Shown here piece by piece: positions 1 through 64,000 of a DNA stretch of 64,000 bases (within the stretch, counting starts at the first letter, position 1; each line of letters begins with the position of its first letter). Made by a program: the position numbers and the translations under genes. The notes under the pieces were generated by a model. The model worked only from the letters and a program-made list of their open reading frames with translations, did not search any database and had not been told where the DNA came from. This DNA is from Echinarachnius parma. Taxonomy: Eukaryota; Echinodermata; Echinoidea; Clypeasteroida; Echinarachniidae. The stretch is from positions 27,184 through 91,183 of the forward strand of contig JBAMJV010007703.1 in assembly GCA_037951105.1 (NCBI GenBank), given 5' to 3'.

Positions 1-300
1 CACACAAAAAATATTGGTTACAGATGTCAAAATTGCAAGTTTATTGAGCAGTAATACTGCTGCTAATGAATATTCATACATTCGTGAGCAGCAGTACTAA
101 TTAGATATGCAATTTTCTAACCAGTGGTTATAAATTTTATTCATAATTAAAAATAGTTATTAGTAAATTAGAAAATTGCATTATATTTAGTGAGTATTGG
201 TGCTCATGAATATTCATGATTATGAATATGAATATTTATGAGTGCCAGTGTTACTGCTCAATAAATGTGCAATTTGTGTACTAACCACTCTTTTTATGTG
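1..300. repeat. Imperfect foldback repeat
   Basis: The arms near 10-85 (GCAAGTTTATTGAGCAGTAA) and 225-290 (TTACTGCTCAATAAATGTGC) are reverse complements with a few mismatches. A second, inner pair surrounds GCAATTTTCTAA/TTAGAAAATTGC at 110-180. It is probably a non-autonomous foldback element. The left edge of the window may cut it. Confidence 0.55.
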
Positions 301-406
301 AGAAAATGATGTTGATGAATGCTACATTCAACATTAAGCTATTGGCATGCCCTAGACCAGTGGTATAAGCATCCCAACAGCACTTCAGGGTCTTTTAAAA
401 AATATA

Positions 407-530
407 CAGGGTGTCCAAAAAAAAAAAAAAAAAAAAATTTTTTTTTTTTTTTTTTTTTTTTTGCTGTGAAAGTTGGGGGTGCGTTTTATACATGGGTGCG
501 TCTTATACACGGAGTTTTACGGTAGTTAAT
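407..530. repeat. Poly(A)/poly(T) run plus MITE fragment
   Basis: An A-run followed by a T-run of about 20 each at 418-462, then 'GGGGGTGCGTTTTATACATGG'-type sequence up to TTTTACGGTAG. It resembles half of the CCGTATTTG element at 3576-3754. It generates the Lys/Phe-homopolymer frame at 319-525, which is not a gene. Confidence 0.5.
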
Positions 531-744
531 AGCCAATGCTCTTCTTTATGCCTCTTGTAAGAATGTATTCTTTGACATGCTTGAAACACGTCTTATAATG
601 GCAAATATTAAGAATTATGCTCAGAGTTCTTAGAGACTTCTGTGAAAAAGTGCCTTACAAAAATGGACTACAGTATTTATCATCAATATTATGTACAACA
701 AGAAAGGAAAGACTTGCAAAAGGGTGAACGAGTATTAAACTCAC

Positions 745-841
745 GTATCCCTGCCTGGTATCGTCTCCGATGAGTTCGTTGGGTATGTGTGTTCCTCCGT
801 ACATCTCCACCACCTCCTCATCACTCACTTGGTGCAACCCT
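745..841 (-). CDS. NT5DC-like exon 5
   Basis: A 97-bp exon (1 + 32 codons) encoding GLHQVSDEEVVEMYGGTHIP and more, ending RQGY before GTGAGT. It is the source sequence of the tandem array at 900-1700 in the preceding intron. The gene continues left of the window. Confidence 0.87.
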
Positions 842-3800
842 CTATAACATGAGAGGAAATACAACAGGAATTAGATATATTGGCCTACATGTACCATATG
901 GCTGCCCTCGGTTAGTATGCTCCTCAGGGAGTTGAGATGTTGGGTATGTGTGTTCCTCTACCACTTCATCACTGACCTTATGCAACCCTCTGTAAACAGT
1001 GAAGAGAATACAACAACAATTGGATTATATTGAACTACAATGTGGTTGTATGCTCCCCAGGGAGTTGAGATGTTGGGTTCCTCTGTATATCTCCACCACC
1101 TCCTCATCACTCACTTGGTGCAACCCTCTATAAACAGGGAAGAAAATATAACAGCAATTTGTTTAAATATTGACCCATTACATGGATGCTCTTGGTTAGT
1201 ATGCTCCTCAGGGATTTGAGATGTTGGGCATGTGTGTTCCTCTGTACATCCCCACCACCTCCTCATCACTCACTTGATGCAACCCTCTATAAACAGGGAA
1301 GAAAATATAACAGCAATTTGTTTAAATATTGACCCATTACATGGATGCTCTTGGTTAGTATGCTCCCTAGGGAGTTGAGATGATGGGTATGTGTGTTCCT
1401 CTGAACATCTCCACCACTTCATCACTAACTTGATGCAACACAAATGCTGATCACACAGGGAAGAAAATACAACAGCAATTGTATTATATTGACCCTATTA
1501 TATGGATGTTCTTGGTTAGTATGCTCCTAGGGATTGAGATGTTGGGTATGTGTGTTCTTCTGTACATATCTACCACCTCCTCATCACTTACTTGATGCAA
1601 CCCTCTATAAACAGAGAAGAAATACAACAGCAATTTGTTTAAATATTGACCCTATTACATGGATGTTCTTGGTTAGTATGCTCCCCAGGGAGTTGAGATG
1701 CTGTTGAAGAAGTTGAAGCATGATGATCTGATGATCATAATCGCTATGTTGTAGGTTGAGAAATAGAAGGGTTTTACAATGTAAGTTATGGAAGGAACAT
1801 AAATTGATTCATGTTGATGTATTGTATAGCTACTATGGGTTGTAATGCTCCCCAAGGAGTGGAGAAAGAGTACAAGATGACTGTGTTTTAATATGTGTAC
1901 GAGTAACTACCATCCTCACTTTCAATTTCCTTCCTTAGTTACAATTATTCTGTGTCTTCACCTCCTTCCATCACCCTTTTGTAATCATTTGTCTTCATAC
2001 TCTACTGTCTACATGTCATTTTCCCTCTGAAAATGATTATTCTAGGACCAAAAGGTCAGGCCCCCAACTAATGTTGATATAATTATACAATTGCATCTGA
2101 CAAACTTTAGATGCAAACTTTAGAGTTAGATAGTATAAGACATATTATGATCCTACCTCCAAACTGTTCCGAGCTGAACATGATGAAATGCGTCCACCTT
2201 CAGTAGCACACCCTGTGGACAAACAGGTAGAAAAAGGGGGGGGGGAAATATGATGCATTTGGTCATTGTATTAATTCTGACATATTGAAATAATGCGAAT
2301 CTGCAGAAGGGATTACAATCATAACATTTAAGCATTTGCAGTCATCATTTTAATTACTGAATAAATTAACAAATGAAACTAATTTTAAGGCTGTTACCAT
2401 TTCAAGCATTTTATTCAAACTTATTAAATTAATAAATAATCAAAGAGTCATAAAATGACATTCAAATAGGAAGAAAATTAAAAATCACTATTACTACAAG
2501 ATGAAATTTGTAAACGACATTTGATCACAAAACAAATATTTAACTCAGTGATCCACAGATCTACATCCGAATCCTTCAACCCGCACTTTATTGAGACAGA
2601 AGACAATACTAGCTACCAAATGTCTGAAAATTTCAGAGGTAAACATCTGCATTGTGATAAAAATGTGTTAGTTTCTTAGCAAATCATAATGCAGATGAAC
2701 TTTCATGATAACAAAAACATTTTAAAGACTTTGCGCTCCTGGATACTTACCTTTTTCGTGTCAAAGTGCAGACCGCGAATGGGAAAGTCTGGATTGAACG
2801 GCATGTCCTCGATACCTGGTGGAAACTGCAAAAAATACAAATAACAATTAAATACTATTAGTACTCATCTTATGGTTGATCTGTAAATTTATTTGTTCAG
2901 ATTGGTTACAAATTAAATTCATTTCAAAATTAAGTGCAACTGAGTCAGAACAGTCTCTTTAAGTTGCATCCAGTATCCACTACCTTAATGGATCAAATGG
3001 CTTTTTAATGACCCCATTGGGCCGTTGTGAATGCATTACGCATGTGAACTATGCATGTTTATGAGCACTACATGTACATACTTCTAAGAAAGGTAGCTCC
3101 TGTTGCATTATAATAATGAACCCTTTAACAAACATCTATAGATTGATATACCATAAACAAGCTAAGAGTTCAATGCACTAATTCAATCTTTTAAAAAGGG
3201 TAAAAATTAAAATGTATTTTTCGGGGGCTACTTTTCAAGCTTGCCTGCATGAAAATGACACCCAAAAATTTGATTTGCATTGAACTCAATACAAATTTCC
3301 GGGGGCTCTTTAATGATTTTCGGGGGCGAATTCCCCCCCGAGCCCCCTTGAATTGTTTTCACTGCAATCTTAGCACCTCTGTCCTTCATACCATGTGGTA
3401 GCAAGAAGGTATTGCAATTCAATCATTTATATCCCCATGCTATATTGAGTATGCCCCATTCAGGAATAGTACCCAAACTACTCTGGCTGGGGTCTATGAG
3501 AACATGAGATGTACCAACCAAAGTCAAATCATCTCCTATTAGTTAAGATATTCAGATTCGTCCAAATATTGCATACCGTATTTGCCGGTGTATAAAACGC
3601 ACCTGTGTATTAACCGCACCCCCATTAAAAAAAAAAAAAAAATTGAAAAAAGTGCGGTTAATACGGTATTAACCGCACCAGTGTATTAACCGCACCCCCC
3701 TTTTTCTTCTTTTTTTTGTTGAAAAAGGTGCGGTTAATACACCAGCAAATACGGTATATGATAAACCCAAACTATTTCCACTTGAATGTTGATTCAGCAT

Positions 3801-6800
3801 ATAACCATGAAGCTTGAGTAGAATTTATCATCAAAGCCAAACAATGTCTATTTTTAACATTTTGATACAAACAATAGAATATCCTTTTTAACCCATCAAG
3901 AACCCACATATTTGTGGGTTGGTAGTCCTACACTTCAGCAAGAAGTTATATGAGGTATACAAGGAGAAAGAGCATACAAAATTAAATTTAAATTGGCAAC
4001 ACATTGTGATATTTTAAAAACAGATCTCGCATTCCAATTGGCAACTTTGCTGCAAAGTCACTTCATATTTGTTGTAAATTGTAATTACTAAATATTTTCC
4101 ACCTATTTTTCTGTCATTAAAGGGAAATTTTCCCCATCATCTATTTACCTTTGATTAATTTCTCTACACATTAAACATAATTTCATGCAAATATTTCCAA
4201 TGTTTGCCCTCTGAACAAAGGAGGGGCATCATTCAAAGTCAATCGCTGTATGGGCTATTCCCATTCATCGCGTATAGCATGAAGACTGCCATTATATTGT
4301 TTGAAACCCGGATTTAGAGCGATCCTAGTTTCATAAACATCAATGGCAGCCTCCTTGGTGTTCACGATGATTGGGATTATCCCGTACAGCGAGTGACTTT
4401 GAATGATGCTCATCCCTTGCTCAAAAGGCCAATGTTGGTCGTATTTGCATGAAATTGTGTTTTAATGTTTAGAGAACATAATCAAAGGTGATTATTTGTT
4501 GGGGAAAATGTCCCTTTAAAAGGTTTTTAAAAATTAGGAATTGCCAATTTGTAGAGGAAAACAATGATCAATTTTGCCTTTAAATAGCTCTCGTCCCTTG
4601 GGAGTTGTTAAATAAAATAGTATGAATGCTTAAAAATGCTTTTAAAAAATTAAGTACAAATAAGGGAATAGCATGGTAATACAATGGGTGATTTCAAGTA
4701 TGGTGTTTGGGGTTGGTGTTTATTGAACACTAACACCGGCCTTAGGCGCCATATTTGAAATCCCCCAATGTTACTGTATACCATCCTAACACAAAGTCAT
4801 CTCAAATATGGTGCCTAAGGCCGGTGTTAGTGTTTAATAAGCACTAACACCAACCCCAAACACCATACTTGAAATCACCCATGATTGTATCAGGGAAACT
4901 ATCACCAGTCAAATGTCACTTACTTTCTTGTTTAGGATCAAGTTTTCCAGAGCCAGTTTGTAGATGAGTCGATGAAGTGAATCATTGTAGCAGGCCAGTG
5001 TGTAGTCATAATCAAAGCCATACACCTGAATATCATCCAAACTCACTTCATTGTTGGCGAATACTGTCTTGGGGTCGACCTGGCTCGTGTGGTTGACCGC
5101 TGGATTAAACAAAGAGAAAGTAGAAAAAAGGAATGAATATTGAATAATTGATTATAAATCAAAGATGAGTTGGTTAGGCAGTGTGTGGTCATCAGAGGCA
5201 TAGACCTAACTATTCTGCTTACTGACTTCAGTGTGGGCAAAGACGGTCTTGGGGCCGACCTGGCTTGTGTGGTTGATCACTGGATTGAACAATAAAATTG
5301 TAAAAATGAACAATTATTATCAATAAATTGATTCATCAAAGACCAGCTTATTATAAGAAAATCTTAGACTGTGTAAAAAGCCAGTATTAATTAGTAATTA
5401 GTAACCATAGTATAGACCTGAATATCTTTGAACATGGTTGACAAATACTGTCTTAGGGTCGACTTGGCTTATGTGGTTGACCGCTTGATTAAAGAAAGAA
5501 GAAATAGGAGAAATAAAGAATTATTATTTGGTGTTCTGAATTTAGATTAATTATATTCTTCTTGATGATTGTAATACAATTACATCATTGATTCAGTGGC
5601 ACTATTCAATAAACCCATCTAAAAGTGCCGATTGTTGTTTTTCGTAACAACAATCCATCACACACGTGGAAGTTCGGATCAAGTAGCATCCCCGAGAAGG
5701 ATGAGCATCCCCATCTTGGTATTAAGAGAACTCCAACGCACATTAACTTGACGCATAGCATCATGCAGAGTGGAAGCAAAACTTTCTACAGTCTAACTGG
5801 CTCAGGAGTGAAACGCCGGGGATTGTCACCACCTATTCTTGCCCTTCTCTGGGAGATTTATGTTGTACCACGAATGTTATATGGAGTGGAAATACTCGAC
5901 CTGCACAAGCAAGAGAGAGCTACGGTGGACAAATACCAAAACCAGGTTTTCAAGACTCTGCTGGGTCTGCCCAGATCCACTTGTTCAGAAGCAGTCACCC
6001 TCCTTACAGGTCTTCCTCCATTGTCAACTACCATTATAGACCTGCTTAATCTCCGTCTTCTTGGCAAGCTGCTTGCTTTGCCTCACACCAGGGTAGAATC
6101 AAGGCATTTCTATCATATGCTATGCCATCATCCTCAATCCCCTACATTGAAGAGATTTAAAGAAACTCTGCAAAAGTATCATCTGCCAGAGCTTGCTGAG
6201 CTACCAGAGGTACAGCTAACCTACCTAACCTAGAAGAGAAGGGTATCTTCTTGTGCGGCAGACCAGCACATAGCTTCCATCACAGCCCAGGAGGTTCAAG
6301 AACACTCTACCCTCTTCCTTTTCGAAGGCGTAAATCTGCCCAAGGATCATAGAATCTTCCCTTCTATTGTCGACCCTCCGCATCTCAGGGAGGCTATTGT
6401 CATCAAAGCACAGCTGCTTACAGGCACTTACTTAACTAGAGCTAGGCAGGCAAAAGTTACTAAAAGCGTAGTTGATGTTACATGTCCGGGATGTCTACAA
6501 GCTGTCAAGACTGTCACTCACTTTGTCAGCGCATGCAAGACCTACAAGATAGAGCGGGAGCATTTGAGGGCAACTACCGTAGAACACCATCGTCAAGCAC
6601 CCCCCAAGCACCTATACGCATCTTGCTTTTAAAGACGTTTCCATGAGATTCACCTCCATTATTATCCTCATGAATATTCCTCACCATTATTTGCATTCTT
6701 GATTAAAGTTTCCCGTTTGGACAGAGAGCGGGCGCTCTTTAAAAGCAAGATGCACATAGGTGATTGGGGGGTGCTTGACGATGGTGTTCTACGGTATCCC

Positions 6801-9199
6801 AGCTGTAGTAATCTCATTCCTGGCTGGCCTCTCTTCTGCTGTGAAGGAAGTGGAGGAGACAAGGTTCATCCTTCTTGGTGTTCTGGACCATTCTCATATC
6901 GTTATGCCTGATTTTCTAGCTGTAACACTCCAGTTTATTTTGGATATTCACCGTAAACGTGCATTAGTCCTCACTTCTGGCAACTCATCTTAGTGTACAT
7001 ACAGTCTGTACTGAAATAGTACAGTTCTCCAGGCTGGAGGAATTCAAGAAGAAGATTGCGTTCCATATTCATTTTAAATCCTAAATTGTATAATTATTGT
7101 AATCCTGATTCAGTTGCAATATTAGTGTGTGTAATTCAAAATGATTGCTTTTTTTATTTTATAGTTCATATTATTTCAATAGACTGTGGATGATAAGAGT
7201 AGGAATATATATTTAAATTAGTTCTAACACATTTCTTGTGTTTTGAATTGAGATTAATCTGATGATAATTATATTTGTCTTATCAATTGTGCTTCATATG
7301 CCATATTGCAAATATAAAATGTAACAATATTGATTCATTTGCAATGTTAGTGACACTATTTGATAGTATTAGGTAATTTGCTTAATGTGTACAATTTAAT
7401 TGATTGTTTATTTATAGTTCATATGATTTAAAACATTGTGGATAATAATACAAATTGTCATTGAAATCAGTGGTACAAACAGGCCCGTAGCCAGGGGGAT
7501 TGTGTTGGGTGCATACGCAATTGGGGTCTTCCCCCCCCCCCCCCCCCCCTCCCTTTACACAACTAAACCGGTGGTGGTCTCTTTACACACCCCCTCTTTG
7601 GAAAATCCTGGCTACAGGCCTATCAAATGGTTTTTTGTGTTTTTTATTTAGTAGGATTGAGAAGGATGCATTTTCATCAAGTCTCACTCTTTAGAACTAA
7701 TTTCTGATTCTATACCCTATAAGAATATATTTGAAACAATATGAAATTTGTTCTACAAAGTGAGCCTTGATGACAATACATTCATCTCAAAAAGTGGCAA
7801 AAGTCACCCTGATTTACGGTACATGGTAAATTGCTAGACACAAAGCAAGATCATTGATTCAAGAGATAGTATGGTTCTGGTTTTGTGGGCATAACAATGT
7901 TTGTCAGAGAGGTAGAGGAAATCTGAGCATAAAAATCGCAACAACCTCAATAATTAAAGTGGAAAGCATTATATTTTAAATTGCATCCATAGGAGAGTAT
8001 AAACTACTAATTTTCTCCAGGCTGTGTTTATATGAATTGTCAATGCATTGTGATAGTATTTTGTAAAGATCAGCTTAGTGAAAAAAGGGAGAAATTGTTC
8101 CCCCTTTATTTTACAGCTTTTCACCATAAATTACATCTACAAATCTATTTACAATCCATAATTTCAAACCTGTGGATGGAGGTAACTTCAATTTTTCTAC
8201 CAATCTTGACTTTACTGCTTGAGTGCAATTGTGGTGCACCCAAAAGTGCAAAACAATCAAGTAAATTTGTCCAACATGGCTCAAATACAAAACTTGTAAG
8301 AGACCCTGGCCCTGGATAGATAATTAAACAATTCAGTGAGTCATTCAAAGTTCAAACCAATTTAATTGATTTTGAAGTGATTAATCATTAAAAGCACTTT
8401 TGTGCTTAGCCGTATCTAATTTTCAAGGTGATTATAATACAATTTTATTAACAGATAAATTTAGCTTTTCCAAACATGATGTTTCAATAATTCTGTTACA
8501 GATTTTAAAGAGTGAATAAACTCAAAGAAGGCAATCAATTTCAGTACTGCTGTCACTATTCAATTTCAGACCTAGGCAACACATTCATAGATCACAGCCT
8601 CACAACGACATGCACACATTATTCTTCATATTTTATTTGGGACTTTCAATATTTGATAAGAGGTTTTAGTAAATAAATTTCAGAGTCAAAATTTGAAAAT
8701 TAAAAAACAATGTTTATTTCACATAATTATTTTGAATACAAAGTGATGAACTAGTGAAAATGTTGGTGGGTGTTTCAGCAATAATGAATCTAAAATCAAA
8801 AGGCCGGGATTTGTAACATTTGCGGTCATAAATCACCATAACTTTAGACCTGCTTGAGCTATTTTGATGCACGGCCGCTGAGCCTGAGCTGAGCGCTGCA
8901 ACATGTCACTGTCAATTGCCCAGGCCAGTGGTGTCCCGTGCCCAACACCAAGACATGCGCTGTTCATGCACTGACAGCGTGCAATTAACAAACACAACAC
9001 ATCACTTACCATATCCATCGCAGAAGCTTCTCAGAGAGTTGTATTCCTCCCAAAGATCACCATCTGTCAAAGTCTTGGTAGCTCCACTCAGTCTCCGGAC
9101 AATCTTAGAATCAGAATTTATCCTGTTGGAGAAGAACCGCTGGATAATTGGTGATTTTCGGACAAATTTTCGCCCGAAAATTTTGAGAGCAGACGCCAT
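745..9199 (-). CDS. NT5DC2/NT5DC3-like 5'-nucleotidase domain protein (5' five exons, partial)
   Basis: Five exons join in frame: 9010-9199, 4924-5099, 2751-2825, 2157-2212 and 745-841, and all junctions have GT/AG ends. The start is ATG at 9199, with G at -3 and +4. The first 25 or so residues are basic, hydroxylated and free of acidic residues (MASALKIFGRKFVRK...), which fits a mitochondrial targeting peptide. Exon 2 carries GFDYDYTLA, the HAD nucleophile motif DxDxT/V of the cytosolic-nucleotidase-like family. Exons 3-5 follow the family order: IRGLHFD, LKVDAFHHVQLGT and SDEEVVEMYGGTHIP. Human NT5DC2/3 are about 520-550 residues; roughly 200 are present here, and the rest lies left of base 745. 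The HAD fold suggests phosphatase activity, but the substrate of this subfamily is not established. NT5DC2 versus NT5DC3 cannot be decided. Introns are rich in repeats and in decayed copies of exons 2 and 5. Confidence 0.88.
900..1710. repeat. Tandem array derived from NT5DC-like exon 5 plus flank (about 155-bp unit)
   Basis: At least five degenerate units begin near 938, 1071, 1223, 1383 and 1540. Each repeats the last 60-70 bp of exon 5 (complement of GTGAGTGATGAGGAGGTGG), its acceptor side, and intron sequence such as TTGGTTAGTATGCTCC and GGGAGTTGAGATG. The units lack the exon's donor end, so they read as partial exon copies and not as intact alternative exons. Confidence 0.82.
2157..2212 (-). 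CDS. NT5DC-like exon 4
   Basis: A 56-bp exon encoding GVLLKVDAFHHVQLGTVW(R), the conserved 'LMKIDAFHYIQLGT' block of NT5DC2/3. It ends in phase 2 and joins exon 5 to complete the Arg codon. Confidence 0.88.
2751..2825 (-). CDS. NT5DC-like exon 3
   Basis: A 75-bp exon of exactly 25 codons. It encodes FPPGIEDMPFNPDFPIRGLH then FDTKK, matching the family block 'NPxFAIRGLHYD'. It has a TTTTTTGCAG acceptor and a GTAAGT donor. Confidence 0.88.
3215..3372. repeat. Dispersed G-rich repeat ('GGGGGCTACTTTTCAAGC' family)
   Basis: This family recurs at about 46790-46960, 48610-48935, 51018-51170, 52740-52900 and 62316-62490, with fragments near 60330 and 62640-62790. Shared blocks are GGGGGCTACTTTTCAAGCTT, TGCATGAAAAT and CGGGGGCGAAT..CGCCC. 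No terminal repeat or target duplication was resolved. Confidence 0.65.
3576..3754. mobile_element. MITE, CCGTATTTG family, TA target duplication
   Basis: The left end CCGTATTTGCCGGTGTAT and the right end ATACACCAGCAAATACGG are inverted, and TA dinucleotides flank both. Inside are alternating GTGCGGTTAATAC/GTATTAACCGCAC segments and A/T runs. The length is 179 bp with no coding capacity. A second copy is at 31687-32052. Confidence 0.78.
4118..4519. repeat. About 400-bp foldback element in NT5DC-like intron 2
   Basis: The outer ends TTAAAGGGAAATTTTCCCC and GGGGAAAATGTCCCTTTAAA pair. The inversion continues inward through CATCATTCAAAGTCAATCGC against GCGAGTGACTTTGAATGATG. The arms are nearly 190 bp, so a transcript would form one long imperfect hairpin. 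Confidence 0.72.
4685..4881. repeat. Near-perfect 83-bp-arm hairpin in NT5DC-like intron 2
   Basis: TGGGTGATTTCAAGTATGGT at the left pairs with ACCATACTTGAAATCACCCA at the right. The arms include CTAACACCGGCCTTAGG and CCTAAGGCCGGTGTTAG, with a loop of about 30 bp. It sits only 42 bp downstream of exon 2. It is either a young foldback MITE or a structured intronic hairpin. Confidence 0.8.
4924..5099 (-). CDS. NT5DC-like exon 2 (catalytic DxDxT motif)
   Basis: 176 bp, entered in phase 1 and left at a codon boundary (AAG AAA | GTAAGT). It encodes VNHTSQVDPKTVFANNEVSL followed by the nucleophile motif FDYDYTLA. Two decayed copies of its 5' part lie just upstream in intron 1. Confidence 0.9.
5160..5500. 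pseudogene. Two decayed copies of NT5DC-like exon 2
   Basis: On the minus strand, the copy ending near 5281 reads INHTSQVGPKTVFAHTEVS then a stop; the nucleophile motif has become SDDHT. The copy ending near 5491 reads VNHISQVDPKTVFVNH, then shifts frame before DIQVY. Both keep the AATCCAG- or AATCAAG-type acceptor side. Unit spacing is about 190-210 bp. They are non-functional exon relics upstream of the true exon. Confidence 0.8.
5625..6993 (+). pseudogene. Non-LTR retrotransposon ORF2 C-terminal remnant
   Basis: The first block (5625-6233) encodes the region behind reverse-transcriptase catalysis, with HLGIK and a PRMLYGVEIL...LLGLPRSTCSEA..LLTGLPPL pattern typical of LINE ORF2. After a stop at 6234 and a frame change, 6262-6575 continues to a C-x2-C-x8-H-x4-C knuckle (CPGCLQAV...H...C), the usual LINE C-terminal zinc knuckle. 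A 218-bp foldback element then interrupts it, and the last 65 or so codons (to 6993) follow. It is 5'-truncated, frameshifted and interrupted, so it is dead. The clade is uncertain; the I/Jockey-like layout is only a guess. It is inserted in NT5DC-like intron 1 in the antisense direction. Confidence 0.75.
6577..6794. mobile_element. Foldback MITE inserted in the LINE remnant
   Basis: Termini CCGTAGAACACCATCGTCAA and TTGACGATGGTGTTCTACGG are perfect inverted copies flanked by TA. The arms continue through GCACCCCCC and the GCATCTTGCTTTTAAAG/CTTTAAAAGCAAGATGC pair. It splits the LINE reading frame, so it arrived after the LINE. Confidence 0.82.
7480..7621. mobile_element. Short hAT-like MITE
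   Basis: CAGGCCCGTAGCCAGG at the left mirrors CCTGGCTACAGGCCT at the right. The middle holds a 19-bp C-run (7531-7549). A clean 8-bp target duplication is not visible, so the hAT assignment rests on the terminal sequence style only. Confidence 0.6.
9010..9199 (-). CDS. NT5DC-like exon 1 (start codon, putative mitochondrial presequence)
   Basis: It encodes 63 codons plus one base (phase 1) and ends ...CDGYG before a GTAAGT donor at 9009. The basic N-terminus is followed by a segment ending DLWEEYNSLRSF, which resembles the pre-nucleotidase region of NT5DC3 (LWERYREAK). Confidence 0.85.
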
Positions 9200-9262
9200 T
9201 TCGACTTTGATTGCAAAACATTGAAGATGACAAAATAAGAGCGCGCGCGCAAGCGCGGATCA
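9200..9262 (-). promoter_or_regulatory. CpG-rich proximal promoter / 5' UTR of NT5DC-like gene
   Basis: Immediately upstream of ATG 9199, an AT-rich leader of about 35 bp is followed by a GC-only alternating stretch (GAGCGCGCGCGCAAGCGCGG). This is one of the few CpG clusters in an AT-rich window and contains TTGCGCGCGC, a half-match to NRF1-type sites. No TATA box is seen. The assignment is inferred from position. Confidence 0.45.
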
Positions 9263-9344
9263 ATTTACAGTTGATTGCTTAGAGTGCAAACTAAATTTAG
9301 GTGCCCATACATACCTTAAAAATGATCTCATTTCGATAGACTTT

Positions 9345-9975
9345 AAATTGGACATGCCCCTTTAGACACACCTCAAACACGGCCCCTTGCTTTAAGCACG
9401 CCCGCCCTAGACACACCCCGAATCTCACTCAGACCCTCAATGCACCCGGCATAACGGCACCTTGGCTTGCCTCTATTGATAAGTCTCTTTTAGACACCTG
9501 CACCCTATATCATTAGACGTGCCAACTTGGATAGGCCTATTCCCCTTTAAACACACCCAAAACACGCCCCCTTTTTTCTCTTTTAGACACACCGTATATC
9601 ATTAGACGTGCCACGGCTGGATATGCATCGCCCCCTTAGACACATCCCAAATATACCCCCCCCCCCCCCCCGGACATTCCGGACCCATGACACACCGCAC
9701 TGAACACGCCCCTTGGACATTCCAGCCCCTTTAGACACACCCCCAACCCGCCCCCTTGGACAACCCTAGCTTCAGACACACCCCAAACACGCCCCTTGGA
9801 CATTTCCCTTTAGACACACCCCCAAACCGCCCCTTGGACAACCCTAGCTTCAGACACACCCCAAACACGCCCCTTGGACATTTCCCTTTAGACACACTCC
9901 CAAACACGCCCCCTTGGACAACCCTAGCTTCAGACGCACCCTAAACACCCCCCTTGGACATTTCCCTTTAGACAC
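9345..9975. repeat. Minisatellite of TAGACACACCCC/AAACACGCCCC units
   Basis: Irregular units of TTTAGACACACCCC..CGCCCCTTGGACA become a regular higher-order repeat of about 80 bp at 9725-9970 (three near-identical copies with GACAACCCTAGCTTCAGACA). Degenerate units continue at 10400-10560 beyond an inserted foldback. The array starts only about 100 bp upstream of the NT5DC-like promoter. Confidence 0.8.
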
Positions 9976-10396
9976 ATCCCCGGGCGCGTCTTTTTTTCCC
10001 GTAACTTTTTCCCTTAACCTTAATGCGTCGCTTTTCCTCAAAAACTCGTAAAAGCGCGCTGGTAAGCCAAGACTAGCCCCCGCTGCTAATATGCATCAAA
10101 ATCTGCGGCTCTGCGACATCGAACTAGATAAGACAAGTCCAAGGGCAAGGGTGACCATTATTTAATTAGTGTCCGATCTCGACGCGGACTACGACCACGA
10201 CAATGAGACTAGGAACATTATGAATTCATCTAGGCGTGACAGTCATCATGGTGTGTGAAGCCACGATTTTATTGAGAAAATAGCTAGGCTTGCGTGTAAA
10301 TCAACACCGCGAGCTAGTCTTGGCTTTCCAGCGCGCTTTCACGAGTTGCGACGCATTAAGGTTACGGAAAAAAAAGACGCTCCCCGGGCACGTCTG
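9976..10396. mobile_element. Foldback element inserted in the CACGCCCC minisatellite
   Basis: Left end CCCCGGGCGCGTCTTTTTTT and right end AAAAAAAGACGCTCCCCGGG are inverted. The inversion goes on through CTTAATGCGTCGC/GCGACGCATTAAG, AGCGCGCTGG/CCAGCGCGCT and AAGACTAGC/GCTAGTCTT. The 420-bp body has no long frame. Confidence 0.72.
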
Positions 10397-10734
10397 CTCG
10401 AACAAATCCCACCCTCACACGCCCCGACATGCCCTATAACACACACACCCAAATATACACTGTAGCCCCCTCAGAAATACCCCATAAACACTGCTCTCAC
10501 CCCCACGGGACATGTCTTTCGGACACTCCCTGGACATGCCCCCGGAAATGCCCCCTTGGACAGTCTTGTCCCTTGATAAACCATTGAAATAAATTAAATT
10601 GGGTCATACAGCCATGAAGTGATGAATATCTCTGATTTTCACACAAATAATACACACAACTCTATAAATATTGTGGTAGGTTGACATCTTGAAACGAAAT
10701 GAGGAGTTGTTGTTTGGGGGGAGGGGCCCAGGGT

Positions 10735-10965
10735 GAAATTCACATTGACTATATTACCAATTGAAAATTACCAATTGAAATCAATTGGTAATCGAAGAGC
10801 ATGCATATGGAAAATGAAACAATTGGGCAAATTGAAATCAATGGGTACCCATTGAAACCATTGCCAATGGGTACCCATTGAATTCAGTTTCAATGGGTAC
10901 CAATTATAATTTCAATGGGTACCCATTGAATCATGGGTACCAATTATAATTTCAACTGGAATTTT
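10735..10965. repeat. Palindromic short-period repeat (CAATGGGTACCCATTG)
   Basis: Repeated units of TTCAATGGGTACCCATTGAA, each itself palindromic around GGTACC, mixed with ACCAATTGAAATCAATTGG and CAATTATAATTTCAA. It is followed directly by a 23-bp G-run at 10975-10997. No gene is seen. Confidence 0.7.
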
Positions 10966-11253
10966 ATCCTGGGTGGGGGGGGGGGGGGGGGGGGGGGTGA
11001 CGGGACTTACTTTCAGTGTTCGAACTATAGATCATAAATTTTGATAACAAAATAGTTGAAACTTCCAGGTGTCTAAAGGACGCCATCTTGTGTTAATGGC
11101 TGCATTTGCATGAAAACAGCCCTGTAACTAATACTAATAGCTGTTTGTTAATTCAAGTATAATTGAATTACAACTAATATATTTTGTATAACTTACTTAT
11201 AGAGTTATAGTTACTAAACTTCGATTTGATCAGAACTGTACTACATGTATGTA

Positions 11254-11413
11254 CAGGGAAACCCCGTTATATTGAGGTAGTCGGGACTATCAAATTCACC
11301 TCGTTATAAGCGGTACCTCGTTATAAACGGCAGAATTAATAACAAACATTTTAATCGGGACCAAAGGATTCTCCTCGTTATAAACGGTACCTCGTTATAA
11401 CGAGGTTTCTCTG
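11254..11413. mobile_element. MITE, 'CTCGTTATAA' family, TA target duplication
   Basis: CAGGGAAACCCCGTTATA at the left and TATAACGAGGTTTCTCTG at the right, flanked by TA. Inside are repeated CCTCGTTATAA(A)CGG blocks. The ends are Tc1/mariner-like. Relatives are at 11641-11806 and, more degenerate, at 33031-33357, 59274-59460 and about 61740-61860. Confidence 0.7.
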
Positions 11414-11479
11414 TACTGCAAATTTTGTGGCCGCGTGTGTGTGTGTAAACAATCCCTGGTTGTACGTAGTCCAGGCGCG

Positions 11480-11582
11480 CCGATTCCACCGAAAACACAA
11501 TGCTTTGGGGGGGCAGAGCATTGTTCAACAATGCTCTGCCCCCCCCCAACGCATTGTGTTTTCGGATGGAATCGGCGCCACT
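11480..11582. repeat. Hairpin GATTCCACCGAAAACACAATGC
   Basis: The arms GATTCCACCGAAAACACAAT and ATTGTGTTTTCGGATGGAAT enclose a C/G-run and CAGAGCATTGTT/AACAATGCTCTG. A half copy (GCATTGGGGG..CAGAGCATTGTTCA) is at 13110-13153. It is a small foldback repeat. Confidence 0.65.
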
Positions 11583-11640
11583 GACGTAGTCCTAAGTCAG
11601 GAGCAGTGAAATATCAAAACAGATTCACGTTTGCATAGTA

Positions 11641-11806
11641 CAGTGGAACCTCTTTACAACGAGCTGTTATAACGAGGTATAATTTCACAGGTCCAAGTTC
11701 TACATGTCTTTTATTGTTTTCCAGCCCTGATACAATGATCGAGATATCCGATATAACATGATAAATTCAATGTACCCAAGGTGCTCGTTATAATGAGGGT
11801 TCACTG
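11641..11806. mobile_element. MITE, 'CTCGTTATAA' family, second copy
   Basis: CAGTGGAACCTCTTTACAAC at the left and GAGGGTTCACTG at the right, with flanking TA at 11639 and 11807. It is 166 bp and related to the copy at 11254-11413. Confidence 0.72.
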
Positions 11807-11942
11807 TACATGTACTTTGTTTTTAATACGTGTGGTTTACGGGTACACCATAGTATTATATACACCACCATGGAAACCGATACTTACAAGCAACATTTTA
11901 CTTTGTTTTTGTCCTCGATTGGCGGCACTTTACATGTGTATT

Positions 11943-12020
11943 GGTGTGTGTGTGTGTGTGTGTGCGTGTGCGTGTGCGTGTGCGTGTGCGTGTGCGTGTG
12001 TGTGTGCGTGTGTGTGTGTA
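11943..12020. repeat. (TG)n / (TGTGCG)n microsatellite
   Basis: An uninterrupted TG run that passes into alternating GTGTGC hexamers and back to TG. It explains the Val-Cys and Thr-His homopolymer frames on both strands; none is a gene. Confidence 0.95.
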
Positions 12021-12328
12021 TGTTTGGTGGCATCTGTGGGAGTTTGTTTACGGGCAAGTAAGAGTCCTGTTGGTGAATAACATTACAACACATATACATT
12101 CTTTACAAAAACACATTTTATTGTAGATATACAAATGAATATCGTTTGACACAAGTATATGATCACCATCAATTCATTTAAAGGAACTTAGTAACATTGT
12201 CCAAATCCTCAAAATCCGATTGGAATTCTAGCGGTTCCCTCATACCTTGTTGTATTTGTATTAACAATGAAAGCATAGGACAGGTTTTTTTTTTTTTTTT
12301 AATGCTGACACCTTCACCACTAGAAAAC

Positions 12329-12400
12329 TGTCTCCGCCAGGACTCGAACCTGGGTTGGCTTTGAATGCCGACACCTTCACCACTAGGCCACAGAGACTTT
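12329..12400 (-). tRNA. tRNA-like sequence (pseudo-tRNA or SINE head)
   Basis: On the minus strand it begins GTCTCTGTGGCCTAGTGGTG (A-box-like) and includes GGTTCGAGTCC (B box) and a closing CGGAGAC that pairs with the 5' GTCTCTG. The T-arm pairs well. The variable loop is about one base, so the cloverleaf is defective; overall it is closest to tRNA-Glu. Its 5' third is repeated alongside (complement at 12301-12323). It is probably a SINE or pseudogene and not a working tRNA. Confidence 0.5.
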
Positions 12401-12462
12401 GTAAATGAAGACAGATCCAAATTCAAGTCATTGGCAGCCAATTATAAATATGTACATATATA

Positions 12463-12695
12463 CAGTGTAGCCAATAATTATTTGGACACCCTGAAAAGTA
12501 TGAAACTAACTATTTTGATAATTTTTCAAAAATGGTCTTATATTTTATCATGATTTCAACGAAGCAGCATCTAATAAACACATACAATGAATTTTAGGCA
12601 GCTTTTTACCAAACATTTTCTTTAAAATTTGCTTTAGCATCATCTAAATTAAAGTGATTTTTTTCAAGGTGTCCAAATAATTATTGGCTACACTG
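12463..12695. mobile_element. Tc1/mariner-type MITE
   Basis: Termini CAGTGTAGCCAATAATTATT and AATAATTATTGGCTACACTG are perfect inverted copies of at least 30 bp (extending to TGGACACC/GGTGTCCA), flanked by TA. The 233-bp body has no frame. TA duplication with a CAGT start is typical of the Tc1/mariner superfamily. Confidence 0.88.
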
Positions 12696-13186
12696 TACAT
12701 GAATATATATATAAACCGAACACAAAAAGTAACTACCCCCCTAAACTGCTCATAATTTCATAACCGATAAATGTCTCAAGATGTCGTCTTACCACAACAT
12801 TGGCACCAGAGATATTCATCACTTTATGGCTGAATGAGCACAGATTAAAGAAAAAATTGCCCAATTCAAAAGTCACAAGGCATTGCGCATGCCTGTACAT
12901 TGTTGTGAAAAAGCACATGTGGCTGAATGCATTTATGGTTTATGAAACAATGCTGTTTGATATTCTATTCATTTTTTAAATTATTTGTAATGATAATAAT
13001 TTTGCGAATTTTGAAATACCTGTATGACTATTTTCTCTGTAATGTGTGCTCACTCAACCATGGATTAATGGTTACCTCTTATTTTTACACATTGTTTTCC
13101 TAACTACCATGCATTGGGGGGGGGGGGGGGGGGGGGCAGAGCATTGTTCACAAACAATTTGAACACACTGTGCAACTGCTGAAAGA

Positions 13187-13293
13187 CCTATTACCAGTAT
13201 GAATGATTGCATGCTGCTTCAGTGCAACTTTCAGGGTGAAAGTCTTTTGACACACATGGCAACTGAAGGTCTTCTTATTTTCAGATTTCTTCA
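13187..13293 (-). pseudogene. Stranded 11th C2H2 finger
   Basis: Beyond the stop, out of frame, lies sequence for FSCHVCQKTFTLK...HAIIHTGN and a broken CTVC finger. It matches the copy at about 13837-13910. The frame differs because the upstream copy has CAGAAAAGATGCGTGATC where this one has CAGAAAAATTGATC (4 bp shorter). Confidence 0.75.
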
Positions 13294-14447
13294 TCAGAAA
13301 AATTGATCTCCATCTGAACAAGCATCGCCTGTGCGAGCCATCATGTGGGCAATAAGATCACTTATCTGAGGAAAGATCTTCCCACACATGCTGCAAGTAA
13401 AAGGTCTTTTACCAGTATGTGTGATCATGTGACGTTTAAGAGTACTTCTTTGATAGAAAGCCCATGAACACACTGTGCAAGTGAAAGGCTTATTACCAGT
13501 ATGAATGATTGCATGGTACTTCAGATTCCCTTTAGTATAGAAGGTCTTTTCACACACATGGCAACTGAAAGGCCTATTACCAGTATGAATGATTGCATGC
13601 TTCTTCAGTGCACCTTTCAGGGTGAAAGTCCTTTGACACACATGGCAACTGAAAGGCCTATTACCAGTATGAATGATTGCATGCTTCTTCAGTGCACCTT
13701 TCAGGGTGAAAGTCCTTTGACACACATGGCAACTGAAAGGCCTATTACCCGTATGAATGATTGCATGCTTCTTCAGTGCACCTTTCAGGGTGAAAGTCCT
13801 TTGACACACATGGCAACTGAAAGGCCTATTACCAGTATGAATGATTGCATGCTTCTTCAGTGCACCTTTCAGGGTGAAAGTCTTTTGACACACATGGCAA
13901 CTGAAGGTCTTCTTATTTTCAGATTTCTTCATCAGAAAAGATGCGTGATCTCCATCTGAACAAGCATCACCTGTGCGAGCCATCATGTGGGCAATAAGAT
14001 CACTTATCTGAGGAAAGATCTTCCCACACATGCTGCAAGTAAAAGGTCTTTTACCAGTATGTGTGATCATGTGATGCTTAAGAGTACTTCTTTGATAGAA
14101 AGCCCATGAACACACTGTGCAAGTGAAAGGCTTATTACCAGTATGAGTGATTGCATGGTACTTCAGATTCCCTTTAGTATAGAAGGTCTTTTGACACACA
14201 TGGCAACTGAAAGGCCTCGCCTTTGCATGTTTTGCATCACTTTGCGCAGAAGAAGAATCAACGGGCACGCCGCCACCATCTTCGTCCATTTCATCATTCT
14301 TCATTTCCAAATGATCCTCATTTTGTTTGCCTATGTGTATACTTGGCTGAATCCTTGACCTACTTGTACCTGTAGCATCATCCTGTAGGGCCTGCTCTTC
14401 TCTCACTTTTGTAAGATGGTCTTGGCCTGCATTATGATCAGCATTTC
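13294..14447 (-). CDS. Zinc-finger gene terminal exon (ten C2H2 fingers)
   Basis: The acceptor TCTATTTCAG precedes GAAATGC at 14447, and the frame runs to TGA at 13294. Finger motifs include CHVCQKTF, CTVCSWAF and CSMCGKIF. The 84-bp finger unit at about 13575-13905 is repeated four times almost exactly. Confidence 0.9.
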
Positions 14448-15249
14448 CTGAAATAGAACACACAAAAGAATATTGGAATGTTAGCGACAATTTTTTATTT
14501 CATAAGCAAATATTGATCTCATTATCAACCCGAAAACATAATGCCCCTGGCAACTTCACTGTGGAGGCATAAAAACGTTTTTTTGTTGTTACATTGTTTT
14601 TCTTACCTGAATAATTGGACCTGGTATCATCATGATCACGTAAGGAAGACAATCGTCTAATATCTAATTTCTGTAGTGTGATCTTCGCCGTCTTGAGTTT
14701 AGGAAATGCATCCTCAGTCCCTTTGTTGGCAGAAAGATCATAGTTCAGCCAGAAATCCTTTTCTCCATCAAAATGGTAAAAGCCATCCTCTACAAATGAG
14801 ATATCAGAAAGAAACAAGAAATACATTGATTTAGTTTGAAACATGGCATAATTCATATTCTCTCTAGATTTGTCAAATAAAAAATAAAAAGCACTTAAAT
14901 TTTGTTTGATAGAACATGTTAAAAAGCACACTTTATGTACAGGAATTATAATTTGTATGTTATATAGTAAGGTACTATTTGTGTATGTTATAGTAAGGTA
15001 CTATTTTGGAACAATATGACACAAATGAGTCATGATAATGCAAACATTTACATAGTTTGTTCCTTTAATAAAATCTTCAGGCCTATTGGGCATACTCTTG
15101 GTCTCTTGCAAATATGATCCTACCTCCTGCCATATCGTCCTCCTCCTGTTTGAACTCCAGTGACACATTTAAGTATGTCTCTTCACTCTCTTGATCAGGT
15201 GGCTCCATCTTCACAGACTTCAGTCCAGGGATTTCCACTTTACTGGCAT
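13294..15249 (-). CDS. C2H2 zinc-finger protein (3' three exons, partial)
   Basis: Exons 15124-15249, 14607-14789 and 13294-14447 join in frame; all introns are phase 1. About 487 residues are visible. The N-terminal part has two SUMO-consensus-like sites, VKME followed by acidic residues and FKQEEDD, and no recognised domain. The last exon encodes ten fingers of form C-x2-C-x12-H-x3-H with HTGNRPF/HTGNKPF linkers. Fingers 4-7 are near-identical and fingers 1-3 and 8-10 are duplicate trios. Fingers 3 and 10 have lost the final His (HMMAR). It is probably a nuclear DNA-binding regulator; the target is unknown. A 4-bp loss relative to the internal duplicate brings the stop at 13294 and strands an 11th finger downstream. 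The 5' exons were not found. Confidence 0.88.
14607..14789 (-). CDS. Zinc-finger gene internal exon
   Basis: 183 bp, phase 1 at both ends, encoding EDGFYHFDGEKDFWLNYDLS and a basic/hydroxylated stretch ending NYSG. Acceptor TTTGTAG, donor GTAAGA. It has no known domain; joining to both neighbours keeps the frame open. Confidence 0.75.
15124..15249 (-). CDS. Zinc-finger gene internal exon with SUMO-site-like motifs
   Basis: 126 bp encoding an acidic segment with VKMEPPDQESEE and FKQEEDD. Donor GCAGGAG|GTAGGA. The acceptor side (TTTTTCTACATCCGAAG) is less typical, so the upstream edge is tentative. Confidence 0.65.
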
Positions 15250-15395
15250 CTTCGGATGTAGAAAAACAAGGAAAAAATAAATCTTTATGTTGTATTGGTA
15301 AAAACATGCATCTCGAAATATGGCATGATGGCATGAGCCTCAAGCTTGCAGGGGTGGGTGAAGAGCGTATACCAATTTAATTTGGCTTTTTGGGG

Positions 15396-15877
15396 ACCCC
15401 TTTAGTACAGTTTTGGTAAGGCTGAACTTAAGTAACCAAAACCTGCACGTAACATTACAAACTAATAGTTATTAACTCCACCATGTTCGAAAGGTATACA
15501 AATTACAAACAACTAAGTAAAAAGCCTGTTATCATTAAAAAAAGAGCCATTAAAACACAAGAGGGCGCTCTCTAAAAAGGCATGTTTTGATGAAATAATG
15601 ATTAAATAGAGAGATCATCAACAACTATTTAAAAACCGCATTTGAACATTTTTGAAAAAGTGTAAGCATTTAAAAATTAAAATGTTTTTACGATTTATTA
15701 CGATCAGATATATTTATTGATATTTCAGCCATTTCTGAACCGATTTTGACCAAATAAAGTTTATTCTGCGATTAAAATTGCATGTTCTTTCAAATTCGAC
15801 ACTCAGTTTTTCATTACCTCACAAAAAAAATTGTGTTGTGCAGCGCCCTCTCTACCAAAACTGAACTACCCCTTTAA
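15396..15877. mobile_element. About 480-bp MITE, CCCCTTTAGTACAGTTTTGG family
   Basis: Left CCCCTTTAGTACAGTTTTGG and right CCAAAACTGAACTACCCCTT are inverted. Inside are AGAGGGCGCTCTCTAAAAAG and GCAGCGCCCTCTCTACC. A second copy in the opposite orientation is at 22792-24007. No frame is seen. Confidence 0.75.
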
Positions 15878-16257
15878 CTGCAATCATACAATGTCCCCCC
15901 TTGGGGAACCTTGATATTCATGAGGACCGCTATTCATAGTACATCGATACATAGATCACTGCATTACTGGTCATCACAGCCTTGTCATTTTAAGTTTAAC
16001 CAAAGACTGTTCAATATGGTTTTCCATTAATTATAAATGAGTGGGGACAAAATGTCCCATACGTCATACGTCTTTTCCAAAATCAATTAGAACCTGCAAG
16101 ACTAGCACTCATTAATGAAACTTTGATTTAATAAACTTGTGTAATGCACCTTTTCCGAAACTGAGTTACAAATTGTTTTCAGTAAATTACTTTCAGAGCA
16201 CTCTCAACTTAAAAATTATCTCACTGTAACTGGTCCCATACATAACGAGATACATTT

Positions 16258-16822
16258 TCTTTTAAAAGGATGTAAACATCGTCCAAATCCTCAAAACTGA
16301 TTAGGAACTTGAGCAGTTCTCTCATACCTTGTTGTATTCCTATCCCGGGGGGGGGGGGGGGGGGGGGGGGTACTCACGTATATTGGGTATACGGGGATGT
16401 GCCGCTGGGAAGGGTGACTTTTTCAAGAAAGATCCTAAGTAGACATGGGTCCCCTTTTCATCAAAAAAATCCTTAGACATGGGTCCCTTTTTTCATATTT
16501 CCCCTTTTTTATACGGGATTTTTGGATTTGCCGATGTGAAATTGCCAAATTTTTCAAGCTCGCTACGCTCGCTAACTTAAAACCACAAAATTTGCGGGAA
16601 ATACACCCAAAACATGCGCCGCAGGCGAAAAAAATCCTTAGACATGGGTCCATTTTTCGCAAAAGGACCCTTAGATGTGGGTATGGGTTTAGAGGTCTCA
16701 GCCGCACACCCCCGTCCGACTATAATCTGAGTACCCCCCCCCCCCCCCCCCGGGATTCCTATCCTATAACAATGGGTCGAATGGGACAGGTTTCGGTTTT
16801 TCAAATTTCCTTTTCGTGAAGA
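16258..16822. mobile_element. Truncated 'AAAGGGATCTAGTAAC' MITE carrying a nested insertion
   Basis: The sequence ATCGTCCAAATCCTCAAAAC..CTTGTTGTATTC, then after the insertion GGGACAGGTTTCGGTTTTTC, matches the complement of 21560-21700. It stops abruptly near 16822, next to the left inverted repeat of the motif-array region. Confidence 0.65.
16346..16754. mobile_element. TIR element with 10-bp direct flank repeat
   Basis: Direct repeats ATTCCTATCC at 16336-16345 and 16755-16764 bracket an element that starts with a G-run (16347-16370) and GTACTCACG and ends GAGTACC plus a C-run and GGG. Inside is TATTGGGTATACGGGGATGT and three copies of CCTTAGACATGGGTCC or its variants. The 10-bp duplication and precise nesting support transposition. 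The superfamily is not assigned. Confidence 0.75.
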
Positions 16823-17226
16823 AAGAATATATGGGTCAGATTTTTGAAATATGCACTTTTGGCCATTTCCAGACCTTGAGCGCTTCTATCATTTGCTGTG
16901 TCTCACCATTAACTCTGATATACCTGTTTTTGGTCTCATATTAAAGAGTATTATTAAGGCTTTTAGAAAATGTATAGTTTTATATCATTTCAAACATTTG
17001 GTTTCATGCCACAGGACCTCAAATGTACAAAATAACATACATGTAAATTGGCATTTTCTACAAAATTATGAATTTTTTTAACCTGATTAAAAAAATATTA
17101 ATTAAAGGCATTCATGTCTATATTTTCTATCTTACATGTCTTGAGCATGTATCATATAAGAATTGGCGGTAGAGCGGCATTGATATGATCTCAGGGTAAA
17201 TTTCAATAGGAAAGGTCATAATAAGT

Positions 17227-18117
17227 GAACGTCCGTGAACATACATTAAAATCCATACGACCAGAATTCTACTTAGTTGTCAAAACAAAAACTATTGCCA
17301 AAACTAAGGGTTGAATCCACTGAACACATTTTACAAAAATTGTTGGCCAACTACTCCTGCTCGCGGAGTAACATTTTTTTGTATGAAATTATACTGGATT
17401 TCGTCACGGACGTTTTATCGTCTTGTATCATCACTGCTCAGCGAAGTGCATCCTAGTCATCAATTGCTGGGGTCAGTCTGATGAACTCACAGTAGGGCCA
17501 CAGTAGTTTGCCTATTTGAAAACTATCTATCAAATACAATGTTTGGTTTAGGCCGAAAACTGATCTTCGTGAACGTCCGTGATGAAAACGAACGTCCGGC
17601 AAGAGTAGACCCAATTTCGAATCTGAGGCTGCTTATCTGCACGTAGACACCGGTACAGCAATTTTATTTGGCAAGCAGCTAACCAAGAAGCTATATCAGG
17701 CATTTTCGAAGCCTTTTGACAACTATTTATGATACGGACGTTCGCTCGGACGTTCGTTCACGGACGTTCGTTCACGGACGTTCGTTCACGGACGTTCGAT
17801 CATGAAAATTGTTCTAATAATGTTACCATGTTAAACGCTCACATCAAGTTGATACCGTTTGATGTTGTTAGTACATTGTTATGTCTCTCATATCCCAGAT
17901 AAATTTATTTCCTGCAAATCATTTAACTGTAACAAACGTATGAAATGTTGTGCTCACGGACGTTCGTTCGTCATTTATGGCCCAAAAAATCTTAGTAAAA
18001 GTTCAAGTACTGGCACAATTTTTTGACAGCAGGTGGCCCTTGTGTGTGCCTTTCGACCCAGGTCACTGCCAACCACACATGAATATGTTGATTTTTAGTC
18101 ACCATCACGGAGGTTCG
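17227..18117. repeat. Left CACGGACGTTCG motif cluster
   Basis: Copies of CACGGACGTTCG or its complement CGAACGTCCGTG (some variant) start near 17227, 17404, 17570, 17589, 17734, 17746, 17759, 17773, 17787, 17955 and 18106. At 17731-17798 five copies are tandem with a 14-bp unit (one 12-bp), TTCACGGACGTTCG. Most copies here read in the CACGGACGTTCG direction. Confidence 0.9.
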
Positions 18118-19802
18118 TTTTACATTTGATCACCTTGCTTAGCTGTTTTGTAATACCCCTAGATATTATATTTACTTCTACCCGTGCAGCGTAGACATTA
18201 TACTAAAGGAAGGCAAACCCCAAGATTATGATTGTGCACAGTCGCAGGCCTACAAACGAAAGAAAGCTGTTCAAAACATAATGGTAAAAAGGGGGTATAT
18301 TGCGCAATAACAACATTGCAACCGAAGGTCTGAGTGGAAACTGTTGCCCCACCCTCTGCAAAACTTGAGACTGTCGGCTCCTCCTCTGCTGCAGGCTTTG
18401 AGACTGTTTTCTCATCTACCTGTCGGATTTAAGTCCAACTAAATGGCTGTATGACGCCAGTTGTTTGAAAAGAAGAGGTACATCACAAAGATCGTCAGCT
18501 ATACTTGCGAGAGGATAGCGACTTGCTTTACAATATTGACTGTATTACGAAAAAGCAACGAATACATGGATATCCCTCTTCCCCCCCCCCCCCCCCTCAA
18601 AAAAAGAAAATAAATCATTAAAATAATAATGATAATAATGATAATACAATATAATCATAATTTATGCCTGATGTGCAAAGGCGCAATATCCAGCCCGTAA
18701 GTATGCAGATCTAATAGAGACAAACGCATTTATTATTATGATGACGTATGAATCGGTTTTCAAAGCATCTCTGCTTCAATCTCTTATAGTGCCAAATTAT
18801 GTGGTATCGTTTGAAATTATATCTAGCAAGGGAATAGATTTGTTGGACTTCTTCCATTTAATAGAGATTGTAAGATTTATGCATTATTTTGATGACTTCA
18901 TCGTAACATTACTTATAATATTGGCTGTTTTGTTCTTTCCTGATATATCAAAAATATTGTTTTTGCTAGGATTATTATAATATTGTACAGTCAACTAAAT
19001 TTCAGCTCGCGCAATATTTATAATAAACCATTCAAGGTCAGCATTGTTCTTAATTCTAATTGAAACAATGAAACCGATTGGAGGTTAACAATTAGGAAAC
19101 GAGATGTGGGTCAGGAAACATCGGAATTAACTATCAACGTGATTATTTGCAAGATTTAACTTTGACATATTAATGTTATATAACAATTTATAATCTCTGC
19201 AAATTAGATTTAAACAGTTAGCCCTTTAAATGATTGCATTTATTATTATAATTATGCGATTGGTTTTACATTTTATTAAAATATTCTTTCTAAATATAAT
19301 AATAAAATGCGATAACAAACACATAAAATATGTTTAGCGTAGCGTATATATTTAGCGTAATGGTTTCTATATGTCTAATATTTCTTTATACAAAACATAT
19401 AGCCTACATGTATGATCTAAAATGCAATCTATATGTATTTATTTAAGAAATAAGTTATACGAGTATATTATTTACTTTGCTCATGGCTTTTGTTACCCTC
19501 AGTTTGTTTTTTGTTTTGTGAAAATACATATAAGCAATTCAGCCATATAGCTGGAATAGATAAATATATGTATTTTCAATTAATAAACCATATATGAATT
19601 GAATCGAAATACATGTACAACATACACAAACCAAAATAATAGATTATATATGGGTCTCTCAAAGTCAAAATACATCTTAAATATTTATGGCAAGGTTTGA
19701 AACGTGTGATAGGCATATATTAACATAATGTTGGCACTTACATTTATTTCTGTAATTAATTGACTCGAGATGGGACACTTGGGTACCACTATAGGCAATT
19801 CG

Positions 19803-20954
19803 AGAACGTCCGTGAAATTAATACGAACGTCCGTGACATTAAGACTCATGTGAGAAACCGTATTCTGGTAACAGGAAAATGGCCTTTATTCTGATTATAC
19901 ATGTTATTTAGGATTGCAGAAATGTTGTAAAATCATTTATTTACAGAAGTATAGTGGCATTTCTGTTAATATAGAGTGCACAACCGGGGAAAGCCGGTGC
20001 AAAATTAGGGGTTACGATTTCCACAGGTCCACTAAGAGTGATAGTTATAGCAGACATGTGATTATAATTAATTCAGATAGCTAAAATCATATCAACTGAT
20101 AAATGTATACGTTTTATATTGGTCAGGAGGAGATTCAAATAAATGTTGTCATCAATTTCTATAAGACTGTTCAGGCAGAGAACGTCCGTGAAATTTGTGC
20201 GAACGTCCGTGAAATTGTAATTAAAAACAATATAATAAGAAAGAGGGACCAGGCGACTTGGAAATGTTACTTTTATATCTGACTAGGATGTATACATGGT
20301 CTTTAGCTTAAATATAATAGGAATAGATAAAGTATTATCATCATAATGTTCTATAAGCATTAAATCAATTTAAACCAATAATAGGACTCATTATAACGAC
20401 CAGGTCCATGTAAAAACCAAACCATTTTTAAAGATTTATTGCAATGTTCAATTTTGTTTGTATAATGACCCTGTTTTAAAGCCATATACGAAGAATAGAA
20501 ACTCTTTTTGATGAGATCAGATCATTCTGCCAACATTCTTGTTTCTGGCGAACGTCCGTGAGCGATATGGGAACGTCCGTGATGAAAACTATACTTTCTT
20601 TGGTCATGTAATTATGCAATATATGATCTAGACAGCAATTGATCCTGTTAACATGCACATTAAAATATGTGATACGGGAATACGAGCGTATATAGGTGCG
20701 TTCCTAAAAAATGCGGCTAAAGAAAAGCAAAGGTTCCGAATAACACATTATTAAAAAAAATATTTAACTATTCAGTCAAAGTTTGGACGTTTGTATTTTC
20801 TATTTGGCAAATAAAACACAATCCACGTTTGGCATACAGAGAGAAGCAAGTCTTAGAAGTAAATTGTCCGAATATATAAGCTGTATATGACAGAACATAA
20901 ATGAGATATATGGGTACTAAATCTATGTCTACATAATCCCTCACGGACGTTCGC
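19803..20954. repeat. Right CACGGACGTTCG motif cluster (three phased pairs)
   Basis: Pairs of GAACGTCCGTGA start at 19803/19825, 20180/20201 and 20550/20571, a spacing of 22, 21 and 21 bp. A single reverse copy is at 20942. Several copies share the extended form GAACGTCCGTGAAATT, or CGTCCGTGATGAAAAC, which also occurs at 17571. Confidence 0.9.
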
Positions 20955-21320
20955 CTTTTGGAGATGGGTTACTTCAACAGTGAATAAAAACGGAACCACA
21001 TGGAGTTTCCCAGTATAATGGGGTACGCCTGAAAGCTAGGATTGCATGCTTTCACATTAGATAGATGTCTTTGAATTAAAAAAATAAATTGTATTTTACC
21101 CTGTTTGGGCCGAAAAGTGCACTTTTCAAAATTCTGACCCAAATACATGCTTAAAATAGCTTGTAATGGCAAAATTTGAAAAACTGAATGTCCGATTTCA
21201 ATCAAACCCGGCACCTGAATGTATCTTAGGGGACTGATGTAGCCATACAATTTTTGGGTCATGAGGTTAAGTTCAAGGTCACAGAATTCATACCGTAGAT
21301 GCGAAATAGCTTGTAATTGT

Positions 21321-21700
21321 TAAAGGGATCTAGTAACTTTGTTGACATGTGCAAAAAGTGATGAATGGTTGATGCAATGTATATTGTTGTTATCTCATAT
21401 GTCCACAGGGTATTGTGTGAAAATTTCAAGTCAAATGGACATTGTATGGCCAAGTAATGAGCAAAAATGCAAAGTGATATTCAGTAACTCACTACACTCA
21501 CTTTGTACACGGAAGAAAAACTCGCCCGGAGTTTTTCTTATCTGAATACTTCAATCATATCTTTGTAACGAAAGGGAAATTTGAAAAACCGACACCTGTC
21601 CCATGATTTTATTGTTAATACGAATACAACAAGATATAAGGGAACCCCTAGAATAAAAATTTTATTTTGACGATTTGGACAATGTTACTAAGTCCCTTTA
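21321..21700. mobile_element. MITE, AAAGGGATCTAGTAAC family
   Basis: Left TAAAGGGATCTAGTAACTTT and right GTTACTAAGTCCCTTTA are inverted. The best-preserved relative is at 37629-37985; truncated relatives are at about 12180-12290, 16258-16822 and 55956-55995. It splits an older dispersed repeat whose parts (AATAGCTTGTAATTG) lie on both sides. Confidence 0.72.
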
Positions 21701-22157
21701 AAACTTGAGAAAGTAATTTCAGATTTCAATCACACTTGGTACCTGAATGTATCTTGGGTTCATGCAGTCAAAAGTCAAGGTCACATGACTCATTATACCT
21801 GTTTATGCCGAAATAGCTTGTAATTGTGATGAAATGATGATCGAGTTTACAGTATTAATTCAGTACATGTTAATTTTGGCTTGATTCAAAAATTGCGTGA
21901 TAGCTGAGGCATAAAACCCATCTAGTTCTCTAAATATTTTGTAGAAGATAGAGATATTACATATCTGTACCAAACAACAAATGTTATAGGCTGGAAATTA
22001 CATAGCAACCGCTGTGGTACCTCCCGACGATAGGGACGCATCTAGCGATCTAGTGTTCAGTTCCTGTGGAAATCCTTTTTTTATTACAAGCCATATCTTT
22101 TTCATTTCTTTGTCATTTTGGTTTTTAATTTTTGTTTTCATTTGTGTGAAATTGCAG

Positions 22158-22250
22158 CTGTGATTGCCTATGCGGTATCCTGGAATTCTACTGCTGACAT
22201 TCTAGAGATTGACATCTATGAGATTGATGAAGCCAACACATGGATAAAAG
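22158..22250 (+). CDS. NTR protein exon (beta-strand part)
   Basis: 93 bp (2 + 30 codons + 1) with an ATTGCAG acceptor and a GTAAAG donor. It encodes VIAYAVSWNSTADILEIDIY and EIDEANTWIK. Confidence 0.65.
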
Positions 22251-23233
22251 GTAAAGTGTAAATGGGGACCGGGTAGGTCTGTATACTCTTGAGGGCACTT
22301 TATGGCTGCCAGAACACAGAAATACAATATAGAAATACTAGAAGCCCAACTGAATAAGTGTATGACGTCTTTAATAACCACAGATAGGCCGCGCCTCCAG
22401 CTTCGATACTTGCAGCGGTGACAAGCACATATATCCATGCAAATGAGGTAAAACGTCAGAGTTTGTTCATTTAAATAAATTACCATATACAGTCAACCCT
22501 GTGTATAGTGGCCACCCAAGGGAGTCAAGAATAGTGGCCATTGCCAGGTGCCACTATAGACAGGTTCAATAGCAATGATGGCCACTATAGACAGGTTGGC
22601 TGCTATAGACAGGTGGCCGCTAAGACAGGTTTGACTGTATGTGAATTCATTGGATAAAATAACACATTACACAAAAAAGACGCTTAGTAATTTTAATTCG
22701 ACGCTATTATTTTAGTTACGTGCTGTACCAATAGTTATGCGATTTCATTCAGTTTAATTGCGCACAGTCAAGAAATGGGGGATTTCCCTATTAAAGGGGT
22801 AGTTCAATTTTGGTAGAGAGGGCGCTGCACATCACAATTTTTTTGTGAGGTAATGAAAAACTGAGGGTCGAATTTGAGAGAACATGCAATTTTAATGGCA
22901 GAATAAACTTTATTTGGTCAAAATCGGTCCAGAAACGGCTGAAATATCAATAAATATATCTGATCTTATAAATATTTGGGGCCCAAATAATTAGATGAAT
23001 TTTTCAAAAAATTAAAAATATGCATACACTTTTTCAAAAATTTTCAAAAGCATTTTTTAAATAGTTGTTGATGATCTCTCTATTTAATCATGATTTCAAT
23101 AAAACATCACATGCATAATTTTATATGAAAAATGGTTAAAACCAATGCAGACTTGCCAACCGTTCCGTTTTTAACGGAATTGTCCCGTTTTTTAAGTTTT
23201 TATAGCCATCAAAAACGGAACGTTCCGATTTTG

Positions 23234-23264
<31 letters not shown>

Positions 23265-26200
23265 TACCATCCGATATCTGTCCGTTTTTTCAATTGTAAT
23301 CAACAGGGCAGTGCCATGTTAGTCTACAAACCGCTGTCAAGATGAAAGCCTTCAGATATCTCATCACAAATGATTCTTCTAAATTTGGCTCTTACCAGGT
23401 TTAATCTATTCATTAATCCTCTTACCATTTGTTTATTTGAACATTTTGTTACATGTAAAATACCTTTACTTTAGCAATAGATTGGCAGGGTTCCATTTTC
23501 TGACCGAATCTATAGATTTATTTATTAATTTTTTTTTTAAATTTATTTATTTATTTATTTTTTTTTGTTGTGAAAATGAAAACGTTTTTGCCGATGCCGG
23601 TCGGTTAACCGTCGTGTAACCGTTTCACTACAGCCCTAGTATGCACCAGATTGCACAATTGTAAGTCAAAAAATGCAAAAGCTCCCTACCGTGGGAGGGG
23701 GGACACCCCCCTCCCACACCCTCCCCCCCTCGGTCGCTCCGCTCCCGCGTGCTCGGTCGCTTCGCTCCCTCGCAATCGGGTGTTCAGTTTTCTGACTTTC
23801 AAATGTTGGCAAGTATGCCAATGCCTTTTTAGAGAGCGCCCTCTTGTGTTTTAATGGCTCTTTTTTAATGATAATGGGCTTTTTACTTAGTCGTTTGTAA
23901 TTTTGTTTACCTTTCTAGCATGGCTGGGTTATAACTATTAGTTTATAATGTTACTGTCCAGGTTTGGTTACTAAAGTTCAGCCTTACCAAAACTGTACTA
24001 CCCCTTTATAAGCAAATATTGTTTTTCATTGTGACGTCATAACAAAAGCATACACATAAATTTGTGTGTGATAATTGTGAAGTTCGCGCCCGCGGATACT
24101 TAGGAACGAAATTACACTAATATTGCTATGGCAGCAAGTGTCATAACATAGACTTTGAGTCTTGTCAACTTTTGCCAATTTGACCAACTTCCATTTTGAG
24201 ATGGGGGGCCTGTGCCAGAATGCCTTGCTCCCCATGGAGGAGAAAGTGCATGCCATATACTGTATATATTTGATTGATTGTGAGCGTTTCCGATGACTGG
24301 AGTAAAAATATAATTGTATGAAAGCACTCTGAGATGATGATCAATCATATATTATAGGTATATAAATCATCTGTATTTATTCAAATCATTCAAATGTTAT
24401 AAAGAAAGGTTGAAACCCAGGTCCATGGCAAAAGTTGGATATGAATTTGCATTCTGCAATGAATATAGCATATTATTATTATTGTACAAATGTATGCGGG
24501 TGTAGAATTGTTGCACTAAAAAAATGTTTAGCACGTACGGAACCCTTTGCAAAGTGTTGGGATATCTATTTAATATCAACCCTGTGTTCTTTGGGTAGTG
24601 GTCCGCGTTAAGGCTTCCCTAGCTAACCCTAGCTGGGACTAGGAAAACTGTATGTTGCTAACTTTACAATTTCGTTTCCTAGTATGGAAATGAGATTGCG
24701 GGTATCTCTTCCACTTGAGTGGAGTGAGATGCATGTATTTGCCATGATTTGTTTAAGAAATTTATTAGCATGGTTATAGAGCTGAGCAATCAACTGTTAT
24801 GAGATAATACTCATGAAAAGGCTTTCTTTTCAACAGCAAAATAAAGGAAAATGTTAAAAACTTAAAATATCATACACATAAATGTACAGAACTTATGGCT
24901 GGGTGGGTATCCGTCAAAGGAAAAAGCGGGGCAATTTTGTATCTAAATTGCAATGTTGATCACTTTCATAAATTTTGTTCAATGATTGTCATATCGCATG
25001 CACACTTTGCTTTGTATCAAGAAACCTTTCATTATTCTAATTGCTTTTTTTCCTGATACTAAACAAAAATAGGGAGAAGAGAAAGAATTCAGGTCGTCAT
25101 AGAAGTTCTGGCAGAACAGAACTGTCTGTGCCCTGGACTACTGGTGAACCACTATGTGCTCATGATTTTCGGCCAGCAAAGCAGCCACGGTGGTATAGTG
25201 ACAGTGCGCAAAACAGACTACATCCAACCCTTCTCCTACGAAACTCGTAATGAAATCGTTGAAAGCTGTCAACAAGGTATATGGTTATCATCTTTTCTAA
25301 TCGATTAATCAAAGAATTTAATATTAACACATCTGAGAAGTAATACATGATGGTTTCAGTCAATGACGCAGCCCCAGTGGTATTGTGACTTTGCGAAATG
25401 GACTACATTCCAGGGGCTGATCTAGCTTTTTGCTAAGGGGGGGGTTTGACCCAATGACGATGCGGAGCATCGTCCACGAGCTGCGATTTTTTTTTGCTAT
25501 ATTCAACCCCCGTAAGTAATTTTTGTTAACTTTTTTCACTTATAGCCGCGAAGCGGCGATTTTTTTTTTGCTATTTTAAACCCCCGTAAGTGATTTTTGT
25601 TCACTTTTTTCACTGATAGCCGCGAAGCGGCGATTTTTTTTTGCTATTTTGAACCCCCGTAAGTGATTTTTTGTCACTTTTTTCACTGATACATTTTCAC
25701 TTGGCAGCCCAAGGGGGGGGGTTTAAACCCCCTAAACCCCCCCCCCCCCGTAGATCCGCGCCTGCATTCAATTTTAAACCTTGTCCTACGAAACTTGTGA
25801 ATATCTTGAATATGCTGCCAAAATGAAATGTCTTATCTCTTAGCACTCTGTGTGCCCAACAGTTGAATTGCTGGCAGTGGCGTAATAACACGGGGGGGGG
25901 GGGGGGGGGGGAGGGGCACGTACCCCCTAATAATTTGAAGAAGAAAAAAACGGAAACATAGGGGGACATTTTTTTGAAAAAACAAAATACAAAATACAAG
26001 TGTGCCCTGCCCCCCCCCCCCCCCCCCCCCCAATCAGAATCAGAGCGACCACGCTATGCCACTGATGGCTGGAATAGGGGGTTGAAATTTGCGGTAGAAT
26101 ATTATGGTCCTAGGCTGGGCGTTCATGAATAATCATAGGGTAATGACGTCACATCAGACTTTAGTGAAACCTCTGCATGATACATTTACTAAATAAACCG

Positions 26201-28233
26201 CTTCTCATCATATTTTATAGCAAAAGAAAAGAGTAGTCACAAGAGAGGATTCGAACCCATGACCCCAAGAGTTGATGTCCACAGCGTGACCACTAGGCCA
26301 CGTTAACGGCTGATGATCGGTGTTGGTTTCATTGTACCTATAATCCTCAAACTCACCCCAACCCTAATCCTAGTTATGAATATTCATGATACTGAGGAGA
26401 GTGCGGATGACGTACCGTGACGTCATGACCTTATGTTTATTCATGAACGCCCAGCCTAGCACCATAATATATTACCGAAATTTGCACTTTGGGTGCAGGA
26501 ATACTCTCAGTGGAATTTATAGACGGGGGAATAATGATAATGTATAGTGCTATGAAACTTGTATGAATGATAAATGACCATTATTATAAATATGTTTCAT
26601 TTATTATTATCAGTGGCGTAGTTACAGGGGGGGGCGGGGTGGATGGTTACATTGTAGAATGAAATGGGTTTTTATTAAGGCTGAGTCATGTCGGATATTT
26701 TCGGAACCGGGTACCGATAAACTGTAACCGGTCGGTAACCGGTATCCCGATAAATTTTTGCCGTCGAAACTCGGACCGGTAAAATCACGCAATCGTGCAA
26801 GCATCAGCAAAAATGCACTGTTTGGGGCTTATTTTGCTCCTTTTATATGCAAATAACATTACAAATATTGACGCTTTTATGGATTTACATATCAATCTTT
26901 ACGGGAAAATAGTTACAGACTATCAAGAATTAACTCACGTTTCGCTGGAAAAGTATTTTTTCCGAAGTAAATTGGACCTAGAAATCGATCGTTGGTTCAG
27001 CATCGCGCCAAGCTGAAACAAGCCGCTAAAATCGAAGGTTGAAGTTAGCAGCAAGTTTTCGGGTCCCAATATCGCGCGTGCATGCTATATGATATGCTAG
27101 CTAACTTCAATTCCCTGGCGCGGCTCGCACACGCGCTAACTTCAGTTGGCCAGCTAGCATCGCGGTGGGCGCGGTGCACCGCTACGATCGAAATTTCCCC
27201 ATAATTTGCAGTTTTTTTCATTGTTTGGGGCTCATTTTTTGTTCTGTTCAGCTTTTAAATGCCATAGAATCATGTAAGTAGAATATCAAAACATTTTAAA
27301 AGGGTATAGATTACCCAAATCCGTATTTTGAGCCCCTGTATGAATGCACTGCCTCATCAGCTCGATAATACATACACTTGCCTGGAGTGTCGGCCTAACT
27401 TTGTGTGAACATCCGTAGGCAATAGCGTTCAAATGACTAGCAATTTTGCGCTTCCTGTTCAATTTCTGACTGTCAAACGAAGTAACGAACCAAGACTTTC
27501 TCGAAAATAACCACTCTTTAAAGTAAATGATATCGATTGCCCCGTTTTTATTTGAATTCCGCTACATTAAGTGATAATCTTAATTTCTTTTTTAACATTT
27601 TATTTCATTTATTTATTTTTTTCGGGGCACCGTTTCCGATAAAACGAAACAGGGTACCGATTGAAACGGTCGGTAACCGGTGTGATCGACCGAACCGACT
27701 CAGCCTTGGTTTTTATTTTTCAAATGTCGCCCTTATTGTGGAGATATTTAAGAATGGAATTCTGCAATTGTAGTCAAATTATCTGATTTCGGACATTTTG
27801 AGCGTCCATAGTATCTGAGTTTGGATACTATCCGTGAACGATCCAGATGGAATATGAGATCATTTTGTTCACTAGGTAAACAAAAACAAAATCATCATTC
27901 AGAAGGATCTCAGAATGATATTGTTATCTAAATGAAGTCGAAAATATCACATTTTACAAAATCTTTTTCTTTTTCTTAAAAGTTAAAGGATCACTTTTGA
28001 TAAAAAATGTCTTTATAGGAACGACTGAACGTCAACGAACTACCACCAGAGCAGAGCAGACCACGAAAGAGCCAGATTCAGGACAGCCCGACGGGTCTAT
28101 CAGCAGCATTGCCAGCTCAAGCGACACCGGCGACCACTTTGTGTTTGGGTCGTCAGAGTCGGACATCGAAACAACCACATCCCCAGCAACCTATCCCCCA
28201 GGAGACGAGACATACTCCTGGAGTACCTACTAG
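22158..28233 (+). CDS. NTR (netrin-like) module protein, 3' three exons (partial)
   Basis: Exons 22158-22250, 25073-25276 and 28019-28233 are all entered in phase 1 and stay open when joined, ending at TAG 28233 (about 170 residues). The first two encode a module with ILEIDIYEIDEA, IQVVIEVLAEQNCLCPGLL, YVLMIFGQQ..GGIVTV and a closing ESC. This fits the netrin C-terminal/NTR pattern (C-x-CP-x-L, YL(I/L)xG, GIV, final Cys). The terminal exon adds a Ser/Thr/Glu-rich tail (TTERQRTTTRAEQTTKE...) ending TYSWSTY, which may be O-glycosylated. It is probably secreted or extracellular; the N-terminal architecture and identity are unknown, since no upstream exons were recognised. Decayed copies of exons 2 and 3 lie just downstream of each. 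Confidence 0.6.
22490..22637. mobile_element. TA-flanked MITE, CAGTCAAACCTG family
   Basis: CAGTCAACCCTGTGTATAGT at the left and CAGGTTTGACTG at the right, flanked by TA. Inside are repeats of GGCCACTATAGACAGGTT. A second full copy is at 29213-29326 and a fragment near 59515. Confidence 0.78.
22792..24007. mobile_element. Second copy of CCCCTTTA..TTTTGG MITE, split by nested insertion
   Basis: TAAAGGGGTAGTTCAATTTT at the left and AAAACTGTACTACCCCTTTA at the right. The body matches the complement of 15396-15877 (GAGAGGGCGCTGCAC, AGAGAGCGCCCTCTTGTG). A 669-bp element interrupts it at 23149-23817. Confidence 0.75.
23149..23817. mobile_element. Nested 669-bp TIR element, CCAATGC target duplication
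   Basis: CCAATGC at 23142-23148 and 23818-23824 bracket AGACTTGCCAAC...GTTGGCAAGTATG. The terminal inverted repeat is about 12 bp. The uninterrupted relative at 15396-15877 supports a clean insertion. Inside are GAACGTTCCG-like and TCGGTCGCT..CGCTCCC blocks. Termini and duplication length are hAT-like, but the exact edges are ambiguous by 1-2 bp. Confidence 0.75.
25073..25276 (+). CDS. NTR protein exon with C-x-CP motif
   Basis: 204 bp (2 + 67 codons + 1). The other two frames contain stops; this one is open. It has CLCPGLL, HYVLMIFG, GGIVTVRK and a terminal VESCQQ, with Cys spacing typical of NTR modules. Donor G|GTATAT is weak. Confidence 0.68.
25345..25830 (+). pseudogene. Decayed copy of the NTR C-x-CP exon, interrupted by an insertion
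   Basis: GCAGCCCCAGTGGTATTGTGA and GACTACATTC (to 25410), then after an insertion AACCTTGTCCTACGAAACTT (from about 25780), match the true exon's GCAGCCACGGTGGTATAGTG, GACTACATCC and CTTCTCCTACGAAACTC. The reading frame is lost. Confidence 0.75.
25411..25764. mobile_element. TIR element with CATTC duplication
   Basis: CAGGGGCTGATCTAG at the left and GTAGATCCGCGCCTG at the right, flanked by CATTC on both sides (25406-25410 and 25765-25769). Inside are three tandem units of about 70 bp with AACCCCCGTAAGTGATTTTT and GCCGCGAAGCGGCGATTTTT. The termini resemble hAT MITEs, though the 5-bp duplication is shorter than the usual 8. Confidence 0.75.
25875..26064. mobile_element. hAT-type MITE with near-perfect 8-bp duplication
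   Basis: CAGTGGCGTAAT...GCTATGCCACTG flanked by ATTGCTGG (25867-25874) and ATGGCTGG (26065-26072), 7 of 8 identical. It contains a 20-bp G-run and a 22-bp C-run. A lone CAGTGGCGTAG end also occurs at 26612. Confidence 0.8.
26099..26470. repeat. Foldback element containing a tRNA-like SINE head
   Basis: ATATTATGGTCCTAGGCTGG and CCAGCCTAGCACCATAATAT are inverted, continuing through GCGTTCATGAATAAT/TTTATTCATGAACGC and TGACGTCA. The interior holds a tRNA-like segment. Confidence 0.75.
26232..26305 (-). tRNA. tRNA-like SINE head
   Basis: On the minus strand, GTGGCCTAGTGGTCACGC (A box) and GGTTCGAATCC (B box) have correct spacing, but the acceptor ends do not pair. It is probably a tRNA-derived SINE promoter and not a functional tRNA. 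Confidence 0.45.
26677..27707. mobile_element. About 1.03-kb TIR element with 10-bp duplication
   Basis: Direct repeats GGTTTTTATT at 26667-26676 and 27708-27717 bracket AAGGCTGAGTC...GACTCAGCCTT. The interior has GGTAACCGG/CCGGTTACC-type blocks at both ends. Part of the body (TTCATTGTTTGGGGCTCATT; CGATCGTTGGTTCAGCATCG) recurs inverted at 57828-58890, so the two are relatives. The short frame at 26795-27016 is not a recognisable protein. Confidence 0.78.
28019..28233 (+). CDS. NTR protein terminal exon (Ser/Thr-rich tail)
   Basis: 215 bp (2 + 71 codons including TAG). Acceptor CTTTATAG. The composition is rich in Thr, Ser, Asp and Pro with no Cys, suggesting a disordered or glycosylated tail. 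Confidence 0.6.
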
Positions 28234-28334
28234 AATTGAAGCAGTTCACAACACAATGCTTTTTTGTAGTTATATATTAATATGAACTTATAACGCAAGT
28301 TGTTAATGTTGGAAGAACGATACAAAACCCTTAA

Positions 28335-28800
28335 TGTTTTTTAATGTCTAGAGACAGAGTTTTAGGCCTCGGAGGCGGACACCGAAGCAACCACTGCTCT
28401 GGCAGCCTACATTTTATGCATTTTATTAAAGGAAAATTTTATTAAAATGTTTCCAAAGATACTAAAGGCTCTTCATAATTTCTAAGTCCAACTTAGAGTT
28501 AAGTTCAACATATGATTTTTGTGAAACACCCCCTGGAGTTTTGTACGAGTGAAAAAAATACAGAAAAAGGTACAGAATACGGTTCATAACAATTTTTCTT
28601 TCTTTTTAGAATTAAATATGCAAGTTGTTTCAAGTAATTTGTTGGAAGAACGAGAACTGACCTTTTGAGTTTCAGTCGTCGGTGGCCGATAAAGAAACAA
28701 CCTGGCAACCTCTTCCCAGGAGACTAGTCATACGACTGGAGTTTTGCATGAGTGAATGATTTGATACGTAATTGAGGCAGTTCATAACGCAATGATTGTT
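28335..28800 (+). pseudogene. Two decayed copies of the NTR terminal exon and 3' flank
   Basis: GGCGGACACCGAAGCAACCA at 28375 and GGTGGCCGATAAAGAAACAA near 28680 match GTCGGACATCGAAACAACCA of the true exon. The second also keeps CAGGAGACTAGTCATACGAC and AATTGAGGCAGTTCATAACG, matching the 3' UTR. Stops and indels make them non-coding. A CAAAGATTCAAAG-family MITE fragment lies between them. Confidence 0.75.
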
Positions 28801-28802
28801 TT

Positions 28803-29150
28803 TATGCCTCTGCCAACGAAGTGGCCAGAGGCATTATGTTTTTGGGTCATTCGTCCGTCCCGTTCTCTTTCTTGCAATATCTTGAGAACTGGTGACGGAT
28901 CAACTTGAAACATGATCTGATTATATTTGTGGGGTTAACAGGTGACGGATCAACTTGAAACATGATCTGATTATATTTGTGGGGTTCATAGGTCAAGGCC
29001 ACGGCTCATTATATTTGCAAAAAATAGCTTGTAATTGCGATATTAAAGAATCAATTCAGTGCATGTTAATTTGGGCATAATATAAAAGTCATGCAATGGC
29101 TGAGACAACATTTTTTACTGCGCGCAGTTGAAGATCCATTTAGTTAATTT
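28803..29150. repeat. Dispersed repeat starting GCCTCTGCCAACGAAGTGG
   Basis: It opens with a hairpin (GCCTCTG..CAGAGGC), includes an exact tandem of about 50 bp (GGTGACGGATCAACTTGAAA, twice) and AATAGCTTGTAATTG. Related sequence lies at 21100-21320 and 21700-21900, around the inserted MITE. Confidence 0.6.
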
Positions 29151-29212
29151 TGATTCCAACACATAATCACATCATGTTATATCTCTCATTATATGCAATT
29201 ATCAGTAATCTA

Positions 29213-29326
29213 CAGTCAAACTTGTGTATAGTGACAGGTATTTCTCGCAAGAAGAATCACTTTTGGTAGCCACTTTGGGCAGGTTGGCTGTTATAAGACA
29301 GGTGGCCACTAAGACAGGTTTGACTG
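29213..29326. mobile_element. TA-flanked MITE, CAGTCAAACCTG family, second copy
   Basis: CAGTCAAACTTGTGTATAGT at the left and ACAGGTTTGACTG at the right, with TA on both sides; 114 bp. Confidence 0.78.
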
Positions 29327-29330
29327 TACA

Positions 29331-29710
29331 TGTATATTGTTTATTATGAAACATGTGTAGTTAAGTCTTAGGATGCGAGAGGTGTTTTGTAAAAAAAAAA
29401 ATGTTGAATTATAAATTGCAAAATCATGTTGGAATAAAAAATTAAATAAAAATTTAGTACTCTCTCTCTATATAGTTATGGGCCTCGTTGCAGAAGTCAC
29501 AAAATGTGCGCATTTGGTCACATGATCAGACTTAATTAATTGCAACTTTACAATCATGTTGTTTATCATGAAACATGTGTAGTTAAGTCTTAGGATGCGA
29601 GAGGTGTTTTGTAAAAAAAAAAACTGTTGATAATAAATAGCAAAATTATGTTGGAATAAAAAAATTGAAAAAAATTTAGTACTCTCTCTCTATAGTTATG
29701 GGCCCCGTTG
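29331..29710. repeat. 240-bp tandem duplication
   Basis: GAAACATGTGTAGTTAAGTC...TTTAGTACTCTCTCTCTATA recurs at 29346 and 29570 with few differences, including the start of the GGGCC(C/T)CGTTGCAG element in both. Confidence 0.82.
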
Positions 29711-29818
29711 CAGAAAGAAGATGCAAGTCAGAAAATGTGCGCATTTGGTCACATAATCGGACTTACAATTGATTGCAACTTTACAATCAATTGCATCACT
29801 TTATGCAACGGGGCCCAT
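29699..29818. mobile_element. MITE, ATGGGCCCCGTTGCA family
   Basis: ATGGGCCCCGTTGCA and TGCAACGGGGCCCAT are perfect inverted termini around 90 bp of internal palindromes. Relatives are at 31235-31388 and 42307-42430 (truncated), and a part at 29480. Confidence 0.82.
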
Positions 29819-29986
29819 GCAACAAACAAGCCTTCCGACCTCTCCTCCAGCCAAGATTCATGCACTTTTATGTAGAATATTAAATCATCACTCTCTTTTC
29901 CACACAATTTGGCTATTTAAGTTTATTATCATTTCATTATAATGTTTTCTATCTTTCTTTAGCTATGTTCAGCTGATAGACATCGT

Positions 29987-30410
29987 GGTCTGAATTCTCA
30001 TCAGTGGCACAACTTTAGTCTGGCTGTCTGGGATGAAAAGACAGAAACTAACCATAAGCAGTTGAACCATTCTGCAACTGTGGACCATTGATGGTTGTCA
30101 TTTGTCACCGGAGATATTGTTTCCTTTCATTATCTAGTGCTGCTTAGCCATTCGGACTAAGGGCCACTTGTTTCAGTAATAGTATAACAGGTCACCAGTA
30201 AAGTATTGTCCTGGATGATCCACGACGCAATGACCGACTACTATTAGTACATGAATGTCAAGCGGCCTATACATGTAGATTAGAACTAGCAGAACTAGAG
30301 GCATTGACTGGATAATGAAAGGAAACAATTAGAATATTTCCGGTGGCAAATGGCAACCATCATCGGGTCCACAGATGACTGAAGTTGTGCTACTGATGAG
30401 AATCCAGGCC
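29987..30410. repeat. About 425-bp foldback element
   Basis: GGTCTGAATTCTCATCAGTG and CTACTGATGAGAATCCAGGC are inverted, as are GATATTGTTTCCTTTCATTA and TAATGAAAGGAAACAATTAG. The whole unit folds back on itself. There is no frame. Confidence 0.75.
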
Positions 30411-30740
30411 AGTTTGTATAGATATAAGAATCAAAAAGAGTTTTTTCATCAAATGATTAGCAGCCAAATGCTGAATGGCACATTGTTACATTTAAAGATA
30501 TACAAGATAAATTAAATTGCAGTCCATTCAACAATAAGTTCATAGAAAGATTTCCAGATTTGAATACTCATCATACTAAATTTGTGCTCATCAGTCTGCA
30601 GAAAAAGTCTGAAGAAGTATAAAGGGTGTTAATTTTCAATCCATATCAGTCCTTATTCATTTATTTTGCTGAACTACTAAAAATGTGTACATATGTATTG
30701 ATTTAATTTCCTAAATGTATAAGAGAAAATTGTCTACTTT

Positions 30741-31232
30741 AATCTGCTTACCATGTTCTTCTTTAAAATTGAAATACATAGTTATATTGTAGTGAAGAAT
30801 GATCTGTTCTTTACCCCAATTAAAGTTGGCTCATACAAGGTACACATTATAGCCATGTGTTTCAGTGAGGTGCTACTGTATATTTTTTGTAGAAATAAAA
30901 GAAAGTTATTTTATTGGAGGATGTGTCATTGTTTGTTTTTGTGTTCATGGATTATACAAGGGGAGATATGTTAACTGATCTGTTCTTTTCCTGTACCATG
31001 TTCTTCTTTAAAATTGAAATATATACAGTGTAGTTATATTGTAGTGAAGAATGATCTGTTCTTCACCCCAATTAAAGTTGGCTCATACAAGGTACACATT
31101 ATAGCCATGTGTTTCAGTGAGGTGCTACTGTATATTTTTTATAGAAATAAAAGAAAGTTTTATTTTATTGGAGGAAGTGTCAGTTTGTTTTTGTGTTCAT
31201 GGATTATACAAGGGGAGAATTATGTTAACTGA
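30741..31232. repeat. About 255-bp tandem duplication
   Basis: CCATGTTCTTCTTTAAAATT...TACAAGGGGAGA occurs twice in a row (from about 30750 and 31000). The matching short frames in both copies come from this duplication and not from genes. Confidence 0.88.
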
Positions 31233-31234
31233 TC

Positions 31235-31388
31235 AGGGCCCCGTTGCAGAAAGAGATACAATCGATTGTAAGTTGCAATTAATCGTAAGTCAGATCACGT
31301 GTTCTAGATGCGCAAATCAGATTGGTTGAAACTCGTAAATTTTCGGACTTGCGATCAATCGATTGCATCCGTTTCTGCAACGTGGCCC
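31235..31388. mobile_element. GGGCCCCGTTGCAG MITE with a paralogous empty site
   Basis: AGGGCCCCGTTGCAGAAAG...TTTCTGCAACGTGGCCC sits between TTAACTGATC and TGTTCTTTTCCTGTA. The upstream tandem copy at about 30970-30995 has TTAACTGATCTGTTCTTTTC with no insert, so the insertion followed the duplication. There is no evident target duplication. Confidence 0.8.
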
Positions 31389-31686
31389 TGTTCTTTTCCT
31401 GTAAGTGTATTTCAATCCCCTCTCACTCCACCAGTCCTGGGACGGTCAGAAAAAGCCCATTTTTTTTAGGGGAATACGGCAGTCTCCATTTAGGGGTACA
31501 CCTGCTAAGGGGTAGGATTTGACCCCTCATTTCTGGTGTTCACATTTACACACATGTGATGGGGGTAAAATATAACTTCTGGTGATTCTGCAAGTCAAGT
31601 TTGAGCGTTAATGAAATTATCCTACTCAAATCTGACATAATTGACAAACCCGTTTATTCTCCGGTCTGCCTCATTTGCAATGATTA

Positions 31687-32052
31687 CCGTATTTGATGGT
31701 GTATTAACTGCACTTTTTTACTTACAGAAGAACTTGCAAAAAGGGGGGAGCGGTTAATACACAGAGATAGAAAAACGTGTTTCATGAAAATACCACATAC
31801 TATGGCTATAATATCAAGTAATGTGGAGTAAAAAGCTTGGTTGACTTTTCTGTTGTGAATTAAGCTCCAATAAGAAACAACTGTTGTTATTGTGTACCAA
31901 AATTTACAAAAGTTATAGAAGAAAGCATGGGATGTATGTATAATTTGATTATGTTGCAAAGATTCCCAACAGTTTTGTCATCTACAAAATGTTTTTCCCC
32001 CTTCAACGACAACCCGAAGTTGGGGGTGCAGTTGATACACCAGCAAATACGG
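31687..32052. mobile_element. MITE, CCGTATTTG family, longer copy
   Basis: CCGTATTTGATGGTGTATTAA at one end (first 20 bases diagnostic) and ATACACCAGCAAATACGG at the other, TA-flanked. 366 bp against 179 bp for the copy at 3576. Confidence 0.72.
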
Positions 32053-32671
32053 TATGTAATTATGCAATAAGACCCAAATATAGGGCCCTGTCAAGAGCGA
32101 AATGTTGCCAAATACGTTTGTCAATGAGAATTAGAGGGACAAGAGTGTTATTAATGCTCACTTGAATTGCAGAAGTTTCTGTGCTGGGTTCACCATTTAT
32201 GGACGAGGGTCAAAATTACCAAAAATTATTTGACAAGTCGCAGAAATAGGCTACACAATTGATTTTTAGAATTCCTTATTGTCTCGTTTGAATGTTTGAA
32301 TTATATTGTATAATTGTTTTTCGTTTGCCGAATAAATAATGATCATTACCCTGCATATTTTCTGACAATGTGTAATTTCAATTGGTTTCAAAGTATGTTA
32401 TGTGAAGTTCCAATCTTAAAAAGCTCAAATGTTCACACTACACAAATGCAAGCAAATCCAATAGCAACCTTTCAATTAATTTGCAATCCCAAACTGACCA
32501 GTGAAAAAAATACAATTTGCCCTCGAATTGCCAAAAAGAGCCCCCATAAATAGAGATCAATGCAAAACACATTTTCAGTGCTATTTTCATGCAGACAAGC
32601 TTGCAAAGGAGGCCCCCCCCCCCCCCCACAACAAAATAAATAAATAAATAAAATAAAAATAAATTTACCCT

Positions 32672-32849
32672 GGAATGGACCGCTTCTGTAATGTATGCAA
32701 ATAATATGCGTATGACGTAAGAGTTGGCAATCTTGGCAATCTTAACAATGGTAACTAGGTCCGGCAAGCTCCGGCAAACTTAGCTTGCCGGACCTAGTTA
32801 CTTACGTCGTACACATATTATTTACATACATTACAGAAGCGGTCTATTG
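32672..32849. mobile_element. Fully palindromic MITE, GACCGCTTCTGTAATG family
   Basis: GACCGCTTCTGTAATGTATG and CATACATTACAGAAGCGGTC are inverted. The centre has AACTAGGTCCGGCAAGC and GCTTGCCGGACCTAGTT. The second copy is at 57101-57296. Confidence 0.85.
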
Positions 32850-33030
32850 AGGGAAATCCAAACGATGGCACTTTTACTTACTCCGCAGCAGATTCAAGTG
32901 GTCTAAAAGAACATGATTTTTTCCACCGGTGATTCCCATTAGTAAGCAAAAATGCCACCATTTAGCTTCCCTTTAATAGCAACCTTTCCATTCATACCAC
33001 ACAGACTTAATTAATCAAACATATAATTTA

Positions 33031-36000
33031 CAGTGGAACCTTGTCAAAAAAGCTCTATTATGACAAAATCAAGCCTCCATCCCAACTTGTTTTCATTGCT
33101 GGCCAAGTTTGGGCAAGTAAAATTACTTACTAGCCCGCTTAATTCTAAATGAGATTTTAACCGAAGGAATTACATTATTGTAGTTGGCCAATAATTTAGT
33201 TGCCCGGTCAGGCAACCAAACTATGCCATTTATGAAATTTTACTTGTCCCCGAGCGATAGGGGAAGTGCTCGTGTCGAGCCCTGACAAAACCCTCTTAAA
33301 ACAAGGTAACTAATTCTTACTGACCAAAGGTCCTTGTTATAACAAAGTTCCATTGTAGTTTTAAAAAAGAATAAAACAAAATAACAAGATCTTAACTCGT
33401 TTTGTATCTTTCAATCAACCAGAACAACTTGCTTTATTAGAATATTTTTTTAAAAGAATCAACAGGGACATAAGGTAAAAGTGACACAATGAACTTTTGA
33501 AAAGTTTGTTTTCTTTCTTTCTACAGTCATATTTACACCATTTGAATTCAGAATATGTAAGTACTAATGATAAACAAACAAGAGAAACTTTATACTTATG
33601 GCATGATTCCAATATGACATAAACATGTTCACTAATTTAAATACATTTTACAAAAAAAAAGTTATATAATCAGAGTAAGAAAAATAATACAGGACAAAAT
33701 TATTAAGAATATTTGTTTTTCACATGTAACGACGCTAGTATCAAAGGTTCATAATTCATGTCAAGTCCATGATACAGTTTTAACAAGTTAAATATTTCAC
33801 AACTCTAATGAAAAACTGGACATAAAGCACTTTGCAACTGTTTATATAGTAAATTTTAAAATACATGTAGTTTCATTATCTTCAAATATGACACATTTTC
33901 AAAGTTAATTTTCTTCCTCACAAGCATAATACAGTTCTGTACTTAACATGAAAAAAGAGAACTTACAAAGCATGTAAAATTAATAGACGTATGAAACAAA
34001 TGTTGGCAATTCAGAAAACAAATTTAGAAAAATAATGATAAGTTACAGCTACGATCTTACCATTTGTTTGGAGACTGTAGACCACCGCGAGACATTCTTC
34101 GAAGTTTCCAAGCAATCATCTGATCTCCAGTACTTTCGCAGCATCACACATTTATATATGCAACATTATGATTTCCCTGCCTTTTTTGCATTTTCATTTA
34201 CTTTTAATACTCATATAAGATTATACATATTACACGTTTCTTCATTTCAACTAAAGGTACATATTAATTACATCTCAAAATGGGGTGTGAGAACTCTTTT
34301 GTCATAGCAAGCAAATCAGTACATACCGATACGGTTTAAATTATTACTTTTTCATCATTTTTTTATATAAACAAACATGAGCAATAACAACAAGTTTCAA
34401 CTACAAATAAATGTCATATTAAACATAACAGGGCAGCATGTAGTACATGATTTTTCATTTTCAAATGCAAAGAAAATATTATACTCATTGGCATAAAAAA
34501 ATTGATTTCATACACAACAAATAACAGTTAATATGCGGAGAATAGATCCATGGAAAACTTGTTTTTCAAACATACAAGATTGTCAAAATAAGCATAAATA
34601 GTTCAATGCAACGATGAAGGTGAATACGTTTCAGTCTATCTTCAAACATATACTAATAGCAAAGATTAAATATCGATTTTAAAAGTTTTCCCATTTTTTG
34701 CAAATAATTTGTTAAAACAACGGACATGTAATAAATCATTCAAAATATATGCACGGTTTATAATATATGAAAGGTCAATTCAATGTCACATAATTTAAAG
34801 ACAGAAAATAGTATACGTTTTTTCTTTTGCAAATATAAAACATAACTGGAATATTCATTTATCAATTTAATTTAACAACAATTCACCTTCGGTTACTCCA
34901 CATGGCCAGACCAGCTCTCTCCCCAAGTTGTGAAGCAACCTTTAAATTAAAGCTCACTGCACCTCCTTCTAAAGTAAAAGGAAAAAACTTATCACAAAAA
35001 AATAATATATATAATAAATGCAGAAAAAATATACATACTGAGCATGTCATTCACTTTTACCCTTTGTATAAGATATCTCTGTTGCAAAGTAACCGTTTTT
35101 TTTTTTTCATTTTCAAACAATAAATCATGTACATTGATGCCCGTGATATTTACCAACACCCCATGAGAAAAATAGACAAAAAAATAATGGTACAACACTT
35201 TTAAGCCTAGAGATACGAGAACAAATGGTTTGCATATATACAAAACTACTTCATTTAATACACGTCACACCGAAATAAGTATAAAGCTAATGGGAAAAAA
35301 TCATTAGCTCTCGAGTACCATATATAAAGAGCTTATGTCATACATACAACCTACAGTTAAAACACTTATAAAACACATTTCCAAATATGGTAATTACTCA
35401 AATAACTTTCATTAACTAGTCTTACTTACCCTCAAAGTGGAAAAAGTGGGGACCATTACATCGTAACATCGACCAATATTTACAATTTTTATGTTACTAG
35501 CAAGACAAAGAGAATCTAACCGTCTAAAACCTAAGACTATGGAAATGTGTTTGAGCACAGAAAAAAAAAAACTAACAGCAAGAAATATATATCGTTTTGT
35601 TGATGAATCTCAATCTAATTATATCAGCAATGCATACAATTACATAAGGGCGAAGTGACGGTGATATCGTGGTGTGTGTTCATTCATTCATTCATTCATA
35701 TAACTGCTTCACTGACCCTGTGAATATACAAGAACATGAAAGAAAATGGATTGCAAAAGAGATTAGGCCCAAAGACGTTTGTCACCTGTAAATAAAAGCT
35801 TGTTAGCACATTCATGTATTTTTTATTATGAAGTAACAAATTTTATTTTATTTAAAGAAATGGCGGAGCCACTCAAATGTAGAACATTTACAATATACAC
35901 TACATATTGTGGAATTTTGTTTTAAATATCTAATCAATTATTAACTAACTTCATCCTAGAGACCTTCACACATAAATAAATTCATACATTTCTTTCATTC

Positions 36001-36246
36001 TCCTTCTACAAAACAAAAAATTTTACTTGAAGAAATGGCGGAGCCACTCAAATGTATAACATATTTACAATATATACTACATATTGTGGAATTTTATATA
36101 AAATCAAGTATTAACTAACTTCATCCTAGAGACCTTCACACAGAAATAAATTAATGTTTCTTTAAATACTGTTCATACATTTCTTTCATTATCCTACAAC
36201 AACAAAAAATGGTTTCAATATTCATTTCCATCTGGCTGGGCTGCAG
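33031..36246 (-). other. Probable 3' UTR / downstream region of the FUBP-like gene; AT-rich, no other gene seen
   Basis: The stretch is strongly AT-rich and lacks long frames. The left edge carries a degenerate CAGTGGAACC MITE (33031-33357). On the minus strand AATAAA occurs near 33433 and could be a polyadenylation signal. A tandem duplication (AAATGGCGGAGCCACTCAAA) lies at 35856-36200. Whether it is all 3' UTR depends on the terminal exon call. Confidence 0.35.
35856..36200. repeat. About 175-bp tandem duplication
   Basis: GAAATGGCGGAGCCACTCAA, ACATATTGTGGAATTTT and CTTCATCCTAGAGACCTTCA recur in two adjacent copies (about 35858 and 36033). Confidence 0.85.
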
Positions 36247-36270
36247 CTAATCCACATACTGATAGTCGGG
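36247..36270 (-). CDS. Tentative FUBP-like terminal exon
   Basis: After an AG at 36271 (AAATTTTAAG), the frame continues PDYQYVD and stops (TAG, 36247). The phase fits the previous exon and the motif fits the Tyr-rich tail. The acceptor is weak and the intron is 6.3 kb, so this may be chance. Confidence 0.35.
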   Translation of the reverse strand, partial: PDYQYVD

Positions 36271-39200
36271 CTTAAAATTTCATTCACAAGTAAAACAATC
36301 TCATTAAGGAAAAAGAAAAGAATCACATACACGCACACACATAACACATTCAAACAATCATACATTTAAAATATAGGATATCCAGGACTACCACATTGAA
36401 ACAATCGTATATTGAAAATATTTGTAGGAAATTCATGAATATTCTGCAATGGGAACACACCACCCTACCTCCAACCACATGAAAACTAAACAATTAAGAA
36501 TCAAGATGTTATTTGGTAAATATTACGGATCCTAGGTTTTGATCAAAATTTTCCCAGAATTCTCAATTTTTTTATGACAATTCATATTTCATTGTTAAAG
36601 GGAATGTCATTAACACCACCTGATTAAAAACCACATTTTTTGTATTCCTTCTGTAATAAGAAAATGCATGTGCCTAAACCAAACACATACATGGAAGACC
36701 AATTGTTTAAAAACAAAATAATCACTTTTTAAATAAATTTATCCCATATATTGTTACAAAAGAATGTAGATTATCAAGGAAAATCAAGAAAACGATGAAT
36801 AGGGCACCTCAGCAAAAATATATACAAATACAAGTTCTTTAAATAAGTTTGGTTTAGTCAAGCTTTGTTGTAGGTCAATAGTCAAAGTCCAGTCTGTATG
36901 ACAATAGGTCACTCTCAAATACGGTCAAAAGATGCATTCAATTGCGAGTATGAGTTCCAGATTCTTTGTGTTTTTTCCATGGGGGTTGTTGTTCACTTTG
37001 TTATGGTAGCAAGTGTTTTATGGTGTAGTTGAAAGATTTTGAATAATGCAAGTGTGGAATAAGGTGAAATAATAGTGTGACATCTGGATAGAAAATGAAT
37101 AGGTAGTGCGTTATTTATTTTTAACTCAAGTTTCTCTTTTATTTCAGTCTGTCAATGTCAGTAGGATAAATTTTCATAAGACAATCATAAATGATTTGAT
37201 ATCATACTCCGGGCTCGACACTAACATTGCCCCCGGGGCCAGTAAAATTTTACTTCGGGCAGGGAAAATGTATCCAAGTTATATTTGGGTGGCTCAAATG
37301 GGCAAGCTTTTAAAATTGACCGACAGAATGAGAAAATATGATATGTACCATGCCCAGCCTCACCCATAATGGCAGTTTTTATTGTCAGTGTTAAGGGAGT
37401 AAAAATTTGAATGGTTGACAGTTAAGTTTACAAATGAAATGTGTGATACTTAGATCCAGTAAATTGTTCCTTCTGTCCACAAAATGATTAATTGCTGGTA
37501 ACTTTATTTTACTGGCCCACTAGCCAAAAATGTTAGTCTGGAGCCCTGATAAAATGCAAGGGGAGTCCAACCCTCCAAATCAGCCGACCAAAATTCTGAG
37601 ATAAAAAGAACTTTCCGTTGATCTTGTCTAAAGGGATCTAGTAACTATGGGGACATATGCAAACAGATGTAGGATTGATAAATGTGTATTTACGTGATCT
37701 GAAATGTCCACCGAGTAATGTGTGAAAATTCCATGGTTAATGAATTTCATATCATGAAATATTAATGAGCGAAAATGCAAGGTGCCATTTGCAAACTCTT
37801 TGCAATAACTTTGTACACATTTGAAACAATCCCAGGGAGACTTTCAAATTCAAACGACAAAGACATTTTGAAAAAATAACTTGTTCCATAATGGTAATAT
37901 GAATACGAGGTATGTACAAAGAGCTAATGAAGTGTTACAAGTTTTAAGTAAGTTGTGTTGATTTTATCGTTACTAGATCCCTTTAACAATAAACCTGATG
38001 TCCATAGTCAGGATACAAATGCAGATTTTATCACAAATTCCAGCAGAAAAGAGAGGCCTGCTTCAAAGGAGGGTTGGAATACCCTCCAGTAAAGCATCAA
38101 CATGGAAAAAGTCATAACTTTCAAAATGATTTCATGTATACTGACAGAACGCAAGGAAATATTCATAATTTTTAGCATTTCACATAAAGAAATGGTAAAA
38201 GTATCTTGCAAAATTGTAATTCCAATAAATTACACAAATTCAGCAGGACAACAGAACTTTAAATGAAGAATTTGGATACCAATGCACTAAAAAAAAAAAG
38301 GGCAAAATTCAACATTTTGAAAAATGTATTGGGGAATTTCATTGGGAGCAAGTCATTAAAATATAACATAAATCTAAGTAGCATCACGATTGGTTTTAAA
38401 TCAAATTAAGGGTTCACATTTAATCCAGATCTGAATTCTTAAGTTGGGGTCTTGGGGACTGTTTGAACATGGTCACTTAAATCTGGCTCCCTGGTTCAAA
38501 TAAAGAGATTTGAATCAATTACATAATTAGAGAACTAACCGAAAACATAATACAAAAATATATTAGAGAGAGGAAGAGATAGAGATGCAAGTGTTGTAAT
38601 ATTTCATGATTGCACCCAGATAATTTAAAACAGTTTTGTATTTCATGGGCAAATTAATGTACTAATATAGAACTAGTACAAAATATGCACTTCATAGTTT
38701 TTAAACGATTGCTTAAATTCAAGGACAAAGGCATCCGCATGCACATATCGTTTCGCTAAAATGTAAGATCGAGAATTAGTCGTCTAGTTCCAAGATTTTG
38801 GGACAATTCATGGCTCAAGTGGATTTTTTATTAATCATTATTCTATACTAAATAAATTGCATATTTAATTGACAATGAAGCACACACAAAAAAAGCTCAA
38901 ATATGACTCCTGTCTCAAATCATATTCATGTATCAATATTCAATATCATCTAATATATCTAAGATATGCAACATGTATTTTAGTTTGTTATAAAAGAGTG
39001 GTATATATTGTAAGGGAAATAATACTGATATTAAATAGCATTTTAATTGTAAAAAATCAGTAAAGAATGGAATTTCATGTCATACAGAAAATCATAATTG
39101 TCATTGCAATATGATCATGATTCTTTACGTCAGTTCATAAAACATTATGGACAACGGAATAATGGCAGATTTCATACCAAAAAAAATAAGAACTGGTAAA

Positions 39201-42200
39201 TCTGACAAGAAAATTGTTCAGCATTCAATGATCTGTATTCTTAGCATATTATTTGGGCAATTTCATTTAATATATCGATTGGAACATTCAATAAGTCAAT
39301 TGAACATGATATAATTTTGAATATTTCTTCAGGATACATATACCCACCGACTGAGACGGGACAATAACATTGTTCTGCATTCAGAGATCTCTGCGAATTT
39401 GGGAAATTTAAATCAGTATATCGATAGGAACATTCAATAAGTCAATTGAACATGTCATATTTGTTTTATTTGTTCAGGATACATATACCCACCGACCGAG
39501 ACGGGACGACCGAACTCCGGACAAGATTTGAAGGGAAAGGCCTGTATGGAAAACTCCACAATTTATAAAAGAAAGCCACATTTTCTTTTTCAAAAATACT
39601 TCAAAATCAAATTAAATCTCATAAAATGGACGGAGGTATCAAAATAGCATCATTCATGAAATAACAATTTCACATATATGCAAGACAAAGATAATCATCA
39701 AGGGAGCATTATCAAAATAGCATAATGAAATAAAGTAATCATGTTCAATTTAAAATGTAATAAATATGTTGCATATATAGTGAATGTTTATTGAAGCATG
39801 TTATATGAATGGACACTTGTTTAGAATCAGTTTCAGAAGATGCAATGGTATTTAGTGTTAGTATCCCACGAATAAGTGTAAAAAGTTTCATTTTTTATAA
39901 TAAATTATACTTTGTAACGTATTCATAAATTTGATAAAGTAGAGAGTAGTTGTGTAATTGTGACTTTATGACATTTCTAATCGCACAAAAATGTTCTGAA
40001 AATTGTAATATGACATTTTTCTAACATGAAAATATATTAATGAGAGTACATCTTCAAAATATGTAATACTGAAATATTATAGATAGGAATTATCAATTAT
40101 GCGGTCAGTAGGAAATTCCCACAAGAAAGGGGACTTAAAGAGGTTATTATCCAAGAGAAAGATGTCACAAAGGACAGACATAAAAGTACTATAAAGAAAA
40201 TTGCATAAATACTAGTGCCGTGTTATTCTGTTTATTTCACTAAACGTTCAAATGTAAACAAATATTAAAAACATTTTAACGTTATAATTTAGTAGACTTT
40301 ATGACTCGGCACTAATAAATACAAAGCTCACTTCTGTGCTACGAATGTTACATACAGAGTCATGTTTTGTTTTTGTTTTCTTCCAAATATACTTAAAAAT
40401 CAAATTAAATCTCTGAAATGGAGCATCATTAAAAACAAAAAATTTAAATATCAATTGTAGAGCACCCTTGAATATTCAGGTTGGTGAGATTTGAACAATG
40501 TGCATGCTAGCAAGTTTTACATTAGGTAACAATTCAAATAAATTATTTACCTAATTCCTTATATCAACAAATGACAACAGTGCAAATTTAGTTTTCAACA
40601 ATTTATCAATTATATGGCTAACTAATTTTCATTTGAATGTCTACAATAAATAAAAGCATACATGTAGCTCATTTACTCATATAGATAACAAGTCATTTTA
40701 TCAAAATTTGAATGTTGGGTCATGGAATTAATCTGACATGCATAAATCATCTTGCACTATAGCCATATAATCAGAAGTGGTCAAAAGTTAAAATTCTCAT
40801 GCATTTATTGGCTTTTCAATATTTCATTAGGTCAAGCCATATTAACTGTAACGTGAACTTTGAGTGTAACAATAAATTATTTTTTAGAACAGATTAAATT
40901 CTCTATTAAAATAAATATGAGCAATACATCAGAAATAGAGTTTGTTCTAACATTCATTTATTATGAAAATAAAAAATATATTTGTTTAAATTTTAACTTT
41001 GACTTACATTTTTAAAATAAGACTTGATATTGATTTAATCAGGCAGTTAATGTTCAAATCTTACCTTTGCAGAATCATCCTTTAAACGTGAAAGGGGAAT
41101 CCTTCAACAATTTTGCAACCACTATGCAAATAGAGCAATACATTTCAGAGCTTAATTGAAGTCACTAATACATAAATGCATCAAAGCTGTAAATATTATT
41201 TAGTGTTTCATTGCATTACAAACTGCAATGATATGCAAGTCATCTGGTAAATTTCCTTGTATAAAATAGGCATCATAAATAAATCAATAAATAGTCAAAG
41301 GATGACAAGTCAATGGCAATATAATTGCAGTCAATGGTATAAAGAAGGAAATCAATCAAGTATGTCATTCTGATAAATTAAAGCACATCATGGAAGATCT
41401 CCGAGGTGAAATCCCATGAAAAAGCAAGCATATCAATTGAAATGTTCCGATAAATAAAATGATCAGACATCAACATATGAAAAATATAAACAAGTATGGA
41501 CATCCCTCCTCCTTTCCCCCAAAAAATATTTTTCTTCAGCATCTAAATTGTTTTCGATGAAAACCAAAACTTGAATCTAGAGGACAGCCTATCCGCATAC
41601 TCAGTTTAGATCACAGAACAAAAATGCATCTTTTATAATCATTCACACATGACATGCTACAATATCTTTCCTCAGAACACGCCAAGTAATCAACATTATC
41701 TCTCTCTCTCCCCTTTTCATATAGCATGGAACCTGTTCCTCAATGCAAACCCAATTTTGTTACTCCAACCCCAATCCTACACACATCAAAACATTACAAT
41801 ATTTCTTTTTTACTTGTATATCAAGCATTACCATTAATCAATTTTTGTTTGCATAGTGAGGAATCAGATCTCATAGAATTAACTTGTTAAATAAATATAT
41901 ATGCAATCAAGTAATAATCCTTGTCAACTCGTGTACTGCTAGCTCAGACACTTCAGATTAAGGTTTGATTTTCAAAATTTGAATGTCACCAAATACAACT
42001 TCCCCTTCAAATTCTGAACAATTTGACTTTGGTATATAGAGTACCGAAGTGTGACGTCAGAGCTATTCATTGCCATGGGTGATGGTTCTAAACAATGTCA
42101 GGCAAGCAATGAATTGGTTGATCTAGCGGTTGCTAAGAAGGCATTCGTCCAGCTCCAACCCACTGCCACAGGCCAGTATGAAAGGAAAAGTTGTTTAGAA

Positions 42201-45200
42201 CCATTACTATGCCATAACAAAAGCATGTGACGTCACTACTTCGGTACTCTATAGCATGCATTGCATTCTCTGAAGACTCTAGCCAGAGTATTTACATGAT
42301 AAGTATTGGGCCCCGATGCAGAAAGGACTCGCAATCGATTGTAAAGTTGCAATTGCAAGTTAGAAAATGTTTGCATTTGAACAAATCAGATATGCGCATT
42401 TAGTCACGTGATCGGACTGACAATTAATCACAATTGCTGACAAGGATCAGACTTATTGTGTTAACATGACAAGATTTCTTTTGTTTATATTTTAAGATTG
42501 TATTTTAAAAATCTTTAGTCATTCCACACATGCATTTTTATGTCCGACTTACCTGTGGGGGTGTCTGGCCCTGGCCCTGCTGGTTCATGTACATAGCCTG
42601 CTGGTGCTGGAAGTAGTCCATCCACTGCTTAGAGTAGTCCTGGACGCCTTGCTGACCGGCTGCAGCTGCCTGACCACCGGCTGTAGGGTGGGGAAGAGGG
42701 GGTCACAGTCATTGCATGTAATCCCACACACGTCTTTTTATGTCATTATTATCCAATGTCAGAATTGTGTGTAGCTTAGTCCCACACACGTCTTTTCATG
42801 TCAATATCATATAGTCCCATAAATGTCTATCCTCAACAATACATATGCATGTAGTCCTGTAAATGTCTCTAAATTTCAATACTGGATGTAGTCCCACACA
42901 TGTCTATCCGTGTCAATACTGGATAAAGAGAGTCCCATACATGTCTATCCACTTCAATATTGGATGTAGTCCCATACATGTCTATCCATGTCAATACTGG
43001 ATATAGAGAGTCCCATACATGTCTATCCACTTCAATATTGGATGTAGTCCCATACATGTATATCCATGTCAATACTGGATATAGAAAGTCCCATACATGT
43101 CTATCCATGTCAATACTGGATATAGAGAGTCCAATACATGTCTATCCACTTCAATATTGGATTTAGTCCCATACATGTCTATCCGTGTCAATACTGGATA
43201 TAGAGAGTCCCATACATGTCTATCCACTTCAATATTGGATGTAGTCCCATACATGTCTATCCATGTCAATACTGGATATAGAGAGTCCAATACATGTCTA
43301 TCCACTTCAATATTGGATGTAGTCCCACACATGTCTATCCATGTAAATACTGGATATACAGAGTCCCATACATGTCTATCCGTGTCAATACTGGATATAG
43401 AGAGTCCAATACATGTCTATCCACTTCAATATTGGATGTAGTACCATACATGTCTATCCGTGTCAATACAAGATATATTCCCATAAATGTCTAGATCGAG
43501 CTAGTCCCATATGTGTCTACATCACTACTGCATGTATGTCTATCCGTGTCAATACAGGATATATTCCCATAAATGTCTAGATCGAGCTAGTCCCATATGT
43601 GTCTACATCAATACTGCATGTGGTCCCATACACGCACATCCATAATTATTGCACATGGTCCCACATGATCCATGTAAATATGTTTATCAATTACATGTAA
43701 CAATAATAATACAATGACGATAGTGATAACAATAATAAAAATAACAATAATAATAGCCACTTGTCATGACTTTTCATGTTTGATCTCTTTATGAAAATGA
43801 TGTTGAATGCTTGGTTCGAGTATTCAACCTCATTCACATGGATCATAATTACATATAGAAGTCTTTCAAAATGTCTACCTTTCAGCAAACAACATTAGAA
43901 ACTTAACAAGGTTGGACAATTGAGATTGTACAATTAATTTTAAAACTAAATCCAGTAAATGCTGAATATATCAAATTTAATACATTTTAATTTCAGACAC
44001 TCTGTCGTTAATCACTATTCCTAGAAACAGAATTCATCTCAAGAATCAAATTCAACAAGTTTTATTGTCATATTCGGCCAACCAAATGTATCTTGAGACC
44101 TAATAAGAAAAAAAACAGACGGAGCAATAAAATCAAAGATCCTTCAGTCACTGGTAACAGCAACTCTGAGGTAATGGTCGGGCAACCTTTAGGAAGAAGA
44201 CAAAGCACACAAGAATCAATCCATAAATTTGCAAAGCATGACAAGATCAAGATGTGAATGATTTTTTTTAAAGCATTGGTTTTCTTCTACTTTCTTTGCA
44301 ATTCAAACAACAGAAATCATTTCATAGAATAAGGCAAAGGGGGGTTGAAGATATATAAAAGAACACTTGTATCTTAGTTAATGGTATGAGTTGTATTATA
44401 GCACACGTGAAAATGAACTTGTTGGAGTTCTGGGAGTTGTACTATCATCTGTGGGAATTTGAATATGAATGTTGTGTACAATATTCTTCCAGGAAATTTT
44501 CATCCCATAATCCTGAATCTCTGCTAGCTTAGATGCCAACTAGTCCTCTGTTGGATGGTAAGACATAGTTCACTTAGAGTCATTCCAACTTCAAATTTTC
44601 GGAAGTGAGCACAGGGCAGCACCATGTCTCCAGAACCAGGGGGTGTTTCACAAAGATTCAAAGTTGAACTCAACTCCAAGTTGGACCTAAATATAATGGA
44701 AACCATTTGTTCTTATTTGATATTATCTAGGAGCCTTGATGTTATTGATATAAATTTTTGTTGGAAGTTTTAAATATTTGTTTTATTCCAAGGCTACAAA
44801 TAACGTTCCATAATTGTTAGGTTAAGTTCAACTTGGGATCTTTGTGCAACACCCCCACTGATAGAATTGCGCGTGAGCACCACACTAGCCCAACTCTTCA
44901 GCCAATGCTTGAAACGAGAACATGCCTGCTTGCCTGGGACCACTCAAAATCAGGTCGGGCCACCAAAACTTCATCAATGCTAAGTTTTACTGGGCCACAA
45001 GTAAAATAGGTTAATTTCTAGCATTGCTTCAGTGTATGTACGATACAGAGCGCGAAGAGTGCGTATATGGCATGGCCTCCCCATTCTCTCTGTCAAAGGC
45101 GCCCCTCTGGCTTGATGATAGTCTCTTTCAGGGTTGGACCAATGTCATTCCGCATTACATCTCTGAGCACTATCAGGGAAAATTTGTTAATCAAGATGAA

Positions 45201-48200
45201 AAGGCCTGCCTTGGTTAAAAACAGATCAGGTCTTTGTGGTGTTGATTAGAACGTCAATTTCCACTGTAGAGCACAAGAATGTACTTTGGAATGCAATTAG
45301 GAGAATACTAGACGAGTTCACTATTCAAGTTTCATGCACATCCTACTAACAAGGATAGTTCCTAGCAACACGAAAGCTTGCCAGAGTTTTGTCAAATGTA
45401 GCAAGCCATGAATACATGTGTGCAATGTAGAATCTAAGTATTTTTTTTTTCCTATTAAAAATAACTTTCTCCAATGTTATTAAACTGATCTGTTGGCCTA
45501 ACCCTAATTAACAATTTGTCTTCTTAGTCGTCATCTAAGCCCTAGTATCAGCCACGTGCCTGGTCGGCAACTAAGCTAGCAAGATTTCAAGACTATGGAC
45601 CCAGGTGTTCATATTCGTGTGAGTAGAGTTGATTCGTATCTGAAGATTGATGAAAAGGAGGGGACTACATTCTCTTTTTCTTCTCGAAAGCTTCTTCCTT
45701 AAAGTTGCCCATGACCTAACAATCCCCTCCGAGCTGTTTTCCACCGAGAGTTTGAATGAATCCTTGGTGCAAATTTTCAGTACCTTGAGCTTGTGCTCGG
45801 TAGTAGTCGGCCCACTGGCGAAGATGGTCTTGGTTCCCGCCCTGAGCATTGGCTATTGGAGCAGCACGGCAACAAACAAACAAATAAAAGAAGAGGAAAG
45901 TCAAAAGAATTAATGACGACACCAGCTATTGGCTTGTATTGTAGTGTCTGCAGTGAAAAAAAAAATGTATGGATGTCTTTTCAAGAACTCTTTCACGGTT
46001 TTTGTTGGCTTGTACTATTACGTCTGAAAGGGGGAAAAATATTTAAAATATGTGATATTGGCTGGTATGGCTGTATTGTATGGTATAGATGGTGGAATTG
46101 TTGAAGCAGTGAGTAGATCAGTTTCTGTATGTGTGATGATGCGAAAAGCAAATATAAGCTTCTTTTTTGGGGGTAAATGCTTGACAATTCCAACAATAAA
46201 AATTGTGAGTTTGTATGTTAAATGTGCAATGAATTGTTGTCAGGCCTACTATCAAACTCTACTCACGGCAAATCAGAGTAGTGTTAGCGAATCCCGACAT
46301 TTGATCTCGGCATCGTTAACGCCCCCGTGGCAACATGGATTTATCAGCACAGGGACAATTAGATGCCACTTTCCACACACCACACACACAACCATTGTTA
46401 ATTTACCAAAAACTTACCCTGCTTCTGCTTACTTCCAGCGCCAACTTGGTTATGTAAGTAGGTCTAAATCTAGTTGGTCCAACTCCTGTTGGTCTTACTC
46501 CAATCGGTCTATGTCTCATTTGGTCTCGTACATGATGCCTGCCTAAATCTAACCCGAGACACCCTATCCTAAACCCAACCTGAAATCCAAAATGCTAAAC
46601 CTAACCAAGACCCCAACCGAGATCCCGAATCATAACCCAACCTGATACCCCAAACTTAGTCTGAACCTGACCGAAACACCCAAACCGTAAACCTAACCGA
46701 GACCCCCAATCATAACCCAACCCGATACAGATACCCCAAACTCTAAACCTGACCAAAACCCCCAGACAATGCAGGAATTATTTTTTTATTTTAGGGGGCT
46801 ACTTTTCCAATCTGATGGATATCCAGAAAATGTTCACGTTTCACAATTCACATTTCACAATTTTCACATTTTAGGGGCTACCTACTGATTTCAGGGGGCT
46901 ATTTTGAAAGTACGGGGGCAAAATCGCCCTCAGCCCCTGTATATTTCCTACCCTGCCCCCAAACCCTAAACCTAACGGAGACCCCCAATCATAACCCAAC
47001 CCGATACAGAACCCCCAAACCCTAAACCTAACATGAGACCCCCAATCATAAACATAAGCGAGGCCCCCCTAATCTTTGTTCCCTTAATTATGGTTGTGCT
47101 ACTACACGAAAATGATACACAGACTAAATGGATGTTGACCAAGTGATAGTTATGTTGATGTACAGGTTGATGTGCTGATAAATGATCAGCTGATTGTGTA
47201 AGGTATGAAGAGTGCAGTATGTAAAATGGTCAGCCTGATGTCATGGCTATGTTGTGCAGGGTAATTGTGTAGGGTAATAATGTGTTGGGTATCGTCTGTT
47301 CAGCGCTAGCTAGCTGCGTACTGGTGTTCAATATTGTGTAGACTGCATGGTTGCAAATGTAAGGTGTTTCAAGGTGTAAGGCATATCATGGAGCAAGTGG
47401 TTCATGGCTAACCTTGGCCCAGTCTGGCGTCAGTAGCCGAAGGTTTCGTCGTGCTAGGTGTAGTCTTAATGGTGGTTAATATTGTGTAGACTGCAAGGTT
47501 GCAAATGTAATGTGTTTCATGGTGTAAGGTGTATCATGGTGTAAAGCGTTTCATGGCTTATATTGGCCACGCTGGCTGGTGTCGATACCCCGGGGTGTCA
47601 TCGTGCTAGGTGTAGTCTAAACAAACTGGACTGCAGGATTGCAAATGTAAGGCGTTCATGGTGTAAGGCATTTCATGGTGTAAAGCGTTTTGTGGCTTAC
47701 CTTGGCCCTGGCTGGCGTCAGCAGCCTGGGGTGCCGTAGTGCTAGGTGTAGTCTGTACGGAGCTAGCGGGCTGGCTTGTGGCTGCCTGCTGCTGAGCGGC
47801 TGCCTGCTGGTAGTATTGGTAGTATGCGGCATATGCGTTGGAGTCAGGATAGGCTGCGGAGTCGGGGGCTTGCTGTGCGGGCTGCTGCTGTTGGGGCTGC
47901 TGTGGTTGTTGCTATGTCAGGAGAGAAGGAAAATATCATTCATCCTGCTTTGATCGGTAAAAAATAGAGTAGGGTGCAACTATCACACTTAATGGTATAC
48001 TAGAGTCGGGATAGCCTGTGGAATCGATTGCTTGCTGTGCGGGCTGTTGCCATGTCAGGAAAGAAGGAAAAGGTATTAGGATTTTGAGGTTGGCAATATT
48101 GTTCTGATTGATCATACAAGCTACACAGTTAAATGTGTCAACGGAGACCATGAAACAATAAATTAAATGCATTTGTCATTTCATCAAGATTACAGTGGTG

Positions 48201-51200
48201 GGTTCTTAATACTGTACAGGTGGCAAGTAAATTTAATAGTTGATCTAATTTGATTGCCCGATTGGCCAACCAAGATTCTGGTTCAACTATGAGAGAAAAT
48301 GTCATTCCTCATGTATATCTCATCAAGACACAAATTTAAACGTTTATGCTTATACTGGCAAGTAGGAAAAGAAGTTAGTGTGGAGGCTTGCTAGAAGTTG
48401 TTTGAAATGTTGCTCTACTAACCTGGGGTTGCTGCCACTGGTTGTAGGCATTCCACCCCTGCTGGCCGTTGTAGCCTTGCTGCTGCCCATTGTAGCCTTG
48501 CACAGGGGCCTGTTGCGGACTGCTGAGAAACCAAAAACAAAGAGGATGTCAAGAATAGTTTCATAAAGTTGTATTTCAGGTAAGATCACCTTGAAGGATT
48601 TCAAGCAACCAAAAAAATACTTTTTTTTTCACGAGGGCGATTTTGAAAATTTTGAGGGAAAAAAACGCCCTCGTGAAATTATTCACGAGGGCTATTTTGG
48701 GGCTCACGGGGGCTCTTTTTTTTTTTACATCGTTTTCACTGCTCAAGGGTCTAATAAATGATTATCATGATGTGATCTATCTGATTATGTCATGTTTGAT
48801 ACGTTTCTGGCGCTTTCTGATCATGCAAAAAGATGTTTAAAAAAAATAATAATAATTTTCGCCCCCGTGCCGTGGCTCACGGGGGCGATTTTAAAGGTAT
48901 CGGGGGCGAATCGCCCTTTGCCACCGTGTATTTTTTTGGTTGATTTCAAGAAATTACTGTTGAAACCTCAGTCAATGGACATCACAAAAAGAGATGTCAT
49001 TATAATGTACACTTGTTTTATCTTTACATATGGGCAATTCCACGGTAACGGAAGGACATTCCGACGCAATTTTTGAAATTTAATCAAATAATTCCAGGAT
49101 CCTGCTTATGATTCATCATTGTAAATAACATTTCTGAGACTCTTGGTGGGACACCTTTGATTTCCTATTTTTAATTTTTTTTGTTACATTACGTTTATTA
49201 GATATGGACACTAATGAGGCCGGTAACGGAAGGACGGCAAAATGGACATGGATTTTGAAGTTCTTTAGTTATGATCCAATCTCTGTGAAGTTTCAAATGC
49301 TATCATGTTATATTGGCTCATAGTCCATTCCCTAATGTTCAAAGAGTATTACAACATTTATTTGAACAAAATATGTCTATTGGTATATTAATTACAAGAA
49401 GTTAATTGCTTCACTTCTGACACTGTTCGGTAACGGAAGGACAGAGTTTTTGATTCATTAAAAATATACTTTAGGGCTCTCAAAAAACTGAAATTTTAAT
49501 GTGAACACATATTGTGATATTCAATCATCCAATTTGGTACCTTAAAACAGAAAAATAATAGAAAGGAATGCAAAAAACGAAGAAAATCTAGAAATAGGCA
49601 CTGTGTAGTCACATGTGTATGGGTTAATGTATGGTGTCTGTTTCTCCTATCAGGAGACGCCCAATATTTTTTTTAATCATGTAAACTGAAAGATATCATT
49701 ATGTGATCATGATTGATGAAAAAATAATCCAGAAAAAATAAACAAGATCAGAAATAATCCTCATTTGATTTTTCCACTTTTGGCTCATTTGGAGTGGATT
49801 TGCCCATATGTGAAGCCCACTTGAATGAAAGCAAAATATTATTACTCCCCAACAACTTAAGAACCTTGCAACTACCTCGAAATGCCTATTTTGTCAGGTG
49901 TTTTTAGGAATCTCTTTTAACTAATGTACTACCTGTCTTTGGGAATGTGCGCAGGATTCATGGAGTTCAGGATTTGGGTTTTAATAATCAACAGCTACAT
50001 GTAGTAAGTAATGCTTGAATGTGAATGATCTTTTCAATGCCCATAATAATAATATGAACATTAATATAGTGCTGCTATTATAAATATATACTCTACTGCG
50101 CTTAAATTATTATTATTACCCATGGCCATGAGCCACTTGGAAGGGATGCTCCCCAGGGAGTGGAGATGGGGCACACAATGTGTGCTGGCTGACATTGTAT
50201 CCTATGACAGGGGTAATAATAGCGCTAGGCGCTTAGAGGTGATATTGTATCATATAATTAAGCACTATATTTCAAATCAAACCCATTAAAACCATTATTT
50301 GAGTGTTTTTGTCAACTTACCCGGGGCCTGGTCCTCCGTTGAATCCTCCCCTAGGTCCTCCACCCTGTGGGCCTCCAGGTCCACCTGGGGGACCACCTGG
50401 GCCTGGACCCTATTATGGAGAAAGTCAGAAAGGATAAAGAAATTATGATTTAATGTGATTTTCTTAGGTCATTTGTCTTTATAAAGAACCTGCTACGTTC
50501 AAATGCTCGATTCCATTTGACTAGCATGAATTTCCTTAAATCAACATTCTACGTTCAAAATTCCATTTGACTAGCATGAATTTCCTTAAATCAAAATTAT
50601 CAATTAATTCTATTGAATCAAATTAAATCTAATCAAATTAGAAATGAGCACTAGTATAGGATGAAAATTATACAGCAGCATCTTACTCTTCAAAAGAAAT
50701 TATTGTCTTTTCCAAACCATAGGTTTTTACTTGTAGAAGATTTAAACACGGGAATACATTCAATACCAAAACCAAGGAGAGAGGACATTCTCTTCTAAAG
50801 CGTGCCCACAACTTGGCATGCATGACAAAACAAAAAAATTATGTTTAATTTGCATAGAGCATCGGTTCTTTTAGGCATGCATGCCAAGTCATGGGCACGC
50901 TTTGGTAGAGAATGCCGGAGAGTGATTATCGTGTCTTGATAATATCTTTGATTATCTCGATTATATCACAAACACTCCTGAAACATGATGCATGCGTGAC
51001 AGGAAAATTCAAATTTCTTTTTCGGGGGCTACTCTGCTTGCCTGCATGAAAATAGCACCCCAAAATTTGTTTTGCATTGAAAGCAATGCAAATTAAGGGA
51101 GGGGGGGGGGGGGGGCTCTATTTGGGGGCTAAATCGCCCAGAGCCCCCAAGTATTTTTTCACTGCACAAGGAAATCAACAAAAGAAGACGTCAAACTTCA

Positions 51201-54200
51201 TATCTACTAAACTCACCCCGTTGACTTTCTCTTCTATGAGGCTCCTGGCGTACTCCACCTGATCAGGGTCCCCGGCGATGAGGAACATCTTCTGTCCTGG
51301 TGGATGTTGTCCCTGGCTGATCTCAACGAATGCCCCTGACTGCTGGTTGATCCCCCGGATGGTCTCCCCACCTGATTCATCCAATCATCCATCAAAACCC
51401 CACCATTTTTGTATATTTTTCATTTCAGATCAATATATATATATATATATTTTTTTTTTTGTCCATCGTCGGATAAAATTGTGTTTTCAAAATGTATTTT
51501 ATATACAAAAAAAAATTGTTTGGGGTTATCAATTTTCAGACATTTTAGTGTTAATTATTAAAAAGTCATTTTTACAATTTTAATTTCAAATAATTTTGGT
51601 GATGGTGCATTTTGACAGAATCCCAAGATTGCGTTCATAGGATAGCACATACATTGCATGTATGAAATTGCAAGCAAAATGGAATAGGCAAGAGGAAAAG
51701 ACACAAACATCAAATACAAGTTAGTAGATGCTCAATACGTAAAATCATGGTAAGGAACAAGGTTAAAGATATGAAAACAGGAGGTTAAATTAATTAAATA
51801 AGTAAAATATAACAATGCAAAATTTTTAATTTTAAAAGAGAATAATAAGCCTTGAAAACTTGAAATTCAAAGACGGTCATTATTTTATAACTACAAATTT
51901 GTACACACTATTTTTGTCTAGATATATAAAAAAAAAACGCTCTTATAAAATTGACAAACACTGTACCTCTTCCAATGACAAGCCCGCACTTGCCCGCAGG
52001 GACAGGGTGCTCCATGGGTTGTCCCCCACCTCGCGGTGGTCCTCCCATGCCGCCTGGTCCTCCACTAAAGTCACCCCCTCTGCCGCCGCCGCCACCACGG
52101 CCGAAGGGAGATCCGCCACCACCCCTACCACGCCCCCTTCCTCGTCCACCTCCCATCCATTGACCTCCCATTCCACCCCCTGAGCCCTCCATACCAATGT
52201 CCTGCAGAGAAACAGAAATACAACCTTATTGATCATCATCATTGTAATCAGTACCATTATCTCCGTTATGTAATCATTATCATTATTATAATCTTATTAA
52301 TAATCTATTAATCTATTAATATGATAGTCATTATTAACATTATGATCATCATCTGCAACAAAGTTTTCTGCCACTTTCTGAGACTACTTTAAATCTTGCT
52401 TCCTTTCATTTTCAGTGGTCAGAATGTCTGTGAAAAAAAACAACTTCATAAGCAGTAATAAGTTGAATTATGAAGATAAGATATGTAAGGAGATGGACAA
52501 ACATCATTCATACATGCAGCAATAACAAATGTAGCAAGGCCTCTATGTCTTAACCACAGTAGTCAAGTTGAGACATGGATGAAAGCGGTCCTGGCATAAG
52601 TTACTCATTGCTGTAGCATCAAGAATACACCCTGCACCCACGAAGAACAGATAGGTGCAGGGCTCTAGCATGATGCAATAACACTATCCTTACTGATACA
52701 ATCTGTAAATGTGGCCACACCAGGGAAAAAAATTACAAAATAATCTTTTGGGGGCTACTTTTCAAGCTTGCATGCATGAAAATTAAACTCTAAAAATCTG
52801 TTTCGCATTAGACACTTTGCAAATTGATGGGGGCTCATTTATGATTTTCAGGGGCTCTTTTTGACATTTTGGGGTGAATTCGCCCTCGAGCGCCCTGGGC
52901 CACTCACACACACACACAAAAAAACATGTCCGTTATATAATGATCGCCTAATCAGCCGAGTAAAATCTGGATTTAATTATTTTCCAAGGGATGACATTTC
53001 GTCGACCACGAAAGCTAACTGCAGTGGCTCTGAGCCAGCCTTTCTCGCCGTCTTACCCTAGCATGGGCGATGAGATCGTTGACCATAGAAACAGCCATCT
53101 GAATGCTCTCATGGGATCCTGTGATCAGTGCAGTCCTCTCAGGGGCATCACGGTCACCTGAAAACGGGGAAAAACAAACGAGTTTCAGAGATTATATTAA
53201 TTACTTTTTTCTATACCAATTCCTTTTACTTTTAGGCGAGTATTTTTGTCCAATTTATTTAATTCATATGTAATGTAAATAAAGCTAATTGTCAAACAAT
53301 ATGTGACTGGCTATAGCAAAACCCTGCACTTGTTGGTAAAAATCAAAATGTAGAAAGGCCCCTTCGCAAGCTTTTATGTTTTGTTCTAACAAATTGGTCA
53401 ATAATTGGCGTTTTACAATTTTACAATCATAAGTCATTTACACACATTATGTGAACTTAAAATGCCAATTTCTTCAAAACATGAACTACCGACAAAAGTG
53501 CAGGGTTTTGCTATAGCTGGTCACATATTCTCTGAACAACAAACATTGTAGCCAAGCCTCTATGCCTCAACCACAATAATCAAGATGAGACATGGATTAA
53601 GGAGGTCCAGGCATGAATTAAGTTTCTGTAGCATCAAGAATACACCCTGCACCCACGAAGAACAGATAGGTGCAGGGCTCTAGCATGATGCAATAACACT
53701 ATCCTCATGGCCTAGTCCTACTGCAACGTTTCTCTTTCCATTCCCTATCCGTTTGACATCCGGAGGGTACTAGCAGATACTGGCAAGGAAACCTAATGAT
53801 GTGGACCAAGTTCGGAATAGACTAGTAGGATACTTTGAATTAGGCTCCGTTTCCCATGTCTGCTTGTTCTGTTCAACTGTAGCCAATACGTTGCTAGATA
53901 CCGACCATTCGCCACATATTGGTCGGATATGAAATGAGAGTAGAAACGGTGGAGTAGGACTAGGCCATTACTGATACAACCTTTACATGTTTTGAAAGCC
54001 CATGTACTTAACCCGTTCAGGACGGACTGATTTTGCTACAACATGTATTTTCCATAGACCCAAGCCAGAATATTTTCAGGACCAGTCCTGAAAGGGTTAA
54101 TATTTTAAGCTTCCACCGAACAGTCCTAATTTGTACACACCCGACACGACTTTCATGACACTACTCTAAACTTGCCGTTTGACAAATTACTGCCAATCAG

Positions 54201-57200
54201 GCTCAATTTGACAATTTGGGTTTGCAAATGGCTGAAAGAAGTTTTAATGCATGTATGCATGGTACACTGCCTCTTGCTCAAAACCATCATCTCCTTTCTA
54301 TGTATATCCTGCCCCCACGAAAAACAGATATTAGCATGATGCAATAACCGGGCTCATATTCATATAAGCTCACTAGCTTCATGCTAAGTATTTTGCATAT
54401 TATGGCAAGTTAATAAACACATGATCATTTAGTTGCCATTTTGCATATTATGGCTAGTTAATAAACACATGATCATTTAGTTGCTAACTAGGGTTAACTT
54501 AGTGGGTACCCGAGGCTAAACCAGCTAATGCTAGTTGGGGACCAGGAAAGTGTTGCTCACTTGATCGTTTCATTTGATATAGACTTGGCATGGAACTAAG
54601 CTAGCGGTTTTATTATATGAGGGCAGGGCTCTACACTTTAACCTTTTAGCTTGTGGCCCGGTCAGGTAAGCAAGCTTTCCGTAATTAGATGGTTCTATAC
54701 AAACAATTTACTGGCAGCAAGTGAAGTTTAGTAACACTAATTTTGAAAGACCAAATATCTCACCAGGTTTGAACTGGACGCGTGCCTTTGACTCCTCCTG
54801 TATCTTCCTGATCATGTTGCCACTACTACCAATCACCATGCCGACCGCATGCTTCGGTACAGTCACCTCCTAAAAGGGGGGGAAATGAAATGACAGGTTG
54901 AAATGAAGACAATTTTGGAGGGAAAATACAAAAATGGAGCATGCATTGTGTCTCCACACTTACAGATTATCATGTGTTGGGATGCTACACTGCGGGTTGC
55001 CATTTTGAACTAAGACTAGTTTGAACGCACTTCTTTACTCTTGAGGCGGCATGCATTCTGCACCATGTGCAAGTCGTTAGCAATATGGAAGCCACGTGTC
55101 TGATTTATGAATCCAAACTTCCTTTAAGATTTATGATCTCTTACGACCAAAGTCTAATTGTCATGCCAACCATCTCTCATTGAGGGAAAGTATAGTCCGT
55201 TGAGGAAGATAAGGGCGCTAGGTCACTTTTTATACAAGTTTATAATCATATCTAAATTTGGGGAGCCTTTTAGAGATAAAATTTAGCCCATTATTTTATT
55301 TTTGTCAAAAATAAACATACAATAACAAATTATCTGTAAATCTGACATCAGTAATCACAGAGTATCTAAGGCTCCGCCCAACAAGATGGTAAGCCAAACT
55401 CAATTAAGTAATACTACAAAAAAATAAAGAAAACTTGATCACTCACATGATACATGATGGAAGGTTGACATTTACTTTTCTCTGTAATACAACTTTTTCT
55501 GTGACTACATTTTCCCCCCTTTTATATAGGATTTGCTTACCTCTGATGGCCCGCCACTTCGGCTGTTGTAGTAGTTGTCCTGAAATTTAACCAAAAAGGG
55601 AAGCGAATGCAATAAAAGATCTGCATCTTATGAAACGAAGGGCAAAATATATCATTACGATGTGAAATCAAGTTATTATTTTTCATGCAGTACCATCTTC
55701 AAGTCCACTTCATTTGTATACCATCTATTTGAATTCTTGACAAAGGGCCTCAACAAAAAATTAATTTTGGTTTTGTATCAGTGTCGCAACATGCTAACAC
55801 CAATTATAAACCAATGACTGGAGATTCCTTAGATTGATTTGGTAACAATTGACCATGTCAGAGAAAAGCTGTTAATACATGTTCTCAGCACTGTATCAAA
55901 TAACTGTCGATGTTCTTGTCGTCTTCATTATTATTATGGGGAAGCAATATGTAGATTAAAGGGATCTAGTAACTTTGTTGACAAACTTGTGTACATTTCC
56001 CAATGGGTATGCTGCTAGCCTGCAATTGTTGTTTTGTGCGGCAAGCAATTCTGGCGATTGCATGTTGACTGGCAAAGTGAATTGTTATGGCTGGAATGCA
56101 ATGCAATGCACTGCACGTACTGTGCAATGCATGCCTGTATGCACATGTGTACGTATGCTTGCACAAACTACAGTACTTCCGAGTACCACACATCCCCATA
56201 TGGGGTACGGTAGGGGACCCCATGTACATGTACACACATGGTCTGCAATGTATAGTAGCTCACCAGCTAGCATGCAAGCACATGTTGTCGCGATCTGCAC
56301 CAGTTCTCAGAATTGCGCCGCCGAGAAAGAGATTGCTGTTAGCAAATATTTTGCGCGCGCTATTTTGGGGTGATTTTTTCACTGATTTCCTTTGTTTTGT
56401 TATGCCAAGTTTCGGCGATGTTTGTAAAGTCACATTTCCATATTTAGATTTTGCAATCTTAGTGTCCCGATCGGGCCACTAAAATCAAGCAATTGTGATT
56501 TTTGGTGGCCCGACAGATTTTTGGTGGCCCGGGCCATTGGGCCTATGCTAATTTTGAGCGTTGTTTTACATTTCCGAACAGGCAAGTAGAAAAACAAAAT
56601 TTAGTGTGGAGGTTTGCCTATTTAGAGCAACACCAGTTAAAAACTGGACCAACTCCATGCTAAATTGTGTATGCACTTCACAGGTCTGATGAGGACTTTC
56701 CAATAACATTAAGGATGAATTAAATTTGAATACATTAGGAAATGCTGTTAGTTTACTAACCTCCTTCATTTGGAAGCTATCTCCCTATGGAAGATCAAAT
56801 GGGATTAAAATGTCAACACATGAAAAACTCACGCATCACAAATTCACAATACACTTATTTGACTTTAGCTCAGGATAACATGTTACAACAAAATATATTT
56901 TAAATAAGATGTTCAATTGTTCACACAGTCATGGTACGCGTCTCTTGCAGTTACACTTTCTACATTCAAGTAGCTGCTACATGTACAATAGCTAAAGGCC
57001 CGGTCACATATCACCGGATAGCGTAAACAGATGCCCGAACGAAATGACATTGAATGGGGAATGGGGAAAGTGAATCTTTGATGTCATGAAAGATACCTTG
57101 TCCAATAGACCGCTTCTGTAATGTATGCAAATAATATGCGTATGACATCAGGGAGTTGGCAAGCTTAACAAAAGTAACTAGGTCCGGCAAGCTCCGGAAA

Positions 57201-60200
57201 ACTTAGCTTGCCGGACCTAGTTACTATTGTTAATCTTGCCAACGTCTTGCGTCATACGCATATTATTTGCATACATTACAGAAGCGGTCTATTGGAAGCT
57301 TTCATATCATTGGTGAACACTATTCCCTCTTCTTCCTCGAGAAAACAAACAAATTAAGTAAATAGTAAGGATCAATGCAACCCTAAATGCTCTCAAAAGA
57401 GCATAATGGAGCAGTTCTGTACTTCTGTATCATGTCAATGACTCTCATTAGGGTCAAGCCATGATTAGGCTATTCATTTATTGATCCATTACACAGGGCT
57501 CCACACTCACCTTGTCAGGCCAGTGAAATAGTTTCTTCCCCTATTCCGGTTGCCCGAAAGAAAATTAACTGGCCCCAAAATTGTATTTCATGAGTACCGG
57601 TAAGCTTTTTACTATTGTCTCTCTTTCCTAATCACACCTGTGATTACAGATGAAGCATGACATAAAAGAGAACAAGATTTTTTTCATTTTGTCAATGTAG
57701 GGTTGAAAATCTGCTTGCCTGATCGGGCCACCAAAATATGACTTTTATACATTTTGCTGGCCCCAAGTGCAATTTCACTGGCCCCGGGCCAGCGGGCCAG
57801 TGCGAGTGTCGAGCCTTGCATTACAGCTAATGCTGTTATCCGATCCAGGAACGATCCGATTTCCCGGCGATAATCGCTTCCGAGCCGGATCCGATCCGGA
57901 TCCGGGAAATACATTTTCTCGGTTGAAAATATCGTAAAAGAATTTGCCAACCCATTTTCTCCAGTAATAATTGAAAATGTGTATGTTAGACAGTCCATTA
58001 AAGGACCTAAAGAATACAACGTACTTTGGCACTTATTCCATAGTTGATGACTTGTAAAATAGGTCTGCCGAAAAAAAATCCATGAAAATAAACACAGTAG
58101 TGATTTAAGACTAATTTTCTGATGCCAAATCTCATTTAGCAGCCAGTTTACGCCCCACCCACATTTAGGGTCCAGAATCGGCAGCGTGATTGACATGTGA
58201 TTGACAATTCATTGGCTTACGTCATGACGCGTCATCTACAGATTTTAGTTGATTAGTCCGTACTTTAGATGACGTCACAAAGACCTGTAACCTCTTCAGT
58301 TAACCTCACGAACGTTCTTTGGAAATTTATCGATATATTCATTGCAGTTTTTTCATTGTTTTGGGGGTAATTTTTTATTCTGTTCAGCTTTCAAATGCCA
58401 TGTTATCATGTAAGTAGACTACCAAAATTGTGTTGATCACAAAAAGGCTAATTTATAGCCACTTTTTGAAGGCAGTGGCTCACCAGCAAGATCGTACAAA
58501 TTTACATGTGATGTTTCCCTGTGACTGGCGGGCCGAGTTTCTGTGAATGTGTGGCGCGATGCTGAACAAACGATCGATTTCTAGGCCCAATTCACTTCGG
58601 AAAAAATACTTTTCTTGCGAAACTTAGTTAATTCTGAATAGTCTGTAACTATTTTTCTGTAAAGATTGATATGTACATGCCTCAAAGCGTCAATATTGTT
58701 AATATTATTGGCATATAAAACAAGAAAGATAAGTCTACAACGCTGCATATTTTTTCAGAGCAAATTGCAATATTATTTTTTTCCGAGATCCGAGACGATC
58801 CGAGAATCCCGTTAGCGATTTTGAATTCTACCGATCCGATAACGAGCCGGGATTTTTTCTTTACCTAACAGCTTTAATTACAGCTGTACAATAAATGGGG
58901 CAAAAGATGCTGCTCGTAAGTATCACCATGTTGCACCATGTAAGAAAGTGACTTTGATAAATTCATCCAGAAAAAATTAAATGAAATTAGCCTCAGGCCA
59001 CCAAAATTTTACAATGCTAAGTTTAATTGCCAGAATGGGCAACCAAATATAACAGTTTAAATTTATATTTCTGTTAGTGTTTTTCTTTGTTTGGGACCCC
59101 CAGATTCAGATTTCGGGCCAATCTGCCCGACTTGGCGACATGAATTTCTAGCATTGGATTATGGTAGGGTTAATTTGGGAGATTAATACTTACCCCACCA
59201 CCAACGCTGTTCCTCGCGTTCTCCATCACCTCCAGAATCAATCTCTTGGCATTCTGTGAGGGGGGAACAAAATACAGTGAAACCTCATTATTATGAGCAT
59301 CTTTGGCGTATTGAATTCAGCTCCTTATATCACATATTTCAATGTATCAGACTATCAGGGGGGTTAATAACAAAATACATCTAGAACCTAGACCAGAGAA
59401 ATTACCTCACTTTATTGGGTACTTTAAATAGCAGGGCTTGTTATAAATAAGTTCCACGGTATTGAGTTGATATCAGAAACAATGTCAAAGAACTTATCTT
59501 GAAATAATTTTTCTACAGTCAAACCTTTACCTGTCTATAAAGACCCCCAAGGGAGACATGTGGTCTTTATGGACAGGTTCATTTACATGTAAATTGCATT
59601 TAACCCTAATCCCATGGGTTATTTTGGGGACTAGAGTCCATTAGGGAGGGGGGCCATTTTGCCCCCCCCCCCCTCCTAATTTGCATATTTATGAATATTA
59701 CTGTTAAACAGTCGCTTACAAAGATGCAACATGTGTTAATTTGATTTAATCATGTCCTAATATGTATTTAAGATTTGTTAACTTACTTGGACTCGATTTG
59801 CATAATTAAGATATTTACCTAATTTGCATATTCCCCAAATTCCTGTAAAATTGTATAGATTCTGATCCAGGAACGGCAAATTAATGAGTGATACCTCTTT
59901 TATAGGGTGTTAAGGGATGACAAAACCATTTCTGATACTTATTTACACCAATCACCATGGCAACTCTGTTATTTTTACCAAATACCCTCAATTTGCCTTA
60001 AATATTGATTTCCCTACATTAAACGAAAGGGAACAAATTGTCCCATACGTAACTGTCCCAAACGTAACACGTCTTTACCAAAATCAATAAGAGCCTGCAA
60101 GAAAACCGTTATTCGTAATGAAATGAAACTTTGCCTCAATCAACTGAGTATTGTACCCTCTACCACACTGAATTACTTGTCCTCTAAATTACTTTCACAG

Positions 60201-63200
60201 AGTTTTCAACTTGAAATTTTTTTTTTTTAATCTCATTTCTTCTGGTCCCATACGTAACGCGATATATTTTATTTTATAAAATATTACCAAAGGGTATTAT
60301 GGGAAATATTTTGTGATATCCATCAGATTGAAAAAGTAGCCCCCTAAAATTAAAAATCAATTCTTTCCTTGTTACTAAATGCACTCACCTCAACCTTGCT
60401 GGCATCTCCAGTGATTCTCAGAGGTTTGTCCATGCCCGTATTGACTGGCCCTTCTTGGATCATCACCATCCTCACGCCAGCTTGCTCCTGCGTCACAAAA
60501 CAAACAAAATGTTTTCAAGTTTGTTAATTTCCAATATAAAATTTACGCTACAATGCAATACAAAGTTAAACATAGAGATATATACCAGCAATACCACATT
60601 GTTCTTCACATTTAAAAGTCTTTAATTTCCACCAAAAATGTACACAACTGTGCAATACCAAGTGACACACAAACATTTTCTCGATAGATGAATTACTATA
60701 CTCCCCAAGAAGAATATAAAGACGCAACACACTTGAGGACTAACGGATCTTTGCAGTGATGCGAGTACAAAACAAAACATACAAATGTGTATCTAGACTT
60801 CGACCTGAATAGAGCATAAGTGGCCCCACTCAGTCTAATGGCTAGAATCTTGATCTTCCTCTGAGCAAATGCCAGTGAAAACAATATGGAGTGTTTCCCT
60901 GAGGTAAGTTACAGAGGTACATGTAGTAGTTTAAAGCCAAATAACAGTTTTGGGAAAGTTACCGAAAACATCTATATTGGCCAAACTAATTGATCAATAT
61001 TGTTGAACAAGTATTTAAAAAGGGCTTGTGTGGTAAAATCTGAACCTAAGCATCGTTAAATACAGAAATATCGGAAGAAATCCAATGGCCGCCCATGAAA
61101 AGTATAAATCCACCGCCCATGAAAAGTAAAAATCCACCGCCCGTTCGCGCTGGGCTGGAGATATAGACAAGCCTGCATACCGGATACCACGTGGTCTTTT
61201 GCACGTAGCGTATGCGCGATTCTGCGTTGGCGATATATCGATTTGCGGCAAATAAGTTTTATAATTTTGCAAATAAATAGGAAATCAGTGTTACTGTGCT
61301 CTGGTTCATAACTTTATGAACCAGTGCACTATTAATCGTGGATCTTTATGTTACGGGGCCCTGCTCTCCCACCAATAACTAATTGCCAAATTTAGCCAAA
61401 TTTAACAGTGATCAACTTCCATGGTCATATTACTTGAGTTTTCTATGTAACAAGCGTATACTGTACCTGCAGGTTTCTGATGGTCTCGCCTCCCTTCCCG
61501 ATGACCAGACCCACTTTGGTGGGTGGGATCGGCATGTCAAAGGTCACATTGCCCTCGGCCTCATTCTGAGTGGCTTTGGTTATGATATCGTCAATCTTCC
61601 TCTTTGCCGACCTAAGACACAGATCAGAAAGAAAGGGAAATACATTACCTCCGCCTATAGCTTCATGTGGTCTAGGATCTAAATTGGGAACATGTTAAAT
61701 ATATGCAGATCAGCAGAGTTTGGAGATACCTAACCCTCTTATAACTAGGTTTATGTTACTGCTACAAGTTGTTTATATTCTTTTGTGTTTTAACCCTCAT
61801 ATAATAAGGTGATTTGCATGGGCCCAAGCCTCTCTTTATAATGAGGTGAAACTGTATTTATTTCCTCGTTTGATATATGAATGAAGAAATTAATGAATTT
61901 GAATATAGAATACTTACGCAATAGACTCTGGGGTTCCGGTGAGTGTTACCGTCCTCGTCACCTTATCTGTGCTCTCTGCAAAAGGGAAGAAACAAAATGT
62001 GCAAAAGCAAAAAATGAAAGTAAAATTAATCTTTCTATGAAAATCACATATTACACACTACACAGTAAAGAATTGTTTATGCATATGTCTCAAAAGGGAA
62101 GAGGGTATGTTCATGTTTTTGTATGTCATACAGACTGAACTATGATTTTCTAGGCATGTACAATTTAGACAATTGAAATATATGGAAGAACTAAGTAAAT
62201 TAGTCATCCTTTTGTAATCAGGTTGTGTCTTACTTTTTAACTAATAAGTCTCAACTTTAAACCAATGTATACTAGGCATGATCATGTAGTTGTTTTACTT
62301 TGGAGGAAGGAAATATACGGGGGCTGAGGACCATTTTGCCCCCTAATTTTCAAAACTGCCCCCTGAAATCAGTTAGTAGCCCGACATTTCGATTTAGGGT
62401 ATTATGTGAAAAATTTCTTGATATCATCCATCAGATTGGAAAAGTAGCCCACTAAAATAAAAAATTAATTTCTGCATTGTTGGAGTACACGTGCACTGCA
62501 TCTACACTGCTAGTAATAATACTTACTCTTTATTTATGGACCAGTAGGGCAAATGGAGAAGACTTTTCCAAATATAGTGATTTAGTGAACCAAAACCTGA
62601 ATCTAGAGGCCCCAAATAAAGTTTTTTTTTTTTAACATTACAGGGACAAAATTAAAATTGTATTTTCGAGACCACTTTTCAACAGAAATTAACACTCAGA
62701 AAAAACTTGTAGAACTCAATGTCAAATTACGGCAGCTCCATTGCCATTTCAGGGGCTAAATCGCCCAGAGCCCCCATGTATGTTTTCACTCCATTACAAA
62801 TTCTTTTGTTTGGTTGACCGTTGCCCACTGGGTGTGATAAATTGGCCATTACCATAATTTTGGTGACCCAAAGCAAAGTTTTAGAGGACCTGTGGCGAAT
62901 GCTTACTTTGAGCAGTGACAAACAACTGGAAAACACATTCCCTGTGTATTCTTTTTTCCTGATGTGAAAACTTAACCTCTTGCCCGTGCATATATAACTC
63001 ACATGCAAGCAAGCAAACATATTAATTGATATGGCTTTACAAAAACTACTTAATTTATTACCCCCCCCCCCCCCCCCCCCCACCATTTTTAAAACAAATT
63101 AAAATTCTACCTGAATATGAATACTATTAAAGTAAGTAATTTTGTAAAGTTATGAGAGAACATGTCAAGTCATTACATTTCATCATTGTACAGATGGATA

Positions 63201-64000
63201 TTCATACAGCTATCAGAGCTGAATTGATTGAATACAAAGCATATGGTTAGTCTGTCTTTTACATCTGTGACGGTTGAATAAAAGACCTGAATATTACTAC
63301 CACTATTTATGCAAGCTATATTGTAAATTTTGAAAGAACATGACATTTCATTTCATCATTGTACAGATTGATGTTCATACAGCTATCAGAGCTGAATTGA
63401 TTGAATACAAACACCATATTGTAGTTATTCTGTCTTTTATGTCTGCCAAAGTTGAATAAAAGACCGTGGAAAATAAACCAGAAGAGGATTCTGTTGTTGT
63501 GGGTACCTGCAGCAATCTGTATATTGCATCCAGTCTGCACTTGAAGCGTTGAGACCTGCTGACCACCCCGACCAATGACTGTTGGAAAAGACAGAATAGA
63601 AAAATTAGGGTTTATTCAACTTACCCACAAGCAGTAGAACTGTTGATTAAGACATTTATAAATTATAAATCAAAAGAAAATTCAGAGAAATCATCGCTAA
63701 ACAGAAATAGCAGTTTACTAATTATACCATAAACGAAAAGAAATTGAGAAATTGGATAGCAAATGGAAATACGAACTAGAAATGTTGCCATACAGTGTGT
63801 CCAGGTAGACATCTTTTGGAATGTCACTGAAAATAATCACAAATTAACACATGTGTGCAATGACATATATTTTCAATAAGCGAAGCCATAACCATTTTAT
63901 AACAAAGCTGCTTTATGTACAAGTATGCAATACCTCTATGGCTATGAGCTTACAATATGTAAAGGGTGCAAAAACCTAAATGGGTCTTTAATACTCACCA
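36247..64000 (-). CDS. FUBP-like: FUBP/KHSRP-like four-KH RNA/ssDNA-binding protein (partial at 5' end)
   Basis: Sixteen complete internal exons plus 2 bp of another (63999-64000) join in frame with GT-AG ends; a seventeenth, terminal exon is tentative. About 570 residues are visible. In order: KH1 ([26 protein letters not shown]), KH2 ([33 protein letters not shown]), a short linker, KH3 ([36 protein letters not shown]), an RGG/Gly-rich insert, KH4 (CGLVIGRG + [13 protein letters not shown]), a Gly/Pro-rich stretch, then Gln-rich sequence with three Tyr motifs ([32 protein letters not shown]). This is the FUBP1/2/3 architecture: single-stranded MYC-FUSE or RNA AU-rich-element binding, nuclear and cytoplasmic. 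Which vertebrate paralogue it corresponds to cannot be told. The KH3 loop is GSSG in place of a basic GxxG. The N-terminus lies beyond the window. Confidence 0.92.
37209..37548. mobile_element. MITE, GGGCTCGACACTAACATT family
   Basis: GGGCTCGACACTAACATTG at the left, AATGTTAGTCTGGAGCCC at the right, with inner GGCCAGTAAAATTTTAC/TTTATTTTACTGGCC. Relatives are at about 33098-33292 and 57494-57822; fragments near 54625, 44930 and 58985-59150. Confidence 0.75.
37629..37985. mobile_element. MITE, AAAGGGATCTAGTAAC family, best-preserved copy
   Basis: TAAAGGGATCTAGTAACTA and GTTACTAGATCCCTTTA are almost perfect inverted ends; 357 bp. Confidence 0.8.
39228..39490. repeat. About 130-bp tandem duplication
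   Basis: GGAACATTCAATAAGTCAAT, TTCAGGATACATATACCCAC and GAGACGGGACAA/G occur in two adjacent copies. Confidence 0.82.
42040..42249. mobile_element. TA-flanked MITE GAGTACCGAAG
   Basis: GAGTACCGAAGTGTGACGTC and GACGTCACTACTTCGGTACT are inverted; TA duplicates flank them. Interior TGGTTCTAAACAA/TTGTTTAGAACCA. Confidence 0.8.
42553..42680 (-). CDS. FUBP-like exon: third Tyr motif
   Basis: 128 bp: Ala/Gly/Gln start, [20 protein letters not shown] and QGQGQTPPQ; like FUBP 'DYSAAWAEYYRQQ'. It ends at a codon boundary. Read-through of the donor would add VSRT and stop. Confidence 0.9.
42690..43620. repeat. Minisatellite, about 39-bp unit with 78-bp dimer
   Basis: TCCCATACATGTCTATCCA..TCAATA(C/T)TGGAT units; the CACTTCAATATTGGAT variant recurs at 78, 119, 78, 79 and 116-bp spacing. 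A second period near 85 bp covers 43456-43620. The unit is a multiple of three and stop-poor, giving long frames on both strands that are not genes. A diverged unit also lies on the other side of the adjacent FUBP-like exon (42524-42546). Confidence 0.92.
44639..44861. mobile_element. MITE, GGGGGTGTTTCACAAAGAT family
   Basis: GGGGGTGTTTCACAAAGATT and GATCTTTGTGCAACACCCCC are inverted, with inner GTTGAACTCAACTCC/AAGTTCAACTTGG. A fragment is at 28475-28535. Confidence 0.78.
45784..45852 (-). CDS. FUBP-like exon: second Tyr motif
   Basis: 69 bp: (A)[19 protein letters not shown] and QAQ, phase 1 at both ends; like FUBP 'AWEEYYKK'. Confidence 0.85.
46540..47075. repeat. Minisatellite AACCCTAAACCTAACCGAGACCC
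   Basis: Repeated CCCAAACCCTAAACCTAAC, GAGACCCCCAATCATAACCC and CCCGATACAG units in an intron of the FUBP-like gene. A G-rich dispersed repeat interrupts it at 46775-46960. It is superficially telomere-like, but the units are irregular. Confidence 0.82.
47400..47632 (-). pseudogene. Two decayed copies of the 3' part of the FUBP-like 47.7-kb exon
   Basis: At 47403-47470 and 47553-47615 the sequence TTGGCC..GGCTGGCGTCAG..GTGCTAGGTGTAGTCT repeats the exon's donor side; spacing is about 140-150 bp with shared GACTGCA(T/G)G(G/A)TTGCAAATGT intron sequence. Confidence 0.8.
47701..47911 (-). CDS. FUBP-like exon: Gln-rich, first Tyr motif
   Basis: 211 bp: Gln-rich start, [19 protein letters not shown], then a Ser/Thr/Ala segment. 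It is equivalent to FUBP 'AAWAAYYAHYYQQQ'. Decayed partial copies lie on both sides in the introns. Confidence 0.9.
48000..48075 (-). pseudogene. Decayed copy of the 5' part of the FUBP-like 47.7-kb exon
   Basis: GAGTCGGGATAGCCTGTGGA, CTTGCTGTGCGGGCTGTTG and CCATGTCAGGAAAGAAGGAAA match 47848-47935 of the true exon and its acceptor flank, with the Gln-codon middle deleted. Confidence 0.8.
48423..48519 (-). CDS. FUBP-like exon: YNGQQ repeats and NAYNQWQQ
   Basis: 97 bp: [20 protein letters not shown], then [12 protein letters not shown], like FUBP 'QGWGNAYPHWQQQ'. Confidence 0.88.
49027..49810. mobile_element. 784-bp TIR element with three GGTAACGGAAGGAC repeats
   Basis: CATATGGGCAATTCCAC at the left and GTGGATTTGCCCATATG at the right are inverted. 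GGTAACGGAAGGAC occurs exactly at 49044, 49222 and 49429 in one direction. No long frame. Confidence 0.7.
50321..50409 (-). CDS. FUBP-like exon: Gly/Pro-rich segment
   Basis: 89 bp: [20 protein letters not shown] and [10 protein letters not shown]. Phase 2 out. Confidence 0.82.
50786..50914. repeat. Foldback hairpin CATTCTCTTCTAAAGCGTGC
   Basis: CATTCTCTTCTAAAGCGTGC and GCACGCTTTGGTAGAGAATG are inverted, as are CTTGGCATGCA and GCATGCCAAG; the loop is AT-rich. Confidence 0.78.
51217..51371 (-). CDS. FUBP-like exon: KH4 main part
   Basis: 155 bp: [20 protein letters not shown], then [20 protein letters not shown], closely like FUBP KH4. The acceptor tract (TTGGATGAATCAG) is poor in pyrimidines. 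Confidence 0.92.
51967..52201 (-). CDS. FUBP-like exon: RGG/Gly-rich linker and KH4 start
   Basis: 235 bp. The glycine-rich part has [20 protein letters not shown] and further RGG repeats, then [15 protein letters not shown], the KH4 start. Arg methylation and RNA contact are plausible. Confidence 0.9.
52525..52695. repeat. Direct repeat flanking the KH3 exon, copy 1 (empty site)
   Basis: AGCATCAAGAATACACCCTG, ACGAAGAACAGATAGGTGCA and CACTATCCTTACTGATACAA recur at 53540-53980. A further fragment is at 54300-54350. Confidence 0.85.
53057..53157 (-). CDS. FUBP-like exon: KH3 second half
   Basis: 101 bp: [20 protein letters not shown] and [14 protein letters not shown], the FUBP KH3 end. Two copies of a 170-bp intronic repeat flank it (52525 and 53540). 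Confidence 0.9.
53706..53968. mobile_element. 263-bp TIR element inserted in direct repeat copy 2
   Basis: ATGGCCTAGTCCTACTG at the left and GTAGGACTAGGCCAT at the right are inverted. It splits ACTATCCT|TACTGATACAA, which is intact in copy 1 at about 52685. No target duplication is evident. Confidence 0.82.
54764..54869 (-). CDS. FUBP-like exon: KH3 first half
   Basis: 106 bp: [20 protein letters not shown], then [15 protein letters not shown]. The loop is GSSG; human FUBP1 has GRNG here. This may weaken backbone-phosphate contact in KH3. Confidence 0.9.
55541..55579 (-). CDS. FUBP-like 39-bp linker exon
   Basis: [13 protein letters not shown], in frame at both ends, with AAATTTCAG acceptor and GTAAGC donor. 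It is also a possible cassette exon. Confidence 0.7.
56761..56784 (-). CDS. FUBP-like 24-bp microexon
   Basis: GDSFQMKE, between AG (CTTCCATAG) and GTTAGT. Multiple of three, so it could be a cassette exon. It lies in the KH2-KH3 linker and the frame is open either way. Confidence 0.6.
57101..57296. mobile_element. Fully palindromic MITE, GACCGCTTCTGTAATG family, second copy
   Basis: TCCAATAGACCGCTTCTGTA and TACAGAAGCGGTCTATTGGA are perfect inverses; centre AACTAGGTCCGGCAAGC/GCTTGCCGGACCTAGTT. 196 bp. Confidence 0.87.
57828..58890. mobile_element. About 1.06-kb relative of the 26677-27707 element, opposite orientation
   Basis: GCTGTTATCCGATCC at the left and GATCCGATAACGAGCC..TAACAGC at the right. 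The body shares GGCGCGATGCTGAACAAACG and GCAGTTTTTTCATTGTTTTG with the 26.7-kb element, inverted. It abuts a GGGCTC-family MITE (57494-57822). Confidence 0.65.
59194..59253 (-). CDS. FUBP-like exon: KH2 terminal helix
   Basis: 60 bp encoding [20 protein letters not shown], the last helix of KH2 (FUBP 'AKEMVLELI'). Confidence 0.85.
60389..60487 (-). CDS. FUBP-like exon: KH2 second half
   Basis: 99 bp, 33 codons: [20 protein letters not shown] and [13 protein letters not shown], matching FUBP KH2. Confidence 0.92.
61467..61611 (-). CDS. FUBP-like exon: KH1-KH2 linker and KH2 start
   Basis: 145 bp ending at a codon boundary. It encodes the acidic linker and [19 protein letters not shown] with the GKGG loop. 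Confidence 0.92.
61918..61975 (-). CDS. FUBP-like exon: KH1 C-terminal half
   Basis: 58 bp encoding [19 protein letters not shown](A); TLTGTPESV is the conserved end of KH1. Phase 1 in, phase 2 out. Confidence 0.86.
63061..63081. repeat. Poly(C) run of 21
   Basis: One of at least 12 G- or C-homopolymers of 15 bp or more (others: 7531, 9656, 10975, 13116, 16347, 16734, 18581, 25892, 26010, 32613, 51101). It gives a poly-Gly frame that is not a gene. Confidence 0.95.
63507..63578 (-). CDS. FUBP-like exon: KH1 GxxG loop
   Basis: 72 bp encoding (V)[18 protein letters not shown] and IQIAA. It matches FUBP KH1 'IGRGGEQISRIQQESGCKIQIA'-type sequence. The preceding exon contributes only 63999-64000. 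Confidence 0.88.

Follow-up and report, generated by a model that had tools for sequence, protein, structure and literature searches.

The cluster of CACGGACGTTCG motifs in the window, by which we mean the whole 64-kb stretch of DNA analysed here, very probably represents the paired subterminal arrays of a non-autonomous transposon of the cut-and-paste type, whose 12-mers would be bound by a transposase or helper supplied in trans. The motif island at 17226-20953 lies inside a larger unit, which occupies 16833..21140 on the plus strand (4308 bp, GGGTCAGA...TCTGACCC) and is colinear with 18 other copies in the genome. It is the combination of its termini, target duplications, colinear dispersed copies, an empty target and nearly fixed motif positions that leads to the transposon reading.

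When up to two mismatches are allowed, the motif has 19 matches in the window, 18 of which lie within 17226-20953 (eight exact, eight with one mismatch and two with two), while the lone match outside the island, at 58307, carries two mismatches. Shuffled windows held a mean of 0.77 matches and a maximum of 4, and 19 was reached in none of 100. All 17 occurrences of the core CGGACGT in the window are inside the island. A first-pass annotation of this DNA had counted 18 copies in a 3.7-kb island, and the recount agrees with it. It had also seen the motif nowhere else, which is true of the window save for position 58307 but not of the genome, where 5376 places carry the motif at one mismatch or fewer.

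The arrangement of the sites is also as non-random as was first claimed, with a tandem block, an empty middle and pairs on the right. The left array (17226..18117, both strands) has 11 sites, at 17226-, 17405+, 17570-, 17589-, 17733+, 17745+, 17759+, 17773+, 17787+, 17955+ and 18106+, and their offsets from the left end are nearly equal in other copies. Five of them form the tandem block (17733..17798, plus strand), in steps of 12 and 14 bp (period 14). On the right there are three pairs on the minus strand, each with a spacing of 21 bp, at 19803..19835 (starts 19803 and 19824), 20179..20211 (20179 and 20200) and 20549..20581 (20549 and 20570), followed by an outermost single site (20942..20953, plus strand) that is opposite in orientation to the pairs and lies 198 bp from the right end in the majority sequences of both subfamilies described below. 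Between the arrays is a motif-free, AT-rich middle (18118..19802) in which no coding domain was found and of which 18463-18869 is missing from the 3.9-kb subfamily. Neighbouring sites are mostly 150-390 bp apart, about 150-195 bp on the left and about 370-390 bp on the right, and the sites at each end extend over approximately 1.25-1.35 kb. The one short 14-bp tandem block could suggest an ordinary satellite or minisatellite; however, the sites are for the most part dispersed at these intervals and each copy ends in inverted termini flanked by target duplications, and we give this explanation almost no credence.

The element is flanked by terminal inverted repeats of about 32-37 bp, the left at 16833..16864 (plus strand) and the right, its inverted match, at 21109..21140 (minus strand); 16828-16864 is 87% identical to the opposite strand of 21145-21108. 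The outermost bases are little altered in the 18 other copies, whose alignments begin a few bases from 16828 and finish near 21145. In the window the putative target-site duplication is ATAT on the left (16829..16832) and AAAT on the right (21141..21144), with one mismatch between them. A total of 36 copies were read at both ends (the window copy, 18 that had been selected by motif and 17 by their end patterns), and in 32 of these an identical 4 bp, always of the form ANNT, flanks both ends. ATAT accounts for 25 of the 32 matched duplications, and AACT, ATCT, AATT, ACAT, ATTT, AAAT and AGCT for one each; the four copies in which the duplication does not match are the window copy, L010, L016 and L037. 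The consensus of the target flanks, RY-ATAT-RY, is palindromic. The same ends can be parsed as a 2-bp NN duplication inside A..T, with termini that are then TGGGTCAGA, and, as both parses imply an identical empty site, either is compatible with the sequence. When the joined flanks of 19 copies were compared with sequences already retrieved, an empty target was found for one of them, L023, whose insertion point corresponds to an uninterrupted repeat within L013. That alignment (63 of 74 positions) spans the junction, with a 1-bp gap immediately to its left.

Further out, MITE-like repeats at 16257 and 21317-21703 are mutually inverted, as are 15403-15877 and 22791-24000. These flanking inverted repeats were considered as long termini and rejected, since other genome copies begin and finish matching at 16833 and 21140. 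The MITE has further copies in the window at 12173, 37624 and 55956, and, being copied elsewhere while the element ends at 16833 and 21140, the flanking repeats are taken to be unrelated neighbours.

Scanning of the window's own assembly (1.2 Gb, 14790 contigs) showed that the same structure is widely dispersed. The search proposed in the first-pass annotation, run at one mismatch or fewer, revealed many islands with the same left and right layout, as a transposon predicts: the motif places listed, about 100 and all exact, fall mostly in islands in which intervals of about 168 bp recur at one side and of about 350, 375 and 391 bp at the other. The 5376 motif places compare with 2472 for a reversed control pattern, and the islands are bounded by inverted termini, where background scatter or a satellite would, by that annotation, have counted against its proposal. 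All 18 islands that were retrieved align to the window, between about 16828 and about 21145 and with 85-97% identity in the longer pieces, and they differ chiefly through indels and nested insertions, with a large deletion also in L021. This bears directly on the suggestion that the array is an enhancer, confined to a single locus, for the putative gene near 22.1 kb. A group of sites lying upstream of what resembles an exon would be in keeping with such a role, but the array recurs widely in the genome as a dispersed repeat, with similar end distances on other contigs, and 18 of 18 retrieved islands are the same element; we therefore regard regulation of that gene by a single-locus array as extremely improbable. 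The window copy alone may have been exapted. Of the two possibilities first raised it is the transposon's subterminal array that has prevailed, on the recurrence of the layout across the genome, the inverted termini and the duplications matched in 32 of 36 copies.

Exact patterns for the two common types of left end are found at 89 and 97 places in the genome and those for the two types of right end at 83 and 132 (about 100 of the 132 being listed), and reversed controls gave none for either end. A 24-base right terminus is present at 246 places, and when the leftmost 374 bp were used as a DNA query there were 550 candidates, the best 40 of which each have at least 98% identity. Copies whose ends match the common types exactly number at least about 190-250. 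Pairing of the listed ends by eye indicates two main subfamilies, N1 of about 3.8-3.9 kb, which lacks the window segment 18463-18869, and N2 of about 4.2-4.3 kb. In the window copy the left terminus is of the N1 type and the right of the N2 type, and the same combination is found in L014, its closest retrieved relative (96.7%). Among 12 N1 copies, hand-picked from end pairs of ordinary length, the median pairwise divergence is only 1.6%, which points to recent movement of the family; the earlier description of the motif copies as young is thus upheld for the sampled N1 subfamily.

In the majority sequences of N1 and N2 the motif sites lie at matching offsets from the element ends. From the left end these are 395, 574, 738-741, 757-760, 901-904, 913-916, 927-930, 1095-1098 and 1246-1249, and from the right end 198, 568-569, 589-590, 938-941, 959-962, 1313-1323 and 1334-1344, so that the spacing shifts by a few bp between the subfamilies; it shifts more in the old copy L057. 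Across 19 compared copies the offsets are near-equal, barring indels, nested insertions, an inner duplication that brings L009 to 19 sites and the deletion that leaves L021 with eight sites inside the element. The other 16 of the 18 motif-chosen copies have 15-17 sites each. The tandem block holds from zero to three exact CACGGACGTTCG units per copy, one in most of the 18 others, and the window count of 18 sites is due to its three. L057, and also L056 and L058, have only one of the two sites of the innermost right pair, which suggests, on the comparison of these sequences, that the pair may have arisen via a 21-bp duplication. Sites have been lost from several of the old copies that were selected by their ends. 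In L057 a gap replaces one site, L056 and L058 keep one within the 2.6 kb read, L059 has two within the stretch read, and L053 keeps one, with two mismatches, adjoining a truncation. L056 and L058 share a common right flank and are probably one insertion that was later duplicated. The full set of sites, as these copies indicate, is not required for a copy to persist.

The 12-mers themselves are almost fixed, whereas their surroundings diverge by 5% between the subfamilies and by 15% in the oldest copy compared. Between the N1 and N2 majority sequences, one of 204 motif columns differs as against 187 of 3602 others (p=0.00065), and the sole motif difference falls in a weak extra site present only in N1; this test is only partly free of selection, in that end patterns served to pick the 12 N1 copies, while the 13 on the N2 side comprise 12 chosen by motif and the window copy. 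L057, selected by its right end and not by the motif, differs from N1 at one of 72 motif positions and at 298 of 1957 elsewhere, or 165 of 1225 elsewhere over a shorter stretch, when its missing site (12 positions, a gap) is set aside. Within the 12 end-chosen N1 copies, mismatched cells number 6 of 2412 in the motif and 363 of 43390 outside it (p=0.0006 if cells are assumed to be independent). For CpG cells the figures are 3 of 991 against 19 of 1404 and for non-CpG cells 3 of 1421 against 344 of 41986, and none of 1198 circular shifts of the site set clear of the motif gave a value as low as that observed (mean 19.7, minimum 7). Counted by event, the same copies have singletons at 6 of 204 motif columns and 218 of 3662 others (p=0.088) and shared variants at none of 204 and 60 of 3662 (p=0.075), so that the N1 set alone, counted in this way, is not significant and is only suggestive of constancy. 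The 13 copies of the N2 set, a biased sample since they were mainly picked by motif, have singletons at 7 of 192 motif columns against 363 of 4090 others, and shared variants at none of 192 against 141 of 4090. A test on the window copy together with the 18 motif-picked copies gave 0.0026 for the right side, which is significant, and 0.19 for the left, which is not. End-chosen L050 is again suggestive only (2 of 84 in the motif against 112 of 1436 elsewhere, p=0.08), and nothing can be concluded from L059, of which a short tail was compared (0 of 12 against 46 of 282, p=0.22). When all of these tests are considered together, inherited changes avoid the motif.

Such constancy would be the outcome expected of selection on source elements during transposition, or it may reflect a reduced mutation rate at bound sites. 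A different view of the motifs is that they are sites for a host transcription factor, which provided the element or an ancestor of it with a promoter or enhancer, and that copies which are transcribed or open transpose more, without any transposase binding to them. The CpG richness of the 12-mer in a window with a CpG observed/expected ratio of only 0.59, the presence of sites in both orientations and in pairs spaced by 21 bp, and the lack of a gene of the element's own to account for two arrays would all be compatible with a host factor. We consider it unlikely, however, as the arrays flank both ends of an element in which no coding domain was found, in the manner of transposase-site arrays, and inherited motif changes are nearly absent across the entire set of sites. 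Most likely, by analogy with CACTA/Spm elements, the motif serves in cis as a subterminal site to which a transposase or its helper binds.

The first-pass annotation regarded the island as gene-free, and no coding domain was found in the element. Three ORFs from element copies had no Pfam match at the curated cut-off, and frame 1 of L011 contains 67 stops. Nor did any of ten larger ORFs, taken from long copies and from C3128 and judged by length and by eye, match Pfam at the cut-off; the best sub-threshold match among them was 7tm_7 (E=0.00044, 20.1 against 26.6 bits). Neither an autonomous partner nor a transposase, of the CACTA type or any other, was found in the copies read, including L016, L025, L027, L028 and L046-L048 (read whole or nearly so) and the inner part of L049, all of which represent this same element, lengthened by insertions or duplications. 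Five long spans (L029-L033) were read in their middle kb, and C13993 was then read whole as L047. In these, C6634 includes a second copy of the element, C13993 is a nested insertion, C2536 is an ordinary element adjoining unmatched sequence, and C3155 and C3454 have only repeat-like sequence in the middle kb read. Several end pairs of about 4.5-6 kb were left out of the partner search. The search by ends drew on 100 listed right-type ends out of 246, 12 of which fell outside the two common lists when judged by eye. Two of these atypical ends belong to known copies (L010 and L013), three (C2299, C2510 and C2569) were followed only as far as pairing with left ends, and seven were retrieved in part (L049-L055). 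Four of the seven proved to be the ordinary element, C2101 is nested, and two are remnants, in which the end is reduced to about 200 bp (C2927) or 47 bp (C3128). Another set of 11 places, partly the same ones, came from the end search: C3128, C1047 and C3322 had been sampled already, four were retrieved as L056-L059, and C2569, C3510, C8200 and C10716 were left out. With no transposase in the material examined the family is read as non-autonomous, and an autonomous copy may exist elsewhere in the genome.

Inverted termini, a duplication of fixed length, dispersed copies, one empty site and no transposase gene found in the element together characterise the family as class II TIR transposons. 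Comparison with known systems is informative as to its build. The cited part of a study of Jozin, a CACTA element of Chenopodium, describes 19-23 copies of a 12-bp motif (PMC8978399), and in Spm/En, according to the excerpt cited, TNPA recognises subterminal repeats that are the cis-determinants of transposition (PMC2613891). The element described here resembles CACTA (En/Spm) elements in that a short motif is repeated about 20 times, in both orientations, in the regions next to its two ends. Unlike them, it has GGGTCAGA or TGGGTCAGA and not CACTA at its termini, and its duplication is of 4 bp (or 2 bp) and not 3 bp. The likeness first proposed therefore extends to build only and not to membership. 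Its arrays, at about 1.25-1.35 kb per end, are also longer than the 159 and 732 bp reported, in the portion of the source consulted, for Tgmt*, a CACTA element of soybean. Sola2-type elements have AT-rich 4-bp AWWT duplications, on the evidence of the excerpt cited (PMC3627910), and 28 of the 32 matched duplications here have that form, with ATCT, AACT, ACAT and AGCT the exceptions. The Sola2-type families covered in that excerpt differ in having TIRs of 12-13 bp, as against about 32-37 bp here, and in those parts of their description a subterminal array goes unmentioned. Under the 2-bp parse there is some likeness to Tc1/mariner, as the centre is TA in 25 of 32 duplications. Insertion at TA only is a defining feature of Tc1/mariner, and membership was rejected on the seven of 32 duplicated centres that are other than TA. 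A literature search with the motif and end strings gave one listed match, a plant paper (PMC7928345). The family may perhaps already be named in Repbase or Dfam.

If the paired arrays are the binding sites of a transposon, an element not found here would supply a transposase or an accessory DNA-binding protein in trans, which would bind the 12-mers at both ends of the element and help to join these ends for excision and insertion. Activity as a source would end in copies that had lost sites, and the sites that remained in active lineages would in this way stay intact. Site number could grow by local duplication of 14-bp tandem units and 21-bp pair units. A more speculative proposal, which we hold to be rather improbable, is that the family depends on a hitherto undescribed lineage of transposases, which recognises each end over more than 1 kb via sparse paired 12-mers spaced at about one or two nucleosome lengths, and which pairs the ends on chromatin and not on naked DNA; the nucleosome-length spacing is a reading of the inter-site distances only.

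The odd motif island is thus settled as belonging to a family of transposons that, by their low divergence, show signs of having been active recently, and as regards gene regulation at the window locus it is ordinary. The family provides an unusually clear natural record of which bases at transposon ends matter, and its almost fixed 12-mers make it useful for finding and testing the missing transposase.

The copy of the element in the window is bracketed by two copies of a MITE-like repeat that are inverted relative to each other, and the presence of these inverted copies on both sides of the element is apparently a coincidence. Whole or partial copies of the repeat, whose termini in the window copies are TTAAAGGGA.../...TCCCTTTAA, lie at 21317-21703, 16257-16343, 12173-12285, 37624-37990 and 55956-55983. 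A segment of approximately 410 bp (16345-16755), bounded by long G and C runs that form perfect inverted repeats, splits a MITE copy adjoining the element. The window also contains a second repeat in two inverted copies (15403-15877 and 22791-24000), which share 85-95% identity and have the terminus AAAGGGGTAGTTCA...; approximately 0.7 kb of additional sequence is inserted in the right-hand one. On the minus strand, a 401-aa open frame at 13294-14499 encodes about 10 C2H2 zinc fingers, several of which fall in an 84-bp tandem repeat with near-identical units.

Among the genome sequences fetched, large nested insertions are present in one copy of the element in L025 (reverse-complement coordinates 3100-7300) and in a different copy in L027 (about 3660-8770). 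The L025 insertion looks palindromic, in the manner of a fold-back, and translated stretches are alike between the two insertions. Within a nested insertion in L028 there is a 115-aa frame (reverse-complement coordinates 5431-5775) that we take to resemble a reverse transcriptase fragment (YMDD); a Pfam search of this frame gave no match. In L021, a truncated copy of the element is adjoined by two open frames, 392 aa and 536 aa long (reverse-complement coordinates 1-2647), which resemble and may represent a polyprotein of the Ty3/Gypsy type of retroelement.

One short derivative of the element is common to two contigs (L056 and L058), with the same right flank in both at approximately 94-98% identity, and these could be either a segmental duplicate or unmerged haplotypes. 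On contig C6634, sequence from just inside the left end of the element (L029, G000:C6634:118200-119200) lies within a span that opens with a separate left end, and therefore the element is apparently present here as two adjacent copies.
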